A DNA stretch of 64,000 nt from IMG/VR virus record IMGVR_UViG_3300044984_001421, positions 1 through 64,000 of that record; one strand, 5' to 3'. The notes below the pieces were generated by a model. It searched no databases. It worked only from the letters and a program-made list of their open reading frames with translations, and was not told the DNA's origin. Source of the DNA: a virus. The translations under genes and the position numbers were made by a program. This document shows positions 1 to 64,000 of this stretch, in pieces. Numbering within the stretch: position 1 is the stretch's first letter; every line of letters begins with the position of its first letter.

Positions 1-113
1 ACCATGACCTCGATCTCGCGTGCAACTGAGCGCAATTCGCCCATCGTCTGCCTGTCACGAACTTGCTCGGCGTTGCGCTCGATGTCTTCTAGTGTGTAAA
101 CATCAGAAACCAT
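1..113 (-). CDS. Hypothetical protein, partial (runs off left edge)
   Basis: An ATG at 113 on the minus strand, preceded by an AGGCGG ribosome-binding sequence, opens a frame that stays open to the window edge (N-terminus MVSDVYTLEDIERNAEQVR). At least 37 residues are visible, mostly charged and helical in character. It lies downstream of the leftward HTH gene, separated from it by a terminator, so it probably has its own promoter in 114-142. No family is recognised from this fragment. Confidence 0.6.
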   Translation of the reverse strand, partial: MVSDVYTLEDIERNAEQVRDRQTMGELRSVAREIEVM

Positions 114-142
114 TGCTTATCCGCCTAAATTAACAACTGAAT

Positions 143-167
143 AAAAAGCCCAGCCAATCGGCTGGGG
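143..167 (-). terminator. Rho-independent terminator of leftward HTH gene
   Basis: On the minus strand the stem CCCAGCC / GGCTGGG with a four-base loop is followed by CTTTTTATT. It lies about 30 bases past the stop codon of the gene at 194-406 and would isolate it from the partial gene at the left edge. Confidence 0.8.
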
Positions 168-193
168 AAAGTTCGCCATAAGCGAACAGGGAG

Positions 194-406
194 TCATGAA
201 GCACCTGTTGTATTTTTCCGGATGCGTTGGGCCAAAAGAGCACCATTTGTGTCCAGTTCAATCTGGAACTGCCTGATCGGCGGTACACCTTTTCGCTTCC
301 ATCCAGCAACAGATGCTGTAGTAACGCCAAAAGCGCGAGCGACATTCGCCGCGCTTTTGTAGTGGTTGATGAGTTGCTCGTATGTCATGCGTCGAATGCT
401 AGTCAT
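194..406 (-). CDS. Cro/YdaS-like HTH transcriptional regulator
   Basis: A small DNA-binding protein of about 70 residues. The segment YEQLINHYKSAANVARAFGV followed by TTASVAGWKRKGVPPIRQFQ is the helix-turn-helix and 'GVPP-R-Q' pattern of the Cro/YdaS family of phage regulators. It is divergent from the second HTH gene at 485-850, and an operator palindrome overlaps its start. The ATG at 406 is chosen; the frame extends further upstream and an alternative start exists at 388. No strong ribosome-binding site is visible. By family and position it is one half of the lysis-lysogeny switch; whether it acts as Cro or as the leftward repressor is not decided by sequence alone. Confidence 0.7.
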   Translation of the reverse strand: MTSIRRMTYEQLINHYKSAANVARAFGVTTASVAGWKRKGVPPIRQFQIELDTNGALLAQRIRKNTTGAS

Positions 407-413
407 AACTAGC
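398..413. promoter_or_regulatory. Operator palindrome in the immunity region
   Basis: GCTAGT-CATA-ACTAGC is a perfect 6-bp dyad with a 4-bp spacer, placed between the two divergent HTH genes and overlapping the start of the leftward one. Related sequence (ATGACTAG) recurs at 427-434, and the 12-mer TGACTAGCATTC, read on the minus strand at 395-406, recurs exactly at 941-952 in front of the early operon. This repetition supports a shared repressor binding site. Confidence 0.65.
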
Positions 414-484
414 CGCATTTGCAAGCCATGACTAGGGTTTTGCCGAACAAAATTGTTCGTCAGAGGATAGAAAAGGGGGCTTGT

Positions 485-850
485 ATGTCTAAAGTAATAT
501 TTACTGAAAATAGTGACATCTCTACCATTGGCAGCAGGATCAGATATGCGATGGAGAAAAAGGGAATGTCACAAGCAGAACTACACCGAGCCATAGGGAT
601 AAAATCTAGCAGCATGAGTAACCTGATAGGCGGGCGCAGCAAAAGCCCGTCGGCATCAACACTGATGAAGCTCGCGGAAACATTAGACGTTTCCCAGGCA
701 TGGCTCATGGATGGAACTGGATCACCTGGCGATAAGCGTGTTCTAGTCTCTGATGCGGAGATACACCGCAACCTGGATAGGCTCCCGGCAGACCAGAAGC
801 AGGCGATTGCAGCAGCGATAGAAGCCATGATCCTGACGTCCAAAAAATAG
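485..850 (+). CDS. XRE-family HTH repressor-like protein
   Basis: A 121-residue protein with a lambda-repressor-type HTH at residues 13-70 (IGSRIRYAMEKKGMSQAELH, then SSSMSNLIGG). Unlike typical CI proteins of about 200-230 residues it lacks an S24 peptidase domain, so RecA-dependent self-cleavage is not expected. The ATG at 485 follows AAGGGGG; an upstream in-frame extension to 419 lacks a binding site and overlaps operators. It is followed by a strong terminator and then the early operon. It probably governs immunity together with the divergent HTH gene. Confidence 0.7.
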   Translation: MSKVIFTENSDISTIGSRIRYAMEKKGMSQAELHRAIGIKSSSMSNLIGGRSKSPSASTLMKLAETLDVSQAWLMDGTGSPGDKRVLVSDAEIHRNLDRLPADQKQAIAAAIEAMILTSKK

Positions 851-876
851 TCAAACCAGACAACAAGAAATAAATG

Positions 877-901
877 CGCAGATTTATCTGCGTTTTTTTT
901 T
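877..901 (+). terminator. Rho-independent terminator after repressor gene
   Basis: The stem CGCAGAT / ATCTGCG is followed by nine T residues, 26 bases after the stop codon at 850. It separates the regulator from the early operon. Confidence 0.85.
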
Positions 902-910
902 GAATTCATC

Positions 911-955
911 CTAGTTATGCCTTGCATTTGATACTAGCTTTGACTAGCATTCATA
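911..955 (+). promoter_or_regulatory. Early-operon promoter with immunity operators
   Basis: A candidate promoter TTGCAT (922-927), 17 bp spacer, TAGCAT (945-950) lies upstream of the gene at 983. Operator-like CTAG sequences overlap it: CTAGTTATG (911-919), ACTAGC (933-938) and TGACTAGCATTC (941-952), the last identical to the site at 395-406. The arrangement suggests that the immunity repressor shuts off the rightward early genes here. Confidence 0.55.
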
Positions 956-982
956 TCGTCAACAACGAGCAAGGAGTACGAG

Positions 983-1333
983 ATGGCTGGGTGTTTTGGC
1001 GGTTCGGCAGAAGACAAAGCAATGGAAGCGGACCTGTTCCGATTCCTGGCAAGCCAAGCGGAAGATAGCGCGATTCAGGATGTTGTTGATGACCTGATGC
1101 TCAAGGCCATCGACAAGAAATTCACGGAGTCGCTTTGCAGTGACTGGGAGTTTCTTCAAGAGCAAATCGGAGAAGTTGCGAACACAGTCGCAAAGCATGC
1201 GCTCGCTGCAGAGCGCGCGACAAACCGAGATGCATCCCACATTCAATATGCCCTGCTCGGGCAAAAGATGGTCGACATTATGCGCAAAGCGCTGCTCACC
1301 ATCGCCGAACATGAGGCTGAATGCCATGCATGA
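983..1333 (+). CDS. Hypothetical early protein
   Basis: A 116-residue, mainly helical and acidic protein, first gene of the early operon. The ATG at 983 follows AAGGAGTACGAG, a strong binding site. Its stop overlaps the start of the next small gene. No domain is recognised. Position after the regulated promoter suggests an early function, perhaps host takeover. Confidence 0.7.
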   Translation: MAGCFGGSAEDKAMEADLFRFLASQAEDSAIQDVVDDLMLKAIDKKFTESLCSDWEFLQEQIGEVANTVAKHALAAERATNRDASHIQYALLGQKMVDIMRKALLTIAEHEAECHA

Positions 1334-1472
1334 CTACATCGTCACCATCAGGACTGTAAGCGGAAGGAATCTCACCGTTACGGCGATTGCAAGAAACACA
1401 GTCGCTGCGATGATTTCTGTGTGCAAGGCAGTCGGAGAGATGCCTGCACGTATAACCGGGAGGCCAGCATGA
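1326..1472 (+). CDS. Small hypothetical protein (48 aa)
   Basis: The frame starts at ATG 1326, overlapping the previous gene by 8 bases, and ends in TGA overlapping the next ATG (ATGA at 1469-1472). Such coupling on both sides supports a real gene. The sequence begins MHDYIVTIRTVSGRNLTVTA, a beta-strand-like start followed by a helix. Function unknown. Confidence 0.6.
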   Translation: MHDYIVTIRTVSGRNLTVTAIARNTVAAMISVCKAVGEMPARITGRPA

Positions 1473-1699
1473 TGAACTTTGAGACACGAAGGATTGATGC
1501 GCCAGACCGCGTCGCCATACCGCCGCAGCGCAGAACCAACATGGCAATGCGCAAGATCGTTGATTCAGCCATTCGGCTGGCGAAGTACGACCGGGACCAG
1601 GCGCTCGACATCATGACCAGCCACCTTGTCCCGATTCATGTCGCAGTTCGGATTATGGCAGGCAAGCAAAGATGCGACATGGGATGGAGCAAATCATGA
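1469..1699 (+). CDS. Small basic hypothetical protein
   Basis: A 76-residue protein. The ATG at 1469 overlaps the preceding stop (ATGA) and follows GGGAGG. It is rich in Arg and contains the helical stretch MRKIVDSAIRLAKYDRDQAL. No family is recognised. It sits in the translationally coupled early operon. Confidence 0.6.
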   Translation: MMNFETRRIDAPDRVAIPPQRRTNMAMRKIVDSAIRLAKYDRDQALDIMTSHLVPIHVAVRIMAGKQRCDMGWSKS

Positions 1700-1854
1700 A
1701 CTCTAACTGGAGCCTTCGATTTCCAAGAACAAGCCGTGAGGCTTACGGGTATTGCGTGAGCTTTAACACGCACAACAAGGACCGGATGGTCTTCATTGCA
1801 TGCGCCATCCTGGCTGCATTTATGGCTGGTTTCATGCTTGGGTCTGGGCAATAA
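1696..1854 (+). CDS. Small membrane protein (52 aa)
   Basis: The ATG at 1696 overlaps the previous stop codon (ATGA). The C-terminal third, MVFIACAILAAFMAGFMLG, is a single hydrophobic segment long enough to cross the membrane, after a polar N-terminal part. Early phage membrane peptides often act in superinfection exclusion, but that is only a possibility here. Confidence 0.55.
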   Translation: MNSNWSLRFPRTSREAYGYCVSFNTHNKDRMVFIACAILAAFMAGFMLGSGQ

Positions 1855-2247
1855 ATGAGGCACACAAAAGCAAGGATAGTTGATCACCTGACCATGAATG
1901 GTCCGGCAACAAAGGTCGAACTTGCAGACGTGTGCTGCAGAACTGCCAATGCGATATACAAAAGTTTGAAATCGATGCAGAACGAAAGAGTTATCCACAT
2001 TAAGGGCTTTGTCGGTAAGGCAAATGTCTCACCGTTGTACGCACTCGGGAATCAAGCAGATGCGAAGCCGCCAAGAAGAACTAACTGCGGTCGAGTCCTT
2101 ACAGAAAATGCGGTAATTAATGTCCGTCGATTGCTGAATGACGGAAAGAAGCAAAAAGAAGTTGCTGCATTGTTTGGCATATCAGTGCCAACGGTAAGCA
2201 ACATTAAAAACGGCAAGGCATGGAAACACATCAAGGAGATGATATGA
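1855..2247 (+). CDS. Winged-HTH / homeodomain-like DNA-binding protein
   Basis: A 130-residue protein with two putative DNA-binding parts. Residues 1-60 resemble a winged helix (IVDHLTMNGPATKVELADVC). Residues 85-128 form a second HTH ending in VSNIKNGKAWKHI, a pattern also found as the accessory HTH of HNH homing endonucleases. Its stop overlaps the start of the HNH gene. It may be an early transcription factor, or it may have acquired the second HTH with the neighbouring homing element. Confidence 0.6.
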   Translation: MRHTKARIVDHLTMNGPATKVELADVCCRTANAIYKSLKSMQNERVIHIKGFVGKANVSPLYALGNQADAKPPRRTNCGRVLTENAVINVRRLLNDGKKQKEVAALFGISVPTVSNIKNGKAWKHIKEMI

Positions 2248-2771
2248 GCACAGCACTGACAACACAAAGTGGTGGCGCGCTGGCGATCAGCGACCAGGAA
2301 CTGATGGGAGTTTTGAGATACGACAGGGATACAGGGATTATTTATTGGGCAATTCGTAGCGGAAGATCAAAGCCAGGAAACGTCGCCGGAACAGTGAAGA
2401 CTGACGGATATATCCAGATTAGAGCGTGCGGCGGACAGCATTACGCGCACCGCATCGCATGGCTGTTTGAGCATGGTAAATGGCCTGACGGTCACATCGA
2501 TCATATCGATGGCGATCCGACGAACAACAGAATATCAAATCTCCGTGATGTTTCCATTGGGATGAACATGGAAAACCAGCGGCACGCTCATGTCAGCAAC
2601 AAAAGCAGTGGGTTGCTTGGCGTCAGTTTTGATAAGCAAACAGGACGCTGGATGGCAAAAATCAGCGTCTCAAACAAGACAAAGAACCTTGGCAGATTTT
2701 CAGACCAGAACAAGGCCCATGAGGCATACGTCGCGGCTAAACGCCAACTACACCCTGGAGCAACGATATGA
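2244..2771 (+). CDS. HNH homing endonuclease with AP2-like DNA-binding domain
   Basis: A 175-residue protein. Residues 30-115 carry an HNH nuclease pattern: DTGIIYW, AHRIAWLFEHGKWPD, then HIDHIDGDPTNNRISNLR, holding the catalytic His and Asn residues. The C-terminus (SSGLLGVSFDKQTGRWMAKI onward) resembles the AP2-type DNA-binding module of phage homing endonucleases. The first 24 residues, MSTALTTQSGGALAISDQEL, look like the N-terminus of Bet/RecT proteins rather than of HNH enzymes. It overlaps bet by ATGA. It probably spreads by cutting bet genes that lack it. Confidence 0.85.
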   Translation: MSTALTTQSGGALAISDQELMGVLRYDRDTGIIYWAIRSGRSKPGNVAGTVKTDGYIQIRACGGQHYAHRIAWLFEHGKWPDGHIDHIDGDPTNNRISNLRDVSIGMNMENQRHAHVSNKSSGLLGVSFDKQTGRWMAKISVSNKTKNLGRFSDQNKAHEAYVAAKRQLHPGATI

Positions 2772-3649
2772 CAAACGAAGTGGCAAGACAAGACAGCGTG
2801 TGCGGATTTCCGTCGCTGGCAATGAGTGAGCGCGAGTTGATGACAGTGCTAGAAGGGAGCCTTTATCCAGGCGCACAGCCAGAATCAATAAAGATGGCAA
2901 TTGGATACTGCAAAGCGGCTGGATTGGACATCATGCAAAAGCCAATTCACATTGTCCCGGTCTGGGACAGCAAAGCCGGCCGCATGCGCGACGTAATCAT
3001 GCCGGGTGTCGGCCTGTACCGGACGCAGGCCGCGCGAAGTGAGAATTATGCCGGCGTCTCTGAGCCGGAATACGGTCCTGACGTTACCGAGAACATTGGC
3101 GGCGTCATGATCACCTACCCAGTGTGGTGCAAGGTCATTGTCCGCCGCGCAATGAAGAACGGCAACATTGCCGAGTTTGCGGCGACAGAACGCTGGAAGG
3201 AAAACTACGCAACGAAGGGGGGGAAAGAAAAGTCCATCGCGCCTAACGCGATGTGGACAAAGCGCCCATACGGCCAGATTTCCAAGTGCGCTGAAGCCCA
3301 GGCGCTGCGCAAAGCATTCCCTGAAGTCGGGTCCGCACCAACAGCCGATGAGATGGAAGACAAGAGCTACGGCGAAGGCGCTATCGACGGAACGGTTGTC
3401 CCCGAGGAAAAACGCGCCGAACTTACACAGTATGACGCGCACCAGTTCGATGTGAACTTTCCGAAGTGGCAGGACACGATCAAATCCGGCAAGAAAACTG
3501 CCGAGCAGTTGATCAGCATGATCGGAACCAAAGGCTGGCTGACAGAGGCGCAGAAAGAGGCGATTCGGGACTGCGAGATTGCGGATGCAGATGAAGCCGA
3601 TCCGTTCGTCGCTGCGATGGAAGCAGAAGAAGCCAGGGAGGCCGCATGA
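2768..3649 (+). CDS. bet: Phage recombinase Bet (RecT/Red-beta family single-strand annealing protein)
   Basis: A 293-residue Red-beta-like annealing protein. Diagnostic stretches are LMTVLEGSLYPGAQPESIKM, YCKAAGLDIMQKPIHIVPVW and QISKCAEAQALRKAFPE. With the following exonuclease it forms a two-component recombination system acting on resected double-strand ends. The C-terminal third (after residue 205) is variable and acidic, as is usual for the family. The start at 2768 overlaps the HNH stop. The first 15 residues, MTNEVARQDSVCGFP, do not look like a native Bet N-terminus, while the real-looking one is fused to the upstream HNH gene. Confidence 0.9.
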   Translation: MTNEVARQDSVCGFPSLAMSERELMTVLEGSLYPGAQPESIKMAIGYCKAAGLDIMQKPIHIVPVWDSKAGRMRDVIMPGVGLYRTQAARSENYAGVSEPEYGPDVTENIGGVMITYPVWCKVIVRRAMKNGNIAEFAATERWKENYATKGGKEKSIAPNAMWTKRPYGQISKCAEAQALRKAFPEVGSAPTADEMEDKSYGEGAIDGTVVPEEKRAELTQYDAHQFDVNFPKWQDTIKSGKKTAEQLISMIGTKGWLTEAQKEAIRDCEIADADEADPFVAAMEAEEAREAA

Positions 3650-5439
3650 AAACGCTCGACCTTATCCAAGGCAGCCAAGAATGGCTAAACGCCAGAATGC
3701 AGTACCTGACCGCCAGCGAAGCACCTGCCATGCTCGGGTTGAGCAAATACAAGACTCGGTCTGAACTGCTGCGCGAAAAATCAACCGGAATCGTGCCTGA
3801 AGTGGATGCGGCAACACAGCGCCGGTTCGACGCCGGACATGCAGCAGAAGCAGCGACCAGGGTGTGGGCGGAAAAACTGATCGGTGAAGACTTGTACCCG
3901 ACCACAGGCACGACGGAAATCGAAGGCTTGCCGTTACTCGCCAGCTTCGACGGCGTCAACCTGGACGAGTCGATCTGTTGGGAAAATAAGTTGTGGAATG
4001 CGGAGTTTGCCAAGCAAGTGGCAGACCGCATTGTGCCGGATACGCACTGGCCGCAACTTGAACAGCAGATGCTGGTCAGCGGCGCGCAGAAAGTGCTGTT
4101 TACCGTCAGCGATGGCGACACACAGATTATTCACACTTGGTACGAGTCGGTACCGGAACGCAGGGTGCGCCTGATCGCAGGCTGGAAGGCGTTCAAAGCG
4201 GACATGGAAAACTTCCAGTACGTCGAGGTGATTCCTGCAGCAGTAGCAACGCCTGAAGCTGGGCTGCCATCCGTATTTATCCGCGTCGAAGGCAGCATTG
4301 CTCTGGTGGATAACCTGCCAGCATTCGGCGAAATCCTGACCGATTACATCGCACGCATGAAAGTGATCACGGAAAAGGATAAAAAAACAGACCAGGACTA
4401 CGCTGATCTTGAGCAAGCCGTCAGGAACATGAAGCGCGCAGAGGAAGAACTCGATGCGGCGGAAAACAGCGCGCTTGGACAAACCGAAAGCATCGACTCA
4501 ATGCGCAAGACGGTTGCGATGTATCGGGCCATGGCGCGGGATAACCGGCTGTTGATCGACAAGCTGGTCAAGGCCGAGAAGGAAAGCCGCAAAGCAGAGA
4601 TCATCGTCAACGCCAGGAAAGCTATCGAGGAACACATCCAGAAAATGAACGTGCGAATCGGCGGCAACTGGATGCCAGCAGCGAGCGCGGCACCATTCGC
4701 CGAAGCCGTCAAGGGACTAAAAACCCTGGACAGCATGCGTGAAAAAGTCGGAACAGCACTGCGCGACATGATGTTCGAAGCAAGTCTGATGGCAGACCGG
4801 ATCGAGTCGAACCGCAAGAGCCTGACCGGCGAGGCGCACGACTGGATGTTCCTGTTCCCAGATTTCCCAGCGGTCTGCCAGAAGCCAGTCGAAGATTTCG
4901 CCGCCATGTTGTCGATGCGGATCACGAATCACAAAGCCGCCGAAGATAAAAGACTCGAAGCCGAGCGCGAGAAGATCCGCGCAGAGGAACGCGCCAAGGC
5001 GGAAGCGGAAGCGCAAGCGAAAGCAAAAGCCGAAAAGTCCGCTCTGGATGCGGAGGAAATGAAGAAGCGCGCCGAATTCGAACACCTCCAACGTGAAGAA
5101 GCGAAGGCATTCCAGCGGCAGGCGGCAGAGCAGGCACAAGGACGCGCGGCCATGGCCGAAGCCGAGCAGTTGATCGCCAGCGCGAAATCAGCGACAGCAA
5201 CGCCACCAATCGAGCAGTCGGCAGAGACAGCAGAGAGCGAGAACCTGCTCAAACTCGGCCAGATTGGTGAGCGACTTGGATTTTCCGTGACGGCAGAATT
5301 AATCGCCTCACTCGGCATCTTGCCAAAAGCACAAGACCGGTCAGCGAAGTTGTACTCGCAGGCCGATTTCATCCGCGTCTGCGACGCCTTGATTGCCAGG
5401 GTCACAGCAGCACGCAACGCGCAGTACCAACCTCAGTAA
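3646..5439 (+). CDS. YqaJ-type viral exonuclease with long coiled-coil C-terminal extension
   Basis: A 597-residue protein. The N-terminal 200 residues are a YqaJ/lambda-Exo-type nuclease: GSQEWLNARMQYLTASEAPA, then catalytic D102 and E113-N-K115 (the D...ExK metal site). Residues 220-400 hold a second helical domain, and 415-520 a very charged coiled coil rich in AEAERAK. YqaJ exonucleases are usually 200-330 residues, so this is a fusion, probably to a DUF1351-like module. It resects double-stranded ends and feeds Bet, with which it overlaps by 4 bases. Confidence 0.85.
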   Translation: MKTLDLIQGSQEWLNARMQYLTASEAPAMLGLSKYKTRSELLREKSTGIVPEVDAATQRRFDAGHAAEAATRVWAEKLIGEDLYPTTGTTEIEGLPLLASFDGVNLDESICWENKLWNAEFAKQVADRIVPDTHWPQLEQQMLVSGAQKVLFTVSDGDTQIIHTWYESVPERRVRLIAGWKAFKADMENFQYVEVIPAAVATPEAGLPSVFIRVEGSIALVDNLPAFGEILTDYIARMKVITEKDKKTDQDYADLEQAVRNMKRAEEELDAAENSALGQTESIDSMRKTVAMYRAMARDNRLLIDKLVKAEKESRKAEIIVNARKAIEEHIQKMNVRIGGNWMPAASAAPFAEAVKGLKTLDSMREKVGTALRDMMFEASLMADRIESNRKSLTGEAHDWMFLFPDFPAVCQKPVEDFAAMLSMRITNHKAAEDKRLEAEREKIRAEERAKAEAEAQAKAKAEKSALDAEEMKKRAEFEHLQREEAKAFQRQAAEQAQGRAAMAEAEQLIASAKSATATPPIEQSAETAESENLLKLGQIGERLGFSVTAELIASLGILPKAQDRSAKLYSQADFIRVCDALIARVTAARNAQYQPQ

Positions 5440-5452
5440 CCAGGAGATCGAA

Positions 5453-5806
5453 ATGCCGCTACCAATCAATGTCAGCCTCGCAACCGTCTACATCGCCACC
5501 GAAGACGGTGAAGTCAAAACCCTCATGGATGACGCCAGCGACAAACTTGCTGAAGTCGTCAACGCTGTCGTCGCCACCGGCAAAGCCGGGTCGTTGACGA
5601 TCAAGATCGACCTCAAGCCTTCAACCGCTGGCGCGCTCGCAGTGCGCGGCGATGCGAAAGCCAAGAAGCCGGCCGGTCTGCCACGCGAGGCGCTGCTCTG
5701 GCCGACACCTGAAGGCAACCTCATGGGCGAAGACCCGAACCAGGCGAAATTCGAATTCAAGCAGGTCAACACCCCGAAGACAGAACTCAAGTCGGTAGCC
5801 GCCTAA
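5453..5806 (+). CDS. Conserved phage early protein, unknown function
   Basis: A 117-residue protein starting at ATG 5453 after CAGGAG. It has an acidic N-terminal half and a Lys/Pro-rich centre (GDAKAKKPAGLPREALLWPT). The position between the exonuclease and the DUF2303 gene is common in temperate phages of Proteobacteria, suggesting a recombination or replication accessory role. No domain is recognised. Confidence 0.65.
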   Translation: MPLPINVSLATVYIATEDGEVKTLMDDASDKLAEVVNAVVATGKAGSLTIKIDLKPSTAGALAVRGDAKAKKPAGLPREALLWPTPEGNLMGEDPNQAKFEFKQVNTPKTELKSVAA

Positions 5807-5851
5807 CCTACAACCTGCACGCCTCGCGCGGGCAACTCCAAAGGAAGAAAA

Positions 5852-6694
5852 ATGGATTACAAAACAGGAAAACTCGACGCGGCAACTCTGCTGGATGCCG
5901 GCGCTGCGATGGTTTCTTCGGCGAAGTTTGTCGATGAAGAATCGCATCCCTATATCGTCGTCCCGGAAGGATACAAGATCGCTGACATGGAGAAGTTCAT
6001 GTCAAATCCGACGCGGAAACGTGGGACTGTTTCGGTCAGCGATTCGCGCAGCTTTGTGGACTTTTTAGTCCGCCATGGTCAGGAACATGACGCTGCGATC
6101 TATGCCGACATGGACGCAGAAGAAAGTCGGCTGAACATGACTGCTGTTCTCAATGACCACGACTACAAGCTAGACATCGCCGGATGGATGGACCATCGCT
6201 GCGTGTTCCAGCCGAAACTTTCAGTCGAGTGGAAGCGCTGGCTCACGAAGGATGGTGTATCGATGAACCAGTCCGACTTCGCTACCTTCCTGGAAGACAA
6301 CCTGGGCGACATCGCCAGCGTAGAAGGCATGCCGACCGGCGCGCAGATGCTGACCATGGCGCTGCAGTTCGAAGCGAACAGCGACAAGCGTCTGCGCAGC
6401 AAGGTCAACCTGCAGTCCGGTGGTGTGCGCTTCGAGTTCGTGGACGATGAAACGAAGGAGACGCGCACAAGCATGGAAGTGTTCCAGCGCTTCACCATCG
6501 GCGTGCCGGTGTTCCAGGGCAGCAAGAGCGCATACCCGATTGTTGCGCGCCTGAAGTACCGCGAGAAAGACGGAAAGGTCAACTTCTGGTTCGAATTGAT
6601 CCGTCCTGATCTGGTGTTCAAGACTGCGGCAGATGAGGAAACCAGTCTCATCGCGGCAGCCACTGGCTTCTTGATCTTCAACGGCAAGATTTAA
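5852..6694 (+). CDS. DUF2303 (YfdQ-like) protein
   Basis: A 280-residue protein matching the DUF2303/YfdQ family in size and in stretches such as SDSRSFVDFLVRHG, WKRWLTKDGVSMNQSDFATF and RLKYREKDGKVNFWFELIRP. The biochemical role is unknown; the family typically sits in Red-type recombination operons beside exonuclease and Bet genes, as here. The ATG at 5852 follows AAAGGAAG. Confidence 0.8.
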   Translation: MDYKTGKLDAATLLDAGAAMVSSAKFVDEESHPYIVVPEGYKIADMEKFMSNPTRKRGTVSVSDSRSFVDFLVRHGQEHDAAIYADMDAEESRLNMTAVLNDHDYKLDIAGWMDHRCVFQPKLSVEWKRWLTKDGVSMNQSDFATFLEDNLGDIASVEGMPTGAQMLTMALQFEANSDKRLRSKVNLQSGGVRFEFVDDETKETRTSMEVFQRFTIGVPVFQGSKSAYPIVARLKYREKDGKVNFWFELIRPDLVFKTAADEETSLIAAATGFLIFNGKI

Positions 6695-6700
6695 AAGGGT

Positions 6701-6720
6701 CTGGCCGGGAAACCGGCCAG
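6701..6720 (+). promoter_or_regulatory. Intergenic hairpin abutting a ribosome-binding site
   Basis: CTGGCCGG-GAAA-CCGGCCAG is a perfect 8-bp stem with a GNRA tetraloop. It ends 6 bases before the start codon at 6727, so it overlaps the translation initiation region. No U-tract follows, so it is not a standard terminator. It may stabilise processed mRNA or modulate translation of the downstream gene. Confidence 0.5.
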
Positions 6721-6726
6721 AAGAAA

Positions 6727-7179
6727 ATGCGGAACCTCGACACAATAAATCATCTTCGTTCAGATTCGCGCGATCTCTATGGATCGAATGGCGATAGCGG
6801 AAATGGCGTTTTTATGATCACCAGCAAGATCGACCATACAACACTGGTGGTCGTCGCAAGCGATCAACTCGGATGGGATCACGTCTCGGTCAGTCACCGG
6901 AAGCGGGTGCCGAACTGGTATGAGATGGAGCAGGTTAAGGCGATGTTCTTCGAGGAAGACGAAACATGCATGCAACTGCATGTCCCAGCTTCAGATCACA
7001 TCAACAACCACGCCAACGTGCTGCACTTGTGGCGACCACAGAAAGCAGAAATTCCACGCCCGCCGTCAATCATGGTTGGACTCGAAGGTGTGACGAATGT
7101 CACCAGTGAACAAGTGAAGAAATTCATCAAACCCAGTCTCGTAATGGCATCGATTCTCGCTGCCACGATGGCTCAATAA
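6727..7179 (+). CDS. DUF7694-like phage protein
   Basis: A 150-residue protein. The core [20 protein letters not shown] ... VKAMFF ... [20 protein letters not shown] matches a small domain widespread in phage early regions (DUF7694 type). Function unknown. It lies between the DUF2303 gene and ssb. An alternative ATG exists at 6814. Confidence 0.7.
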
Positions 7180-7189
7180 GGAAATTAAA

Positions 7190-7645
7190 ATGGCATCAGT
7201 CAATAAAGTGATCCTGGTTGGAAACCTGGGGAAAGACCCAGAAACACGCTACATGCCAAACGGCGATGCGGTAACCAATGTCGTCATCGCCACATCCGAG
7301 TCGTGGAAAGACAAGAACAGCGGCGAGAAGAAAGAGGCGACAGAATGGCATCGTGTCGTGTTTTTCCGCAAGCTGGCAGAAATCGCCAGCCAATACCTGC
7401 GCAAAGGCTCGCAGGTTTACATCGAAGGCGCGCTCAAAACGCGCAAGTGGCAGAATAAGGATGGACAGGATCAGTACACCACCGAGATCGTCGCCGACGA
7501 AATGAGGATGCTCGGCAGCAAGGGTGACCGTCCGAGCAATGACGGAGGACAGGGTCCGCACGGAGACTCGAGCGAGCAACCGGCGCAGCAGAACGCGACG
7601 ACGAAGTCCGCCGAATTCGACAACGACGACGACATCCCATTCTAA
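7190..7645 (+). CDS. ssb: Single-stranded DNA-binding protein
   Basis: A 151-residue SSB. Residues 1-108 are the OB fold ([20 protein letters not shown], then [20 protein letters not shown]). A Gln/Asn-rich linker leads to the acidic tip DDDIPF, the conserved partner-docking peptide. It coats single-stranded DNA during phage replication and Bet-mediated recombination. ATG 7190 follows AAGGAAATTAAA. Confidence 0.95.
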
Positions 7646-7655
7646 AGTACACGCC

Positions 7656-7826
7656 ATGCTTGAGAATTACTTCGTCATCGCTGCCGTGTTCACTGCATGG
7701 GCCATTGGATATCTCGACGGGAGAAAATTAACCTCACTCTTCAAGTCGAGATTCCATGCCTTTGTGCTGGCGCTGGCTGCCGGCATTTTTTGGCCGGTCA
7801 CCGCCGCATTGATCATTTTCAAGTAA
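7656..7826 (+). CDS. Small two-helix membrane protein
   Basis: A 56-residue protein starting at ATG 7656, ten bases after ssb. It has two hydrophobic segments (NYFVIAAVFTAWAIGYLDG and AFVLALAAGIFWPVTAALII) separated by a basic loop. No lysis partner is adjacent, so holin function is unlikely. It could be a superinfection-exclusion protein; function unknown. Confidence 0.6.
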   Translation: MLENYFVIAAVFTAWAIGYLDGRKLTSLFKSRFHAFVLALAAGIFWPVTAALIIFK

Positions 7827-7828
7827 GC

Positions 7829-8215
7829 ATGAGATCAATCGACATCATCGAAGCCGCAGAATTCCTTGGCCTGCACTGCAACACCCTGCAGGCCAGGGCG
7901 AAAGCCGGCGAAATCCCTGGCGTCAAGATCGGGAAAGAGTGGAGATTCATCGACGTTGATCTTGTCGAATACATGCGCTCACAATACCTGTCCAACAAAC
8001 AGGACGGGCAAGAGTCGTGTCGATCTACAAGCGAGGCGAAATCTGGTGGTACTCGATCACGCTCAAAGGTAGACCAAGGGCTAGAGGAAGCACTGGCGAG
8101 AGTGATCGGGAAAAGGCGCAGCGCAAGCACGACGAGATCAAAGCAGAACTCTGGCAAGCCAAGCCTGTCCGTGGTGCAGAACGCACATGGAACGACGCAT
8201 GCATTGCCTGGCTGA
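7829..8215 (+). CDS. Excisionase-like HTH protein
   Basis: A 128-residue frame. Residues 1-55 form a MerR/excisionase-type helix-turn-helix (SIDIIEAAEFLGLHCNTLQA, then AGEIPGVKIGKEWRF). The remaining residues overlap the integrase gene in another frame, are low in complexity and may be dispensable. By homology and position it is the directionality factor for prophage excision, binding between the arm sites near att. Confidence 0.75.
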   Translation: MRSIDIIEAAEFLGLHCNTLQARAKAGEIPGVKIGKEWRFIDVDLVEYMRSQYLSNKQDGQESCRSTSEAKSGGTRSRSKVDQGLEEALARVIGKRRSASTTRSKQNSGKPSLSVVQNAHGTTHALPG

Positions 8216-9003
8216 ACGCTGGGGAGCGCGGAGAATCTGACGGATACACCATCAGGTCGCTCGGGTACAAGAACCGGGCGCTCTCGCAATGCACGCAGGC
8301 AAGCTTCGAAGAAGTCCTTGATGGACTGTCGCCAGCGACGTGGAACCGCAAGCGGAACACGATCATGGCGATCCTGCACATGGCAGGCGTCAACATCAAG
8401 ATATCCACCCGGAAAGTCGCAAAACAGCGCATCCGATACCTGACCGCCGAGGAATGGGAGCGTCTCGACGCGGAATTGCCGTCACACCTTCAGGCCATGG
8501 CTCGATTTGCAATATCGACCGGGCTTCGCCAGAGCAACGTCACACAACTCAAATGGGATCAGGTCGACATGGACCGGCGCGTCGCCTGGATACACCCGGA
8601 CGAAGCCAAAGCCGAGAAGGCAATCGGCGTGCCGCTTTCTGACATGGCGATGGAAGTCCTGCAAGGACAGAAAATCCTGAGAGACGCGGAAATCGCTCTC
8701 GCAGAAACAGAAGGACGGAAGTTCGACCCGTCCTACGTCTTCACCTACAAGCGCAAGCCCATCGCCAAGATCAAGACCGCATGGACGAAGGCGCTCGCCA
8801 GAGCAAAGATCGAGAACTTCCGGTGGCACGATCTGAGGCACACCTGGGCAAGCTGGCATGTCATGTCTGGAACACCGCTGGAAGTGCTGAAGCAACTCGG
8901 CGGTTGGAGCGACTACTCCATGGTCCTTCGTTATGCACACCTGGCTCCAGACCACCTGGCCGGGTTCGCCGGCAACGCAAAGCCGTACCAGCGCGCAGCG
9001 TAG
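8017..9003 (+). CDS. int: Tyrosine-recombinase integrase
   Basis: A 328-residue phage integrase. Catalytic residues are visible: R171 (STGLRQSN), H271-D-L-R274 (WHDLRHTW), W297 in the usual second-His position (GGWSDYSM) and nucleophile Y306 (LRYAH). It starts with GTG at 8017 inside the excisionase frame. The tRNA-derived att core and repeated TGTGAC arm sites lie directly downstream. It catalyses integration at, and excision from, a host tRNA-Val gene. Confidence 0.9.
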   Translation: MSIYKRGEIWWYSITLKGRPRARGSTGESDREKAQRKHDEIKAELWQAKPVRGAERTWNDACIAWLNAGERGESDGYTIRSLGYKNRALSQCTQASFEEVLDGLSPATWNRKRNTIMAILHMAGVNIKISTRKVAKQRIRYLTAEEWERLDAELPSHLQAMARFAISTGLRQSNVTQLKWDQVDMDRRVAWIHPDEAKAEKAIGVPLSDMAMEVLQGQKILRDAEIALAETEGRKFDPSYVFTYKRKPIAKIKTAWTKALARAKIENFRWHDLRHTWASWHVMSGTPLEVLKQLGGWSDYSMVLRYAHLAPDHLAGFAGNAKPYQRAA

Positions 9004-9051
9004 TGTGACCAGCACTGTGACTTACTGTGACGGAATCAGGCTGATTGTGAC
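9004..9051. promoter_or_regulatory. Candidate integrase/Xis arm-type binding sites
   Basis: TGTGAC occurs at 9004, 9016, 9026 and 9046, in direct orientation, with the last three in phase with the DNA helix (10 and 20 bp apart). A fifth copy lies at 9237-9242, on the other side of the att core. Short direct repeats flanking the core are the usual layout of arm-type sites in tyrosine-recombinase attP regions. Confidence 0.55.
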
Positions 9052-9064
9052 TGAATATCAGGCA

Positions 9065-9089
9065 CAAAAAAGCCGCCAGATCGGCGGCA
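9065..9089 (-). terminator. Terminator for leftward late transcription
   Basis: On the minus strand GCCGCC-GATCT-GGCGGC is followed by TTTTTTG. It would stop transcripts arriving from the minus-strand tail operon before they run antisense through the integrase gene. Confidence 0.75.
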
Positions 9090-9125
9090 GATTCGCTCTA
9101 ACTTACTGATTTACAGGTCAATTTC

Positions 9126-9175
9126 TGGTGGGCAGTACGGGGTTCGAACCTGTGACCCCCGCCGTGTGAAGGCGG
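9126..9175 (-). other. attP: attP core: 3' half of tRNA-Val(CAC)
   Basis: On the minus strand this region reads as the 3' part of a tRNA: anticodon stem CCGCC / GGCGG enclosing loop TTCACAC (anticodon CAC), a T-arm with TTCGAAC, acceptor strand ACTGCCC and ACCA. The sequence beyond 9175 is AT-rich and has no D-arm or 5' acceptor strand, so it is not a complete tRNA. This is the typical identity segment by which an integrating phage restores the 3' end of its target tRNA gene. Confidence 0.8.
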
Positions 9176-9310
9176 TTTAAATCATATATATCCATTTGAT
9201 TTAAAAGCATTTTCATTGTTACTGTGTACAAATCACTGTGACCTACAGATATTTTCAACGTCTAGCATGACGTGATAACGTCGCAGTCTTACCAACAACA
9301 GGAGATGACG

Positions 9311-9493
9311 ATGAAAGCCTCTGAATCTGCTTCGATTCGCGCACAGATCCAGGAACTGCAAGCAAAACTCGCCGAGGCTGATGCACAAGAGCGCGCAGAG
9401 GCTCTTGTGCAGATGAAGGAATGGCAGCGTCAGTACAGCTTCAATGGCCGCGAACTCGGCCCGGCTTTCAGGACAAAAAAGCGCGGCGCTTGA
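9311..9493 (+). CDS. H-NS-like N-terminal coiled-coil protein (60 aa)
   Basis: A 60-residue protein with a heptad-rich helix (SIRAQIQELQAKLAEADAQE) followed by LVQMKEWQRQYSFNGRELGP, resembling the oligomerisation domain and linker of betaproteobacterial H-NS family proteins. The C-terminal DNA-binding AT-hook domain is missing; only a short basic tail remains. ATG 9311 follows CAGGAG. It is the only plus-strand gene between attP and the leftward tail genes. It may counteract or co-assemble with host H-NS; this is inference. Confidence 0.5.
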   Translation: MKASESASIRAQIQELQAKLAEADAQERAEALVQMKEWQRQYSFNGRELGPAFRTKKRGA

Positions 9494-9910
9494 TTACGAC
9501 AGAACAAGAGCCGGCAATTCGGCCAGCAATTCAGAAGCGGTCGGTACCGGCCGATTCCCGGCTACAACGTCAGCCATGATGGCGTAACACGACCCCCATA
9601 CCGCGCCACGCCATGCCACAAAAGCGGCACCTTCAGCCTGGAACGGATTCGCCGCACCAGCATAGGAGCAGGCGCTGACGATGTTGTCGTAGCCAGATGC
9701 TATTGCGGCCGCGTCAAGGTGAGACTGAACCAGTCCGGAGAGCCGCGACACCACGATGTCAGCTTCTACTTCGGCAAGTTTTTCGTTGACCAGCGCTTCA
9801 GAAATGACAGGCGTATCTCCCCATATCACGCTGCCATACACGTCTTCACCGATGACGGAAATCGCTGCATCCGGGTTTATTTTTTTGATTGCTGCAATTA
9901 TTTTGGACAT
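9494..9910 (-). CDS. Tail fibre assembly / XkdW-like protein
   Basis: A 138-residue protein. The N-terminal part (DVYGSVIWGDTPVISEALVN) resembles small XkdW-like tail proteins encoded next to fibres. ATG 9910 follows GAGGAATCAA. It is the last gene of the leftward tail operon and probably helps fibre assembly or is a minor tail protein. Confidence 0.6.
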   Translation of the reverse strand: MSKIIAAIKKINPDAAISVIGEDVYGSVIWGDTPVISEALVNEKLAEVEADIVVSRLSGLVQSHLDAAAIASGYDNIVSACSYAGAANPFQAEGAAFVAWRGAVWGSCYAIMADVVAGNRPVPTASELLAELPALVLS

Positions 9911-9918
9911 TTGATTCC

Positions 9919-10602
9919 TCAATCAATTTCTTCCAGAGTTAGCAAACCATGCAGAGATCCGCCAAGATCTTCGGATGCGCCACCATTGATATACCAGTTG
10001 TCCACAGAATTACGACGCCCAACACGAACCGTGTAGGTTGTCGCTGCTACAGACGCAGGCGAATCAACAAACTCAAGGCAGAAAGGAACCTCGTAAGTAT
10101 AAAAACTACGCATCGATCCTACGCAAACAGAGCCCCTGAAAATAGCGACAATCACGCCTGTAGATGCGTTTCCAGAGGCAGTCAGAGTGGCGCGGACCCG
10201 CACTTTTCTAGAGGATGAAGATGGCGTTATCGACAGGCTGGCTACCTGGGTGCCTTCGCTTGACAACGGAACAGTATCGTCATCCGGGATGAACGTCGTC
10301 CCTGTAGCGGATGGGATGTCGACATGCTGAATCTGGTAAATGCCAGATTGAGATGCTGCCAGCGCAGCATCCAACTCAGCAGCCGTCGTGTAGGTCGGAT
10401 GCGGGTCAACAGCGGCAACGTGGGCTGCCATGCTCGTCGCAGATTCGAGCGCGTCGACTCTCGACTTCAAATAAACCGTCCGATTCGCCAGGTTTTTAAG
10501 CGGAGCATTTGCGACGCCAGCTTCACCACCGATAGCTGGGTCCGTTGTCTCGAGCCGGTAGACTCCGGCATCCCATTGGTTCAGTTCGCCTAAATTCGCC
10601 AT
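9919..10602 (-). CDS. Tail fibre protein
   Basis: A 227-residue fibre protein. Its N-terminus (MANLGELNQWDAGVYRLETT, then GVANAPLKNLANRTVYLKSR) is the baseplate-attachment type seen in phage fibres, and HVAAVDPHPTYTTAAELDAA is a common fibre shaft signature. The C-terminal half is beta-rich and probably binds the receptor. It shares the N-terminal layout with the protein at 13334-13825. Confidence 0.75.
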   Translation of the reverse strand: MANLGELNQWDAGVYRLETTDPAIGGEAGVANAPLKNLANRTVYLKSRVDALESATSMAAHVAAVDPHPTYTTAAELDAALAASQSGIYQIQHVDIPSATGTTFIPDDDTVPLSSEGTQVASLSITPSSSSRKVRVRATLTASGNASTGVIVAIFRGSVCVGSMRSFYTYEVPFCLEFVDSPASVAATTYTVRVGRRNSVDNWYINGGASEDLGGSLHGLLTLEEID

Positions 10603-10603
10603 A

Positions 10604-11047
10604 TTAGAACTCGATTCTCCAGATGCCGGTCAGGGCGATGTCGGATGTTTTTTGCAACACAGATGAGCGCGTCTTGCGAGCCATGAGCACACCTGCCGTG
10701 GTCAGCAATCCAAGCTCAAGGATGTTGGTGCCGTTGGCTTCAGCCGTTGTCAGCGAGAACGCGAAGCTGACCGACCGGTCGCTTGGGTAGGTGACGGCAT
10801 CGATCGACTTCAAGAATGCGCTGGTCAGAGATTGGTTGCCGGCCGCAGGAACAGACCCTGACGTGCCAAACCCGATCTTGCTGATGCTGCGATTGTTGAC
10901 GTCGCCGCCCCAGAGCCTGGCGTTCTGGCCTTTCGACAGGTCAACGATGATGTTATCGCCGCTCCATGTCTCGATGAGACGACCACGCTCGTAGACGTTT
11001 AGCGTCAGAAAGCCGCGCTGAGTGGGTACTCGATCAGTGAGTTGCAT
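10604..11047 (-). CDS. Putative tail protein
   Basis: A 147-residue beta-rich protein (GFLTLNVYERGRLIETWSGD, then GTNILELGLLTTAGVLMARK), located in the fibre cluster, so probably a fibre or baseplate accessory. The ATG lies exactly 13 bases after a GTCGTGACG motif and has no Shine-Dalgarno sequence, suggesting its own promoter. Confidence 0.6.
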   Translation of the reverse strand: MQLTDRVPTQRGFLTLNVYERGRLIETWSGDNIIVDLSKGQNARLWGGDVNNRSISKIGFGTSGSVPAAGNQSLTSAFLKSIDAVTYPSDRSVSFAFSLTTAEANGTNILELGLLTTAGVLMARKTRSSVLQKTSDIALTGIWRIEF

Positions 11048-11060
11048 GACAGAATCATGC

Positions 11061-11069
11061 CGTCACGAC
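11061..11069 (-). promoter_or_regulatory. Candidate late-promoter motif GTCGTGACG (copy 1)
   Basis: Exact 9-bp motif on the minus strand, 13 bases before the ATG at 11047. The 22 bases from motif to ATG are identical to those of the copy at 27685. Confidence 0.7.
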
Positions 11070-11070
11070 T

Positions 11071-11118
11071 TCACCAGGATGGGTTGCTACTGCCGGTGAA
11101 CTTGATGCCGATGGTCAT
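11071..11118 (-). CDS. Possible 15-residue peptide
   Basis: An ATG at 11118 preceded by AAGGACTCC encodes MTIGIKFTGSSNPSW and stops just before the promoter motif. It fills the gap between two fibre genes. It is too short to judge by composition and may be the remnant of a longer fibre gene. Confidence 0.3.
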   Translation of the reverse strand: MTIGIKFTGSSNPSW

Positions 11119-11172
11119 GTGGAGTCCTTAGCAGGCCGAATCATGGAAAGTAATAGATGCGGGCTGCAGGGA

Positions 11173-11727
11173 TTAAGCACCGGCAGTAGGTCCGCCACCA
11201 ATTCCAACTGGGTATGTCCGCTCTGTCCACGTCAACCCGTCTGTAGAAGTTGCGTATTCAGTATCCGCTGATGCAAGCATAAACATCTCTGCGCCAGCAC
11301 TGTATGTCAGATTATTAACGATCATCACAGGGGCAGTGCTTTGGGTCCAGCTTGTTCCACCGTTATAGGAAACCAATGAGATTCCGTTGGTGCCATCAAC
11401 AACGACGATCTTGCCGCCCCCATACGCCACTACCGGGTTTTCGATAGAGACTGGAAAAGCCGTTTCCGCCCAAGCAATCCCGTCAGCAGACTTATAAAAG
11501 TACGCCCGCGACCCAGTCAAAAATGCGTAGAAATTAGTGCCGTCAGACAACATTGTCGCGTTACAAAAAATAAAACTAAGTGCTGGTGTCAGTGGATACT
11601 GAAGTGTGTAGCTAATGCCATCTGTCGAAAGATGTGAATTCATTCCAGATGCTGAACTGCCAGACATGTAGCAAATAAGCGATCCGACACTGGCTGAGTT
11701 TCTAGATACGGATATGAATATGGGCAT
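11173..11727 (-). CDS. Beta-propeller-type tail protein, C-terminal part of a split gene
   Basis: A 184-residue protein with repeated sialidase/BNR-like strands (YATSTDGLTWTERTYP, AYFYKSADGIAWAETAFP), typical of beta-propeller receptor-binding tail proteins. It is in the same reading frame as the upstream 110-residue frame and separated from it by one TAG codon (11731-11733) and one sense codon. The ATG at 11727 has no clear binding site. It may be translated by readthrough, by coupling, or be inactive. Confidence 0.55.
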   Translation of the reverse strand: MPIFISVSRNSASVGSLICYMSGSSASGMNSHLSTDGISYTLQYPLTPALSFIFCNATMLSDGTNFYAFLTGSRAYFYKSADGIAWAETAFPVSIENPVVAYGGGKIVVVDGTNGISLVSYNGGTSWTQSTAPVMIVNNLTYSAGAEMFMLASADTEYATSTDGLTWTERTYPVGIGGGPTAGA

Positions 11728-11730
11728 GCG

Positions 11731-12063
11731 CTAGCTCCAATCAGTTCCATTAGAAGAGCTGCGCTCCCCTGCGATATATAGACTAAGCGAGGCGTTGTAG
11801 TGCAAACCAACCCCCATTGTGCCTGTTAGACCTTTCGTAATCGGGCTGCCTACAATCCATGTCACCGCATCGGCAGAAGTCGCTGTGTAAAAGTATGACG
11901 ATGACCCATCAGCGGCAAGTATGCAGAACTCTGACCCGTTATGTATCGCGTTGTCCCAAGTATATCCAGCCTCTAGAGTTGGAACAGTGACCTCGCTAAA
12001 CGTAACACCACCATCAAGCGACAGCCCTGCTGATGTTAGTGCAGGGTATGTCGTTGGAAGCAC
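11731..12063 (-). CDS. Beta-propeller-type tail protein, N-terminal part (ends in in-frame TAG)
   Basis: A 110-residue frame with the same BNR-like pattern (TSADAVTWIVGSP; SSSNGTDWS at the end). No good start or binding site is visible; GTG at 12063 is the nearest. It overlaps the end of the gene at 12014-12559 in another frame, suggesting that the three pieces (11173-12559) once formed one adhesin broken by a frameshift and an amber codon. Confidence 0.45.
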   Translation of the reverse strand: MLPTTYPALTSAGLSLDGGVTFSEVTVPTLEAGYTWDNAIHNGSEFCILAADGSSSYFYTATSADAVTWIVGSPITKGLTGTMGVGLHYNASLSLYIAGERSSSNGTDWS

Positions 12064-12559
12064 TAGAATAGTGCTGTAGTGGGCAACTGAGCGTTACCGC
12101 AGTGATGTGTAGGTAATCCCAGGTTGCCATAATGCCAAGAACGAAGATATTAATCTTCAACTTGCCTGTAGTCACATACGGGAATGTTGCATCAAGCGTA
12201 AAAGTGGTTTCTATGCCGTCCCAAGACGATGTGCTGCTTTCGAGAATGTTATCTTCGTCGTCACGTATGGATATACTAAGCGCGGCCATACCCCCACCAA
12301 AACTCGGATTCACTGCTTCAACCACAATCTGAAGCGATACCGTTCCTTCACTTTGGCATTGTGGTAAAGCAGTGGTGATTTCAATCTCCGGGCTGCCCGC
12401 ATACGGCGCAACGAAATGGTCAGTATCCCAAGTCACACCTGGACCAGCTTCCCATACTGTGTCGTTGAATGCGTATTCGCCGGAACAGCCGTAGCACGCA
12501 GAAGCCGCCGAGCATTCCTCGATCACGTTGATCTTGTCGGTCCAGAAGCACTCGGCCAT
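12014..12559 (-). CDS. Tail adhesin with duplicated Cys-containing domain, copy A
   Basis: A 181-residue protein. Residues 22-159 (CYGCSGEYAFNDTVW to WDYLHITAVTLSC) form a beta-sandwich-like domain that recurs in the protein encoded at 12657-13337. After this domain the frame ends in a 22-residue tail unlike copy B, consistent with a frameshift out of the following propeller sequence. Probably a receptor-binding tail component. Confidence 0.6.
   Translation of the reverse strand: MAECFWTDKINVIEECSAASACYGCSGEYAFNDTVWEAGPGVTWDTDHFVAPYAGSPEIEITTALPQCQSEGTVSLQIVVEAVNPSFGGGMAALSISIRDDEDNILESSTSSWDGIETTFTLDATFPYVTTGKLKINIFVLGIMATWDYLHITAVTLSCPLQHYSSASNDIPCTNISRAVA
12082..12496 (-). repeat. Duplicated adhesin domain, copy A
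   Basis: About 415 bp nearly collinear with 12866-13280; for example the sequences around 12088 and 12871 share CTGAGCGTTACCGCAGTGAT. The encoded domains share most residues but differ in scattered surface positions, indicating an old tandem duplication followed by divergence. Confidence 0.85.
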
Positions 12560-12562
12560 ATC

Positions 12563-12700
12563 TTAGCTGTCCGTTAACTCGACTTCGTAACCAAGCTCAA
12601 ACCCTTTGGTCTGGCTGGAAGTAAGCGCATTCGCAAAATCACGACCGAGACAGTCACTAGTGCCCACCAGGGCCGCATCTGACAACTTGATATGCAACAT
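12563..12700 (-). CDS. Possible 45-residue protein between adhesin copies
   Basis: The frame from ATG 12700 (MLHIKLSDAALVGTSDCLGR) ends two bases before the start region of copy A and overlaps the end of copy B in another frame. A GGTGAGG element lies immediately before the ATG, closer than usual. It fills the gap between the genes and has reasonable composition, but could be non-coding. Confidence 0.4.
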   Translation of the reverse strand: MLHIKLSDAALVGTSDCLGRDFANALTSSQTKGFELGYEVELTDS

Positions 12701-13337
12701 CCTCACCGGGAATCGGTTCATATTTCACGCATTGATTCGTCAACGAATCCCAAACCCCGCCGAATGCGGCGCAATTTGTAGCCTCATTCCCTATCATATC
12801 TACGTAACATTCTGATGTGCAGCCTTCTTCTGTGTTGCCAAAGCACCCTGACAGGTCGAGTTCGACACAACTGAGCGTTACCGCAGTGATGTGCAGGTAA
12901 TCCCAGGTTGCCATAAAACCAAGAATAGAAACCACGACTTTCAACTTACCTGTAGTCCCACAGGGGAAATTGGTATCAAAGGTGAACGTGGTTTCCGTGC
13001 CGTCCCAAATTAACTCTTCACTTTCAAAAACATTATCCGACTCATCACGAACGCTGATTGTTAAGTTAGCAGCACCGCCACCCAGACTTGGATTCACCGC
13101 TTCAACAACAATCTGAAGCGATACCGTTCCTTCACTTTGGCACTGCGGCGAATCCGTAATAATTTCAATCTGCGGGCCGCTCGCATACGGCGCAACGAAA
13201 TGATCCGTGTCCCAAGTCACGCCAGTGCCCGCTCCCCATACTGTGTCGTTGAATGCGTATTCGCCAGAACAGCCGTAACAGGCAGTAACACCACCACCAC
13301 CCCCAAACAAAATAAACCCTGCGCCGGGGACTATCAT
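12657..13337 (-). CDS. Tail adhesin with duplicated Cys-containing domain, copy B
   Basis: A 226-residue protein starting at ATG 13337, which overlaps the previous stop (ATGA). A Gly-rich hinge (ILFGGGGGVTA) precedes the duplicated domain at residues 20-157, followed by a Cys-rich tail (CFGNTEEGCTSECYVDM). Cysteine-rich tips are common on phage receptor-binding proteins. A longer frame to 13406 overlaps the upstream gene and is not preferred. Confidence 0.65.
   Translation of the reverse strand: MIVPGAGFILFGGGGGVTACYGCSGEYAFNDTVWGAGTGVTWDTDHFVAPYASGPQIEIITDSPQCQSEGTVSLQIVVEAVNPSLGGGAANLTISVRDESDNVFESEELIWDGTETTFTFDTNFPCGTTGKLKVVVSILGFMATWDYLHITAVTLSCVELDLSGCFGNTEEGCTSECYVDMIGNEATNCAAFGGVWDSLTNQCVKYEPIPGEDVAYQVVRCGPGGH
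12866..13280 (-). repeat. Duplicated adhesin domain, copy B
   Basis: Partner of the segment at 12082-12496. Both encode the CYGCSGEYAFNDTVW start and the WDYLHITAVTLSC end, with the centre diverged. Confidence 0.85.
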
Positions 13338-13825
13338 GCCAAGTCGCCACCCATCGAACAAATCGCCCTCGTAGCGCCAGGCTCGACGATATAGCTCACC
13401 ACGCACTTCGCACCAAGCGTTGCGCTGATCGTGGGTGTCGTTGCGCCGAAGTACCAGAAAGCATTAAAAGCCAAGGTCTTCGCCGCACTGGCATGTTGCG
13501 TAAAATGAATCACGCCGCTCTGCCCGGCAACCGCATTCGTCGGCGCGGAAAGAGTCGTGTTCTCCGTCAGCGTATGGTTGAAGTTGTTCGACAGATCAAG
13601 GTCAACCGCAATGCTGGCGGACGTGCTGGTCAGCGGGTCGAACGCACCGCGTTGGGCTTTGTTGTATGTGTTGTTGCGCGCAGCGAACTCGTTTAAATAC
13701 TCCGTGCGGTTCAGCAAAGCCTGCGCTTGCTCGTTCATCACGCCACCCGCACCACCCAGGGCAAGCGTCGTTGTCTCAAGCTGGGCAACGCTGTCCATGC
13801 CAGGTATCGCGGTCAAATTCGCCAT
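13334..13825 (-). CDS. Tail fibre protein (second attachment-type N-terminus)
   Basis: A 163-residue protein. Its N-terminus (MANLTAIPGMDSVAQLETTT, then ALLNRTEYLNEFAARN) parallels that of the fibre at 9919-10602, so the two probably bind the same baseplate position. The C-terminal part (SGVIHFTQHASAAKTLAFNA) is beta-rich like phage fibre shafts. It leads the fibre cluster after the baseplate genes and overlaps copy B of the adhesin by 4 bases. Confidence 0.7.
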   Translation of the reverse strand: MANLTAIPGMDSVAQLETTTLALGGAGGVMNEQAQALLNRTEYLNEFAARNNTYNKAQRGAFDPLTSTSASIAVDLDLSNNFNHTLTENTTLSAPTNAVAGQSGVIHFTQHASAAKTLAFNAFWYFGATTPTISATLGAKCVVSYIVEPGATRAICSMGGDLA

Positions 13826-13834
13826 GTTTTTTCC

Positions 13835-14911
13835 TTAAATTGATTCGGTTGAGATCAGGCGGCTTCCGAACATCGCAGAACCGTCAAAGCGAACGCTGCC
13901 GTCGTAGCGCCAGACTTCTGTAATGGTGATGTCGCAGCTATCGGTAATTGGCGCGTCGTAGGTGTCAACGATTTCGCTGGACCCGCTGATGCCGATTTGT
14001 CGCATGTAGGTGCCGGCGTCGCGCAGGCGGTTGACCTGTTCGCTCACTGCCTGGATATAGCTGGTGACGTTGGCGTCGCCAAGGATGTCGTATTCGACCA
14101 GCACATCAAACAGACCGTAGGTGCCGGCGATATTGTGGATCGCGTACCGTCGTGAACCATCGAAGTTCCATGTGCCATCGAAGAAGTTGGTTTCAACTGG
14201 TAGCAGCGCGCAATCGACAACACTGGCATCAACGCCGGACGCTTCTTTGATGGCGGCGGCGATGGCGAAGTTGTTGCCCTTCGGGCGCAAGGTCTCGGCG
14301 ACGATGCGCGGCCCGTATGCGGCATCTGATTCGCCAAGGATGCGCTGCACTTTGTAGTAGCTGCCGAGTTCATCGAGCCAGAAGCCCTCGGCTGTGCGCA
14401 AGCTCATCTGTTTGAGCATTTCGATGATCGCTAGCGCGGCATCCGCCAGTTCCGCCGACAGCGACGACACATAGCTCCACAGCAGCGACGTGTAGGCGTA
14501 GAAGTGGTCGCCGTTGGTCTCGTCCTGATTGCCTTCGCCATCCAGCAGCACCAGCGCCGACAGGCTGCCGTAATTGCCGGATTCGTAGACGATCGAGTAG
14601 CCGCCAAGCGATGCGACGTAGTCGGCCAGTTCGGCGATCGTGTATTGCGACAGGTCAATGTTCAGGTTCGATGTGGCGAAGCCATCGCCGCCATCAAGAT
14701 CCTGCGTGCCGTCTAGCCGCCACGTTCCGTCCAGGTAAAGCGGTCTGGCCGTGACAGTTTGCGGATCGACAACCGTGCTCAGAATGCCGTCGCGGATACG
14801 CCAGGTCATCGTGCCCGGATAGCGAATGCGCAATGCCAGTTCGCGGCCAGGGTCTTTGTCGAAGATCCGGTGCAGATGACCGAGCAGTTTTTGGGTCAGC
14901 GCGGAGTTCAT
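13835..14911 (-). CDS. Tail protein I-like baseplate component
   Basis: A 358-residue protein directly after the J-like gene, with a 4-base ATGA overlap. In P2- and Mu-like phages this slot holds the tail protein I / gp48 family linking the baseplate wedge to fibres. It contains AEGFWLDELGSYYKVQRILG followed by ESDAAYGPRIVAETLRPKGN, a pattern found in such proteins. Repeated FDG / YDG / LDG motifs (GTWRLDGTQDLDGG; DGSVRFDGS) are common in baseplate fibre adaptors. Confidence 0.75.
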   Translation of the reverse strand: MNSALTQKLLGHLHRIFDKDPGRELALRIRYPGTMTWRIRDGILSTVVDPQTVTARPLYLDGTWRLDGTQDLDGGDGFATSNLNIDLSQYTIAELADYVASLGGYSIVYESGNYGSLSALVLLDGEGNQDETNGDHFYAYTSLLWSYVSSLSAELADAALAIIEMLKQMSLRTAEGFWLDELGSYYKVQRILGESDAAYGPRIVAETLRPKGNNFAIAAAIKEASGVDASVVDCALLPVETNFFDGTWNFDGSRRYAIHNIAGTYGLFDVLVEYDILGDANVTSYIQAVSEQVNRLRDAGTYMRQIGISGSSEIVDTYDAPITDSCDITITEVWRYDGSVRFDGSAMFGSRLISTESI

Positions 14912-16026
14912 GTAATCGCCATCGTACCGGCCATGATCTTCTCGTCAGCGTCAACAGCCACGTCGGCTGCCGGCGCGGTGACGGCGCAGTTGTGAATGCC
15001 GTCGATGCCCATGATCAGGGCGATGATTTCGGCGACCAGCGCCGATTGCCCGATACCCAGTCCGCCGAGATATTCAGCCACTGCGACTTCTGCCGCAGCG
15101 ATCGCCACTGCTGAATCGTAATTGTCGGCAATGACCACCGTGGCGGTAACATCTACTTCGACTTCGACAGCGGCCGATACCTCGACAATGACGCCGGCCG
15201 CTTTGTAGCCAGGTACCAGCGTTCCGTCCGTGGCTTCGTAGCCGTCAATGATGGCTTGCGCATCGGCAACCAGATCGACAGATGTGCCGCCGCTACCATT
15301 GTGGATGTAGAGCCACACCAGTGCTGTCGGATAGGTCAGCGGGTCAACAAGATACGGCTCGACAACGGAAACAGAAGCGACGCGCTCAGTTACCAGACCA
15401 TCGGCATTCTTCAGCGTCGCGGTAGATGCGCCGTATTTGATTGCAGCGACAGTGCCGCGAGCGATGTTGCTGATGTAGTCGCGGAAGCGGCTTTTCCGCC
15501 CAGCGTCGTCTTCCAGGTCCGCGCCGTTGACGAAGGCGTTCGGGTTGGAAACGGTCACGCCGGCAATCGCGCTCTGCAACGTGGTCAGCGCCAGCGCAGA
15601 GACGTTGGTATCCACCCCGACATCAGAACAGTAGCAGGTTATGTCGACATAGCTGGCACTGGCGGCAATAACCGCATCGACGCCAGTCAGGTACTGGTAG
15701 CGCCCGCCAGGTTCGGTGACGACAGTTCCGGCTGGAATTGGCGTGTCAGAAGCAGATACCGGCGACAGCGTGAAGCGCACCGTTCCACTTGCGCCTACAG
15801 CTGGCAGCAGCGCGAAGTCGAAGCTGTTGTAGACCGATACCGGGATGGCCTCTTTCAGCCCCCGGAACATCATCTGGTAAAGCTCGTCAATTTCGATTGC
15901 CGGTGCTTCAACCATGGTGCGGGCGACGCCGCCGACGTTGAAGTCGGTGATCTGCGTCTGTGTGGCGCGCATGAAGTTGACCATCGACGCCACAACGGAC
16001 AACGTGTCCTTTATCTGAAATGCCAT
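14908..16026 (-). CDS. Baseplate J-like protein
   Basis: A 372-residue member of the baseplate J / gp47 family, a wedge component of contractile tails. Visible features are DELYQMMFRGLKEAIPVSVY, PIPAGTVVTEPGGRYQYLTG and DLEDDAGRKSRFRDYISNIA. It is coupled to the gp25-like gene by TAATG and to the tail I-like gene by ATGA. Confidence 0.9.
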   Translation of the reverse strand: MAFQIKDTLSVVASMVNFMRATQTQITDFNVGGVARTMVEAPAIEIDELYQMMFRGLKEAIPVSVYNSFDFALLPAVGASGTVRFTLSPVSASDTPIPAGTVVTEPGGRYQYLTGVDAVIAASASYVDITCYCSDVGVDTNVSALALTTLQSAIAGVTVSNPNAFVNGADLEDDAGRKSRFRDYISNIARGTVAAIKYGASTATLKNADGLVTERVASVSVVEPYLVDPLTYPTALVWLYIHNGSGGTSVDLVADAQAIIDGYEATDGTLVPGYKAAGVIVEVSAAVEVEVDVTATVVIADNYDSAVAIAAAEVAVAEYLGGLGIGQSALVAEIIALIMGIDGIHNCAVTAPAADVAVDADEKIMAGTMAIT

Positions 16027-16637
16027 TACGCAATCGCCTCGACGTTGATCGGCACGGCATGAATTGCCTCTGCCCGGATATTGATGCGCAGCACGTCGCC
16101 CTCGACCGCGACCGTGGCTTCCTGCACGCGGCTGATGCGCGGGTCGGCCTGCACGGCTCGCTTGACCAGCGAGCCGGCAACGACGGCATTCGACAGGCTG
16201 TTGCTCGCCCCCAGGAATGGCCGGGTGCCGCAGCCGTAGCGCGGATGAATCAGCAGTTCGCCAGGTTCGGTGACGACAAGATGCCGCAGCGCCTGGCCCA
16301 AGTTATCGACGCCACCGGTCAGCGACAGATTTCCGTCGACTGCCACCAACAGGCCGCGCGTCAACTTGATGTCGTTGCCGAACAGGTCGTCGTTGGTCTC
16401 GTCCTGGATTTCCGCGATGGTGTTCGCTGGAATGCGCAGGCTGTCGCCAGACAGCAGCACGCCGTTTCCGGCCAGCGCCGCGTCATCGGTGATGTATGGG
16501 TAGCGCAGGTTGTTGAGGTCGATCAGATCCGGCCACAGCGCGGCATCGCCCAATTCTCGATCGGCGATGCGTTGCAGTGTGTCGCCGCGCAGCGTGCGGA
16601 TAACGCGATAACCGGGGATGGTCTTGGTCGGCGTCAT
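16026..16637 (-). CDS. LysM plus gp25/W-like baseplate wedge protein
   Basis: A 203-residue fusion. Residues 8-70 resemble a LysM module (YRVIRTLRGDTLQRIADREL, then DLIDLNNLRYPYI), and residues 95-203 the gpW/gp25 baseplate fold (LRHLVVTEPGELLIHPRYGC). The gp25 family starts sheath assembly at the wedge. The LysM part may bind peptidoglycan or another baseplate protein. Confidence 0.85.
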   Translation of the reverse strand: MTPTKTIPGYRVIRTLRGDTLQRIADRELGDAALWPDLIDLNNLRYPYITDDAALAGNGVLLSGDSLRIPANTIAEIQDETNDDLFGNDIKLTRGLLVAVDGNLSLTGGVDNLGQALRHLVVTEPGELLIHPRYGCGTRPFLGASNSLSNAVVAGSLVKRAVQADPRISRVQEATVAVEGDVLRINIRAEAIHAVPINVEAIA

Positions 16638-17788
16638 CCGATTGACCCCAGCGTCAAACCGCTGCTGATGCTGTCGATTCGCCGCATAATTTCATCGGCC
16701 GGCAAGGCGTTTTTCAGCGGGTCGCCGCGCAGTTCGTCGGCAGCGGATCGCCCGGCAGTGCTCATGCTGGCCGCAGCAGCCGGATTGGATGGTGATACGC
16801 GGTAAAACGGATTTTCAGCCGCCCAAGGGCTGGTCGGAAATCCGCCACCAGTGCTGGAACAGGTTGATGCGCCGAACAGGTTCGACCAGTCAGGCAACGT
16901 GAACAAGCGCCGAAAACCATTTTGTAGGTTGCACAGCGCGTCGCCGAAATTCGCGGCGATACGTGACAGCACAGCCTTACCGTATTCGGCAATATTGCCA
17001 GCAGTCGCCAGAATCTGGAACGCATTGCGGCTGGCTTCGAGCACCATCGCCGATGTCTTGAACAGTGGCTCGACAGTGCTGTCAATGACGCCTTTTGCTG
17101 CCTTGCCGTACTCGCGCACCTTGGTCAGCATAGCGTCGGACTTGTCGAGCATGGACTGAGCCGTCGCTACCATCGAGGCGGACAGACCAGTATCCTTCAG
17201 TTCCGCGCCGGCTTCCTTGTTCTTGCGCTGCACTTCCGCCAGCGCTGCCAGTGCCAGTTCGTGGCGGGTCGGGTTGTGGATGGCATCAACGACATAATCC
17301 TGGCTAGTGGCGACATCTTCCCAATCCATTGTCCCCAGCACCATCAGCGTTATGTTGTACTGGCTCAACAGCGGGCGCGACTTATGCCTGCGAAGCTGGA
17401 ATGATTGCGGCTGCACATACAGCGCCTGGTTGTTCAATTGGTCGGCCAGCACCAAGCGGATATCGTCCGGGTCGCCGACCTTGGCCTTCGACTCGCGCAG
17501 TTCCTGCCGGCGCTCGACAATCAGCTTGCGCAGTTGCGCGAAGTGTTCCTCTCCATCTTCGGTGCGGCTGCCATGCCAGCCGGTATGGCCGGCAATGTTG
17601 ATCGTGGACAGTCCAGCGCCGAAGTCGTCGGCCCAGGCACCGCCCAGGGTCTGCGTGATGTTGGCGCGCACCGGCTCTGTGCGCGACATTTCTTCCGGCC
17701 GAATAATAAGATCGCGGCCCTCGAGAAAGGTGTCGCGGTCGAACAGCATGAAGCTGATCGGCTTGGATTTTTGCGATGATGGCAGCAT
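16634..17788 (-). CDS. Baseplate/tail protein, unclassified
   Basis: A 384-residue protein, first gene after a candidate late promoter and overlapping the LysM/gp25 gene by 4 bases. The N-terminal half (TLGGAWADDFGAGLSTINIA, then GEEHFAQLRKLIVERRQELR) resembles tail proteins that connect the tube to the baseplate hub. The C-terminal half is Ala-rich and helical. ATG 17788 has no Shine-Dalgarno sequence and lies 13 bases after the GTCGTGACG motif. Confidence 0.65.
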   Translation of the reverse strand: MLPSSQKSKPISFMLFDRDTFLEGRDLIIRPEEMSRTEPVRANITQTLGGAWADDFGAGLSTINIAGHTGWHGSRTEDGEEHFAQLRKLIVERRQELRESKAKVGDPDDIRLVLADQLNNQALYVQPQSFQLRRHKSRPLLSQYNITLMVLGTMDWEDVATSQDYVVDAIHNPTRHELALAALAEVQRKNKEAGAELKDTGLSASMVATAQSMLDKSDAMLTKVREYGKAAKGVIDSTVEPLFKTSAMVLEASRNAFQILATAGNIAEYGKAVLSRIAANFGDALCNLQNGFRRLFTLPDWSNLFGASTCSSTGGGFPTSPWAAENPFYRVSPSNPAAAASMSTAGRSAADELRGDPLKNALPADEIMRRIDSISSGLTLGSIG

Positions 17789-17801
17789 GCGCCAATCATC
17801 G

Positions 17802-17810
17802 CGTCACGAC
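17802..17810 (-). promoter_or_regulatory. Candidate late-promoter motif GTCGTGACG (copy 2)
   Basis: Exact minus-strand copy, 13 bases before the ATG at 17788. Confidence 0.7.
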
Positions 17811-18407
17811 TCAGGCCGGCACGCCTGTATTCGAACCACCGGACTGCACGCCGCCATGCACATGCGTATCGCCGACGTCCTGGCCGTTATGGGTCAGCGA
17901 TGGCGAGACGATCGCCACGCCAGCCGATGAAATCGTCACCGTGACCGCGCCGACTTGCAGCGCCACCTTGATGTCCTTGCCGGCATTCTTTGTGATCGCC
18001 CATTCCCGATCGTAGTCGTCACCGGTCAGATCCTCATGCGCGACATTCTCGCCGATCCGGATCATCGCGCCGGATGGATGCCGCAATTCAGTCTCGCCGT
18101 CGCGGCCGACGCTCAAATAGACGTCGGACTCATGCCGCCAGATCGCGCGACCATCGGCGAAGCGCATCTGACTGATGCGGGTATTCAGGAAGCCCATGAC
18201 GATCGGAGCACCGTCGATGGTGTCAACGATGGCGATGCCAGGATTTTCTTCGGAGAAGACCGGCAGATCCGCCAGGCCGGTGCGAGCCGTCGCCGGCCCG
18301 ACCATCACTGGCACGCCAAGGCACTTCCAGCCGGTGCGCCAGTCCTCGACGTCGACGGTGTAGGTATCCGGATGCGTGCCGAACACGCGCATGAGTTGAT
18401 TAGCCAT
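17811..18407 (-). CDS. Baseplate spike (gpV/gp5-C-like)
   Basis: A 198-residue spike protein. Residues 1-100 resemble an OB-fold neck and residues 100-170 the beta-helical shaft (YLSVGRDGETELRHPSGAMI, VALQVGAVTVTISSAGVAIV). The tip contains THVHGG, the His-x-His iron-binding motif of membrane-piercing phage spikes. It overlaps the hub gene by 8 bases, as expected for interacting partners. Confidence 0.85.
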   Translation of the reverse strand: MANQLMRVFGTHPDTYTVDVEDWRTGWKCLGVPVMVGPATARTGLADLPVFSEENPGIAIVDTIDGAPIVMGFLNTRISQMRFADGRAIWRHESDVYLSVGRDGETELRHPSGAMIRIGENVAHEDLTGDDYDREWAITKNAGKDIKVALQVGAVTVTISSAGVAIVSPSLTHNGQDVGDTHVHGGVQSGGSNTGVPA

Positions 18408-19848
18408 TCGGTTCTCTTTCGGCCAAGTACGGGAATCCGTTTTCCTGGATTCGGTGCAGGTAGCTCTCGCCGCGCGTCACTTGCAGCGTCGTCTTGAACG
18501 ACTGAAACGGCGTGAACTGCTGCGATACCGACGTCACGTAGAAGCGACTTTCTCGGCTGCCGCGCTTGAGCTTGATGTAGCGACCAGGCTTGATCTCCTC
18601 GTTGCCCCGCATCAGGATCGAGCCTTCTTCGTAGATGACGTTGTTCTCGTTGATCGCGCGCAACTGGCGCAGCCGTTTGCGGTACCAGTCGCCCATCGCC
18701 GCACTCTGCTCCGGCTTCACCGCGCGGTCAGCTTGCAGGCTCATGTCGACGCTGGTATCCGCGCTCTGGTTCGTGCGAGCGTTCATCTTCTTCAACCCGT
18801 AAATATCGGGCGAACAGTTCCGGTTGCCTTCTTCCAGCGCCAGCCCGTTCTGCAGCGCCTGAATCTTGATCCACTCCGGGTTGATGATTTCCGCCATCGG
18901 CGCATCGACCTGGAAGAAGTTGGCAACGTTCGAGTCCGAGCGAGACAAGCTCAACTGCTCCACTTCTGAAATCGACACCGGCACATATTCGTCATGCCAG
19001 GCACCGTCTCCTTCCATGATCAACTTGCCTTCCAGGTCGTAATACGGCACCGGGCGATAGACCAGATAGGCGGAATCCTCGCGGTCTTCGATGAACAGTT
19101 CGTTCCAGCCGATGTCGCACCAGTTCGACATCAACGTCCAGACGTCGCCCTCGTAGTTGGTCATGCCGAACGGGCCGACGCGAGCACCGACGACGCTGGC
19201 GTCAACGTCGAATTGCACCCAGGATTCAAGCCCGCTTTTGAGGAAGAACGCCTTCAGGAACGGTGCTGGCTTGCCTTCCTTTTCTTCACCGGACACCAGG
19301 CTGTTCATGATTGCCTTGACGAAGCCGGCAGGCGTCTGATTACCGAACCACAGCCCATAGGCTTCGTACATCGGAACGCTGGTCAGCAGGTAGTTGCCGT
19401 AGATGTACTCCTTCAGGTAGCTGATCTGCATGATCTGCAGGAACTTGCCGAAGTCGTGCCCTGTGACGGTGATGGTGCGATGCGGCTTGCCGTCCTGGCC
19501 CATGGATTCGTCGCGCGAAACGTGCGACACCAGGCCGCGCATGACGATCGGTAGCTCACCTTTCTGCAAGCGAGCCATGCGGATGACGATCATGTCCATC
19601 GGCTCGATCGAGGCATACAGCGTGTCGTGGCTTTTTGCATCCAGCTTGTCGGCCAGGGTAACGCTGAACGTGCCGGACGGTTGGTTGATGGCGCGATGCG
19701 TGGTCACGCCGCCCATCTCGCCCAGGAAGCCGGTCAGGTCGATATCCGGGATTCTCGACTCGGACAGGTAGGCGATGCGATCTGCACCGAGACGGCGCTG
19801 CACCTTTTTCAAGGTAACGCTGATCTTTGGCGCGAAGGTTGGAATCAT
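18400..19848 (-). CDS. Baseplate hub protein (gp27 / gpD-like)
   Basis: A 482-residue hub protein with the late-control gpD/gp27 pattern: RITVTGHDFGKFLQIMQ-type text near residue 125, DVWTLMSNWCDIGWNELFIE, and a C-terminal FYVTSVSQQFTPFQSFKTTL strand pair. Such proteins form the trimeric hub between tail tube and spike. It overlaps the BRO gene by 4 bases and the spike gene by 8. Confidence 0.85.
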   Translation of the reverse strand: MIPTFAPKISVTLKKVQRRLGADRIAYLSESRIPDIDLTGFLGEMGGVTTHRAINQPSGTFSVTLADKLDAKSHDTLYASIEPMDMIVIRMARLQKGELPIVMRGLVSHVSRDESMGQDGKPHRTITVTGHDFGKFLQIMQISYLKEYIYGNYLLTSVPMYEAYGLWFGNQTPAGFVKAIMNSLVSGEEKEGKPAPFLKAFFLKSGLESWVQFDVDASVVGARVGPFGMTNYEGDVWTLMSNWCDIGWNELFIEDREDSAYLVYRPVPYYDLEGKLIMEGDGAWHDEYVPVSISEVEQLSLSRSDSNVANFFQVDAPMAEIINPEWIKIQALQNGLALEEGNRNCSPDIYGLKKMNARTNQSADTSVDMSLQADRAVKPEQSAAMGDWYRKRLRQLRAINENNVIYEEGSILMRGNEEIKPGRYIKLKRGSRESRFYVTSVSQQFTPFQSFKTTLQVTRGESYLHRIQENGFPYLAEREPNG

Positions 19849-20603
19849 GCGACCTTCTCGACCAGCGCAAGGACGTTATCGGCCCATTTCACCTGTTGGA
19901 TCATGGTGCCGTCGCCGTGACGCTTGCCGGTATCCAGGATGCGGCAAAAGCCTTCGGCGGCGACCAGCGGCACCCAATGCTCGCCCTTCTTCGCCTGCAT
20001 GCCGGCTTCTGCCAGCAGCATGTTGAACTTGCGCGCGCTGATACCAATTCGAGCGCCAAGCTCAGTCGGCGTGAAGAACAGTGAGGATTGATTCTCGGCT
20101 TCGATGTGCGTGTGACCAAGCAGCGCCAGGACGTTCTGGCCGGTCAGCTTTTGCACGGCATGGTTGGCGCTGATCGCTGCCACGTTCTTGTCGCAGCCGA
20201 TCAGGCGGGCGATGCCGTACAGAGCGCGGAATTCCTTGCTGGCGCTGATTGCTGTCGGCGCTTCTTTTTTGGATGGCAAGGAATAGCCTCCGGTCTTTCT
20301 GATAGACGGGATAACCGTCTCAGTCACCCAATCCTGGAACGGTTCGGCATTCGGCATGTTGCTGCGCATGATCAGACGGTAAACGTCGGATTCTGGTATC
20401 CATTTTGTAGCCGGATGCAAGTCATTGATTTTATTCAAATCAGGCAAAACGCCTGAATGCTTGCAATGGTTTAGTGCGTCAGAGGTTTGGTTATATCCAA
20501 GCGCATCGGCGATGTTCTTCGCCACAAACACCGGCTCTCCGGCAGAATTTGCCGCCACTAGGATGGAATTACTTTCAAACTGAAACGGAATAATGCTCGA
20601 CAT
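19845..20603 (-). CDS. BRO-N domain antirepressor-like protein
   Basis: A 252-residue protein starting MSSIIPFQFESNSILVAANS at ATG 20603 after GAAGAGG. Residues 5-110 are a BRO-N domain (EPVFVAKNIADALGY, PESDVYRLIMRSNM, TETVIPSIRKTGGYSLPS). Residues 160-245 form a KilAC/ANT-like DNA-binding part (TPTELGARIGISARKFNMLL). BRO antirepressors usually sit in immunity regions; here the gene is embedded in the baseplate operon, with a leader of about 100 bases and a late-promoter motif upstream. Confidence 0.85.
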   Translation of the reverse strand: MSSIIPFQFESNSILVAANSAGEPVFVAKNIADALGYNQTSDALNHCKHSGVLPDLNKINDLHPATKWIPESDVYRLIMRSNMPNAEPFQDWVTETVIPSIRKTGGYSLPSKKEAPTAISASKEFRALYGIARLIGCDKNVAAISANHAVQKLTGQNVLALLGHTHIEAENQSSLFFTPTELGARIGISARKFNMLLAEAGMQAKKGEHWVPLVAAEGFCRILDTGKRHGDGTMIQQVKWADNVLALVEKVA

Positions 20604-20704
20604 GACTGACCTCTTCGCCCGCGATGGAAGATGTCGCGGCACGGAACAGCGGGTCAGATATTCCTATTCGGTGGATCAGCCTAGCCGCGACGCCTTCATG
20701 CTGA

Positions 20705-20713
20705 CGTCACGAC
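20705..20713 (-). promoter_or_regulatory. Candidate late-promoter motif GTCGTGACG (copy 3)
   Basis: Exact minus-strand copy between the tape-measure stop codon and the BRO gene, about 100 bases before the BRO start codon. Confidence 0.6.
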
Positions 20714-20725
20714 CGAAATCAGCAG

Positions 20726-22801
20726 TTATCGGTTATGAGTAGGTTTCGGTATGGCGCTGCCGTTCTTGTCGATAGCCACCTTCACATCGACCTTGAACCC
20801 GGCCATATTTGCCAACTTGTCGACCGCCTTCGAAAACTTCTCTGCATCAGCAGGACTTCCGCCGATGATGCCGATCTGTTGAGTTCCGCCACGTTCAGAT
20901 GCGGGAGCCATGTACTTGATCCTGTGCTTTCCTGCCAAGTCACTGACCGACTGCATGAATTCGCTGTCCACCTTTCTGCTCCCTGGCGGGCGGCTCATTT
21001 CATCGATATACCCAGACGCGAATGGCTCGCTTCCCGGATCACCCATTTGCGACTTCAAAGCTCCTTCGCTTCGGTAATTTTTATTTAACATCCACTGCTT
21101 GCCGCCAAAGTCGCCCCATTGTTTGAACCTGGATGACTGGCCGCGAGAATCGTTCAGATCCTTCAATTCCTTGGCAACAACTGAAGGTGCTTTCTTGCCG
21201 ATCCACTCATTGATCGCTGCCGTCAGATCACCCAGAACCTCGTTCATCTTGGTCATGACCGGCAGCATGTTGTCGCCGAGAAGTTTCTGCGCCGCGTTGT
21301 TCAGGTTGGCTGACGCGACGCGCAGATCCGTGCCGGCGTCTCCCCGCTTCAAATCCCCCATCAACGCCTCGACCTTCTTCGCAGCCTCGGCATTACCCAT
21401 GGATGGATTTTTTTCGAGCAGATCGATGACCTTCGCCGCCATCGTGGCGCTGCCGCCAAACAAGCCCTTGGTTGCGGAAGCCATGGCGTTTTTACCCATG
21501 CCGCCGTACTGCGATTTCAGTTGCTTGATCAACTCCGGGCCGATCATCTTGCCGTTGCCCATCTTGCCGGCAAAGCCGCCTTCAAGCGCCATTTCGATGT
21601 CGAACGGGTCGTCCGTGCCGTTTCTCGACATGACGTTGTAGATGAAGTTCTTGCCGGAGTCTCCCGCGCGCCCACCAGCCCGCACAGATTCGTCGTAGCC
21701 GCCAAGGATGCCGGCCGCATTGGCGCGGATGCCCTTGTCGCTGCTGTTGAACAGCGCCAGCAGCCGGCCGGTATAGCCAGCAACATTGCCGCCGTCGCCG
21801 ATCATGCTTGCGCTTCTCTCGGCAAAGCGAATCATCGCCTCGGCCGCATCAGACTGACGCGCGCCAAGGTTGCTGCCGGCCATGGCTTCGGCCAGCATCT
21901 GCGCCTGCTTCTTCGGATCGCCGCCACCCAAGCCAAGGAACGACATGCGCCCCATCATCGACGCGCCTTGACTCGGGTCCAGACCGAACTGACGAGACAG
22001 CGCGATTCCGGCGCGCGTGCCGGACGCGATGCCGCCGCTGCCTGACACGCCGGATAGCTGCGCGAACGACTTCGACAGCGCCAGCGTCTCGTTGTATGTG
22101 ACACCCAGCCCATCGCCAGCCGCGCGGATGTTTTCGCGGAAGTCTCCGAATTCCTCGTTGATGCCGTAGACGCTGCGGCGAAGGTCGGACATGCCGAACG
22201 CTTCCTGCATTGACTGTTCGGCGTATTTGCTGGCAGCAGCCTGTAGCTTGCCGCCGATGGCCGCGCCTATCATGGCACCGATCGGACCACCAGCCAGACC
22301 ACCCATCGCGCCTCCCGCGATGCCGCCGATGTTGCCGCTCATCAAGCCACCCAGCGCTGCACCCATGCCTGGACCACCGTACCAGCCAGGACCGCCAGGA
22401 CCGTGACCACTACCACCACCTCCGACACCGCCGCTCATCGCAGCGATGTTTCCGGCTTGCGATAACACCGAGTCGATGTGCCGTTGCTGCGCGTGTTGAT
22501 CCGGGAATTGACGTCCTACGTTCTGGTGCCATGAAATGGCGTCGCTGTACAGGCCAGCCTGCCGGCCAGAACGCAGCGCAGCGGCGGCGTTGCCGCGCAC
22601 GGCGGTCGAGTACATCTGCTGCATGCCGGCGTTGATGTCGCGGACGTGCTGCTTGGCTGCGTCAAGCCCAGGCAGCATGTCCAGGTCCGACATCTTTTTG
22701 ACTTCAAGCCCGAGGCGGCGAGCCTCGTCCATGATTTGCTTGAACGCGTTGACAGCCTGGTTCGGCTGCGCGTTGATACCGATTGAAACGTTCTGGCTCA
22801 T
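20726..22801 (-). CDS. Tail tape measure protein
   Basis: A 691-residue protein that fits a tape measure by position (after the tail chaperones, before the hub) and composition. Residues 125-190 are very Gly/Ala-rich and hydrophobic (GGIAGGAMGGLAGGPIGAMI), a membrane-inserting segment, flanked by long helical regions. In the virion it would set tail length and then help DNA cross the inner membrane. Confidence 0.85.
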   Translation of the reverse strand: MSQNVSIGINAQPNQAVNAFKQIMDEARRLGLEVKKMSDLDMLPGLDAAKQHVRDINAGMQQMYSTAVRGNAAAALRSGRQAGLYSDAISWHQNVGRQFPDQHAQQRHIDSVLSQAGNIAAMSGGVGGGGSGHGPGGPGWYGGPGMGAALGGLMSGNIGGIAGGAMGGLAGGPIGAMIGAAIGGKLQAAASKYAEQSMQEAFGMSDLRRSVYGINEEFGDFRENIRAAGDGLGVTYNETLALSKSFAQLSGVSGSGGIASGTRAGIALSRQFGLDPSQGASMMGRMSFLGLGGGDPKKQAQMLAEAMAGSNLGARQSDAAEAMIRFAERSASMIGDGGNVAGYTGRLLALFNSSDKGIRANAAGILGGYDESVRAGGRAGDSGKNFIYNVMSRNGTDDPFDIEMALEGGFAGKMGNGKMIGPELIKQLKSQYGGMGKNAMASATKGLFGGSATMAAKVIDLLEKNPSMGNAEAAKKVEALMGDLKRGDAGTDLRVASANLNNAAQKLLGDNMLPVMTKMNEVLGDLTAAINEWIGKKAPSVVAKELKDLNDSRGQSSRFKQWGDFGGKQWMLNKNYRSEGALKSQMGDPGSEPFASGYIDEMSRPPGSRKVDSEFMQSVSDLAGKHRIKYMAPASERGGTQQIGIIGGSPADAEKFSKAVDKLANMAGFKVDVKVAIDKNGSAIPKPTHNR

Positions 22802-23092
22802 TTACACTTCCTCCCAATCGCCATCGTCGCCGTTCATGAACCGTTCGAAATCTTCGTCAAAATCAGGATTCTCGAAGTCGTCTTCAAGCTTGCCGGCCCG
22901 GTGCAGATCGTCATAGTGCTGCGACCAATACTCGGTGAGGATTTCACCGATGGTCAGGTCAAGGTAGCGCGGATCATTGGCCGGCAGGTTGAACTGGCGG
23001 CGATACCACAGCGGTATGGTTCCCGCCTGCTCCCGCCCCGCTACCTTCGACAGACGCTCCACTTCCAGATCGAAATCGGGCCTCTGCGGCAC
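22802..23092 (-). CDS. Tail assembly chaperone, downstream frame (T-like)
   Basis: A 96-residue frame overlapping the upstream chaperone in the +1 frame and ending directly before the tape measure, the position of lambda T or P2 E'. It contains PLWYRRQFNLPANDPRYLDL and an acidic tail. A GTG at 23092 could start it, but the nearest SD-like sequence is about 15 bases away; expression as a frameshift extension of the upstream gene is likely. Confidence 0.7.
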   Translation of the reverse strand: MPQRPDFDLEVERLSKVAGREQAGTIPLWYRRQFNLPANDPRYLDLTIGEILTEYWSQHYDDLHRAGKLEDDFENPDFDEDFERFMNGDDGDWEEV

Positions 23093-23369
23093 GTAGCGCG
23101 CCGTAGACCTCCAGGATTTTGCGGTAGGTGTCGTTGTCGTCGGGCTCCATCTCGTCCAGGTTCCAGCCGGCCGGCGCTTCAGCGGTCAAGGTCTTCAGCG
23201 TCGAGAACGCGGTGGCGAACATATCCAGCCATTGCGACGGGGTGGCGACGCCTTCGGTCAGCCGCGAATACTCCGCGCCGATCTTGAACTCGTCGCGCAT
23301 GACGCGTCGGCGGAAAGTGAAAGTGCCGACATTCGGCACCTCGATGGTGTGTTGGCGCTCGTTGCTCAT
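22974..23369 (-). CDS. Tail assembly chaperone (G-like)
   Basis: A 131-residue protein starting MSNERQHTIEVPNVGTFTFR at ATG 23369, after TGAGGAAAAC and overlapping the endolysin stop. The size, acidic centre (GWNLDEMEPDDND) and position before the tape measure fit the G-type chaperone. A +1 slip on the AAA-A of ...CGC AAA ATC... near 23125 would join it to the downstream frame. The low-complexity C-terminus after residue 90 is what the unshifted frame encodes. Confidence 0.75.
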   Translation of the reverse strand: MSNERQHTIEVPNVGTFTFRRRVMRDEFKIGAEYSRLTEGVATPSQWLDMFATAFSTLKTLTAEAPAGWNLDEMEPDDNDTYRKILEVYGALRAAEARFRSGSGASVEGSGAGAGGNHTAVVSPPVQPAGQ

Positions 23370-23836
23370 GTTTTCCTCAGTAGTAGTTGTGCTTCGGCCT
23401 CTCGCCTGACTACAAGCCCGGCCAGCACCTTGCCGCCCGCCTTGTTCCATCGCCGTATCTCGAAAGCAGCAGCAGTCCAGTCACGCTGATTGACGCGACG
23501 CCGAAGGGTTGATATTTGAAGTTGACCAGCGCCAAGGTTGTAAGCGAAGTCGATCAGCGCGGCGAACTTGAATGGCTGATCGTGAACGACAGGACACAGG
23601 CGAAGCACCGACTGCGCGCAGGATTCCAGTTCATGCATCAGCATGGAATCGGCCTGCGCCTTGGTGATCGGCGTGTCGTTCATCTGCACGCGACGACCGT
23701 CGTTGTAGCGAGTGCTGCCAACCCCAATAGTCGGCACGCCGGCCGGGCAACGATAGGGGTAAATCAACCCATCGCGCCCGAGGCGAGCCAAGCCCTCGAA
23801 CTTGACGGCAAGCAGGACAGCGGCGTCAGGAACCAT
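23366..23836 (-). CDS. Endolysin, GH24 lysozyme family
   Basis: A 156-residue muramidase. The catalytic triad pattern is visible as E14 (VKFEGLAR), C30 and T36 (YRCPAGVPTIGVGSTRYNDG), with the family stretch FAALIDFAYNLGAGQLQIST. No clear signal peptide is present, so release probably needs the adjacent holin. It is encoded inside the tail operon, between the holin and the tail chaperone. Confidence 0.9.
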   Translation of the reverse strand: MVPDAAVLLAVKFEGLARLGRDGLIYPYRCPAGVPTIGVGSTRYNDGRRVQMNDTPITKAQADSMLMHELESCAQSVLRLCPVVHDQPFKFAALIDFAYNLGAGQLQISTLRRRVNQRDWTAAAFEIRRWNKAGGKVLAGLVVRREAEAQLLLRKT

Positions 23837-23845
23837 CGCCGCCCA

Positions 23846-24325
23846 TCACTTAGAGCCTTTTTCGAGAACTCTACCGAGGAACCAAAAATTCAGGATTGCA
23901 GACGCAATTGCCTTCTCTTCTGGCCCGAATGTATTCGCCAGCGCAATCAACGGCGGCGTGCCGGAACTTACGGCCAGGCTGAATGCGGCAATCATGGCAG
24001 CCGGATAGAGAACCACCACCCATTGCAGGGTGATGATCGGCCGCATGATGGTGGACAACGCATCAGCCCACTTGACACCAGACTTCTCAGACTGACCCTT
24101 GATCGACTCGACCAATGCACCCATTGCCCCAGTGTTCCAGGCAGAATCTGCGGCCGCGCCAATCTCAGCCATCTTCTGTGCGCCGCGCGTCTTCTCGAAT
24201 TCAAGCGCCTTGTCCTGCATCGCCAGTTCGTGCTTGCGCTCGTTCTTGGCATCAAGCATCTTGAAGACTTCCGGAGCGAGCCGGAAGACACCGCCGAGCA
24301 AACCTCCCAGTAGCGTTTCCAGCAT
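23846..24325 (-). CDS. Holin-like protein (3TM type)
   Basis: A 159-residue protein directly upstream of the endolysin. The N-terminal part is charged and helical. The C-terminal half holds hydrophobic segments (ITLQWVVVLYPAAMIAAFSL, AIASAILNFWFLGRVLEK), matching the 3TM holin family found near GH24 lysozymes. It would permeabilise the inner membrane at the end of infection. Confidence 0.75.
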   Translation of the reverse strand: MLETLLGGLLGGVFRLAPEVFKMLDAKNERKHELAMQDKALEFEKTRGAQKMAEIGAAADSAWNTGAMGALVESIKGQSEKSGVKWADALSTIMRPIITLQWVVVLYPAAMIAAFSLAVSSGTPPLIALANTFGPEEKAIASAILNFWFLGRVLEKGSK

Positions 24326-24327
24326 GA

Positions 24328-24753
24328 TCAGAACCCGGTGCCCTGGACGTCGCGCGCCTTGAACTGCGCGGTGCCGGATACGATCTGGTGCTTCTGCACG
24401 TCGATGTCGCCGGAGTCGAAGACGCAGCCGATGTACTTGCGCAGCACCGAACCGTCGTCCTTGTCCTGGATCAGAATGTCGAACTCGACGCCTTTCAGCG
24501 CTGCGTCGCCGTTTTCCGGGATCAGGCCGGCACCTTGCAGACTGGCGTTCTTGAACTTCAACTGAGTCAGCGACAGGGTATGGTTCGCTACGGTCGGGAC
24601 GAATTCCTGGACATGGATATCACCAATGCCACTGGCTCCTTCCATGCCGTATCCGTCAGACGAGCGGCAGGATTGCGCCATGCCGACTGTGGTGCCGTCG
24701 AGTTTGACGATAACGCGGTTGCCGGTGCGGGCATTTGCGCGGGTAGTTGCCAT
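24328..24753 (-). CDS. Tail tube protein
   Basis: A 141-residue protein of the tube (XkdM/FII-like) type: NRVIVKLDGTTVGMAQSCRS at the start and VLRKYIGCVFDSGDIDVQKH near the end, mostly beta strands. Its place directly after the sheath gene is the standard order in contractile tails. ATG 24753 follows AAGGAG and is preceded by a terminator and promoter motif, allowing separate high expression. Confidence 0.8.
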   Translation of the reverse strand: MATTRANARTGNRVIVKLDGTTVGMAQSCRSSDGYGMEGASGIGDIHVQEFVPTVANHTLSLTQLKFKNASLQGAGLIPENGDAALKGVEFDILIQDKDDGSVLRKYIGCVFDSGDIDVQKHQIVSGTAQFKARDVQGTGF

Positions 24754-24802
24754 GATGCGGTCTCCTTGGGTATCAGGGTCTTTTCGATACCGTCAAGAAT
24801 TG

Positions 24803-24811
24803 CGTCACGAC
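24803..24811 (-). promoter_or_regulatory. Candidate late-promoter motif GTCGTGACG (copy 4)
   Basis: Exact minus-strand copy immediately after the sheath terminator and 49 bases before the tail tube ATG, which has a good Shine-Dalgarno sequence (AAGGAG). The terminator-then-motif order supports a promoter role. Confidence 0.75.
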
Positions 24812-24812
24812 T

Positions 24813-24843
24813 AAAGCAAAACGGGCCGCGTTGTGCGGCCCGT
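24813..24843 (-). terminator. Terminator after the tail sheath gene
   Basis: On the minus strand ACGGGCCGC / GCGGCCCGT with a 5-base loop is followed by TTTTGCTTTAG. It ends sheath transcripts before the tail tube unit. Confidence 0.8.
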
Positions 24844-24865
24844 TGGTTGCTGCGAATTGCGCTGG

Positions 24866-26578
24866 TTACACAGAGACAGACCCCGAGTAGGGCACGGCGT
24901 GCAGCACGCAGAGGATGTAGTTCAGCGGAATCACCGGGCTGCACTCGAACTCAATCCGCATCACATCGCCATCCAGCGAAACCTGGATGTTTTTGTAGGC
25001 CGGATTGATTTCGTCGCCCGCCAGTACGCCCGGTCCCATCGGTTCCGGTCGCGCCAGTTCGCGCAAGGTCGATTCGACGCGAGCGCCTGCTTCCGCCAGG
25101 ATTGCCGGCGTTCCCTTGGAGCCACGCAGATCGTCTACCGCGTTGCGGACATTGCGCGCAGTGAAGTCGACCGCGAAGCCGGTGGAGACTTCGACCCGGT
25201 TGTAGTTGTCGTTGATGCGCCAGGTGCTGATCGACTTCACCACCTTGTAGCCGCGCGCCGTTTCTTCGATACACAGCACGCCGGACAGGATCAGGTCGTC
25301 GGTATCGGTCGGGTTACGCAGTTTGGTTTCCATGCCGCGTACCTTCAGCGCCTTGTTCGTCAACGATGTGCCAGGATTGCTGCCTGCGAACGCCGCCGCG
25401 ACCATCGCAGCAGTCATGTAGCTGGGATACAGCGTCAGCGCGCCGACATTGTCGTAGTCGTAGAAGCCGGGGTAGCACTGGCTGGTGCGATCGCTGTTCA
25501 GCGCCTTGGCTGCCGCCTTGGCTTCGGCGATTGTCTGGCCTGCAGCGCCACCGACAAGGCAACGACGTTCCATGCGGGCAACGTTGGACATGAACGTGCA
25601 ATGCGTGTCGGCCTGGGCATGAATACTGACATCCGATGTCAGCGGCACTACCCATTGCACATCTTCCGATTGCAACGTGGTGAAAGCGGCTGCCCATTCG
25701 GTCGATGTCGTGGTGCCATTGGAACCGCCAGCCAGGTAGGTCCAGGCGACGTTATCCGGCACGACGCCGACGCTGGCCTGTCTGGTGGCGGTGACGTAGC
25801 CCTCGCCGTAGCCGTTGAACCAGTCAACAATCGCTTGCAGGTTAGCGGTGGCGGTGACGGTGGCGGTCTTGACGTCGACGTTGCTGGCGTAATCAAGACC
25901 GTTCAAAACCACTTTTTCATCATTGCCATCGAGCACCACAGCGGTGAAGCTGGACACCGAATTGATGCGGTCAACCAGTTTGCGCACGCTGTTGTAGGTG
26001 GCGAGGTCGATCGTGGCAACGACTGTTGAGTTCGGCGCTTCCAGCGTCAACGTGGTGCCGGTGATGCTCATGCGGGAGGTCGCTTGTGCGCCGGTGTAAT
26101 GCACCGAGAAGGCGTCGCGGTAAACGTCATCCTGGCTGTAGTAGTCGTTGCCGACTTGCGTACTCAGACGCTTGCCCTTGTTGGTGGCAGTCTCGACCTT
26201 GGCCTTTATCTCGTTGGTCCACAGTCCGTAATCGGTGGATTGCAGGTTGATGATGTTGGTGGCGCTGGCCTTCAGCATCAGCGCAGCCTGCACGGCAGGG
26301 TTAGCGCGAACAGCCATGACCGTACTCGGCGCGAAGGTCTGCGGAGACGGGTCAAAGGCGCGCTCAACCGCATCCAACAGAGGACCGCTGCGCAGCATGG
26401 CGCGAGCTTCGCTGGGCGATCCAAACTTGAGCGGCGTGTTCGGTGCGCCACCTTCTGAAGTTCCAACCAGGGCAAGGACATTCGCCACAGTCAGGTTTTT
26501 GTTGCGCATGGCGGAATCATCCACCAGCGAGGAAGTTGCGGGAGAAACCAGCAGTCGTCCGTTGAAAAATACGCTCAT
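24866..26578 (-). CDS. Tail sheath protein
   Basis: A 570-residue contractile sheath subunit. The N-terminal NVLALVGTSEGGAPNTPLKF and C-terminal STWRINDNYNRVEVSTGFAV and EINPAYKNIQVSLDGDVMRI match the conserved sheath core, with variable beta domains (residues 150-260) in between. It establishes the phage as a myovirus. Confidence 0.95.
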   Translation of the reverse strand: MSVFFNGRLLVSPATSSLVDDSAMRNKNLTVANVLALVGTSEGGAPNTPLKFGSPSEARAMLRSGPLLDAVERAFDPSPQTFAPSTVMAVRANPAVQAALMLKASATNIINLQSTDYGLWTNEIKAKVETATNKGKRLSTQVGNDYYSQDDVYRDAFSVHYTGAQATSRMSITGTTLTLEAPNSTVVATIDLATYNSVRKLVDRINSVSSFTAVVLDGNDEKVVLNGLDYASNVDVKTATVTATANLQAIVDWFNGYGEGYVTATRQASVGVVPDNVAWTYLAGGSNGTTTSTEWAAAFTTLQSEDVQWVVPLTSDVSIHAQADTHCTFMSNVARMERRCLVGGAAGQTIAEAKAAAKALNSDRTSQCYPGFYDYDNVGALTLYPSYMTAAMVAAAFAGSNPGTSLTNKALKVRGMETKLRNPTDTDDLILSGVLCIEETARGYKVVKSISTWRINDNYNRVEVSTGFAVDFTARNVRNAVDDLRGSKGTPAILAEAGARVESTLRELARPEPMGPGVLAGDEINPAYKNIQVSLDGDVMRIEFECSPVIPLNYILCVLHAVPYSGSVSV

Positions 26579-26591
26579 TTCATGCTCCCGA

Positions 26592-26816
26592 TCAGTTTAC
26601 AGGGCGGTCAGCGTACTCGGCGAAGGCGCGGAGGAAGCCCACGTCAACGTCCTTGTTATGCCCGCGTTTTTTTGCATCGGCGAAAAAACCGCCGATCAGT
26701 TCCACGCGCTTGTCGGTCTTCGACAGGCGTGCGCAGAACTCGTCCAACGTCAGTGATTCCGCCGCGATTTCATCGACGGGGTTCTTGACGTCGGCTTTTC
26801 CTTCCGATTTGCTCAT
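26592..26816 (-). CDS. Small acidic/basic helical protein upstream of sheath
   Basis: A 74-residue protein (SLTLDEFCARLSKTDKRVEL, then GFLRAFAEYADRPVN). ATG 26816 follows AAGGAGATAAAGCA. It is located between a neck-type gene and the sheath. No family is recognised; it may assist tail-head joining. Confidence 0.65.
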   Translation of the reverse strand: MSKSEGKADVKNPVDEIAAESLTLDEFCARLSKTDKRVELIGGFFADAKKRGHNKDVDVGFLRAFAEYADRPVN

Positions 26817-26828
26817 TGCTTTATCTCC

Positions 26829-27671
26829 TTACGGATTGATTGCTGTGGCGACGACCGGGATATCCGAAATCGTCAAGTAATCGCTGTTGCCAACGACGTT
26901 TGAGGTTGTCACGCACGAAAACTGCGAGGACGTCATGTACACAGGCGCGCTATAGCTCTCGTAATCATTCGAGTCAGCAGACGGGGAGAAGGTCACTTCA
27001 TACATTCCGTTGGCATTGAAAAGCGGGATGTTTGCGACCACGATGCGCTCAATCTCCCGGCGCAGCGTGATGCGCTCATCCGGATTCAATGCCCACCCGA
27101 CAATGTGCAGCGATACCCTGCTGATCCAGCCGTCCTCGTCGCCTTGATCAAAAGAAATCGCGTCGCCCTGCCCTATCTGCGCGCCAACACTGTTTGCATC
27201 AGGCGCACCCCCGGCGAACTCGACCGTCACAACAGGCCACGCAACATCAGACGCAAGAGGCGGCGAATTCAATACCTGAATTTTCCCGCGTGAGTGCGTC
27301 ATCCGTCCGCGCGCAATCGAATCCTGCAGTCCGTAGTCGAGACGGTCGCGCATGACAGAAAGCGGGTCCGGGAAATCAATCGTGTAAGTGGACGCTGGGA
27401 CCACGCTCGTCGCCGTCTCCGTCGTCCAGGACGTTCCATCAAAGAAGAACGGCTGGTAGAAGTAGGTCGTTCCATTGACCAGCGCAGAGTCATCCAGAAC
27501 CACTAGCTCGGTTCCGGAATGGATGACAGACGCGGTCGGGTCATTGTGCGCGACGATGTCGTTTGTTTTTTTGCGCAGCAGCACCCAATTCACCGCGCCA
27601 GACGGCGGGCGCAGGAAAAGCCGAACGGCATTCCCGATAGGAAGTGGGTCAGTGAACCAGATTGAAGGCAT
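26829..27671 (-). CDS. Putative tail/neck structural protein
   Basis: A 280-residue, beta-rich protein. Its N-terminus has fibronectin-III-like strands (VNWVLLRKKTNDIVAHNDPT, TTYFYQPFFFDGTSW). ATG 27671 lies 13 bases after the GTCGTGACG motif without a Shine-Dalgarno sequence. It lies between the gp10-like neck protein and the sheath, so it is likely a tail terminator or neck component. Confidence 0.65.
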   Translation of the reverse strand: MPSIWFTDPLPIGNAVRLFLRPPSGAVNWVLLRKKTNDIVAHNDPTASVIHSGTELVVLDDSALVNGTTYFYQPFFFDGTSWTTETATSVVPASTYTIDFPDPLSVMRDRLDYGLQDSIARGRMTHSRGKIQVLNSPPLASDVAWPVVTVEFAGGAPDANSVGAQIGQGDAISFDQGDEDGWISRVSLHIVGWALNPDERITLRREIERIVVANIPLFNANGMYEVTFSPSADSNDYESYSAPVYMTSSQFSCVTTSNVVGNSDYLTISDIPVVATAINP

Positions 27672-27684
27672 GACAGAATCATGC

Positions 27685-27693
27685 CGTCACGAC
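27685..27693 (-). promoter_or_regulatory. Candidate late-promoter motif GTCGTGACG (copy 5)
   Basis: Exact minus-strand copy, 13 bases before the ATG at 27671. Confidence 0.7.
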
Positions 27694-27696
27694 CAG

Positions 27697-28473
27697 CTAA
27701 GGCAATACAACCATCTGAGCGAAGTTCTGCATGAACTTCTGCTCCACTCCGCTCGCCAGGTCTCGCGCGATGTTCAACCCAGGTGTGGCGCGCACTATCC
27801 ACTTCCCAGTCTGATCCTCTCGCATGACGCGGAAGGTCAGATAGGCGGACGACTTCGACTTACCTGTTGACGTGTTGAAACGAACCATGCCGGCATGAAT
27901 GTCTGTCGTGTGGTGAGGCTTCAGCTTTTGAGTCAGGCCAGCCGGCAATCTACCGCCCCACTTGTAGACACTCTGCGGCACGGTCGCGCCGGTAGCGGAC
28001 AATCGTGTCTTCTTTCCGATAACAGAAGACTGAACGAGCTTCTTTGCCTGATCGTAAACATGCTTCGGCATAGCCAGCGCCAGCGCGCCATGGCCGGGCG
28101 TATTGTGACGAAACGGGATGATCAGGTACTTCTTGCCGGCCTTGGTCTGCCGCGTGCGCTGCGATGTCTGCAGCATGACCTTCAAGTCCCGCTCAGGGAA
28201 GCCAGACTCTATGCCAGAAACAGTTTTGTCTTCACTCGATACAAGCGCCGATGTGTTTCCGGTCATCCGCCACTTAATCGAGTCGATTGCTGCCTTCTTC
28301 CCATCCTCACGCACGCCAGGCGCGTGATATATGGCGAGTTGCCATGCCGTCGCAGTTTCTGCCGCCGTCTTTTCGACTGCATTCGAAACCGACTGCATCA
28401 CGTCCTGAAGCATGACATCAGCCAGAGCACCAAGGTGCGTCAGGTCAATGTCGACTTTGAATGTGGCTTGCAT
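27697..28473 (-). CDS. Neck / HK97 gp10-like protein
   Basis: A 258-residue protein (start ATG 28473, overlapping the preceding stop). It has a basic helical and beta composition with SVSNAVEKTAAETATAWQLA near the N-terminus and YLTFRVMREDQTGKWIVRAT near the C-terminus, as in gp10-like tail-completion proteins that bind the head-tail interface. Confidence 0.6.
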   Translation of the reverse strand: MQATFKVDIDLTHLGALADVMLQDVMQSVSNAVEKTAAETATAWQLAIYHAPGVREDGKKAAIDSIKWRMTGNTSALVSSEDKTVSGIESGFPERDLKVMLQTSQRTRQTKAGKKYLIIPFRHNTPGHGALALAMPKHVYDQAKKLVQSSVIGKKTRLSATGATVPQSVYKWGGRLPAGLTQKLKPHHTTDIHAGMVRFNTSTGKSKSSAYLTFRVMREDQTGKWIVRATPGLNIARDLASGVEQKFMQNFAQMVVLP

Positions 28474-29099
28474 CACCGACCGAACAGGTCAAATCGCCTG
28501 ACGACAACCCGCCTGGGTAACGGCAATCCACCATGGTGAGCACGCTCTGTCGGGAGTTCCTGAAAGACGAAATAGTCCGGATTCCAACGACCAGTCACCG
28601 TGTATTTTGTTCCCGCTGCCGGCTGCGGATCGACACCCCAGTCAATCTGTGAATTAACGATTGCACGCGCCGTTGAGTCCACAATCGTCGCGCCACTGAT
28701 CCAAAAAACGCGATCAATTGAGTCTGGCGTGAACTGGATGTCATCCAGAACGCCTCTCTCCAAGATTACGCTGAATGGCTGGGTTGCTTCAATCAGCCGA
28801 ACAATGTCGAATTGGCCCATCGCATACAGCGGAGAGTCAGACGGCAGCGTCAACAACAGGTCGCCCGCCTCAAATATGCCAAAGGCGGCATATTGACGCT
28901 TTGAATGCATGCTCGATACGCCGACACGTCCAGCGACTGAAGTCTGCCAAATGCGGCCTTTGCCGGCACAGTGTGGGCATGTCGTGCTGGCAGCGCCGGA
29001 ATGGGGAGAAACGCACGGACAAGCATCTGACTTGCTCCATAGCGTGTCCTGCCCGATTCCAGCCAGAAATCCATTGAAGGCAATCGGTGATAACTTCAA
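28473..29099 (-). CDS. Neck-region protein with Cys-rich zinc-finger-like motif
   Basis: A 208-residue protein. Residues 27-48 contain CPC, a 12-residue spacer and CPHCAGKGRIW, a zinc-ribbon-like set of cysteines. The rest is beta-rich. It begins with TTG at 29099, coupled to the previous stop as TTGA, and overlaps the gp10-like gene. Position suggests a head-tail joining role; no family is assigned. Confidence 0.65.
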   Translation of the reverse strand: MKLSPIAFNGFLAGIGQDTLWSKSDACPCVSPHSGAASTTCPHCAGKGRIWQTSVAGRVGVSSMHSKRQYAAFGIFEAGDLLLTLPSDSPLYAMGQFDIVRLIEATQPFSVILERGVLDDIQFTPDSIDRVFWISGATIVDSTARAIVNSQIDWGVDPQPAAGTKYTVTGRWNPDYFVFQELPTERAHHGGLPLPRRVVVRRFDLFGR

Positions 29100-29311
29100 C
29101 TTGCGACCCCCAATGGGCGAGCATCTTCCATGTCGAAACGCTTGGTCAACGTCTCGACTGGTTCTGCAATCCCATTCCCAAGGTAACGATAGACGATTCC
29201 GTCACGGACAAATAGGTCGCCTGGGGAAAGTACCAGCCGGTTATCTTGATCCATTTCTTGCCCTTGCATCAACACGCTTCTGCCAGTCTTGTAGGCAATC
29301 CGGGAAGGCAT
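29096..29311 (-). CDS. Small hypothetical neck-region protein
   Basis: A 71-residue protein (NRLVLSPGDLFVRDGIVYRY), beta-rich, overlapping genes on both sides. ATG 29311 follows AAGAG. No family is recognised. Confidence 0.6.
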   Translation of the reverse strand: MPSRIAYKTGRSVLMQGQEMDQDNRLVLSPGDLFVRDGIVYRYLGNGIAEPVETLTKRFDMEDARPLGVAS

Positions 29312-29495
29312 CGCAACTCTTCATCTGCTGTCCGTGATGACTGAACTCGCATGCCTGACAAAACACTTGCAATGGTTCGCGCCGTAGCTTTTGCGCTTCG
29401 AGTGCTTGTTTAAGGTCAAGCGCCTCCCTGAACTGGGCCTGGTCGCACTCGTCCATGACATCGCGGAATGTCCCGTTGTCTTGGTCTTCAATCAT
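29241..29495 (-). CDS. Small Cys-containing hypothetical protein
   Basis: An 84-residue protein starting at ATG 29495, which overlaps the previous stop (ATGA). Its C-terminal half has VFCQACEFSHHGQQMKSCDA, a CxxC...HH...C set that may bind a metal ion. It overlaps the next gene by 71 bases in another frame, more than usual, so one of the two could be shorter than drawn. Confidence 0.55.
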   Translation of the reverse strand: MIEDQDNGTFRDVMDECDQAQFREALDLKQALEAQKLRREPLQVFCQACEFSHHGQQMKSCDAFPDCLQDWQKRVDARARNGSR

Positions 29496-30274
29496 ACGAA
29501 CATGCACCTGATACCGTGGATCGCATCCCGCAACGCGTCCAGCTTGTCATCGATGCCATCGTGCAACTTCTGGGTATCAACAGAAGTGCTCTGAGACAAC
29601 CCATCCGCAGAAATAGAACCAGACTGCGGGAAGAACATGCCGTCAATGATGCGCAGCAGCGCCATCTTCTTGATGACATCCAGCAGGTCCGGATAGTTGT
29701 TCACGGCATCAGTCAATCCAGCCGTATAGCGAATCCTGACCATGTGCGGAACAGATCGCCCGCCGCCAATGATCTGCATCAGGTGCATGGCAATCGGCGT
29801 CGCCATCGATGCGCCGGTCGGTACGATGCGAATTTGTCCGTATTTGCGATCCATGCGTATCCAGTCGGCGGCGATGTCGAACGGGTGCGATGCGACAGCG
29901 GGGAAAACCATCTGAATGCTTTGCACGGCGATGATCGGCTTCTGGCGAGTTACGATAAAGCCCCACTTGTCGTTCTGGAACATATCTGGCTCGTAGTCAT
30001 ACGCAGCCTCGACCAGATGTGGGACGGTCGTGGTGACCGGCTCCGGGCCATCGCTCACCGTAGTCAGCGCGGCTATTTCGTCATCTGTCGGGTCGCCAGC
30101 AAATATCTGCGTCGGCTCGAACAGCACGCGCAACTGACGCGACGCATCCGCCTCTGCGGCTTTGTACTGCGACCATAGGAAGCCCGCTTCATACGAACTT
30201 GGCATGGGCATAGCCATGCGGTTCAGAGAGGCTTGTAGCGCGGTTTCTGCATCAATTTGTGAAAGTAGCGGCAT
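29492..30274 (-). CDS. Head-completion / connector-type protein
   Basis: A 260-residue protein located where head-completion proteins lie, between capsid-proximal and tail genes. Stretches such as DAVNNYPDLLDVIKKMALLR are helical, as in connector proteins. ATG 30274 lies 13 bases after the GTCGTGACG motif, itself directly after a strong terminator, so it heads its own transcription unit. Confidence 0.6.
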   Translation of the reverse strand: MPLLSQIDAETALQASLNRMAMPMPSSYEAGFLWSQYKAAEADASRQLRVLFEPTQIFAGDPTDDEIAALTTVSDGPEPVTTTVPHLVEAAYDYEPDMFQNDKWGFIVTRQKPIIAVQSIQMVFPAVASHPFDIAADWIRMDRKYGQIRIVPTGASMATPIAMHLMQIIGGGRSVPHMVRIRYTAGLTDAVNNYPDLLDVIKKMALLRIIDGMFFPQSGSISADGLSQSTSVDTQKLHDGIDDKLDALRDAIHGIRCMFV

Positions 30275-30287
30275 ACGAACATCCTTT

Positions 30288-30296
30288 CGTCACGAC
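30288..30296 (-). promoter_or_regulatory. Candidate late-promoter motif GTCGTGACG (copy 6)
   Basis: Exact minus-strand copy, immediately downstream of a bidirectional terminator and 13 bases before the ATG at 30274. Confidence 0.75.
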
Positions 30297-30300
30297 AAAC

Positions 30301-30329
30301 AAAAAGGGCCACCGAAGTGGCCCTTTTTT
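30301..30329. terminator. Bidirectional terminator
   Basis: AAAAAGGGCCAC-CGAA-GTGGCCCTTTTTT is an 8-bp GC-rich stem with A/T runs on both sides. On the minus strand it ends the unit containing the genes at 30343-31672. Confidence 0.9.
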
Positions 30330-30342
30330 GTGAGCTTGCGGA

Positions 30343-30540
30343 TTAACGCTCGCTCAAGGTTTTGACGCTATGTGCCGACACAAACGTGGTCGCTGTAACG
30401 CCACCGTCCAGGTCAAGCTTCGCCATCGCAGCGTTGTGCGCCACGATCAGCTCGTCAATAACATCACCAAGCTTCACCTTTGCTGCTGTGGGAGACATTC
30501 TGTTCAGGTCAGATTTGAAATTGCGTTTCGGCATATCCAT
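30343..30540 (-). CDS. Small hypothetical protein
   Basis: A 65-residue protein (MDMPKRNFKSDLNRMSPTAA, then VIDELIVAHNAAMAKLDLDG), starting at ATG 30540 overlapping the previous stop (TGATG). It lies between the capsid and connector genes. No family is recognised. Confidence 0.6.
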   Translation of the reverse strand: MDMPKRNFKSDLNRMSPTAAKVKLGDVIDELIVAHNAAMAKLDLDGGVTATTFVSAHSVKTLSER

Positions 30541-30728
30541 CACTCACCGCCTTTCTTTTTTGTGGCAGGCTTTTCTTCAACGGGTTCAAGCGTGTAGCCC
30601 GGTATTCCATTGAATTGAGCAGCCGCGTCATCTTCCATCACCGACTCAACGCCACCTTCAACGGATTCGAACTCGATGCCGTTGATGTTGGTGGACGCAT
30701 TCGGTAACTTGCATGTTACTTTGATCAT
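30540..30728 (-). CDS. Small hypothetical head-region protein
   Basis: A 62-residue protein (KLPNASTNINGIEFESVEGG) with a Lys-rich C-terminus. ATG 30728 follows AAAGGAGATCAAAG. Small proteins of this kind, encoded just after capsid genes, are often head decoration or completion proteins; this is unproven. Confidence 0.6.
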   Translation of the reverse strand: MIKVTCKLPNASTNINGIEFESVEGGVESVMEDDAAAQFNGIPGYTLEPVEEKPATKKKGGE

Positions 30729-31672
30729 CTTTGATCTCCTTTGTTTGAGATGAACGCATTTATGACGTCACGACTGAATAACTCGGTGTTTCCGTTCTCC
30801 ATTATTGGCGGGCCTTGGTATTTGAGATGTGCAAAGTCGCGGTGGAATTGGCGCTCGGCAGCGCGAGCGTGTTCACCGCGAGTGAAGCGAACCTCATGGA
30901 CCACTTTTGCATTTATCCCGTCACCCAGGCCAAGCCCTTGCTTCCTGAGTTTTGCCGTCCGGTTCGTTATCCCGATCTTGCACAACACATCCCCACCAGG
31001 GAGGGTGAACTCCATGCAGTACAGGATGGCTGGCTTGTCGCCATCAAATCCGTATTTGCCAAGATCCATGTGCGCGCAGGCTTCTTCAAGGTAGCCATGC
31101 TCTATGGCGTGTTTGTAAGCGCCAGGACACCCGGAATGAAACAGGCTTCGTGTTACAAACTTTCTGGCGATCAAGAGAGCAGAAGTCTTATGCCAAGATG
31201 TTTTTGCATCCATGTGCCCAGATACAGCATCCATCAATCCGCTCCTCATCGCGTAGACGTATGCCGATACGTTTCCTCTTCTGAACGCCGCGCGAGTTGT
31301 GTACTTTCTCGCCTCATGCGTGATTTTTTCTAAATCCCATAGTGGGTATGTTGGTGCCATGTGAGCGCATGCTTCATCCAGGAATCCATTGTCCTTTGCA
31401 TGACAGTATGCCCCTGAACATTTACGCTTGAACTCACTTTTGCTTTTGTGTTTCAGCCCTTCCGTAAGCGCGGATGCCTTGTCCCAGCGAACATCCGAGT
31501 AAACCAAAGATATTTGCATGTGCGAGCAAATGCTATCCAGAATTCCGAGTCGCCATGCAAACATGTACGCTGACTGCGAGTGGCGAGCAAACTCAGAGCG
31601 GGCTGAGAACTTCATCGCCTCAAGGCTTGCTGACTCAATTGTGAATCGCTTCTTGCGTTTTTTCTTTTCCAT
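30725..31672 (-). CDS. GIY-YIG-type homing nuclease with N-terminal helical repeats
   Basis: A 315-residue protein. Residues 10-210 hold four or five repeats of about 45 residues with the pattern A..ARK..TR..F..G...AY..A...G.L..AC.HM. The C-terminal 100 residues (AILYCMEFTLPGGDVLCKIG, ITNRTAKLRKQGLG, then HARAAERQFHRDF) resemble a GIY-YIG/T5orf172-like nuclease. It is preceded by the capsid terminator. It is probably a homing endonuclease inserted between capsid and neck genes. Confidence 0.7.
   Translation of the reverse strand: MEKKKRKKRFTIESASLEAMKFSARSEFARHSQSAYMFAWRLGILDSICSHMQISLVYSDVRWDKASALTEGLKHKSKSEFKRKCSGAYCHAKDNGFLDEACAHMAPTYPLWDLEKITHEARKYTTRAAFRRGNVSAYVYAMRSGLMDAVSGHMDAKTSWHKTSALLIARKFVTRSLFHSGCPGAYKHAIEHGYLEEACAHMDLGKYGFDGDKPAILYCMEFTLPGGDVLCKIGITNRTAKLRKQGLGLGDGINAKVVHEVRFTRGEHARAAERQFHRDFAHLKYQGPPIMENGNTELFSRDVINAFISNKGDQR
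30766..30774 (-). promoter_or_regulatory. GTCGTGACG motif inside the nuclease gene (copy 7)
   Basis: Exact minus-strand copy within the last codons of the homing nuclease (Ser-Arg-Asp), 37 bases before the ATG of the next gene at 30728. It could serve the downstream small genes or be coincidental. Confidence 0.45.
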
Positions 31673-31680
31673 CTCGTCAC

Positions 31681-31710
31681 CAAAACAAAACTGGCCGGAT
31701 AGCCGGCCAG
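31681..31710 (-). terminator. Terminator after the major capsid gene
   Basis: On the minus strand CTGGCCGG-CTAT-CCGGCCAG is followed by TTTTGTTTTG. It separates the capsid gene from the homing nuclease. Confidence 0.85.
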
Positions 31711-31740
31711 TGATGTGAGCATACTTCTAGTGCGTTAAGG

Positions 31741-33183
31741 TCAGAACGGACGCCAAGCTGAGCCTGTTGGCACAATATTGGTGATCAGGACATGCTGACG
31801 ACGCTTGGTGATGCGCAGGTAACCGCACACCATTTGCAGCCAGGGGATGATCGGGCTACGAACCGCTGCCATCGGGATCTTCATCATCGGCAGGAACTGC
31901 TTCCAGGAGATGGCGTGATCCGATGTGTTCATGTTCAACACATAGGCGGTCGTGGTTCCGGGAATGTCCAGGTTTTCATCAACCACGACGGTGGTCGCAC
32001 CAGCCTTGGCAACGCGGGTCATTTCGCGGAAGTCAGTAACAGCATTCGTGCCGTTCAGACGCGAGCGATAGATCACGTAACCAGTCTCAGTGCCGCCAGG
32101 AGACGCAGTGATGGTCAGGGTGCATTTCTGCGCCGTTGCAATCGCCTGCTGGGCAGTGATCACGCCGGTGGATTGACCCTTGGCATTGATGCCGGTAACC
32201 AAGTAGTAGTAGTTGCCAGCTTGGCCGGCAGCGAACTTGTTGGCAGTGGTGCCAGCAGCAACAGCGAGCGTGCAACTTGCAGGCTTGAAGATGTTGTTGT
32301 TTGCGGCAGTGGCGGAATACTTCACCTCGAAAGGCTTCTGCAGGCGCTCGTCACGGATGAAGACGTCCTGGTTGGTGGCAATCGCACCGTAGGAAGTCTG
32401 AATGGCGCGCACATGAGTGCCGAGGGATACGCTGTTCGGCGTATTGTCCAAGGCGACACGGAAGGCCGGGTCGAGCTTCGAATTCAGGTCGGTCTGAACG
32501 CTGGTCGAACAGAAGATGTCGGTCGGTGTGCCGAAGTTGTCGATACCGAAGATGGTCTCGGCAGCCTTGGCAATCGGCTCAACGGAATCCAAGGCAGCGC
32601 CGCGCATGTCGATGACATGATCGGTGGAGCCAAGACCCTTGATCTGAGTGCGAACGCCGTTGAACTCGGTCGGAACGATGATGTCGTTGCCTTCCCAGCA
32701 CAGGTATTCGATGTCGGTCAGCAGTTGCTTCGCGCCGTTGCTGGCTTCCATGGCCTGGGCATCCACGATGTTGTTCTGGTGTTGCAGAACAATCGGGATT
32801 TTCCGGTAGGTGGACAGGTACTTGACCTTTCCAACCATGCGAGCGTAGTCGCCATTCGCCTCTTCAGCGTCGCCGTCTTCGGTGTTTGTCGTGCCACCCA
32901 AGAATCCGCCGACAGAATACTGTTCGGTCCATTCATCGATGGTCGCGGTTGCGCCAGGCTTCTGCAGTTTGTTGAACAGGACGAAATGCTTGTTGTCCTG
33001 AACGGTTGCCTGCATCGTGGTATCCAGAGACTGGATACGCAGCGCGCCGCCACCAGTCAAAGATGCAACGTCAGTGCCGTAGCCAGCGGTAAGGGATTTC
33101 TGCAGTTCGGCAAGCTCTTGCATGCCGATCTCGCCGCCCATGGTCTGGCCGGCTCCCGGATTGTTCATCAAATTGTCGAGCAT
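31741..33183 (-). CDS. Major capsid protein with Ig/FN3-like insertion
   Basis: A 480-residue protein. Its size, its place directly after the scaffold/protease genes and its own terminator support major capsid identity; stretches such as HFVLFNKLQKPGATATIDEW and DIEYLCWEGNDI fit HK97-fold capsids of myoviruses. Residues 310-420 contain a fibronectin/Ig-like insertion (YYYLVTGINAKGQSTGVITA, GTETGYVIYRSRLNG). The N-terminal AGYGTDVASLTGGGALRIQS is shared with the upstream protease. Confidence 0.8.
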   Translation of the reverse strand: MLDNLMNNPGAGQTMGGEIGMQELAELQKSLTAGYGTDVASLTGGGALRIQSLDTTMQATVQDNKHFVLFNKLQKPGATATIDEWTEQYSVGGFLGGTTNTEDGDAEEANGDYARMVGKVKYLSTYRKIPIVLQHQNNIVDAQAMEASNGAKQLLTDIEYLCWEGNDIIVPTEFNGVRTQIKGLGSTDHVIDMRGAALDSVEPIAKAAETIFGIDNFGTPTDIFCSTSVQTDLNSKLDPAFRVALDNTPNSVSLGTHVRAIQTSYGAIATNQDVFIRDERLQKPFEVKYSATAANNNIFKPASCTLAVAAGTTANKFAAGQAGNYYYLVTGINAKGQSTGVITAQQAIATAQKCTLTITASPGGTETGYVIYRSRLNGTNAVTDFREMTRVAKAGATTVVVDENLDIPGTTTAYVLNMNTSDHAISWKQFLPMMKIPMAAVRSPIIPWLQMVCGYLRITKRRQHVLITNIVPTGSAWRPF

Positions 33184-33214
33184 AATGTCTCCTGATAACT
33201 CGGTTTATGAAAAT

Positions 33215-33835
33215 TTACTCGGGGAGCCGAGCAAGAATGTCGCCGGGAACGGTCAGACCGTTCTCGACAGCAACGTTGGCGCGGGCGACATCGAGTGCAG
33301 TGATGCTTCCGGCCTTTTGTGCGGTAAGACACTTCGCCATCAGGTCGCCGCTGGTAGGCTGCGGGTCTTCGGATTTGGCAAGCGTCGATGTCTTCTCGGA
33401 GATGGTCAGAACAGTCTTGCGACCACGACCTTCGCCACTCAGATCGCTCACACTCTTCTTGAGCGATGCGATCTCGGCGGTTTGAGACTTGAGCATGTCG
33501 GCAATCAAGCCGAGAGACTTACCAAGGTGCTCGCGGTTTTCAGCGTCAGTGGACTCAATGCCATCCATGCGCGCAGTCATCGACTTGATCAGCGCAGTTG
33601 CGTCGTAGGCGCGGACCTTCTCACCATCGCGTTCCATGCTGTAGCTTTTGCCGAGAACCTCGTCTTCACCTTCGGCATCGCCGTCAGTGTCGCCGTCAGT
33701 ATCGCCGTCGCCGTCCTTGTCTTCATCTTCGTCAACGCCTGCAGCGTTGGCGATTTTCTCGTCTGTTTCTTTGCCTTCGTCTTGCGACTTAGCAAGCAGT
33801 TCGAGGTCTTGGGCCAGCTTGTCGAATTCGCTCAT
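33215..33835 (-). CDS. Scaffold-like protein with acidic Asp/Gly repeat
   Basis: A 206-residue protein starting at ATG 33835 after GGAGACGCAA and overlapping the protease stop. Residues 35-65 are strongly acidic (DEDKDGDGDTDGDTDGDAEG). The centre is a helix likely to form a coiled coil (SLGLIADMLKSQTAEIASLK). Composition and place between protease and capsid genes fit a scaffold. Confidence 0.65.
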   Translation of the reverse strand: MSEFDKLAQDLELLAKSQDEGKETDEKIANAAGVDEDEDKDGDGDTDGDTDGDAEGEDEVLGKSYSMERDGEKVRAYDATALIKSMTARMDGIESTDAENREHLGKSLGLIADMLKSQTAEIASLKKSVSDLSGEGRGRKTVLTISEKTSTLAKSEDPQPTSGDLMAKCLTAQKAGSITALDVARANVAVENGLTVPGDILARLPE

Positions 33836-34677
33836 TTGCGTCTCCATGTTTTCAAATCATTAAGGAACCGCTCGACCATCTTTTTCGCCTCTGTCGCATC
33901 CATCCCGAACGTGTCAGAGACGAACTTAGTGAGCGAAGCAGGGTCGCGCTTGGGGAGAATGCTGCTGTCACGACTACGCAACATGCCAGCAAGCTTGTTG
34001 CGGAATACGTTGTAAACACCGTCATCGAGTGACTGCGCACGCAGCGCACCGCCGCCCGTCAGCGTCGCGGAATCGGTGCCGTAGCCAGCCTCAAGACCTT
34101 TCAGGACGAAAGCGTTCATGGACTTGGCGAAGACACCGAATGGCGATGTCGAGACGTTTGGAATGTGCTGGTTGACCGGCGTGCGAGACAGCGCGACGTT
34201 TGACCATCTCACCTTTTCCACACAGGTGACCGCGTTCTTGGTTTCAGGATCAATCCGGGTGGACTTCGCCAGGACAGAGCCACCGACAGACGGATACCAG
34301 CGCGCAGGCGGCGAAAGCTCGGTGAGCGACGCCCATACCATGTTCGCGTTTGCAGCCAGGGCTGTGTCACCCTTGTAGAGTTGCGCCTTGACGAAGGTCG
34401 TCTTGTCGTTGATCACGACATCGGTCGGCATGCCGATTTCATAGTTCTCCGGATTGGCGATTCCAGAACCGGTGCGCTTGCCGAGGATGGTCAGGTGGTC
34501 AAGGTCGACGTTGCCGTACTTCTTGTAGAACTCGGCAGACTCGGCCAGCGCTTTCGACAGCACGCGCTCGCCTTGCTGGTCGATGCCTTCATTGCTGGCT
34601 TCAAAGAAGACGAAGCGCTCGCCGCCAATTTCATGCGGCGTCGCCTTGAGAAAGTCGAAGGCAATGAAGTCGTTCAT
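33832..34677 (-). CDS. Prohead protease-like protein with capsid-like C-terminal motif
   Basis: A 281-residue protein. The N-terminal 170 residues carry a His-containing NVDLDHLTILGKRTGSG and a Ser-containing VRWSNVALSRTPVN, in the order of the His and Ser of HK97-type prohead proteases. The C-terminal part has AGYGTDSATLTGGGALRAQS, nearly the same as the capsid N-terminus. It would mature the procapsid before DNA packaging. Confidence 0.7.
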   Translation of the reverse strand: MNDFIAFDFLKATPHEIGGERFVFFEASNEGIDQQGERVLSKALAESAEFYKKYGNVDLDHLTILGKRTGSGIANPENYEIGMPTDVVINDKTTFVKAQLYKGDTALAANANMVWASLTELSPPARWYPSVGGSVLAKSTRIDPETKNAVTCVEKVRWSNVALSRTPVNQHIPNVSTSPFGVFAKSMNAFVLKGLEAGYGTDSATLTGGGALRAQSLDDGVYNVFRNKLAGMLRSRDSSILPKRDPASLTKFVSDTFGMDATEAKKMVERFLNDLKTWRRK

Positions 34678-35309
34678 TATTTACCACCAGCCTTGTCATA
34701 GGCTTCTTTGACCATCTTTGTTTCAGAGCCAAATTTCGGATTGGCGTGATGGATCGTGAGTTCGTTGTTCTTGAATGTGGCGACATGCCCGTCCTGGTGG
34801 ACCATGACGTCATGCTTGTCGCCATCCATAAAGCCCATCTTTCCCTTGTGGACGCGCCAGCCTTGATCTCCCATGGCATCCATGGTGTCGACGTGCCGAC
34901 CGCCGCCAGTCCGCATCGTGACGACTGTCTTTCCGTCAGCCCCAGACTTCGAATGAACCCACCCAGCATCCTCTGCTTCATTGCCACCTGTCAGGCGGCT
35001 TTGAAGGTCAGAAACAGCCTTCGGAGGGGTGATCGAGTTGCCTTCAGGCTTTTTCGCTATGTGGCTTGACGAATCTTTTCCGCCATTGGCAAAAATGTAA
35101 TTGCCGACGTGGTTGGTGCCAGACCAGGCATGAACAACGCCTTTCTTCGCATCCTTTTTGAAGTCGACGTTTCCGTGAACGGACTTGACTCCGGATACCC
35201 ATTCGTCATGAGACATCTTCGTGCGTTTGTCGTCGTGAGCCTGAACGACAGCGCCATCCTTCCGGGTGTACGCATCGATATGGCTCTTGAGTAGGGTGAA
35301 CTGATTCAT
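34677..35309 (-). CDS. SHIDAYTRKDG-module protein
   Basis: A 210-residue protein starting at ATG 35309 after CAGGAG. Residues 8-30 are the shared N-terminal module (KSHIDAYTRKDGAVVQAHDD). The rest is His/Gly/Lys-rich with short beta repeats (DAGWVHSKSGADGKTVVTMR; WRVHKGKMGFMDGDKHDVMV). It lies between the helicase-containing polyvalent protein and the prohead protease. Function unknown; likely a virion-associated protein. Confidence 0.7.
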   Translation of the reverse strand: MNQFTLLKSHIDAYTRKDGAVVQAHDDKRTKMSHDEWVSGVKSVHGNVDFKKDAKKGVVHAWSGTNHVGNYIFANGGKDSSSHIAKKPEGNSITPPKAVSDLQSRLTGGNEAEDAGWVHSKSGADGKTVVTMRTGGGRHVDTMDAMGDQGWRVHKGKMGFMDGDKHDVMVHQDGHVATFKNNELTIHHANPKFGSETKMVKEAYDKAGGK

Positions 35310-35339
35310 GCACGGCTCCTGAATATGGAGCCAGCATTG

Positions 35340-35348
35340 CGTCACGAC
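35340..35348 (-). promoter_or_regulatory. Candidate late-promoter motif GTCGTGACG (copy 8)
   Basis: Exact minus-strand copy, directly after the stop of the giant protein gene and 30 bases before the ATG at 35309, which has a Shine-Dalgarno sequence. Confidence 0.75.
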
Positions 35349-38300
35349 TTAGAACATGGATGCCTGCGGCTGATCAGTCTTTGGCTTGATGAAAGACGCA
35401 ATCCCTGTGTCGTCCAGCCCATCCATCGGGTCGGTCATAAACTCGCGCAGCATGTGCTTCTTCGCCAGGCGGTCGCGCGCAGCCTTCTCGGATTTGTGAT
35501 TGGCAACAACATCCAGCAATTCGACGTTGTTCTTCTGTCCGAGCCGGTGGATTCGCGCATTGCGCTGACCGTGGACCATGGCGGTATTCGGCGAGTCGTG
35601 CTGGATAAGCCAATTTCCGCGCTGGAGGTTGAGTCCAACGGCTGCCGCGTCAGACGCGACCATGATGTCCGCCGATGCTTCTCCGCTCTCCGGGTTGAAC
35701 TGCTTGCGCTTGGCATCCTTGTCCTGCGCCGAGTCAGATCCGGTGATGGTGACGACGCGATGGCCGGCAGCCTTCAGGCGCTTCTCGATTTCAGCAACGG
35801 CAGCGCGACTGTGCGCGAACACAACGCCGGGCTTGCCTTTGCGCGCGCCGACCAGTTCCATGACCTTGTCGATCTTGGCGTTATCCGGGTGAGTGTTGAT
35901 GATGCGCGATGCGGCGGATTCCTTGATGATGCCAAGCGACTCCTGGATGTTCTTGGCGATCGCTTCGTGCTGTTCTTCCGGTACCCCGTCGAAGGAGTCC
36001 GGGCTGATCGCCTTGCAGGATGCGACATCGACCTTGCCGGCCGTTTTTGCCGCCTTGGCTTTCGACATCGACTTGTCGAGCGCAGCAAGTGCTGACTTCT
36101 GGCCGGCAGACAGTTCGACTTGATGGACTTCATGCTGCGCGTCGACGTCTGGCGCGATAGTGTTTGAGATTACGTGGCGGGCCATTTCGCGCTTTAGCGC
36201 AGCCTTTGCAGCAATGGTGTCGCCGCCGTACTTGCGCATGAATGCTGCGCGGTCTCCGTAACGCTCGCGGTCCATTTTCGCCATGACGTCGTGAATTTCA
36301 GAACTGTCGTTCTTGATCGGATCGCCAGATCCGTAGACGTGGTATTCGGCATTATCAGAGACGGCATCGATCACGTTCGACCGAGCAGAATTCTCCTTTC
36401 CGGCACGATTTACGATCTGGTGCGCTTCATCGACCATGGTAGCGTCGAAGTTCATGCCTTCCTTGTCCATCACTTCCTTGGCCCAGGTCTTGCGCTCGGC
36501 CGGCGTCATGGCAGACAGCTTGGCGTTCATTTCTGACTCGGTGATGCCGGCGTGCTTGGCACCCAGGTGCTGCATGTCGGCGCGGAACGATTCGTGCGTC
36601 ATCACCGCGAAGTGATGGTCCGGATTCTTGTAGGCGGCAATCCGCTCTGCCTGCGACGCGCCCGGCTGACAGTGCCAGTTGAACTTGCCAGGCTCCAGGT
36701 AGCGCAGAGCCTCGCCGCCAAATTGCCCCTGGACGACAGAAGGCACCAGCATCAGCGCCCGCTTGATCTTGCCGGTTTCGTGCAAGTGCGAGAACGCGCC
36801 CAGGTAGATGCCGGTCTTTCCGGAGCCGGCACCGTAGGACAGAACCGTCCGCTTGTTGGCTTCGATGTGCTTGATGGCACGCTGCTGCGGCGTGTACTTG
36901 TCGTTCATCGACGGCTGCCACAGCTTCGTCGGATGCCCTGGTTTGAAGTTCTTCCCGACCACCGACATCATGCCGGCGATCTGCTGCTCGGCGGCATGGC
37001 CCAGCGTGTGGCGTTCGTCGGCCCCCAGCGGAACCTTTTTCCCGGCGTCAGGAAGATGGTCTTCTTCGGTCGAGAAGAAACCCATCTGCGACTGTTCGAA
37101 TGCCGCCTTGGCTTCCTGCTGCGCCTCGATCTTGTCTGCAACAGATCCTGATGAGTACTTGCCACCGGCACGCTCGCGCAGAGAATCCACCAGCGCGCGA
37201 TGCGATTCCTCACGCTTGGCACGTGCGGCAGGATCGACTGCATCCAGGTGGTTCAAGTTGCCAGCGATAACCGTCTTGCCGACCTTGAGCGGGTTCTTCT
37301 TGTTGAGCGTGTTGTGGACTTCTGCAAACTTGCTGACAACATGGGAGCGGACCAAGTCCTGCACCGACTTGATGGCATTCTCCGGGCTGCCCATGATGCC
37401 GACGTACTTGTTCCAGTCCAGGCCGGAAGAACCAGCAACCTGCGACAGTTCGTCACGCTTGGCATTCCAGGCTGACCACTCCGGCGTCGTGGACGTCTCG
37501 CCGAACATATCGACGGATTCCTTCTCCGGCTCGTTGGCAAGGTGCGCCTCATGTTCGTCGCGCGCCGCCTTGCCGGCTTCGTCCACTTTCGCCAGATTCT
37601 CGTTGAACCACTTCCGGAGTCCAGTGCGCTCCTGCGCAGACAGGTCGCCGATGGGCTTGAACGCTGCGACACCTTCCGGCGTTTCAGACAGCGCACGATG
37701 CAAAGCATCGACGGATTTCTGGTTGATCTCGATCTTCTGCCGATGCAGCGGAGAGCGGTCGCCGCCCATCTTCCCAACATAGTCGTCGGCCATTTTCTCG
37801 AACTCGCCAGCCAGGCTCTCGACCGGGCGCATCTTGCCGTCTTCACTCTTGAGCGGAGCAACAGAGTCGAGCGCAGCACGGTAGGCTTCAGGGTCGCCAG
37901 ACTTGGCATGGAAGTCGCCAGACTGGATATCGGCCAGGATGTCTGCGGGTGAATCGCCGTCTGCCGCGCGCCCGCCGATGTAGTCGCGGAGCGATTGCGC
38001 CAGGTCAGCGCCAGGCTTGAACGGTTGCGCCAGGCGTTCAGCGACGCCAGGCTCTGCCTTCATCGCAAGATCCGGCCGGTTGGCAAAGCCCTTCGGCAGC
38101 CAGCCGTCCTCGTCATGCTTTCCGGAGATGATGTCCATGTTCCGGCTGATCTGCTTCATGCCTTCGACATCAACAGGCGCAGCAAGTCGGTCCAGACCTT
38201 CACCGGTAATCGTGGTGACAAGGTTCCCGTTCACTGATTCCAGCTTGTAGTCGCCAGACTTCAGACCGAGCGCGTGCAGTTTGGTAATCGCCGACTTCGG

Positions 38301-40496
38301 GTCCACCTTTCCGAGCGACACCTCGACATGGTCCTTCGCGCCTTCGCGTAGCGCCATCACCAGCGACGCGCCGGCCTGCAGTTGACCGGTTGCCTGCCCG
38401 AGTACGCGCTTGGCCTGCATGACGGCTTCCCGGCGCTTGTGATTGGCTTCTTGGGCGGTTGCCAGGTCGTATCCGGTTTTGCCTTCCGGCATTTCGATTT
38501 CACCAGCGGCGTCGGCGAGTTCGCGCGCCTGCTTGACGGCATTCTGCTGGATGTCGTTCTGTGACTGGACGTGGTAATTCTCGGCACCTTGGCGGATGCG
38601 GTCCAGGTCGCCGGCTTCGTAATCCTTGTGGATGCGGCGGGCAATGATCTGCGACGCGGCACTGATGCCGAGAACGTCAACCACCGAACGGTCGATCATC
38701 GAGTCACCGGCTGCAGCCTGGGCGAAGGCGTTCAGCGCGTTGAATGCGCCGGCTCCGACGTGACCGCCAAGCGATTCCTCGCCGCCCATCTTGTCGATCT
38801 CTGACAGCAGGCCGACAGCGCCGATGGTCTTGATGTCCTGCTCCATCTGTTTGCGCGCGGCGTCTTCAACATCGGCATCCGACACTTCGAGGATGTGCGC
38901 CTTGGACTCAACCACGGAAGCGCCGTCCAGTTCCATGCTGGCATGACGCGCGGCCATTTCGAGCATCTTCAACTTCTTCTGCGCCTTCACCAGCGCGGCA
39001 GCTTTCTTGGCGTCGTCCAGCACCTTCGGCTGCGGCTTGACCGTTTCCGGATTGGCGAGCTTGAAGTCTTCTACCTCTTTGGCGATGCCGGCAGCCAGGT
39101 CTTTCTTCTCGGCAGCCTTCGACGCCTGCGCAGCCAGTTCATCCGGCGACTTTGCATCCGCGCCGTGGACATTGGTCAGTTCCGCCTCGACAGATTCCGG
39201 AGTCAAGCCTTTGTCTGCCGCGCGCTTGCCGAAGTCTTGCGAGAAGCCCAGGCCGGGCGTCTTTTCCGGCATCGGGTCGAGGTCGGCAACGGAAATCTGG
39301 TCCGGGCTGGGGTCGGTCAGCGGGATCTCTCCCAGGCCGGATGCCGCGAGAGCTTCGTGGTCTTCGACCAGATTCTTGCGGTTCATTTCAACGGCAGCCT
39401 TGGCGCGATGGAAGATGTCCTTGTCGTGTTCCTTGCGGGCTTTCGCCTGGGCTTCTTCGGACAAGCCGGCGTGCGCTTCTTCATCGAACGCCAGCGACTT
39501 GTCGTCCCAGCCCATAACGTCGGCGACCGTCTTCACGAATTCCTCGCGCTGCTTCTTGACCGACTCCTTCAGCGCGCCCTTCTCGGCTTGCTTCTGGTTG
39601 TGTATGCCGGCTGCCTTGTCGGCTTCGATTTGCTTCTTCTTGGCTTCCTGCCGAGCCTGCCCGCGCTGCTTGATGGAGTCCTTGTAGGACTCGCCGGTCT
39701 TCACCGAGCGCAGCTTAAGATGGTTCAGCGCGCCGCCCGCGCCGCCGATGACGCGCATCGAGCCGTCTTCGTGCGGCATAACCAGAATCGGGCTGCCCTT
39801 CGCGCCTGGGTGCGAATGAACAGTGACCCAATGTGCCCCGGCAGGGATGGGACCGTGCTCGGATTTCAGCATGTGCTGACCGAAGTCTAGAGAATGATCA
39901 AAGTCAACTCGGGCAACTCGGGTAACCGGGTCAATTACCCGATTTGCCCGGACTTCCGCCTTCACCATCCGCCCGTCAGCCGCCAGCACCTTCTGCTTGA
40001 ATTCCTCCACCGGCATAGCCGTGACCGGACCAAGGAAACGAGGGTCGTCGTAGTGAAGCAGGTAGGCGCGCTCGGCTTCTTCCTGGCTGGCAAATTGGAG
40101 CATCGCCTTGTCCTCGTCATACCGATCCCATGCGCCTGCCTTGCGCTGGTGGATGATGTAGACCATCGGCGCGGTTTCATCCGGCCCGAGGTAGCAATCC
40201 ACATGGTCACCGTCGACACCCAGGCTGGACAACACATAGCCGTAGGGAAACACCATCCGCGTCCCCCAGGCGTGACCGTCCCGATCAACGCCACGCCGGA
40301 ACGAGCCGGCCTCGTTTTCAATCGAGATGGTCAGGCCATTCCAGGCGACCTTGCGCTTGCCGTAGTTCCCGGCCTTGATCTGCGCCGGGGTCGGCTCATG
40401 CGGGAAACGGTAGACGGCGTTCTGAGTCTCAGCCTTCGCCAGCGGCGTGCCGACGAAAGCTGCAATGTGACTACGGAGTGCGGATAGAGAGTCCAT
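35349..40496 (-). CDS. Giant polyvalent protein: InPase-like domain and SF2 helicase
   Basis: A 1715-residue protein. After an N-terminal SALRSHIAAFVG segment, residues 40-150 resemble the InPase domain of phage polyvalent proteins (GTRMVFPYGYVLSSLGVDGD, HVDCYLGPDE). The centre is a long helical, Ala/Lys/Glu-rich region. The C-terminal 520 residues are an SF2/Snf2-type helicase: Walker A SYGAGSGKTG near 1223, VDEAHQ near 1355 and QRNARIHRLGQ near 1645. Polyvalent proteins are thought to enter the cell with phage DNA and protect it. The ATG at 40496 lies 13 bases after a promoter motif. Confidence 0.8.
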   Translation of the reverse strand: MDSLSALRSHIAAFVGTPLAKAETQNAVYRFPHEPTPAQIKAGNYGKRKVAWNGLTISIENEAGSFRRGVDRDGHAWGTRMVFPYGYVLSSLGVDGDHVDCYLGPDETAPMVYIIHQRKAGAWDRYDEDKAMLQFASQEEAERAYLLHYDDPRFLGPVTAMPVEEFKQKVLAADGRMVKAEVRANRVIDPVTRVARVDFDHSLDFGQHMLKSEHGPIPAGAHWVTVHSHPGAKGSPILVMPHEDGSMRVIGGAGGALNHLKLRSVKTGESYKDSIKQRGQARQEAKKKQIEADKAAGIHNQKQAEKGALKESVKKQREEFVKTVADVMGWDDKSLAFDEEAHAGLSEEAQAKARKEHDKDIFHRAKAAVEMNRKNLVEDHEALAASGLGEIPLTDPSPDQISVADLDPMPEKTPGLGFSQDFGKRAADKGLTPESVEAELTNVHGADAKSPDELAAQASKAAEKKDLAAGIAKEVEDFKLANPETVKPQPKVLDDAKKAAALVKAQKKLKMLEMAARHASMELDGASVVESKAHILEVSDADVEDAARKQMEQDIKTIGAVGLLSEIDKMGGEESLGGHVGAGAFNALNAFAQAAAGDSMIDRSVVDVLGISAASQIIARRIHKDYEAGDLDRIRQGAENYHVQSQNDIQQNAVKQARELADAAGEIEMPEGKTGYDLATAQEANHKRREAVMQAKRVLGQATGQLQAGASLVMALREGAKDHVEVSLGKVDPKSAITKLHALGLKSGDYKLESVNGNLVTTITGEGLDRLAAPVDVEGMKQISRNMDIISGKHDEDGWLPKGFANRPDLAMKAEPGVAERLAQPFKPGADLAQSLRDYIGGRAADGDSPADILADIQSGDFHAKSGDPEAYRAALDSVAPLKSEDGKMRPVESLAGEFEKMADDYVGKMGGDRSPLHRQKIEINQKSVDALHRALSETPEGVAAFKPIGDLSAQERTGLRKWFNENLAKVDEAGKAARDEHEAHLANEPEKESVDMFGETSTTPEWSAWNAKRDELSQVAGSSGLDWNKYVGIMGSPENAIKSVQDLVRSHVVSKFAEVHNTLNKKNPLKVGKTVIAGNLNHLDAVDPAARAKREESHRALVDSLRERAGGKYSSGSVADKIEAQQEAKAAFEQSQMGFFSTEEDHLPDAGKKVPLGADERHTLGHAAEQQIAGMMSVVGKNFKPGHPTKLWQPSMNDKYTPQQRAIKHIEANKRTVLSYGAGSGKTGIYLGAFSHLHETGKIKRALMLVPSVVQGQFGGEALRYLEPGKFNWHCQPGASQAERIAAYKNPDHHFAVMTHESFRADMQHLGAKHAGITESEMNAKLSAMTPAERKTWAKEVMDKEGMNFDATMVDEAHQIVNRAGKENSARSNVIDAVSDNAEYHVYGSGDPIKNDSSEIHDVMAKMDRERYGDRAAFMRKYGGDTIAAKAALKREMARHVISNTIAPDVDAQHEVHQVELSAGQKSALAALDKSMSKAKAAKTAGKVDVASCKAISPDSFDGVPEEQHEAIAKNIQESLGIIKESAASRIINTHPDNAKIDKVMELVGARKGKPGVVFAHSRAAVAEIEKRLKAAGHRVVTITGSDSAQDKDAKRKQFNPESGEASADIMVASDAAAVGLNLQRGNWLIQHDSPNTAMVHGQRNARIHRLGQKNNVELLDVVANHKSEKAARDRLAKKHMLREFMTDPMDGLDDTGIASFIKPKTDQPQASMF

Positions 40497-40509
40497 CAGC
40501 ACATCGTGG

Positions 40510-40518
40510 CGTCACGAC
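40510..40518 (-). promoter_or_regulatory. Candidate late-promoter motif GTCGTGACG (copy 9)
   Basis: Exact minus-strand copy, 13 bases before the ATG of the giant gene. Confidence 0.75.
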
Positions 40519-40524
40519 ACAGGG

Positions 40525-41127
40525 CTATTTGTTCTTCGAACCGGACCCGTTGTTCGCCGTGTTGACTGCGGCGTGACCATTTGCGTAAGCATGGTGCAGA
40601 GCAAGCTGCAGGCTGCGCTTGCTTACGTCATGGAAGTCTTTACGATCAGAGCCGCCCTCTTTCAGTGTGTCGAAATTGGCGAAATGCTTGGCAGCATCCT
40701 TCACCGAGTTGTCACGGTGAACACGCAGCGCGGGATTATTGCCACCAGCGCCCGCGTTGTAGGCATGTTCGAGAGCGCGCTTCGTGCTTACCTTTCCGGT
40801 GTCAACGAAGTCATCGTCGTCATGCCCGACTTCTTTGAAACCATTAACGCCAAGGTGCTTCTTTCCGGCTTCCTTGGCGGCAGACTCCATCGCATCTGAT
40901 TTGCCGGCAGCATGGACAGCATTCATCACATCCGCGTGATGTTTGGCAAACCTCTCGTCATCAAGGATGACGTGGTGCTTTCCGCCGTTCTTTACCTGAA
41001 AGCCGCCATGCTTGAACGGAGACGTTGTGAACGCAGCCTGCCGTGAATCATCATGCGCCTGCACCACAGCGCCATCCTTGCGCGTGTAAGCGTCAATATG
41101 CGATTTCAATAGGTCGAACTGGTTCAT
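40525..41127 (-). CDS. SHIDAYTRKDG-module protein, His-rich
   Basis: A 200-residue protein starting at ATG 41127 after AAAGGAACC. It begins with the shared module (MNQFDLLKSHIDAYTRKDGA) and continues with a His/Asp/Lys-rich helical body (SKRALEHAYNAGAGG; LQLALHHAYANGHAAVN). Function unknown. Similarity of the first 30 residues to three neighbours suggests a common targeting or processing signal. Confidence 0.7.
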   Translation of the reverse strand: MNQFDLLKSHIDAYTRKDGAVVQAHDDSRQAAFTTSPFKHGGFQVKNGGKHHVILDDERFAKHHADVMNAVHAAGKSDAMESAAKEAGKKHLGVNGFKEVGHDDDDFVDTGKVSTKRALEHAYNAGAGGNNPALRVHRDNSVKDAAKHFANFDTLKEGGSDRKDFHDVSKRSLQLALHHAYANGHAAVNTANNGSGSKNK

Positions 41128-41157
41128 TTTCGGTTCCTTTAAGTTACCGCATCGTGC

Positions 41158-41166
41158 CGTCACGAC
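41158..41166 (-). promoter_or_regulatory. Candidate late-promoter motif GTCGTGACG (copy 10)
   Basis: Exact minus-strand copy, 30 bases before the ATG at 41127 and 16 bases beyond the 3' end of the tRNA-Thr gene. Confidence 0.7.
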
Positions 41167-41182
41167 AGCCGGCCTTGATAGA

Positions 41183-41260
41183 TGGAGCCGAAGACAGGAA
41201 TCGAACCTGTGACCTGCCGATTACAAATCGGCTGCTCTCCCAGCATAAAGCTACTTCGGC
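41183..41260 (-). tRNA. tRNA-Thr(UGU)
   Basis: A complete cloverleaf on the minus strand: acceptor GCCGAAG / CTTCGGC, D-arm GCTT / GAGC, anticodon stem GCCGA / TCGGC around TTTGTAA (anticodon TGT), T-arm ACAGG-TTCGATT-CCTGT, and an encoded CCA. It would read ACA codons. It lies among the virion-protein genes, far from attP, so it is a phage-carried tRNA rather than an att remnant. Confidence 0.9.
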
Positions 41261-41765
41261 ACATACGGGATGCGACAGGACGCGGCACGCTGGATTTAGA
41301 CACCTTCCGACTCGGCACCAGCACACCCGGAGCTACCCGGTCTTGTCTATTCCGCCCCTTCTAGCTTTTCAGGGGGCCGTAGAGGTCGGCTATCGCCGGC
41401 CTGTCGCATTTCGTATTGGCTGTTGGTGACCGGTGCTGATCTCCGGCTTCGCCCAATGGATTGTCACCAGATGGGCAGACCATAGCTGCGCATCAGCCTG
41501 CGCATCCACCAACACGGCTGCGCTCTCGTACCGGCCCGGTCGATTTACCTCCGCGAGTCGCAGAGGACAAGAGCGCATGCGTGTTTGTGCCGTCTCTCCG
41601 GCTGCCACGCTGCTGTCCGCGTTCAGATGATTCGGTAACGTCGAGTCAACAACCCCGTACCTGGACATTTCTGAAGCGCGACGCCAAGTCTCGTCTTATC
41701 GCTCCAACCGGTCTGGTTTCCGGCCCGCACCGATAAATCGGCCGCGTGTGTTCGTGGCTTCTATA
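41261..41765. other. Non-coding stretch beside tRNA-Thr
   Basis: About 500 bp with no convincing gene. The best frame (minus, 41390-41668) has no ribosome-binding site and no recognisable domain. I looked for further tRNAs on both strands and found tRNA-like fragments only (for example GGTAGCTC on the minus strand near 41335), without a complete cloverleaf. It may hold decayed tRNA genes or an unannotated RNA. Confidence 0.5.
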
Positions 41766-41999
41766 TCAACTCTGAATCCGTTCCTTGGCAAGTCCTATCA
41801 CATGCGCCACCTTGCCGCGCTCCATGGTCAGCTTCCGGTATTCGTCGGCAGCAGACTCGTCCCCGGAAACAGCCGGCCGGAGTTCGTCCAAGCGCGAGGC
41901 AATCTCTCCGTCCCGTTCAACCGCACGGTCGTGGATACGCTGCTCTGCCGCGTTGGTACGGGCAGACAGCGCAGCCAGGTCGGAGAACAGGCGCTTCAT
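41766..41999 (-). CDS. Small coiled-coil protein
   Basis: A 77-residue, highly charged helical protein (LARTNAAEQRIHDRAVER-type text; EYRKLTMERGKVAHVIGLAK). Its ATG shares a base with the stop of the upstream module protein, indicating coupling. No family is recognised. Confidence 0.6.
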   Translation of the reverse strand: MKRLFSDLAALSARTNAAEQRIHDRAVERDGEIASRLDELRPAVSGDESAADEYRKLTMERGKVAHVIGLAKERIQS

Positions 42000-42883
42000 T
42001 AGATCCGGTGCAGCTTGGTCGGGTGGAAGTCTTTGCCGCTGTAGGTCTTCACCGATGAACCGACGTGTTCCATCACTTCGTGTTCCTTTCCGAAGTTGTC
42101 CTTCACCTTGTCGCCGCGACGGAAATAAGCGCCGTACTTCTGGTGCTCTTCGTGACCAACATCGCCAGGCTTCGGAACGCGCTGGTCGTCGTGCGCCTGA
42201 ACTACCGCGCCGTCCTTCCGAGTGTAGGCTTCGATGTGCGACTTCAGGACTTCATGGTCTTCGTCGTCTTCGTCGCGGTCTTCATCTTCGTCGTCTTCGT
42301 CATGCGGAGACAGATCGGACTCATGGTACGAAGCCTTGCTGCCGTCGCTGTGCTTGACGATGTGGAAGTGACCGCTCGGCGCGGTTTCTTGGATCACGCC
42401 GGTTTTACCTTGACCGTTGACCTTGCCGGTCACCTTCACCGAGTCGCCTTCTTTGTGCGTTACCGTCTTTTCTTCGGCGGCAGCGGAATCATCAATGGGC
42501 GCATGGTAGCGGGCATAGCCGTAGCCTTCGGTATTCACAAGATGACGCCCACCATCCTTGTGCTTCAAGACAAAGTGCTGCGGAGCATTCTCGGCGAAGT
42601 CCTTATCGAAATCTGACCCGGCCGGGCTTGTTTTCCCGGCGTTCCCGTAGACCTGTTGATGCGAGAATTCAGGAGCGCCATCCGGGATGTCGCCGGCTGG
42701 GATTTTCTTCGTGTCGCGCGACCACTCGGTGTCCTTCGACATGAACTTGTCGTCGTGTTTTTCAGCGACAGCACGGAGGTCGACCTTCTTGGTGCGCTTG
42801 TCATCATGCGCGTTCACAACGGCACCATCCTTGCGCGTGTAGGCGTCGATGTGGCTTTTCAACAGATCAAACTGGTCGGTCAT
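41999..42883 (-). CDS. SHIDAYTRKDG-module protein with two module copies
   Basis: A 294-residue protein. The shared module occurs at residues 6-30 (KSHIDAYTRKDGAVVNAHDD) and again near 217-240 (KSHIEAYTRKDGAVVQAHDD), separated by a KOW-like strand region (VTGKVNGQGKTGVIQETAPS) and an acidic run of Asp/Glu around 203-214. The duplication suggests a fusion of two formerly separate small proteins. ATG 42883 follows AAGGAGAGCAAAG. Confidence 0.7.
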   Translation of the reverse strand: MTDQFDLLKSHIDAYTRKDGAVVNAHDDKRTKKVDLRAVAEKHDDKFMSKDTEWSRDTKKIPAGDIPDGAPEFSHQQVYGNAGKTSPAGSDFDKDFAENAPQHFVLKHKDGGRHLVNTEGYGYARYHAPIDDSAAAEEKTVTHKEGDSVKVTGKVNGQGKTGVIQETAPSGHFHIVKHSDGSKASYHESDLSPHDEDDEDEDRDEDDEDHEVLKSHIEAYTRKDGAVVQAHDDQRVPKPGDVGHEEHQKYGAYFRRGDKVKDNFGKEHEVMEHVGSSVKTYSGKDFHPTKLHRI

Positions 42884-43181
42884 CTTTGCTCTCCTTAACG
42901 TCCGGACATTCTGCCGTCACGACACGCCGCCCGAACGCCTCTCCTTCCGGGCCTCTCGGCGCAGCAGGAGAAATGGCGATGCGCGACAGCACCGCGCGGA
43001 AGTCGACGCCTTTGTCGGCCATCTCCCCCATCAGCGCAGCCGATACAGCAAGCCACTTCGAGACGTGCCCGCTGGTCCCGTAGTTGGCGACAGCAGCAGG
43101 GTGCATTTTCACAAGCTCGGCGAACTCCTTGATGGAGAGGCCGGCTTTGCCAAGGTGGCGTTTGAATTCGTCATAGGTCAT
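42867..43181 (-). CDS. XRE-like HTH regulator of the second switch
   Basis: A 104-residue protein. Residues 1-45 form a Cro/C1-type helix-turn-helix (YDEFKRHLGKAGLSIKEFAE, then LVKMHPAAVANYG); the rest includes a helix and a flexible tail. It is divergent from the operon starting at 43318, and palindromic operators lie in the 137-bp gap, so it is the probable repressor of that operon. It also overlaps the next module gene by 17 bases. Confidence 0.7.
   Translation of the reverse strand: MTYDEFKRHLGKAGLSIKEFAELVKMHPAAVANYGTSGHVSKWLAVSAALMGEMADKGVDFRAVLSRIAISPAAPRGPEGEAFGRRVVTAECPDVKESKDDRPV
42915..42923 (-). promoter_or_regulatory. Candidate late-promoter motif GTCGTGACG (copy 11)
   Basis: Exact minus-strand copy lying inside the end of the XRE gene, 31 bases before the ATG at 42883, which has a Shine-Dalgarno sequence. 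Confidence 0.7.
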
Positions 43182-43244
43182 GGGTAAAGCATATCACGCC
43201 GCGCGGGCGAAGCAACTCAAATAAAAAACAGAACAATTTAATTA

Positions 43245-43282
43245 TCTAACATTTCTGTTTGCTTTATAACAAAACTGTTATA
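43245..43282 (+). promoter_or_regulatory. Tandem palindromic operators and promoter of the accessory operon
   Basis: TATAACA-AAAC-TGTTATA (43265-43282) is a perfect 7-bp palindrome. A weaker copy, TCTAACA-TTTC-TGTTTGC (43245-43262), starts exactly 20 bp upstream. Candidate promoter: TGTTTG (43256), 17 bp, TATAGA (43279). The pair lies between the divergent XRE gene and the gene at 43318. Confidence 0.75.
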
Positions 43283-43317
43283 GAGTGAGGTCGTCCCCAA
43301 ACAAACAGGAGCACGAA

Positions 43318-43512
43318 ATGAACGGCACCGAACAGACCACCTTGGAATTCGGAACCAAGTACCTCGTAACCCATTCCGGTGGCACCGAACGCCTGACGCT
43401 GGTGCGCGGATGGAATGACCGGCTCCGGTTTGTTGACGAAGACGGCAGCGGGATCTGGATCAACCGCAACACCATCGCATGCATGGCGCAACTTGAAGGA
43501 GAGACGGCATGA
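43318..43512 (+). CDS. Small hypothetical protein, first gene of accessory operon
   Basis: A 64-residue beta-rich protein (LEFGTKYLVTHSGGTERLTL). ATG 43318 follows ACAGGAGCACGAA, directly after the operators. Its stop overlaps the next ATG. No family is recognised. Confidence 0.65.
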   Translation: MNGTEQTTLEFGTKYLVTHSGGTERLTLVRGWNDRLRFVDEDGSGIWINRNTIACMAQLEGETA

Positions 43513-43688
43513 GCAAAGAAACGGAAGCGCTAAAGAAGATCGCCGCACACAACATATTGAAGCGTGCAGCCCCCGATCTTCTTGCGGCACTCGAACAGAT
43601 CATGGCTGAAGTTGCCGGATGCCAGAAAGAACCGAAGTACGAGGCGGCAAGAGCCGCAATTGCAAAAGCGAAAGGAAACAAATCATGA
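43509..43688 (+). CDS. Small helical hypothetical protein
   Basis: A 59-residue protein (MSKETEALKKIAAHNILKRA, then PDLLAALEQIMAEVAGCQ), with ATGA overlaps at both ends. The LLAALE pattern is frequent in small phage proteins of unknown function. Confidence 0.65.
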   Translation: MSKETEALKKIAAHNILKRAAPDLLAALEQIMAEVAGCQKEPKYEAARAAIAKAKGNKS

Positions 43689-43969
43689 GCGTCAAGCAAA
43701 CAATTTCAGCGGCAGCAGAAGCGATCCCCGCCGAGTTCATGAAGCAGATCGGTGCTTCTAACGCGCAGGTTGTCAGCGACAGAAGCATTCGCTTCGACAT
43801 CAAGCAAACATCGGCCGGCGTCAACCGCATCAAGATCACGCTGCAGCCTGACGGCGAGTGGCGGCTCAGGACATACAAGGTCGAGGAACTGGAAGACGTG
43901 CCGGGCATCTTGCCGGCCAGCCTGACCGGTGCGATTGCACAGATTGCAGGGATTGGAGAAGAAGCATGA
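43685..43969 (+). CDS. Hypothetical protein
   Basis: A 94-residue alpha/beta protein (IKITLQPDGEWRLRTYKVEE) coupled by ATGA overlaps to both neighbours. No family is recognised. Confidence 0.65.
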   Translation: MSVKQTISAAAEAIPAEFMKQIGASNAQVVSDRSIRFDIKQTSAGVNRIKITLQPDGEWRLRTYKVEELEDVPGILPASLTGAIAQIAGIGEEA

Positions 43970-44193
43970 CCGCAGCACTCATCACAGAACAAATCGTGGA
44001 CCCAGGCAAGAACATGATGGAGTTCATCGTGGACGCTTCCAGCATCGGACTGAAGCCGGGTGAGTGGCCTGACACACTCGCAACGAACATGGGAAACACG
44101 CTCCCGTTCGCCAAGATCAGCGCCGACGCAGAAGGAACGCATGTGTACCGGCAGATTGCCGGCGGGATCACGCTGACCGTCCTCAACGACTAA
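43966..44193 (+). CDS. Hypothetical protein
   Basis: A 75-residue protein (NMMEFIVDASSIGLKPGEWP), last gene of the first accessory sub-operon; a second operator/promoter follows. No family is recognised. Confidence 0.6.
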   Translation: MTAALITEQIVDPGKNMMEFIVDASSIGLKPGEWPDTLATNMGNTLPFAKISADAEGTHVYRQIAGGITLTVLND

Positions 44194-44211
44194 AACATAA
44201 TTGTTTTATTT

Positions 44212-44251
44212 CTTAACTTTTCTGTTTGCTTTCTAACAGTTTTGTTATAAA
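44212..44251 (+). promoter_or_regulatory. Second copy of tandem operators and promoter
   Basis: TCTAACA-GTTT-TGTTATA (44232-44249) and a weaker CTTAACT-TTTC-TGTTTGC (44212-44229), again 20 bp apart. TGTTTG (44223), 17 bp, TATAAA (44246) gives the same promoter geometry as at 43245-43284. Confidence 0.75.
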
Positions 44252-44284
44252 GTGAAGTTGTTCCAAACAGACCGGAGAAACAGC

Positions 44285-44482
44285 ATGAGCGAAATCACCA
44301 TCAGCGGCGCGATCAAGTTCCAGCCCGACGCTGGGAACAAAGACGGCGGGGAATACAAGTTCCAACTGAACGAGCACCAGACATGGGGAATCCCGGTGAG
44401 AACCATCACCCCGGAAGACCTCCGCGCGATGGCTGACCACCTCGAAGCGCAGCGCAAAAACCAAGGAGCGAGTAATGCCTGA
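44285..44482 (+). CDS. Small hypothetical protein
   Basis: A 65-residue protein (ISGAIKFQPDAGNKDGGEYK, then TPEDLRAMADHLEAQRKN) after an ACCGGAGAAACAGC leader. It is the first gene behind the second operator set. No family is recognised. Confidence 0.6.
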   Translation: MSEITISGAIKFQPDAGNKDGGEYKFQLNEHQTWGIPVRTITPEDLRAMADHLEAQRKNQGASNA

Positions 44483-44729
44483 CATGACCATCACCATCAA
44501 GATCCATGTGTCCCCAGACGATGCCGCATACGCCGAATGCAAGACCATCTATGAGATGTGCGCAGCAGAACTTGCTGCATGGATAGGTAACGATTTGGAT
44601 GACATGGTGTCCGGATACACGCCGGCCAGCATAACGGTCACTCCAGGTCACGATGAAGACACCAGCGCGGCGGAAGAAGCCGCATACCTTGACGAGTTGA
44701 ATCGCGGATACGCGCAAGACCGAATTTGA
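44475..44729 (+). CDS. Small acidic hypothetical protein
   Basis: An 84-residue protein (MTITIKIHVSPDDAAYAECK). ATG 44475 follows AAGGAGCGAGTA and overlaps the previous gene by 8 bases. No family is recognised. Confidence 0.6.
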   Translation: MPDMTITIKIHVSPDDAAYAECKTIYEMCAAELAAWIGNDLDDMVSGYTPASITVTPGHDEDTSAAEEAAYLDELNRGYAQDRI

Positions 44730-44800
44730 CATGCCACCACGCTGGGTGAGTTTTCACTAGGCAAATACGCCGCACACCACGGCATCTGAAAGGAGATCCA

Positions 44801-45286
44801 ATGTCCACAGTAATAAGGCTCGACAGAAACGCGATAGACGCACTGTTCCCGGATGGAAGCGAAGCCAGAGTTGAACTCCAGCGCGCGGTACTTTCAACAG
44901 TGATAAAGCAGTCGATGCACGTTAAAAGCCCGGCTCAGATCGAGGCCATGATCGAGAAAGAACTCACGGTGATCCATGCCGACACCAGGAAACTGGTCGC
45001 TGAATCATCGGCCAGCGTTGCGAAAGAATGGTTTCAATCTTCATGGGGAAATCATTTCCTCACGTCAGACCGGAAACAGTGCATACGCAAGGCTGTCGAG
45101 GATTCGATGGCCGAGCATGTATCCGAATCCATCAAATCTGCGGTTTCCGCGTCTCGGGAATCGGTGGTGTTCCGAGCAAGCAAAATCGCTGAACGTGACA
45201 TACAGCGAATCGTTGACGAAACAGTCGATAAGTCCATTGAAGAAGCGGTCAAGAAGCGCTTCATCGAACTCGCAGCAAAAGCCTGA
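44801..45286 (+). CDS. Helical hypothetical protein
   Basis: A 161-residue, almost entirely helical protein (ARVELQRAVLSTVIKQSMHV; ERDIQRIVDETVDKSIEEAV). ATG 44801 follows AAAGGAGATCCA. The repeated charged helices suggest a coiled-coil or membrane-peripheral role. No family is recognised. Confidence 0.65.
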   Translation: MSTVIRLDRNAIDALFPDGSEARVELQRAVLSTVIKQSMHVKSPAQIEAMIEKELTVIHADTRKLVAESSASVAKEWFQSSWGNHFLTSDRKQCIRKAVEDSMAEHVSESIKSAVSASRESVVFRASKIAERDIQRIVDETVDKSIEEAVKKRFIELAAKA

Positions 45287-45319
45287 CCAACATCACCACC
45301 AACCAGACAAGGAATCAAC

Positions 45320-45805
45320 ATGGCACACGGTGATATCAGAAAAGCCCTTGGCCTTGATTTAAATGAAAACCTTGGCAAGCACCGAACATATCGAATTTGG
45401 AAAGCGATGAAATCGAGGTGCTCATGGGATGGACACGAAGCAACCGACAGATACAGAGGTAAAGGCGTCAAGGTCTGCGCGCGCTGGATGGACTTTTTGT
45501 CCTTCCTCGAAGACATGGGACACCCCCCAACAGCAACCCATTCAATCGACAGAAAGGACACCAACGGCGACTACGAACCAGACAACTGCAGATGGGCAAC
45601 AAAACTCGAACAAAGCAGAAACCGAGTCATGTGCATTTACTTGGACACCCCAATTGGCAGGGTCACCATGACGGAAGCTGCAGCCTACTACGGAATTGAT
45701 TACCACACGGTGTGGAAGCGCCATTTAAGAGGATGGCCGCTTGCAAAACTATTCTCACCAATCACAAAACCAGGCCCAAACAGAAGGAATCAAAATCATG
45801 CATGA
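45320..45805 (+). CDS. HNH-like homing endonuclease (phage type)
   Basis: A 161-residue protein. The stretch RYRGKGVKVCARWMDFLSFL followed by HSIDRKDTNGDYEPDNCRWA is the conserved core of a family of phage-borne nuclease-like proteins; the C-terminus has an accessory HTH (MTEAAAYYGIDYHTVWKRHL). It overlaps the DUF932 gene by 8 bases. It is probably a mobile intron-less homing gene. Confidence 0.75.
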   Translation: MAHGDIRKALGLDLNENLGKHRTYRIWKAMKSRCSWDGHEATDRYRGKGVKVCARWMDFLSFLEDMGHPPTATHSIDRKDTNGDYEPDNCRWATKLEQSRNRVMCIYLDTPIGRVTMTEAAAYYGIDYHTVWKRHLRGWPLAKLFSPITKPGPNRRNQNHA

Positions 45806-46781
45806 ACTCGACACTACAACAGGCACCGCAGCGATGGCATACGCGGCCGGCAGCGCAACACCATGGCATGGCCTGGGCCAGACCATAGACCCGAACGCGA
45901 AGCCGAAAGACTGGCAGCGCGCGGCCGGCATCGAATGGGAAGCCAAGCGCACCCCGGTCGTCTTCAACAACATAAAGGATGAATACCAGGAGTGGAATGC
46001 CAAGCATGTGCTTTACCGCAGCGACACCGGCATGCCTTTATCGGTGGTCAGCGATGACTACCAGATCGTCCAGCCGGCCCATGTGATGGGCTTCTTCGGC
46101 ACACTCGCAGAGCAGGGCGGATTCCAGATCGAGACGGTCGGCGCAATCCGCGAAGGTCGCCGCATCTGGGCGCTCGCCAGGGTCGGAGAAAACGCCAAGA
46201 TCATGGACGACGAAGTCGCACCATACCTGCTGCTCGCCACCAGCTACGACGCAAGCATGGCGACGGTGGCGAAGTTCACCACGGTGCGAGTGGTGTGCAA
46301 CAACACGCTCCAGGCCAGCCTGAAGAACAACGCCGGCCGGAAGCAAGTGTCTATCCCGCACTCGGCGATGTTCAAGCCAGAACAGGTGCGCGCGGAACTT
46401 GGCATCGCGCTCAACTCTTGGGAGGAATTCAAGCTCAAGGCCGGCACGATGGCGAAGATGAAGATCACCGACACCGAGATGGACGTCTACCTGCAAGAAC
46501 TTCTGGAAGACTTCATCCCATACGGAACGACATACAACCCGGATAAGGTGCGCGCCAGCAAGGGATACCAGCGCATCACGCAACTGTTCCACGGTGGGCA
46601 GCTTGGAACCGGCCAGGACGCGATCAACGGCACAGTCTGGGGTCTGGTGCAGGCAGTCGGACAGTACGTCGACCATGAGAAGGGTCGGCTGCAGGACAAC
46701 AGGCTCGACGCGGCATGGTTTGGCCCAGGCGCGAAGATCAAGGACGCTGCATGGACTTTGGCCGAAAAGGTAACGGCATGA
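45798..46781 (+). CDS. DUF932 phage/plasmid protein (TIGR03299 type)
   Basis: A 327-residue protein with the family features ATPWHGLGQTIDPNAKPKDW, LSVVSDDYQIVQPAHVMGFF and VRVVCNNTLQASLKN. The family is frequent in phages and plasmids; its reaction is unknown. ATG 45798 follows AAGGAATC and sits inside the end of the HNH gene. Confidence 0.85.
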   Translation: MHELDTTTGTAAMAYAAGSATPWHGLGQTIDPNAKPKDWQRAAGIEWEAKRTPVVFNNIKDEYQEWNAKHVLYRSDTGMPLSVVSDDYQIVQPAHVMGFFGTLAEQGGFQIETVGAIREGRRIWALARVGENAKIMDDEVAPYLLLATSYDASMATVAKFTTVRVVCNNTLQASLKNNAGRKQVSIPHSAMFKPEQVRAELGIALNSWEEFKLKAGTMAKMKITDTEMDVYLQELLEDFIPYGTTYNPDKVRASKGYQRITQLFHGGQLGTGQDAINGTVWGLVQAVGQYVDHEKGRLQDNRLDAAWFGPGAKIKDAAWTLAEKVTA

Positions 46782-47692
46782 AAGACACAGCAACCGTAGT
46801 CGACACGCTGGTCGGTACGTCGGCCATCAACGCGATGGTCACGAAGTCGAACCGGGACAAGATGCCTTCGGAAAAACTCGGTCGAGTATTGGCCGCGCTT
46901 GGGGTCAACCCGATAGGCAAAGACCCGCGCGGGTTCATGCTGTGGTCTAGCATCGCTGTGCAAGCGGTCATCCCAGGAATCAGAAAGGTCATCGAGGACG
47001 AGAAGTCTGTGATTGACAAGCTGTCCGAGCCGCAGAAAGAAGAACCAAAGCCGGCCGCATTGCCAGAATACGCGAACCTTATCGCCGACATGGACCACCG
47101 GGTCAGCCTGATCATCGGCGACATAATGGAGGATACGGTCGAGAAGGTCGCGCAGATGCACGCTGGGAATCAAACCATCTTCAAGACGCTGATCGAGCAC
47201 GACAAGAAGCGGAAGGACGAACATGATGCGGTCATGCAGAACCTGCTCGATGTGACATCTGGACTTGCGGCCATCGTTGCGAAACTGAATGAGCCGGTAG
47301 TCGATAAAAAACCCGCGCAGGCGCAGATTGCCGATCCAACTTCCAAAGAGATACCGCGAGTTGTTGAAATTCTTGAGTCGGCAATCCAAGGGAAAAAACA
47401 CCGTCCGCACATCGGCATCATCGGCATCACATCGCCGGCATCGTCGCAGATTGAAAAAGAGTTCTGCGATAGTTTCAAGATATCGATGCTCGGCCCGAAC
47501 GAGCCGCACAAGATCGTCAATATGCGCAACTGCGACCGCGTCTTTACGCTGCGCGGCAAGGTCATGTCGCGCCACATGAACGAACTCAAGAATATCGGAC
47601 AGAAGCCGTACAGTATCGGAGACAGCGTGAGCAAGATCCGCGACGCGCTGACGGCTTACTTCATCGAAGTGTCTGAGAAGGAGGCAGCATGA
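46778..47692 (+). CDS. Hypothetical protein with helical N-terminus and Rossmann-like C-terminus
   Basis: A 304-residue protein. The N-terminal half is helical with a hydrophobic WSSIAVQAVIPGIRKV stretch and a coiled coil. The last 100 residues begin HRPHIGIIGITSPASSQIEK and alternate strands and helices, like a nucleotide-binding or TIR-like fold. ATG 46778 overlaps the DUF932 stop. No firm family. Confidence 0.6.
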   Translation: MKDTATVVDTLVGTSAINAMVTKSNRDKMPSEKLGRVLAALGVNPIGKDPRGFMLWSSIAVQAVIPGIRKVIEDEKSVIDKLSEPQKEEPKPAALPEYANLIADMDHRVSLIIGDIMEDTVEKVAQMHAGNQTIFKTLIEHDKKRKDEHDAVMQNLLDVTSGLAAIVAKLNEPVVDKKPAQAQIADPTSKEIPRVVEILESAIQGKKHRPHIGIIGITSPASSQIEKEFCDSFKISMLGPNEPHKIVNMRNCDRVFTLRGKVMSRHMNELKNIGQKPYSIGDSVSKIRDALTAYFIEVSEKEAA

Positions 47693-47925
47693 TGCTTCCG
47701 CAATCATCGGAACGCATCAGAAAGCTCAAGTCAGAAGGTGCTGCCAAACGTAAGCGCCTTATGTCTCTGGTGCCTGATGAATTCACCATAGCGCAGTTGG
47801 TGATGGCCTCTGGGATGAGCGCATCAGAAGCCAGATCACAGATCCAGAAAATGATGCGATGGAATGAAGTGAAGCAGACAAGCGAATACAAAACTCCACG
47901 CACATACAGAAAGGATGCAGCATGA
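47689..47925 (+). CDS. Small HTH-like protein
   Basis: A 78-residue basic protein; the FTIAQLVMASGMSASEARSQ stretch resembles a winged-helix recognition region. ATG 47689 follows AAGGAGGCAGC. It lies next to another small wHTH-like gene. Probably a DNA-binding regulator. Confidence 0.55.
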   Translation: MMLPQSSERIRKLKSEGAAKRKRLMSLVPDEFTIAQLVMASGMSASEARSQIQKMMRWNEVKQTSEYKTPRTYRKDAA

Positions 47926-48206
47926 GCCGCCCTACACATCGAGGAAACACACTGTCCCCGGAAATGAATGCATCAGAACTGACCTATCTTGCGATGAGAG
48001 CAGGCCCGATTGATGCGTCTGCGCTCCGCATAAGAGCCGGAGGAATCAGCCACGCAAACAAGATGGTTCGCATCGGGCATGCGACGGTCAGTACAGACGG
48101 ACAGAATCCGGTCTACCGCATCACGAATGAAGGACGTGCAGCGTGCCCAAGCCGCCGCACAATCGAGAAGGAAATCGTTGAGATTTATCCGGGAGTGATG
48201 GCATGA
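47922..48206 (+). CDS. Small winged-helix-like protein
   Basis: A 94-residue protein with MNASELTYLAMRAGPIDASA and NPVYRITNEGRAACPS, the second typical of a wing that ends in 'Y-IT-EGR'. Coupled by ATGA overlaps on both sides. Possible DNA-binding protein. Confidence 0.6.
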   Translation: MSRPTHRGNTLSPEMNASELTYLAMRAGPIDASALRIRAGGISHANKMVRIGHATVSTDGQNPVYRITNEGRAACPSRRTIEKEIVEIYPGVMA

Positions 48207-48466
48207 ACGAAACTGAACTCGAATCTCCGCGAGATGAAATGGGCCGGCTGCTCAGTCACGGTGAGCATTACTGGCTGGACTTGCCGATTCACCCCAATGC
48301 TGCTGCGGCTCTCGGAGAAGAACGGATGATCGTGATCTTCAACCAGACGATGGTGGCGCTCCACAACAACGTCGCCAACCGGCTGATATTTGCCTGGTCC
48401 GGTTCGATGCGTTACCCAGGCTGCCACGGTGATGTCGTGTTTAACGAAGCTGGGGATGCAGCATGA
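48203..48466 (+). CDS. Hypothetical protein
   Basis: An 87-residue protein (EHYWLDLPIHPNAAAALGEE) with ATGA overlaps. No family is recognised. Confidence 0.6.
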   Translation: MNETELESPRDEMGRLLSHGEHYWLDLPIHPNAAAALGEERMIVIFNQTMVALHNNVANRLIFAWSGSMRYPGCHGDVVFNEAGDAA

Positions 48467-48783
48467 AAACAGCATCGAAACAAACCTTGGAAGCGCGCAT
48501 AGCAACGCTTGAGCGTCAGCTTCAAGAAGCCATAGCAGGGCAAGCGCACACCTACCACTTCGCTGACGCCTATCTGGACAAGGCGAGCACTAAACACCTC
48601 ATGGCTTCTGGTGTGATTCTGACCATGACGGTGCTCGGTGGGAGGGCAATCTGCGAACCAGTGTTGATCCGGGATGGGCTGTCAGACGAAACGATAGCCG
48701 CACTGAAGGCTGACATGCGCCGAAGTTACGAACTGGCGACCATGTACAAACCTAAACCGCTGCCACAAAAGGAAGAAAAATGA
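48463..48783 (+). CDS. Hypothetical protein
   Basis: A 106-residue protein with an N-terminal coiled coil (LEARIATLERQLQEAIAG) and a mixed C-terminus. Coupled to both neighbours. No family is recognised. Confidence 0.6.
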   Translation: MKTASKQTLEARIATLERQLQEAIAGQAHTYHFADAYLDKASTKHLMASGVILTMTVLGGRAICEPVLIRDGLSDETIAALKADMRRSYELATMYKPKPLPQKEEK

Positions 48784-49148
48784 GCAACAAGCACTACGCG
48801 GAACGCGACGCCATGGAACAGGGGCAGTTCTACATCGACCACGTCATGGCAATGACAGCAGAGGAACTGCACAGCAAGGCGGACATCGCCGCAGAGTTAG
48901 CGCACCGAGACATCATCATCAAGAACCTCGAAAACCGCCTCGCTGTCTGGGAAGCCGGCACTGCTGCGGACATCTCGCGGTCGATGATCAAGACGGCAGA
49001 CAAACTCATGCAGGAGCGCGATGCCATCAAGTCCGCGCTCTCCGATCTGCTGTTTGTCATCAACCCGGACAAGGACGGGTCGTTTTTCATCTGCGAAGAA
49101 GGAGCGGTAATTATCGCTGCCGCGCGGATTACATTGGAGGAATCATGA
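48780..49148 (+). CDS. Helical hypothetical protein
   Basis: A 122-residue, mainly helical protein (TAEELHSKADIAAELAHRDI; RSMIKTADKLMQERDAIKSA). ATGA overlaps on both sides. No family is recognised. Confidence 0.6.
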   Translation: MSNKHYAERDAMEQGQFYIDHVMAMTAEELHSKADIAAELAHRDIIIKNLENRLAVWEAGTAADISRSMIKTADKLMQERDAIKSALSDLLFVINPDKDGSFFICEEGAVIIAAARITLEES

Positions 49149-49369
49149 GCGAGAAAAACACAGGCGGGCCGGCGTTTCCGTTTGCATTTGCAGATGAAGA
49201 CCGGGTTAGTGATGGCATGACCATGCGCGATTACTTCGCGGCGAAGGCGATACCTTACGCACAAGAATCAGGTTTCTATGACAAAACAAAGCCTGGAACT
49301 TGGGCAGAACAGGTTGCGGTTGAGTGCTATGAGATGGCCGACGCAATGCTGAAAGCGAGGGAAGCATGA
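49145..49369 (+). CDS. Conserved small phage protein
   Basis: A 74-residue protein with GGPAFPFAFADEDRVSDGMT followed by RDYFAAKAI, a pattern common in small phage proteins of unknown function ('GG.AFP...GMTLRDYFAAKA'). Confidence 0.75.
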   Translation: MSEKNTGGPAFPFAFADEDRVSDGMTMRDYFAAKAIPYAQESGFYDKTKPGTWAEQVAVECYEMADAMLKAREA

Positions 49370-49437
49370 GCCGGCCAGGACAAGGAACAGACATCAAGGT
49401 CGCCAGCCCGGCATGCCGGATGTTCGAGCAGAAATAA
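49366..49437 (+). CDS. Possible 23-residue peptide
   Basis: The ATG at 49366 overlaps the previous stop and encodes MSRPGQGTDIKVASPACRMF and three more residues. The overlap supports translation, but the length leaves it uncertain. Confidence 0.4.
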   Translation: MSRPGQGTDIKVASPACRMFEQK

Positions 49438-49450
49438 CCGTTTTTTTATG

Positions 49451-49479
49451 TTGCTTTATAACAGTTTTGTTTGTACTGT
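49451..49479 (+). promoter_or_regulatory. Third operator and promoter copy
   Basis: TATAACA-GTTT-TGTTTGT (49457-49474) matches the operator family. TTGCTT (49451-49456), 17 bp, TACTGT (49474-49479) is a plausible promoter whose transcript would begin at or very near the ATG at 49486, where no Shine-Dalgarno sequence is present. Confidence 0.65.
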
Positions 49480-49485
49480 AAGCGC

Positions 49486-49680
49486 ATGGACAGAAAAACA
49501 GCCATCCAGGTAATCAAGGTCGCCGGATACCACGGTGATACGAAAACATTCATGCGGACCTACTGCGAGAACAGGATCAGCTTCGCCGTCGCGGATAACT
49601 TCTTCCGCAAGGGTAAGCAAGCAAAGCTGGCCGGCATGAAGTGCGACTGCAACCAGTGCAAGAAGGAGAAAGGCGAATGA
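49486..49680 (+). CDS. Small Cys-rich basic protein, possibly leaderless
   Basis: A 64-residue protein (AIQVIKVAGYHGDTKTFMRT) ending in MKCDCNQCKKEKGE, a CxCxxC cluster that may bind metal. The ATG at 49486 follows the promoter's -10-like element by only six bases, suggesting a leaderless message. Confidence 0.6.
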   Translation: MDRKTAIQVIKVAGYHGDTKTFMRTYCENRISFAVADNFFRKGKQAKLAGMKCDCNQCKKEKGE

Positions 49681-49913
49681 GCACGCACACGGTCTTACAG
49701 TGCCACAAAACCAAGTGGCACAAGAATCCGGTGTCAGGTCACGAATGGCCTGAATTCACGTTCATCAACCGCTGGCAAGTTCAGGGCGGTGTGGCGCTTG
49801 GCGAAGTCTTCTTCAGCGAGAAAGCTGCGCAGAAGCATGCCGACTTCCTCAACAAGTTCTGCCCGCCTGAATACATCAAGCGCATCCAGGCGATAACTGC
49901 ACCGAAGGAGTGA
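49677..49913 (+). CDS. Hypothetical protein
   Basis: A 78-residue protein (FTFINRWQVQGGVALGEVFF). ATGA overlap with the previous gene. No family is recognised. Confidence 0.6.
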   Translation: MSTHTVLQCHKTKWHKNPVSGHEWPEFTFINRWQVQGGVALGEVFFSEKAAQKHADFLNKFCPPEYIKRIQAITAPKE

Positions 49914-49914
49914 C

Positions 49915-50262
49915 ATGGACAACAACAAGACCGCACTCATGCTATCCCAGGCCATACCGATGGGAGAGCACGACAACCCGCACGGAGAATGGATTCGGGT
50001 CCGTCTCGACGTTGTTCTTGACGCCATCGAGCAACTCAAAGACGCGGCACGTTACCGCTGGCTGATGGAGCGGATGCAGGAAGTCTATGACGGCGCTAAC
50101 TATGACATTGGTCATGTCGACATAAGCTGCATGATGATCTTCGGCCGCAAAGAAGTGCGTCGCGTGTCGGCAGAAATTAGCTGGTTCGATGAGCGAGACG
50201 AAGACCTCAACTTGAGCTCGGCAATTGACCGCGAACTCCAACAACCAACAACAAAGGATTGA
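49915..50262 (+). CDS. Hypothetical phage protein
   Basis: A 115-residue protein; its RLDVVLDAIEQLKDAARYRW stretch matches a frequent motif of small phage proteins ('DA.RY.WL'). ATG 49915 follows GAAGGAGTGAC. Confidence 0.65.
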   Translation: MDNNKTALMLSQAIPMGEHDNPHGEWIRVRLDVVLDAIEQLKDAARYRWLMERMQEVYDGANYDIGHVDISCMMIFGRKEVRRVSAEISWFDERDEDLNLSSAIDRELQQPTTKD

Positions 50263-50264
50263 AG

Positions 50265-50627
50265 ATGTGGATCGCACTTAATAACAGCTTCTTAAGCATT
50301 GTCCGAAAGCAGCCGCGCGACAAGTTCCTGACCGTCCGCGCCAGGGTTGCTGGCGACATTGAGCGCGTGTTCCCGGACGCTAAGGTCCAGGTCGGAGGCG
50401 GAACGGATTACAAGTTCCGCGCGCAGATCGGCGATAAGGTCGTGGCGGATGCCATCGCAAAGCAGATCAAAGGCATCAGCTACGGCAACTTTAAGGACAG
50501 CGTGCAGGACGATGACCGGCACGATGCCTACTTCAACGTGTGGCGCGCGATGATGGCGATGCAGAAGATGCCAGTCGACCACCGGCAAGATGCGATGTTT
50601 GACTTCTACGAAGACAGTGTCGATTGA
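50265..50627 (+). CDS. Hypothetical protein, last gene before the cassette array
   Basis: A 120-residue protein (LNNSFLSIVRKQPRDKFLTV) containing an alpha/beta core and FKDSVQDDDRHDAYFNVWRA, typical of a small phage family of unknown function. ATG 50265 follows AAAGGATTGAAG. The first attC-like site begins directly after its stop. Confidence 0.65.
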   Translation: MWIALNNSFLSIVRKQPRDKFLTVRARVAGDIERVFPDAKVQVGGGTDYKFRAQIGDKVVADAIAKQIKGISYGNFKDSVQDDDRHDAYFNVWRAMMAMQKMPVDHRQDAMFDFYEDSVD

Positions 50628-50640
50628 TTACGCAACGCTG

Positions 50641-50693
50641 GCGTAACCGGCGCGCAGCGAAGCGGAGCGTCCGCGTTGACGCAAATGTTAGAA
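50641..50693 (+). repeat. attC-like recombination site A
   Basis: GCGTAAC (50641-50647) ... GTTAGAA (50687-50693) enclose an imperfect stem in which CGG-CGC (50648-50653) faces GCGTCCG (50667-50673) with one extra unpaired base. The outline TAACCGGCGC ... GCGTCCGxGTTGAxG ... GTTA is the same as in the site at 51652-51708. Integron attC sites show this form: short inverted ends and a hairpin with extrahelical bases. Confidence 0.7.
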
Positions 50694-50711
50694 CTCAGGA
50701 GGGAATAGACC

Positions 50712-50918
50712 ATGCAACTCAGAGAGGGCGAAGTGGCTTTTGTGATGGCGCAAATTGCGCTGCTGAACTGCGAAGTGGCTGGCATGCAGGCCGAAAACAC
50801 GCACCGCCTGAACTGCGGAAATTCCGTTGCCTACGGCGCGGACGAGTTCGCGGCCGTGCGGCAGCAGTACGAGGCGCTGATCGGCAGCAACGCGATCTTA
50901 GAGATGGCGCGGTCATGA
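50712..50918 (+). CDS. Cassette 1: hypothetical protein
   Basis: A 68-residue helical protein (GEVAFVMAQIALLNCEVAGM). ATG 50712 follows CAGGAGGG. It fills the cassette that starts with GTTAGAA at 50687 and ends at TTCTAAC, 50920-50926. No family is recognised. Confidence 0.65.
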   Translation: MQLREGEVAFVMAQIALLNCEVAGMQAENTHRLNCGNSVAYGADEFAAVRQQYEALIGSNAILEMARS

Positions 50919-50919
50919 G

Positions 50920-50942
50920 TTCTAACGAATGACGTGTTAGCC
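50920..50942 (+). repeat. Shortened attC-like site B
   Basis: TTCTAAC (50920-50926) is the exact reverse complement of the cassette-1 start GTTAGAA (50687-50693), as integron cassettes require. It is followed after nine bases by GTTAGCC (50936-50942), the start of cassette 2. The central hairpin of a full attC is missing. Confidence 0.6.
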
Positions 50943-50976
50943 ACGACACGCTAAAACGTGGCACCACTGAGAGGAT

Positions 50977-51345
50977 ATGAACGTGCGAACTTTGACTGAC
51001 CATAAGATTAACCCCGGCAATGACACGCTGACCATTACCGTGCTGGACGAACCTGGGCACGGTGGAGCAAACCACGCCTACGACATCGAAGGTGGCGAGG
51101 CGGTACCGACGCACCTGCGCTTTCAAAACGGCCCGATCAACGCGGACGGCAACGGCGTGAATGGCATTACTCACGAGGCGTTGCTTGCGGTGCTGTGTGA
51201 CCGCCTGCGTGGGTTCCAGGCGGGGCAGTATGCCTGCAAAGCGAACGCTTGCGCACTGACCCACCTGGAAGAAGCACAGCACTGGCTGCAACAGCGCACC
51301 ATCGAGCGTATGCGGCGTGGCGTCGAAGGCACGCACACGGTTTGA
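50977..51345 (+). CDS. Cassette 2: Tad1/Acb2-like putative anti-defence protein
   Basis: A 122-residue protein. The N-terminal part is beta-rich (NDTLTITVLDEPGHGGANHA), then comes LRFQNGPINADGNGVNGITH and a helical hairpin: LLAVLCDRLRGFQAGQYACK and ALTHLEEAQHWLQQRT, ending RGVEGTH. This layout and the FQ-GPI / RT..R..RGVEGT pattern resemble Tad1/Acb2-domain phage proteins that sequester cyclic-nucleotide signals of Thoeris or CBASS. The assignment is from memory of the family, not a search. The ATG follows GAGAGG closely; GTG 50983 is an alternative start. Confidence 0.6.
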   Translation: MNVRTLTDHKINPGNDTLTITVLDEPGHGGANHAYDIEGGEAVPTHLRFQNGPINADGNGVNGITHEALLAVLCDRLRGFQAGQYACKANACALTHLEEAQHWLQQRTIERMRRGVEGTHTV

Positions 51346-51346
51346 T

Positions 51347-51388
51347 GTTATGGCCGGCATGACGACGCGAGAACTCATGCCGGCTAAC
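51347..51388. repeat. Inverted repeat with bulge at cassette 2-3 junction
   Basis: GTTATGGCCGGCATGA (51347-51362) pairs with TCATGCCGGCTAAC (51375-51388), leaving two bases bulged. GGCTAAC at 51382-51388 is the exact reverse complement of the cassette-2 start GTTAGCC (50936-50942), so it can be read as the first half of the cassette-2 attC site. A clear GTTRRRY end is not found downstream, so the site seems damaged. Confidence 0.55.
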
Positions 51389-51399
51389 GAACCAGCTAA

Positions 51400-51636
51400 G
51401 TGGCGCGCGTGACCAAGCCAAACGAAGCTGCGCCGGATGTTCGCGCGTCCCGCCTTGAGCGCCTTGTTGGGCTTCTCTGGGCGATCATCTGGCGTCGATG
51501 GATGACTGGGCCTGGCGGTCACAAGCGGCGAGTGGTGCGCGTTAAGGGGTGGCGCACAGCCATCGTCGAGAGCGACTGGGAAATGCGCGTGACGGTGACG
51601 CCGTGTTTCTCGGTTTTTGGATGGCGGTTCGATTGA
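51400..51636 (+). CDS. Cassette 3: small basic protein
   Basis: A 78-residue frame from GTG 51400 (a later GTG at 51409 is possible). It has a Trp-rich hydrophobic segment (LVGLLWAIIWRRWMTGPGGH) and a beta-rich C-terminus. No family is recognised and no strong binding site is seen; it occupies the space between the second and third attC-like sites. Confidence 0.45.
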   Translation: MARVTKPNEAAPDVRASRLERLVGLLWAIIWRRWMTGPGGHKRRVVRVKGWRTAIVESDWEMRVTVTPCFSVFGWRFD

Positions 51637-51651
51637 TGACGCCGAACGCCT

Positions 51652-51708
51652 AGCTAACCGGCGCAGGCGGCCTTATCGCCTGCGTCCGGGTTGAGCGACG
51701 TGTTATGC
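51652..51708 (+). repeat. attC-like recombination site D (best conserved)
   Basis: AGCTAAC (51652-51658) ... GTTATGC (51702-51708). The stem CCGGCGCAGGCG (51658-51669) pairs with CGCCTGCGTCCGG (51677-51689) except for one extrahelical base, with the 7-base loop GCCTTAT; GGTTGAGCGACGT forms the unpaired spacer. Size (57 bp), orientation and bulged stem fit an integron attC site. Confidence 0.75.
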
Positions 51709-51731
51709 CTTTGACAACGAAAGGATGCGCA

Positions 51732-52415
51732 ATGGAACACACAAAAGAGCGTTGGGAGTGGTCGGAGCACAAATTCAACGCGCCGCCGTTCGAGGGGACA
51801 CTTGACCACGAATGCGGCATTTACCCACCAGACGGCGAGAGCGGCCCTGTGGCGATAGCCAGCGGGAAGAACGACGCACGGCGCATTGTGGCTTGCGTGA
51901 ATGCTTGCGCCGGAGTGACGACGGAAGAACTTGAGCAGGGCGGGTTTGTTTCTGGACTGATTGAGCAGCGCGACGAGCTTGCAAAACTGTGCAACTACAA
52001 CGAGCGCTTGATGCAGGACTGTTTGCGCCTGGCCGAAGAAGCGCCGCGCTGGCGTGATGTGGTTGATGAGCTTCCGCAAGAGGCGCAAGAAGTGCTGTTT
52101 GTGCGTGACGGAAAGACAGTTCACGGCGCGTGGATTGGCGGGATATTCTGGCACAGCAACAAGAAGATGGCCGCTGCGCAATGGATGCCACTGCCGAAAC
52201 CGCCAACGGCGGCGCTTGCGAGACGGCGGCCTGTGGCGTGGATTCGGTTTTGCAGCGACGGATGCTACGAGGGGCCGATCATGGACGCACAGATTGAAGA
52301 TGTGCGAAAGCAAAGCGGGGCATGGACTCCGCTCTATAAGCACAACGACTTGCGACTGGTGCAGGTTGGTCCCTGCACATGCAGCGACCACGAATGCGGG
52401 GAGTGCATGCGATGA
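51732..52415 (+). CDS. Cassette 4: DUF551-containing phage-type protein
   Basis: A 227-residue protein. Residues 20-60 carry the phage-type stretch ARRIVACVNACAGVTTEELE; residues 95-165 match DUF551 (RWRDVVDELPQEAQEVLFVR ... QWMPLPKPP). ATG 51732 follows GAAAGGATGCGCA; an in-frame ATG at 51705 lies inside the attC end. The gene content is phage-like although the flanks are cassette-like. Confidence 0.7.
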   Translation: MEHTKERWEWSEHKFNAPPFEGTLDHECGIYPPDGESGPVAIASGKNDARRIVACVNACAGVTTEELEQGGFVSGLIEQRDELAKLCNYNERLMQDCLRLAEEAPRWRDVVDELPQEAQEVLFVRDGKTVHGAWIGGIFWHSNKKMAAAQWMPLPKPPTAALARRRPVAWIRFCSDGCYEGPIMDAQIEDVRKQSGAWTPLYKHNDLRLVQVGPCTCSDHECGECMR

Positions 52416-52654
52416 ACTTCGACGACTGGATGGCTACGCAAAACCCTAAGTACATGCCGACCGACGACACTGTGGCGCTGAGGTTGCTGCGCGATTGCTG
52501 GAGAGCGGCGGAGTTCCACAGTGATAGAGCGCAGGAGCGCGAGCGGATGATTGCACTGATGCGAGATAAGTGCAGGAAAGTCGGCGCTGACAGGACGGCG
52601 GCACCTCATGGGCGTTGCGGCATACCAGGAATGCTTGGACACCATGAGGCATAA
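52412..52654 (+). CDS. Cassette 4: small phage-type protein
   Basis: An 80-residue protein (DDWMATQNPKYMPTDDTVAL, then LLRDCWRAAEFHSDRAQERE), a pattern common in small phage proteins. It overlaps the DUF551 gene by 4 bases. Its stop codon lies inside GGCATAAC (52648-52655), the reverse complement of the cassette-4 start. Confidence 0.65.
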   Translation: MNFDDWMATQNPKYMPTDDTVALRLLRDCWRAAEFHSDRAQERERMIALMRDKCRKVGADRTAAPHGRCGIPGMLGHHEA

Positions 52655-52690
52655 CGCATGAGACACAGCAGAATTGACGTATAACTGCGA
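52648..52690 (+). repeat. Degenerate attC-like site at array end
   Basis: GGCATAAC (52648-52655) is an exact 8-base reverse complement of GTTATGCC (51702-51709), the start of cassette 4. An ATTGACG element follows (52673), as in the other sites, but no GTTRRRY end is visible before the convergent gene. It appears truncated. Confidence 0.5.
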
Positions 52691-52702
52691 AATCTAGATG
52701 TT

Positions 52703-53926
52703 TTACTTCATGCCAGCCTTGCTGATGACATCGTGATCTGCTTCGCTATCCAGATACAGATGAAGATCTGACTCTGGAACAAGATGCGCTGCCTGGCTCT
52801 CCCAGCCAACGTCCGCAGGCGTTCCTCCGACACGAACCGCATGATAGTAGCGTGTTACAGATGACGTCCGGTCGACGTCACAGGCATAGCCTACGATCTT
52901 CACCTTCAGGCCGGATTCTTCGAACACTTCCTTGATGGCATTCGCCTGCCAGGACATCTCGTCCTCGATTTTCCCTTTAGGGAACGTGTTTTTATAGCCG
53001 CCGAACTGGTTGGTCGGAGACACCAGCCAGACACGACCATCCGGCTCTTTGATGATGCAGCCTGATGCCGGCTTGAGTCCTTGCTTCAGATGCATGACAG
53101 GCTCGTCCAGGTCTTCCATCTGCCCTTCGACGTAATCCCACTCTTCGTCGGTCTTGGGATGATCCAGCCAGGGTGACAACGCGAGTCCGTTCAATTCGTC
53201 CGGGCAAGCGCCACCAGGGATGAACGTCGCCGTCTTCTTCTGGTCGTGCCAGGTTTCAGGCGCAGTCTGATGATTCGGGTTGTAGATCCCGACCGGCTTA
53301 CCGTTGTCGCCGTTCTTCGGGTGGTAGACCTTGGGCGGCGCTTTCGGCAGCGTGTGGAACAGGAACGAGCCGCCACCCATGCCGTACTGCGGCGCGACAA
53401 TCTTCTGGTGCGGCTGCGTACTCAGTTTCTTGATCTTGCCGGAGTCGGTGTGCTTGATGCGGAACAGCGATCCTTGGCGCTCGTAGTCCTTGACGACCGT
53501 GCCGTCCTTCTTTGTGTGACCGTGGACGTGCGACTTCGCCATCGTCTCGCCACCGGCAAGCATTTTGTCTACTGCCTTCTTTGCGTCTTCAATGCCGCCA
53601 GGATTCGCCCATGCCTGCGCACGGTAGTGGTCAGAGGACTTCTCTCCGGTGGATGGGTTGACGACCAGTTTGTAATCATGCCGGTCGAGTATCTCGAACA
53701 CCGTGGTAACAGTTTTCTTCGTGCCAGCCTTCATCTGCCCAAACACAGATTTTGTTGCCTTTTTCGAGCCTTCACGCTTGAACACGCGCAACCGAAAGCC
53801 ACGATACGGCTCGCCGACGTTGTGCTCAGTTCTTGAGTCCTCATGGGCGCGAACGGCTGTGCCGTCTTTGCGCACAAAGCCGTGGACGTGCGACTTCAAC
53901 AACCCGGAGTCGGTGACAACGATCAT
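52703..53926 (-). CDS. NUDIX hydrolase with duplicated KSHVHG module
   Basis: A 407-residue protein starting at ATG 53926 (ATGA overlap, after GAAAGG). The N-terminus has LLKSHVHGFVRKDGTAVRAH and a second copy near residue 135 (AKSHVHGHTKKDGTVVKDYE), variants of the module found in the 34-43 kb proteins. Residues 280-400 form a NUDIX domain; the box reads GKIEDEMSWQANAIKEVFEE followed by SGL, with Lys in place of the usual Arg. It may hydrolyse NAD-like or capped nucleotides; substrate unknown. Confidence 0.75.
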   Translation of the reverse strand: MIVVTDSGLLKSHVHGFVRKDGTAVRAHEDSRTEHNVGEPYRGFRLRVFKREGSKKATKSVFGQMKAGTKKTVTTVFEILDRHDYKLVVNPSTGEKSSDHYRAQAWANPGGIEDAKKAVDKMLAGGETMAKSHVHGHTKKDGTVVKDYERQGSLFRIKHTDSGKIKKLSTQPHQKIVAPQYGMGGGSFLFHTLPKAPPKVYHPKNGDNGKPVGIYNPNHQTAPETWHDQKKTATFIPGGACPDELNGLALSPWLDHPKTDEEWDYVEGQMEDLDEPVMHLKQGLKPASGCIIKEPDGRVWLVSPTNQFGGYKNTFPKGKIEDEMSWQANAIKEVFEESGLKVKIVGYACDVDRTSSVTRYYHAVRVGGTPADVGWESQAAHLVPESDLHLYLDSEADHDVISKAGMK

Positions 53927-54417
53927 GCCGGCATCCTTTCTTCTGCTCCCATCAGAACTTTGACCGCGTACTGCAGCGACGGCTTGAGCATCACACCAAA
54001 CAGCATGTCGTCGCCATCGGCCAGCTTCCACTTCTCGATAACCAGCGCAGCCAGCCAGTCGAACAGGACCGCGACAGGATCATCGGCGAACTCATGCCGG
54101 TGAGCATGCCAATGCGGTCCCAGGTCAATCTTCAGCTTGTTGCCCAGCGTGAAGTCGTTATAGCCATTGATGATGCTGTAACCAGGGTCACGCCCGGAGA
54201 AGATGCCGGCCAGACGGGTGATCTCAGAGCCAAGTTCAGCATGCGCAGAATCTCCCGGAACCTCTCCGGAAGACGCTGCCATGGCAATCGCTTCAACCTT
54301 GGCGGCGAATCCACCAACCAAGCCGGCGACTACATCAGGATTGCCAAGACTGGTCGCGCTTGACGGGTCCGAGAAGGCTCCTGGCGATACACGATAACGG
54401 TCTCTTTCTTGTCCCAT
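53923..54417 (-). CDS. Hypothetical protein in the polyvalent-gene operon
   Basis: A 164-residue protein (FAAKVEAIAMAASSGEVPGD; DPVAVLFDWLAALVIEKWKL), mainly helical. ATG 54417 follows a strong AAGGAGTAATTCGGA and lies 88 bases inside the end of the upstream giant gene. No family is recognised. Confidence 0.65.
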   Translation of the reverse strand: MGQERDRYRVSPGAFSDPSSATSLGNPDVVAGLVGGFAAKVEAIAMAASSGEVPGDSAHAELGSEITRLAGIFSGRDPGYSIINGYNDFTLGNKLKIDLGPHWHAHRHEFADDPVAVLFDWLAALVIEKWKLADGDDMLFGVMLKPSLQYAVKVLMGAEERMPA

Positions 54418-57400
54418 TCCGAATTACTCCTTAACGATTTCGCCAGCGTCTGGCCTTTAAGTTGAGCCACGAAGCCAGTGTCTGGCGGCAGCATGATAAC
54501 GTCGATGAATACGCCTTGCGGGTGGTTGTGACCGCCAGGCTGAACATCGACTACCAGATACCGCTGGCCCGGCAACGTTGTCAGTTCGCCCTCACTGCCG
54601 AGAGAGCCTGTGCCATACGTCGGCGTTGCTTTGCACCCTGCCGCGCAGCGAATCCGCATCTTGATCTGCTTGCCGTCCCCGTTCGTAAAGTGCGGCGAGT
54701 CGCCCCAGCTTTCGTGGAACGAGGTACACATCGAGTCCGTGTTCTGCAGTATAGCGCCCGGCTTGGTGGCGAGAAGCTGCTTGGTCATCGACTTGCCAGC
54801 CGTGTCGTCGTCCATCCATCGCCACATCTGCGTGCCTTCAGGAAGATCCACAGCGTCGTCGTAGATGCCAGCCGTCACCTTGTTGATCGGCGTCGAGTCG
54901 TATGACGACTTGCCATGCGACCACAGATGGTTTGCAGCACCAGAACCCTGCACACTTGAGATGTAGGTCTTGGTCGTGCTCCTGACCTTTTGATAGGCAG
55001 CCTTGAGCATTCCAGCGAACGATGTTCCTGACTTCTGCCAGAACCACTTCGTCCTTTTCAACAACGCGACAGCATCGCCTTCATCGATCTGGCACAACTT
55101 CATGAAGTACCCGAGACGGTGCTCCTGCGGGATTGTCGTCACGTTCTGGCCTGGCGCGAAAGAACCGACCGCATCGGCAATCTCGCTGACCAGACCGAAG
55201 CTGCCAAGCGACGGCATCTCCAATGTTTCGACAGGAGGATAGCCAATCGACTGCAGCGTCTGGACCAGCGACGCCCACTGCTGCTGGATGTGGTTGGAAG
55301 GATGCTCTGTAATCGGCTTCTTGCCGATGGACTGGCCGGTCTCCTTGTCCACCGCGTCGTAGTGGTAATCCTTCAACGCCTTCAGGTTGCCTTGCATGGC
55401 GAAGGCTGCCAGAGCCGCGCTGTCGGCGCTGTTTTTGTCGTTGACGTGCTGCTTCGAAGATACCGGCTTTCCGCCGTTCAGCGTGTTGAAGTCAAGCGGC
55501 GGCTTGATGTCGGCCGGGTCGACGGTCAGCTTTGTCTCATCGACCGGAGGCGTATCCCACTGGTCGACAATTCCCATCTGCTTCAGGACGTCAGCGCGCC
55601 TGGCAATCAGCTTCTTGGCAAGCGCGGCCTTTTCCGCATCCGTGCCAGGCCCGGCAATTTTGCAGAGTTCTTCGATTTGCGACGGCTTCAACTTGTTCAA
55701 CTGCTTGCCACCCCAGGCAATCGATGCGTCCGTAGCGCCGGCAAAGACCGCCGCAGCCTTGGCGTTCTTGCCGTAGTCCTTCATGGTCTTCAACTCGGCA
55801 ACCGTGTCGCCGAAGTCCGCGCCCTTCTTGCCGCCCATGGCACGGTAGTCGAGCGAACCGCCCACGTCGATGCGGACAGCGCCGCCTGAACTGTTGAGCA
55901 GCAGGTTGTCGTTCGCCATGCCGACGACATCCCAGTTGCCGATCCAGGCGTCGATGGCGAATGCCTGGTGTGCGCCAGCTGCGCTGGCAAGATTCTCAGC
56001 GCTGCCCTTCTTCATCCCATCAACCCACTTCGAGGCGATACCCAGCTTGCCGTCCTTTTCGACCAGCTTCAGCGTCGGAACATCGACGCCAAGCATCTGG
56101 TAGAACTTGGCAGCCAGGAATTCGCTGCGCACCATTTCGGCGTCGGCCGGGAACTTGCAATACCACTCCTGCCCGCCTTTGTCCTTGAACTTTCCGCCAG
56201 GGTTTGAACCCAACTGCGGACCAGTCTGCGGCCAGGAATCCATTACCGAAACGTGGTCGCCAAGCTTTGACTTGGCAATCGAGATCGGCGCTGCCGGTTC
56301 AACTTTGTGCCAATGGCCGTTTTGGAACACCAGCATGCCATCCGCGCCCTGCTTGGTATCGCCGTCCTTCGGGCTGGCAGATTGAGCGGCAGTAGAACCC
56401 AGTGCAGCGGGGTCAACGCCTTCTGCTTCCGGATCGAACTTGCCAAGCGCAGCGGCATGCATTTGCTGGCAGAACTTGTAGAACTGTTGACGACGAACAA
56501 GCGTCGAGATCGATGTACATTTTCCTGTTTTGAATCCAGTGACGTTTTGCTTCGCCGAAACAGAGCCGTCGTTGTGGAAAGTGACGTACTGCTTCAACCC
56601 TGTAACTCCGCCATTCAATACTGCGTTCTTTATCGCAGTCGAGATGTTGACGTAGATTTTTGAGTTTTGATGCGGATCAAGCGTCTCGTAATCCGGTACC
56701 GGAACTGCCGCTATCTGCTGCGCCTTGGTCAGTTTTTTCTTCTTCTTGAAGACGATGACAATCGGCGGAATCTCGGTGGGTATTGGCTCGAAGCCGGAAG
56801 AGCCGACATAGCTGTAACCGTTTGCGCCCTTCATTCCGACCAGCTTGATCGCAGCCTTGACCGCCGCGTCGTTGCTGGCATGGACTTCGTCGCCGCTGTG
56901 GCCTTTCTGCCCGATCTTGCCGTAGGTCTTGGTCAAAACAGTGCCATGGACCTCGACCTTGTAGAACTTGTTGTGCCCTGGTTTTTTGTTTTCCATGTGC
57001 GCAATCCACTTGTACCCGGTGGCAGGCTGCGCAGCAGGAGCCGCAGGAGCTGCAGCCACACCCTTGATCTTGTCCAGCATTCCGGAATCCGGCATGTGAA
57101 CGCCGAACATCTTGTCCAGCGTGTTGCGGACGTCGTTTTTGTCGAACGCGGACCATGGGCCAGAACCGCTACCATCGGCATCGGATGTGCCAATTTGGTA
57201 CTCTTTCAGGTCATTGTCCCAGCCCACATAGATGGTTGATGTGGCTGTGTGCTCAAGCAGGATCACGTTGTTCCCGCTGAACCCTTCGTCGTTCATCGAC
57301 ACTTGCCAGGTGCCGGATGGCGCAGGAGCATCGGACGCTGCCGGCTTGGCCGATTCCTGCTCGGCCTTTTCCTTCAGAAACTCCTGCTGTCCATTGGTCA

Positions 57401-60041
57401 AAGAATGCCAAAGCGCCCACATGGTCTTGTCCGTGTTGTCGGTCTGCGGCATGCCAGCCGAGATCCACAACTTGAGCGCGTGCTCGTCTTCAGCAGACAC
57501 ATTGGATGGAGCAACCTGCAAGTGCCAGCGACCGTTGAACAGGACGTAGTTCTTGCCGTTGATTTCCTTGACGTCGCCCTCTTTCGGCCCGCCTTCCTGC
57601 GTTTTCTGGCCTGGATGAAAGGCCAGGTTGAGCATCTTTATCGGGTCAGCGCCTTCGTTCTGGACAGCAACCTCGACCGCAAGTTCATAGGACGCTGAGT
57701 GCATCGGCGGCGATGCGGGAGCAGGAATCTCGCCGGCCAGCATCGAGAACATGGCAGCCTTCCAGCCGTTCTTGCTGTAATCCTGTCCGGTCAAGATGTT
57801 CTTCCAGGAGCCGTCCTTCTGCTTCTGGTAGTTGTGCCCTTTGTACGAAGCGTTCACCGCCATCTTGCCAGCGGCAGCATCCATCTTGCCGGCCGTTTGC
57901 ATGGCCTGGTCGAGCGCGTACATCGGAGAAGACCAGCCGTCGCCGTCCAGTTCATCGTCGATGAACGACTGATAGAAGCCATCGGCAGTCTTGACGACCT
58001 TCACATGGTGCCCGTTTACGTTGTCGAACAACACAGTCTCGCCGGCAGCAGGAGGAACGTCAGGCATTACCGGAGCACCGACCTTGCCGCCTTGTTTCTT
58101 GTTTTCCGCCTTCAAGTGCTGGACTGCCGTCTTCAACGCGGAAGGTTTCAGCCCTGCGTTGTTCGCCAGAGCCGTAACGACACGCTCCAGCGCTTCACTC
58201 GGAACGTGGGCGAGGACCGACATATGATCAATCACGGCGTTGATTGCTTCCTGCGACGGCATGTCGGGAGTGGATGGCTTCGAAGCTGCAAGCCACTGCT
58301 CTCCTGCCTTGTCGATCAAGTGACCAACTTTATCCAGCCCATGCTTGGCAATCGCCGCACTTATGTGCTGCTGGCCGTTCAGTTCCTCGTAAGTCATTGC
58401 TTCGTGCTGCTCGACAGTCGGCACCTTGCCGGCATCGAGCGAGGCGTGCCAGCCATCAACGCCAGGGATGGTGTGCGGGTCAACGTCTGGCGCGACCTCT
58501 GATTCATGCAGCCACACGGCAACCTGCTTCGGGTTGAATCCGTTCTTTTGATACGTCCCTTGATCGACACTGGATAGGTGGGCATACACCGTCTCGTCGG
58601 CCGAGAGCTTTGCGCCGATGGCGAGCAGATACCACTTGCCACCGTCGTAATCGACGACCTTCTTGTCGGCCATCTTCGCCTGGTATTCTGCCTTTTCTTT
58701 TTCGGCTAAAGACGGCGACTTGTGCCAACGCCCGTCCTTGAAGGTCAGCGTCCCGCCTTCGCCTTGCTTGGTGTCGCCATCCTTCGGCGAATCATCCGCT
58801 TGCAGCACCACCTTTGCAGTACCGGCAGCGAGCGCAGCGTGCAGCGTCTCCTTCGGGATTGAGACGGTGTTCTTCGGGCCAGGCACCGTCGCTCCGACCT
58901 TGTGCATCTGGTAGGAGTCTGCGCTCTGGTTGTAGATCGTCCAGTCGCCCGCGTTCATCTTGGCGTACTGGCTGTCCAGCTTCAGCACAGCGCCGGTCTT
59001 GAGGTCCGGGTGCTTGGCAGGCTCTGGTACCGGAGCGGCAATGTTCGCGGCATTCCAGCCGACAGACCACTCCTGCAGCGCGTCCATGTATTCGGCATAC
59101 GGCAGATGGTTGTGCGCCTGCAAGAAGTCCTGGTCGATACCTGCTGCGTGCGGCTTTCCAGCAGCGAACGCCGCTGCGCCGTATTCCTTCGGGGTCATGG
59201 GCTTCTTGTCGTTCGCATCGACATGAACAGGCGACGTGTCGCTGTTTTCCGTTTTCTTCGACACGACACCCATCAATGCCTCGGCCTTTTCAGCGCCAAT
59301 GGCCGACTCGATATCTGTCGCCATTTTGGCGACTTTGACCGGGTACTTAGCTGCGTACTCGAAGTACGCCTTCTTCTGGCCGGAAGTCGGCGTCTGGCCG
59401 GCGAGCATTGCCGCCTTCCAGCCCGAAACAGCAGCGGACAGCGAAGCCTCGGCCTGCAGATCGGTGGCGTGCGCCAGGACCAGCATCGCCTTGTCGTGGT
59501 CGCCAAGCGCGCCGAAGTCTTTCAGTTCCGCCGACAGCTTCTTGTGCGCGGCTTTCTGGTAGTGCGAGCCTTGGCCGTTTCCGACCTTGGCATGGTCGTG
59601 GTCGTCCGAGACGTTGACCATCTTGTGATGGGCATGGATTACCGTGCCGTCCTTCTTCACCGACGCAGGAATCCACATCTCCTTTTTCACGGTCGCCTTC
59701 AGCAAGTCCTCGGTGAACACCAGTATTGACTTGTGAATCGGCACGCCGGAAGACTTCGCGTTCTGAACAGCCGCATGCAACTGCTCGGCGGTTGCACCTT
59801 CGCCGCCGAATAGATCGTTCGTGCATTTTTCAGGCTTCTTCATGCATTCGTCAGAGAACGGCGACGCCTTCATGGGTGGTGCTTTCGGACGGGCGAACAG
59901 ATCAGACGTGTGCGCGTCCTTGGAGGCTCCGCGCGAGTTTGAATGCGGTGACACCTGGACGACGCGACCGTTGGCAAGGCGACGCTCGTAGCCACGCACA
60001 GCGCCCTTGATGATGTCGGTGACGAAAAACATGATGGTCAT
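54330..60041 (-). CDS. Giant polyvalent protein: WGR, kinase-like and ADP-ribosyltransferase-like regions
   Basis: A 1903-residue protein. Recognisable parts: an N-terminal VRGYERRLANGRVVQVSPHS module variant; three copies of a 'DGDTKQG..G.L.F.DGRWHK' repeat near residues 425, 825 and 1235; a WGR-like domain at about 1010-1075 (FYKVEVHGTVLTKTYGKIGQ); a HipA/kinase-like fold at 1265-1475 (IGNWDVVGMANDNLLL, then RIDVGGSLDYR); and a C-terminal ART-like domain with WRW near 1739, TSFHESWGD near 1769 and SEGELTTLPGQRYLVVDV near 1816 (R-S-E pattern). It probably enters with the DNA and modifies host proteins. ATG 60041 follows AAGGGTTGATCA. Confidence 0.75.
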   Translation of the reverse strand: MTIMFFVTDIIKGAVRGYERRLANGRVVQVSPHSNSRGASKDAHTSDLFARPKAPPMKASPFSDECMKKPEKCTNDLFGGEGATAEQLHAAVQNAKSSGVPIHKSILVFTEDLLKATVKKEMWIPASVKKDGTVIHAHHKMVNVSDDHDHAKVGNGQGSHYQKAAHKKLSAELKDFGALGDHDKAMLVLAHATDLQAEASLSAAVSGWKAAMLAGQTPTSGQKKAYFEYAAKYPVKVAKMATDIESAIGAEKAEALMGVVSKKTENSDTSPVHVDANDKKPMTPKEYGAAAFAAGKPHAAGIDQDFLQAHNHLPYAEYMDALQEWSVGWNAANIAAPVPEPAKHPDLKTGAVLKLDSQYAKMNAGDWTIYNQSADSYQMHKVGATVPGPKNTVSIPKETLHAALAAGTAKVVLQADDSPKDGDTKQGEGGTLTFKDGRWHKSPSLAEKEKAEYQAKMADKKVVDYDGGKWYLLAIGAKLSADETVYAHLSSVDQGTYQKNGFNPKQVAVWLHESEVAPDVDPHTIPGVDGWHASLDAGKVPTVEQHEAMTYEELNGQQHISAAIAKHGLDKVGHLIDKAGEQWLAASKPSTPDMPSQEAINAVIDHMSVLAHVPSEALERVVTALANNAGLKPSALKTAVQHLKAENKKQGGKVGAPVMPDVPPAAGETVLFDNVNGHHVKVVKTADGFYQSFIDDELDGDGWSSPMYALDQAMQTAGKMDAAAGKMAVNASYKGHNYQKQKDGSWKNILTGQDYSKNGWKAAMFSMLAGEIPAPASPPMHSASYELAVEVAVQNEGADPIKMLNLAFHPGQKTQEGGPKEGDVKEINGKNYVLFNGRWHLQVAPSNVSAEDEHALKLWISAGMPQTDNTDKTMWALWHSLTNGQQEFLKEKAEQESAKPAASDAPAPSGTWQVSMNDEGFSGNNVILLEHTATSTIYVGWDNDLKEYQIGTSDADGSGSGPWSAFDKNDVRNTLDKMFGVHMPDSGMLDKIKGVAAAPAAPAAQPATGYKWIAHMENKKPGHNKFYKVEVHGTVLTKTYGKIGQKGHSGDEVHASNDAAVKAAIKLVGMKGANGYSYVGSSGFEPIPTEIPPIVIVFKKKKKLTKAQQIAAVPVPDYETLDPHQNSKIYVNISTAIKNAVLNGGVTGLKQYVTFHNDGSVSAKQNVTGFKTGKCTSISTLVRRQQFYKFCQQMHAAALGKFDPEAEGVDPAALGSTAAQSASPKDGDTKQGADGMLVFQNGHWHKVEPAAPISIAKSKLGDHVSVMDSWPQTGPQLGSNPGGKFKDKGGQEWYCKFPADAEMVRSEFLAAKFYQMLGVDVPTLKLVEKDGKLGIASKWVDGMKKGSAENLASAAGAHQAFAIDAWIGNWDVVGMANDNLLLNSSGGAVRIDVGGSLDYRAMGGKKGADFGDTVAELKTMKDYGKNAKAAAVFAGATDASIAWGGKQLNKLKPSQIEELCKIAGPGTDAEKAALAKKLIARRADVLKQMGIVDQWDTPPVDETKLTVDPADIKPPLDFNTLNGGKPVSSKQHVNDKNSADSAALAAFAMQGNLKALKDYHYDAVDKETGQSIGKKPITEHPSNHIQQQWASLVQTLQSIGYPPVETLEMPSLGSFGLVSEIADAVGSFAPGQNVTTIPQEHRLGYFMKLCQIDEGDAVALLKRTKWFWQKSGTSFAGMLKAAYQKVRSTTKTYISSVQGSGAANHLWSHGKSSYDSTPINKVTAGIYDDAVDLPEGTQMWRWMDDDTAGKSMTKQLLATKPGAILQNTDSMCTSFHESWGDSPHFTNGDGKQIKMRIRCAAGCKATPTYGTGSLGSEGELTTLPGQRYLVVDVQPGGHNHPQGVFIDVIMLPPDTGFVAQLKGQTLAKSLRSNSEWDKKETVIVYRQEPSRTRQARPVLAILM

Positions 60042-60044
60042 TGA

Positions 60045-61145
60045 TCAACCCTTCTTTAGATTCTGTTTCAGCCAGGCATCGAACTGGCTGTTGCTGCCAC
60101 TAACCGTCTTCGTCAGTTTTTCCCACATGCCACGGCAATGCGGGTGGAACACGCCAGAAGAAGGCTTCCACATTTCAGAGTCCATGCGCTTGACCAGGCC
60201 GGTCGGCGTTTTCTTGTACGGCGATGAGGATCGGCCGACGTTGTTCTTGCCGACCCAAACCTGGGTGTCCCAGTTCTTCTCTTTGGCATCCGGCGACACG
60301 ACGTCGAAGACCTTCCCGTTGACCGAAGTGCAGAACGCGCAAGCGCCGTCGTAACGCTCATGCCGGCGCACCTGATCACCCACTGCGCACGATGCGATAA
60401 ACCCTTGGTTCGCGTTTTCGCCAGCCTCTGTAACGGCAATTCGCCGCCAGTCACGATTCATGTCGCCGAAGTCGTCCAGCAGCTTCTGCTGCAACGAGGT
60501 CCGACCTTCCTTGTCTGGCACGCCGAGAAACTTCTGCTCCTGCCAGTCGATGATCGAAGTCTTGAGTTTGGCGCGCATCTTATCGGTGATGCTGGTCACG
60601 TACTGGCAGCAGCGAGCCGATCCGAACTCCATCGCGGCTTTTTGCTGGCTTGCCATGCCGCCAAACATCGCCTCTGTGGATTTGATGCTGAACGGTGCAG
60701 CCATCATCAGCGCGGTCGCCTGCGCAAACGTGATGCCGCTGGCGCGCGCCTGGACTTGCCCCATGATGTTCGAGCGAACAGCCAACCATTCGGCTTCTTG
60801 CAACATCACGTCCTGCGGGAAGTAGCGCTGGACGAGGTAATCGACAACCATCATCCAGTCATCAAGCGTGAACAGTTCTGGCGGGACGTTTTCAAGGTAA
60901 TGCCGCGCGGCCGAAAGCTCTCCAGGAGTCCATCTCTGGACCGAACCAGGCGTGACGACATAGCCAGGCCGGTCCTTGTTATCCAGCCAGCGAGACAACT
61001 CGGACTGCAGCGCGCCGAATTTATCCAGCCCCTTGTTGGTCCATTGCTCGATCAGGTGGCGGATAAACTGCGACTCATGCGGTCGCCATGGGTCATCGCC
61101 CGGACGGGCAGCCTTCAAGAGTTCTTCGTCGCAGTGTTCGCACAT
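60045..61145 (-). CDS. Mu gpF-like minor head protein
   Basis: A 366-residue protein. The C-terminal 150 residues match the gpF/MuF head-morphogenesis domain: WRRIAVTEAGENANQGFIAS, ERYDGACAFCTSVNGKVFDV, and a late HPHCRGMWEKL. The N-terminal MCEHCDEELLKAARPGDD is Cys-containing. gpF proteins sit at the portal and are often linked to effectors; here it heads the operon of the giant ART-like protein. ATG 61145 lies 13 bases after a promoter motif. Confidence 0.85.
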   Translation of the reverse strand: MCEHCDEELLKAARPGDDPWRPHESQFIRHLIEQWTNKGLDKFGALQSELSRWLDNKDRPGYVVTPGSVQRWTPGELSAARHYLENVPPELFTLDDWMMVVDYLVQRYFPQDVMLQEAEWLAVRSNIMGQVQARASGITFAQATALMMAAPFSIKSTEAMFGGMASQQKAAMEFGSARCCQYVTSITDKMRAKLKTSIIDWQEQKFLGVPDKEGRTSLQQKLLDDFGDMNRDWRRIAVTEAGENANQGFIASCAVGDQVRRHERYDGACAFCTSVNGKVFDVVSPDAKEKNWDTQVWVGKNNVGRSSSPYKKTPTGLVKRMDSEMWKPSSGVFHPHCRGMWEKLTKTVSGSNSQFDAWLKQNLKKG

Positions 61146-61158
61146 TGCAACAGTCTTG

Positions 61159-61167
61159 CGTCACGAC
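61159..61167 (-). promoter_or_regulatory. Candidate late-promoter motif GTCGTGACG (copy 12)
   Basis: Exact minus-strand copy, 13 bases before the ATG at 61145. Confidence 0.75.
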
Positions 61168-61168
61168 A

Positions 61169-61618
61169 CTAAGCCGCCAGAAGGATCGCCATCATTTCAA
61201 GTTCGACGTCAACGAACTCTGCCGACGCACTGCAGTCTGCTGCGCCGACAGAATCAACTGAGGCGGATGCGACAAGCCGTACCGACTTCACCCTGCCGGA
61301 AGCAGAAACGTCCGCGCCGATTTGCTCTGCCGATATGCTGCCAGATAGAACGCGGCGAAGCTGCCGCTCGATTTCCTGGCGCTGATACTCCGCGACGATG
61401 AATGATGTCGACGGGATGATTCCGTGACGCCCGCCAGGCTGTCCGCCTGCGTACTGACCGACGGAGGCGAGTCTGAGCGATGCATTGCCGGATACTTCGA
61501 GTGCCCCGCACTCAACATCAATGTCACCGTGCAGGATTTCGCTGCGCGCACTTCGGCCTAACCCATTGGCAACGAGTACGTCACCGAATAGTCCAAGTCC
61601 GCGTGCAACCAGTGCCAT
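61169..61618 (-). CDS. Hypothetical structural protein
   Basis: A 149-residue, Ala/Ser/Val-rich protein (RLVASASVDSVGAADCSASA). It lies between the repeat protein and the gpF-like gene. Low-complexity beta composition suggests a virion protein related to its repeat-containing neighbour. No family is recognised. Confidence 0.6.
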   Translation of the reverse strand: MALVARGLGLFGDVLVANGLGRSARSEILHGDIDVECGALEVSGNASLRLASVGQYAGGQPGGRHGIIPSTSFIVAEYQRQEIERQLRRVLSGSISAEQIGADVSASGRVKSVRLVASASVDSVGAADCSASAEFVDVELEMMAILLAA

Positions 61619-61643
61619 CGTCAGCCCACCTTGTCTTCAAACA

Positions 61644-63773
61644 TTACTGCAATCTCTCTCGGTGCTCTGCACCTTTACCTCGATACGTTTGTGTCTTAGC
61701 CGCATCTTCGTGCAACTGTGCCGTAAGGTACGGTGTCACGCCATCATCAGCATAGACGGTCATAACGCCAGTTGTCGGGTCAGTGACCGTTTTGTTCCTC
61801 AAAATCGCACTACATATCAGCATCTTGTCTGCAAAATCTACGGCTGTTGCGTGCGTCCATACCGCATCTGATACTTCGGTTTTGGTCGGGATCAAAGCAA
61901 TCAGTTCTGCCAGCGTCATATCGCCATCCTCTGTATAGATAATTGTGCCAAGCGTATCGATGGTGGATAGCGACCCCACCGAAGACGTAATGGCCGCACC
62001 GATAAGCGACTTCGTGCGGAGTATATCGAACGCACCAAACCCTACGGTAACTTGCGATCCAGTAACGCTGGCAGATCGTTCATTCGAAAGCGCACCAGCC
62101 GATGTCGTCGCCGAAGCGCCAGATAGTGCGATTGTTTTGTCGCATACAAGAGAACCTTCTGAGACATGGATTTCATCGCCATCAACCACCGCTGATCTGG
62201 CGATAGTGAACGTGCCAACGTCAGCCGAAACATGAGCACCGGTAAGCGCGACCAGAATCTCTTTGACCGGCGTAACAGTACCAACTGAAGTTGTCGTCTG
62301 AGAGCCAACTAATGCAGCAGTTTTTCCTACGGTGGCTGATAGTGCGCCAACAGATGTTGTGGCCGACACACCAGCCAAAGCTACAGTCTTCGCGTGACCC
62401 AATATCCCGGTTGAAGTTGCGGCATTCGCGCCAGTCAGTATGGCCGTTTGCGCGACCGTAGCGACCAGCGTACCAGCATCGGTTGTGGCCGCGCTGCCAG
62501 AAAGCGGCTTGCTGACTTGAAGCGCTGTGGTGCCTGCCGATACCGTGACTTCCGCCCCGATAAGCGCCGCCTGCTTGGACTCAGCGTAGCTGACAGACCC
62601 GGATGACGCAGTGACCGACGTTCCTGTCAGTGCGACGGTCTTCGCGTGCGCCAGCGTACCAGCAGCGGTCGTTACTTCCGACCCAACCAGCGATGCTGCG
62701 CCTTCTACGACTGCGACAACTGTGCCAGCCTGGGTCGAGACTGATGAGCCAGCGAGTGCTACCGCGTTTGCTTGCGCCAGCGTACCGGCTGAGGCAGCGA
62801 CTTGCTGCCCGGTAAGGGCTGCGGTCTTAGCATGGGCCAGTGCCCCCGCTGATGCTGCGACTTGTTCTCCAGTCAGCGCCCTCGTATTAACAACCGAGAG
62901 CGTGCCGGTTGAGGCCATGACTTGCTGGCCGGTCAGTGCAGCGGACTGTGCGGCGGTGGCTGTGAGCGTGCCGGCGTGAGTTACTACAGACACCCCAGAG
63001 ATCGCGGAAGTTACGTCCGCACTGCCCAGTGCGTCGAACTGAACCCACGACACCTTGACGCTGATGATGTGGAGCGTGCCCGCCGAAGCTGTGACTGAGC
63101 CGCCTGTCAGTGCAGCGGATTGTGCGACGGTCGCGGAGAGCGTGCCGGCTTGTGTGGTTGATGCCGCTCCCGCGAGTGCCTTGATGTGCTGCTCGGAGAT
63201 GCTACCCGTAGAGGCAGTCGCTGCGCTGCCAGTCAGCGCGACAGTCTTTGATTGCGCCAGCGTACCGGCTGAGACAGCGACTTGCTGCCCGGTAAGGGCT
63301 GCGGCCTTCGCGTGCGCCAGCGTGCCAGTTGAGGCAATCGCTTGATCGCCGGTCAGCGCCTTTGTATTGACAGCCGAGAGCGTTCCGGTTGAAACGAGGA
63401 CTTGTTGGCCGGTCAGCGCAGCGGACTGTGCGACGGTGGCTGTGATAGTACCCGCCTGAGATGCTGCCGAAGACCCAGCCAGCGCCTTGCTGCTCTGTAC
63501 CGACACACTACCTGCTGTGGCAGTGAGTGCGCTTCCAGTCAGGGCAACATTGATGTCCGTTACCGCAGAAGCGGTGATTGTCCCGGTGGACGTTGTGACC
63601 GCACTACCACTCAGTTCAAGTGACTGAACCGCCGCAATCGTGCCGACCGACGCTGTTACCGCTGATCCAACGAGCGCAACAGATACGTCCGTCACCGCCA
63701 GTGCATCGAACTGCACCCACGAGACTTTTACGTCTACTGCTGCAGACTTGCCATAGATTAGCAGCAGCGACAT
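61644..63773 (-). CDS. Tandem-repeat structural protein (20-residue units)
   Basis: A 709-residue protein made of roughly 28 copies of a 20-residue unit with consensus ALTGxxVTASAGTLxxxxxx, such as ALTGQQVAVSAGTLAQSKTV. A VKVSWVQFDAL segment occurs at residues 16-26 and again near 237-247, suggesting a larger block duplication. The last 120 residues (MTLAELIALIPTKTEVSDAV) are not repetitive. It resembles repeat-rich beta-solenoid virion or fibre proteins. Confidence 0.7.
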   Translation of the reverse strand: MSLLLIYGKSAAVDVKVSWVQFDALAVTDVSVALVGSAVTASVGTIAAVQSLELSGSAVTTSTGTITASAVTDINVALTGSALTATAGSVSVQSSKALAGSSAASQAGTITATVAQSAALTGQQVLVSTGTLSAVNTKALTGDQAIASTGTLAHAKAAALTGQQVAVSAGTLAQSKTVALTGSAATASTGSISEQHIKALAGAASTTQAGTLSATVAQSAALTGGSVTASAGTLHIISVKVSWVQFDALGSADVTSAISGVSVVTHAGTLTATAAQSAALTGQQVMASTGTLSVVNTRALTGEQVAASAGALAHAKTAALTGQQVAASAGTLAQANAVALAGSSVSTQAGTVVAVVEGAASLVGSEVTTAAGTLAHAKTVALTGTSVTASSGSVSYAESKQAALIGAEVTVSAGTTALQVSKPLSGSAATTDAGTLVATVAQTAILTGANAATSTGILGHAKTVALAGVSATTSVGALSATVGKTAALVGSQTTTSVGTVTPVKEILVALTGAHVSADVGTFTIARSAVVDGDEIHVSEGSLVCDKTIALSGASATTSAGALSNERSASVTGSQVTVGFGAFDILRTKSLIGAAITSSVGSLSTIDTLGTIIYTEDGDMTLAELIALIPTKTEVSDAVWTHATAVDFADKMLICSAILRNKTVTDPTTGVMTVYADDGVTPYLTAQLHEDAAKTQTYRGKGAEHRERLQ
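61960..63730 (-). repeat. 60-bp coding tandem repeats
   Basis: The 20-residue units correspond to about 60-bp DNA repeats on the minus strand; several neighbours (for example around 62,760-62,820 and 63,240-63,300) are nearly identical at the DNA level, indicating recent unequal exchange. Confidence 0.75.
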
Positions 63774-63776
63774 GGA

Positions 63777-63983
63777 TTAGCTCACTTCACCTGCAGGTGC
63801 TAGTCCGTTGGTAACCAAGTACGTGTAGATCGCATATGACAAGTCGTCTCTCCTGGTCAGCCCAGGCGTGGACATAGCGTCCAGTATTACAGACGTGTTC
63901 TCAGGCGAGATCGAAAGTTCCAGACAGTCAATCTCGTTCCACTCGCCATCTTCTTTAACGTACCCCTTGCGCAGAGTGACCAT
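63777..63983 (-). CDS. Small hypothetical protein
   Basis: A 68-residue protein starting at ATG 63983 (MVTLRKGYVKEDGEWNEIDC), ending three bases before the repeat protein's start. It is acidic and mixed alpha/beta. No family is recognised. Confidence 0.6.
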   Translation of the reverse strand: MVTLRKGYVKEDGEWNEIDCLELSISPENTSVILDAMSTPGLTRRDDLSYAIYTYLVTNGLAPAGEVS

Positions 63984-64000
63984 TGCGCTGCCGTCTGCAT

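What the first reader, a model, noticed from the sequence alone, without database searches (positions are those of the whole stretch)
12082..13280. Tandem duplication and divergence of a tail adhesin domain
Segments 12082-12496 and 12866-13280 encode two versions of the same Cys-containing domain, with conserved ends and a diverged centre. Duplication of receptor-binding parts can widen or switch host range.
Basis: seen in the sequence. Interest (0 to 1): 0.6.

Follow-up and report, generated by a model that had tools for sequence, protein, structure and literature searches.

The report
Twin tail-fibre adhesin domains in phage
A tailed bacterial virus carries two diverged copies of one probable sugar-binding domain in neighbouring small genes behind its tail-fibre gene, and a relative carries a single gene that looks like the two copies recombined into one; this is a fresh example of a familiar way phages remodel host-recognition proteins.

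Summary
On the minus strand, 12084-12501 and 12868-13285 are homologous over their whole length: 138 codons, 76% identical amino acids, ends conserved, middle diverged. They lie in two separate small genes just downstream of a short tail-fibre gene in an 85-kb contractile-tail phage related to Bordetella phage PHB04. The two-copy layout recurs in three other contigs.

It is not a simple tandem duplication. The copies sit in unrelated flanks, with a unique 366-bp spacer between them. They are more diverged at silent sites (dS 0.82) than orthologous genes of the nearest relative (0.44). That relative (L006) has one fused gene: copy-B-like in its leader and first ~37 codons, copy-C-like afterwards (permutation P = 2e-4), then in frame with the next gene. 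L006 therefore looks like a recombinant between the two copies, or the window a recombination-made insertion. The phage encodes a RecT/YqaJ-type recombination pair; no reverse transcriptase or serine invertase was found.

The domain has no sequence family. Its predicted fold (pLDDT 72) is a jelly-roll most like carbohydrate-binding modules and phage tail proteins. dN/dS is 0.20 overall and the centre is saturated at silent sites too, so positive selection is not shown. A host-range effect is plausible but untested.

The parts
13334..13825 (-). Short tail-fibre gene (163 aa, P0005): fibre N-terminus plus a mobile end domain, directly upstream of the adhesin genes
   Evidence: PHROGs tail fiber protein phrog_3100 E 4.6e-6 and phrog_4209 E 5e-6; DNA similarity to unrelated phage contigs L031-L034 ends at 13356, just before the stop codon
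12657..13337 (-). Gene B (226 aa, P0001): glycine-rich leader, domain copy B, Cys-rich tail; start overlaps the fibre gene stop (ATGA)
   Evidence: ORF and translation; sequence
12868..13285 (-). Domain copy B (about 138 codons)
   Evidence: Repeat and alignments; AF2 model
12502..12867 (-). Unique spacer between the copies (Cys-rich end of gene B, small ORF, start of gene C); occurs once in the 85-kb record
12563..12700 (-). Small ORF of 45 aa between B and C, overlapping the end of B; coding status uncertain
12014..12559 (-). Gene C (181 aa, P0002): Cys-containing leader, domain copy C, short out-of-frame tail
12084..12501 (-). Domain copy C, orthologous over most of its length to the single domain of L006
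11731..12063 (-). ORF D (110 aa, P0003) with Asp-box-like repeats; fused in frame to the domain in L006, one base out of frame here (GTG start, weak initiation context)
   Evidence: weak BNR match E 0.18
11173..11727 (-). ORF E (184 aa, P0004) with four S-x-D/G-G-x-x-W-like repeats, probable beta-propeller-like tail part
10604..11047 (-). 147-aa tail-associated gene F (P0007, phrog_5417), syntenic in phage Touem01 directly after the baseplate genes
9919..10602 (-). Second tail-fibre gene (P0006), N-terminus similar to tail fibres of PHB04 and Touem01
2768..5439 (+). RecT-family annealase (2768-3649) and YqaJ-type exonuclease (3646-5439): candidate machinery for recombination between the copies

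Best explanation
The region is a fast-changing host-recognition cassette of a contractile-tail phage. Two small proteins, B and C, encoded right behind a short tail-fibre gene, each present one copy of a jelly-roll, probably sugar-binding, domain. The copies descend from one domain, but they were brought together (or have long been kept together) in different gene contexts and diverged mainly in codons 69-104. Recombination at the near-identical end and middle blocks, plausibly by the phage's own RecT/YqaJ system, has moved the region between a two-gene state (window) and a single fused gene (L006). Shown: homology, gene layout, age relative to orthologues, mosaic single-copy relative, recombinase genes. 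Inferred: sugar binding, position at the fibre tip, use of RecT/YqaJ, effect on host range.
For: Homology over the full 138 codons. The locus lies between baseplate genes and a second fibre gene. L006 has one ORF, leader + domain + D, in the same place. Informative sites switch from B-like (9:2) to C-like (56:12) at codons 37-40, permutation P = 2e-4. dS B-C 0.82 (95% CI 0.53-1.29) against flanking orthologues 0.44 (0.39-0.51), and C-L006 0.24 against B-L006 0.93 after codon 38. The AF2 domain model (pLDDT 72, pTM 0.71) matches CBM4, CBM6, CBM16, CBM22, CBM35 and phage tail proteins at E 1e-4 to 5e-6. RecT and YqaJ are present. The fibre-end module with different downstream genes in L031-L034 marks a swap point. 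Two independent contigs span the whole region and a third covers both copies.
Against: Foldseek TM-scores are modest (mostly 0.35-0.63, high rmsd), and jelly-rolls match promiscuously, including non-lectin viral capsids. There is no Pfam match and no convincing PHROGs match to B or C. Only one independent relative (L006) exists, so the direction of change and the breakpoint rest on a single comparison. Expression of C and D is uncertain because of the one-base offset between them. The domain could be a structural tail decoration rather than the receptor binder.
Confidence: 0.6

Rival explanations
1. In-place tandem duplication in the window's lineage followed by divergence for a new receptor.
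For: Direct repeats in adjacent genes at the same locus; precedents for fibre-domain duplications that change infectivity (PMC6365445; Tetart 1996 as cited in PMC9603124).
Against: A simple tandem duplication would copy leader or trailer sequence, but the flanks of B and C are unrelated and the spacer is unique. B-C silent divergence is no smaller than that between the two phages. dN/dS is 0.20 overall and the centre is also saturated at silent sites.
Confidence: 0.15
2. Copy B, with the Cys-rich trailer and spacer, was imported from another phage by homologous recombination within the domain, next to the resident copy C; L006 keeps the older single-gene layout and its B-like first codons come from ancestry or gene conversion.
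For: Unique spacer; C is orthologous to L006 while B is an outgroup after codon 38; the in-frame domain-D fusion in L006 and the one-base offset in the window look like window-side decay; a swap point lies at the neighbouring fibre end.
Against: No donor carrying copy B elsewhere was found; the leader of L006 matches gene B, so B's head is resident.
Confidence: 0.2
3. The region is decaying: C and D are fragments of a former fused gene inactivated by the one-base shift, and only B is expressed.
For: C and D are out of frame here but one ORF in L006; D starts at GTG without a clear ribosome site.
Against: C has an intact 181-aa frame with its own start in a tightly packed operon; C-L006 dN/dS is 0.29 and D is 0.22, below neutral; the same bases are present in two further contigs.
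Confidence: 0.15
4. A programmed diversification system (diversity-generating retroelement or invertible fibre segment) makes the copies differ.
For: Conserved ends with a diverged centre is the superficial look of a template/variable repeat pair.
Against: No reverse transcriptase (PF00078) or serine recombinase (PF00239) in the 85-kb record; differences are not confined to one template base and include many silent changes; the copies are direct, not inverted.
Confidence: 0.02

Closest known systems
T4 gp37 adhesin domain duplications that expand host range (Tetart et al. 1996, cited in PMC9603124 and PMC8573959)
   Same: Duplicated small domain of a tail-fibre adhesin, adjacent copies
   Different: T4 duplications lie inside one gene (own knowledge); here the copies are old, in two genes, with a unique spacer; no host-range data
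Enterococcus phage EfV12-phi1 tandem tail-fibre duplications (PMC6365445)
   Same: Direct repeats in a myovirus fibre locus near a carbohydrate-binding part
   Different: There 1.8-kb in-frame duplications arose during coevolution and did not diverge
T2-type gp38 tip adhesins with variable segments between conserved motifs (from own knowledge; Trojet et al. 2011 as cited in PMC9603124)
   Same: Small separate protein encoded right after the fibre gene; conserved blocks around variable ones allow recombination
   Different: No family match to B or C was found; predicted jelly-roll, not the gp38 glycine-rich type
Jelly-roll carbohydrate-binding modules (CBM4, CBM16, CBM22, CBM35) and CBM-bearing phage tail proteins
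   Same: Predicted beta-sandwich fold
   Different: No detectable sequence similarity; invariant Cys residues in this domain
Bordetella phage vB_BbrM_PHB04 and Pseudomonas phage Touem01 tail loci
   Same: Same baseplate gene order and similar fibre N-terminus
   Different: Neither has the B/C domain; Touem01 lacks the whole first-fibre cassette between baseplate and gene F

Membership tests
Phage tail-fibre/receptor-binding locus | Linked to baseplate and tail-fibre genes | tested here: met
Phage tail-fibre/receptor-binding locus | Protein is in the virion and binds the host surface | not testable with these tools
   needs virion proteomics and binding assays
Carbohydrate-binding module (jelly-roll type) | Jelly-roll beta-sandwich fold | tested here: inconclusive
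   AF2 pLDDT 72; Foldseek E about 1e-5 but TM-score mostly 0.35-0.63
Carbohydrate-binding module (jelly-roll type) | Sequence match to a CBM family | tested here: not met
   No Pfam hit; no meaningful PDB sequence hit
Carbohydrate-binding module (jelly-roll type) | Binds a carbohydrate | not testable with these tools
   needs glycan array or pull-down
Simple tandem duplication | Copies share flanking sequence at a duplication junction | tested here: not met
   Similarity ends abruptly on both sides; unique spacer
Diversity-generating retroelement | Reverse transcriptase gene | tested here: not met
   PF00078 absent from the record; the record may be incomplete
Invertible tail-fibre segment (Gin/Cin type) | Serine invertase and inverted fibre copies | tested here: not met
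   PF00239 absent; copies are direct

The most novel reading that the evidence does not exclude
The paired domains act as a built-in recombination switch. Annealing between copies B and C by the phage's RecT-type system turns two separate adhesin proteins into one fused adhesin-propeller protein (as seen in L006), so a lineage alternates between two host-recognition architectures without a dedicated invertase or retroelement.
Probability: 0.07. Interest if true: 0.5.

Novelty: new member of a known kind. Interest (0 to 1): 0.27.

Why it matters
Phage host range is remodelled by mosaic exchange in tail-fibre loci. Here a natural two-copy state and its apparent one-copy recombinant are both caught, in a domain with no described family, with recombinase genes in the same phage. 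This gives a concrete, testable case of how old paralogous adhesin domains feed recombination. If the domains bind sugars, B and C are a ready pair for asking whether the variable stretch (codons 69-104) sets specificity.

Tried and rejected
(1) Diversity-generating retroelement: no reverse transcriptase in the 85-kb record, differences not base-specific. (2) Invertible fibre segment: no serine recombinase, copies direct. (3) Recent duplication: rejected by dS 0.82 against orthologue dS 0.44. (4) Positive selection as the cause of the diverged centre: not supported, because silent sites are saturated there too (about 18 of 23 sites) and dN/dS is 0.20 overall. (5) Assembly artefact: two other contigs span the whole layout and a third covers both copies; the C/D one-base offset recurs in both contigs that reach it. 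(6) Relatives in cellular genomes or isolated phages: none found. (7) Sequence-family assignment of B and C: none in Pfam or PHROGs; a weak phrog_18660 hit (E 0.026) on the B tail was not followed. (8) The full-length AF2 model of B was poor (pLDDT 57), so mainly the domain model was relied on.

Full report
Observation. The two segments are real and slightly longer than reported: 12084-12501 and 12868-13285, direct repeats 784 bp apart. They code on the minus strand. Both encode a 138-residue domain that begins CYGCS and ends ITAVTLSC, with 76% amino-acid identity and no gap between them. Nucleotide identity is about 79% over the whole length. Similarity ends abruptly on both sides. Codons 1-16, 47-66 and 122-138 are nearly identical, while codons 69-104 carry most replacement changes.

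Setting. The window is part of an 85,367-bp viral metagenome record. Reading down the minus strand: baseplate genes (16637-13835, with a J-like protein 48% identical to that of Bordetella phage PHB04), a short tail-fibre gene (13825-13334), gene B (13337-12657, ATGA overlap), a 45-aa small ORF (12700-12563), gene C (12559-12014), ORF D (12063-11731), ORF E (11727-11173), gene F (11047-10604), then a second tail-fibre gene (10602-9919). In Pseudomonas phage Touem01 gene F follows the baseplate genes directly, so the first fibre with B-E is an extra cassette here. Three further contigs carry the region at 99.98-100% identity: two span it fully and one ends at 12088 after covering both copies.

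Not a plain tandem duplication. A simple duplication would repeat leader or trailer sequence. Instead B has a glycine-rich leader and a Cys-rich trailer, C has a different Cys-containing leader, and the 366 bp between the copies occur once in the record.

The single-copy relative. Contig L006 (IMGVR_UViG_3300002026_000531), with adjacent genes about 83-88% identical, has a single 270-aa ORF: the B leader, one domain, and D fused in frame. Along the domain, informative sites are B-like up to codon 37 (9 B: 2 C) and C-like from codon 40 (12 B: 56 C); permutation P = 2e-4. After codon 38, dS to L006 is 0.24 for C but 0.93 for B; before it, 0.64 and 0.25 (wide intervals). So the L006 gene has the structure expected of a crossover between B and C, or equally the window has that of an insertion by crossover. 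With one independent relative the direction cannot be fixed. In the window C and D are one base out of frame (TGCCCACTACAGCACTATT against TGTCCACAACCGCTTATT in L006), and the window bases recur in both contigs that reach the site.

Age and selection. dS between B and C is 0.82 (95% CI 0.53-1.29), above the 0.44 (0.39-0.51) of flanking orthologues between window and L006. The split of the copies is therefore at least as old as the split of the phages, or one copy was imported. dN/dS is 0.20 between B and C. The diverged centre is saturated at silent sites as well, so it does not by itself show positive selection; imported or simply old sequence flanked by blocks kept similar by recombination or constraint explains it as well.

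Function. B and C match no Pfam family and have no convincing PHROGs match, and match no solved sequence meaningfully. The AF2 model of the domain (three sequences, pLDDT 72, pTM 0.71) is an all-beta sandwich. Its Foldseek matches are dominated by carbohydrate-binding modules (CBM4, 16, 35 and others) and, in the viral library, by CenC-like, receptor-binding and tail proteins; an earlier weaker full-length model gave the same kind of hits, including phage tail fibres. TM-scores are modest and some hits are unrelated jelly-roll capsids, so the fold class is likely but sugar binding is inferred. Cys1, Cys4, Cys47 and Cys138 are invariant in the three copies, possibly a metal site or disulfides (inference).

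Mechanism. The phage has a RecT annealase and a YqaJ exonuclease (2768-5439). Such pairs promote recombination between imperfectly matched sequences (own knowledge). The near-identical blocks within the domain would serve. The neighbouring fibre gene also shows a swap point: its end domain is shared with otherwise unrelated contigs L031-L034, where similarity stops at 13356 and different genes follow in the contigs read (L032 and L034). No reverse transcriptase or serine recombinase was found in the record.

Verdict. Host-range consequences are untested. Duplicated fibre domains with effects on infectivity are known from T4 (Tetart 1996, cited in PMC9603124) and EfV12-phi1 (PMC6365445), so this is a new member of a known kind.

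Noticed in passing
window 13334-13825; L031-L034: The end domain of the short tail-fibre gene is shared at 75-77% DNA identity with contigs that otherwise have no DNA match to the window; similarity stops just before the stop codon and different genes follow.
   Followed up: partly
window 13825-13334 and 10602-9919: The phage carries two tail-fibre genes with related N-termini; the first, with genes B-E, is an extra cassette compared with phage Touem01.
   Followed up: partly
window 12000-12063: One-base offset puts gene C and ORF D in different frames, whereas they are a single ORF in L006.
   Followed up: yes
window 11173-12063: ORFs D and E contain Asp-box-like repeats (S-x-D-G-x-x-W) split over two ORFs in both the window and L006, as if one propeller were made from two proteins.
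   Followed up: no
window 35349-40502: 1717-aa protein with a DNA helicase region and an N-terminal part matching DarB-like antirestriction and other virion-associated PHROGs.
   Followed up: no
window 54330-60041: 1903-aa protein whose only Pfam match is a WGR domain, a domain known from PARP-like proteins.
   Followed up: no
window 8017-9003: Integrase-type gene (phrog_1, E 2e-54), suggesting a temperate phage.
   Followed up: no
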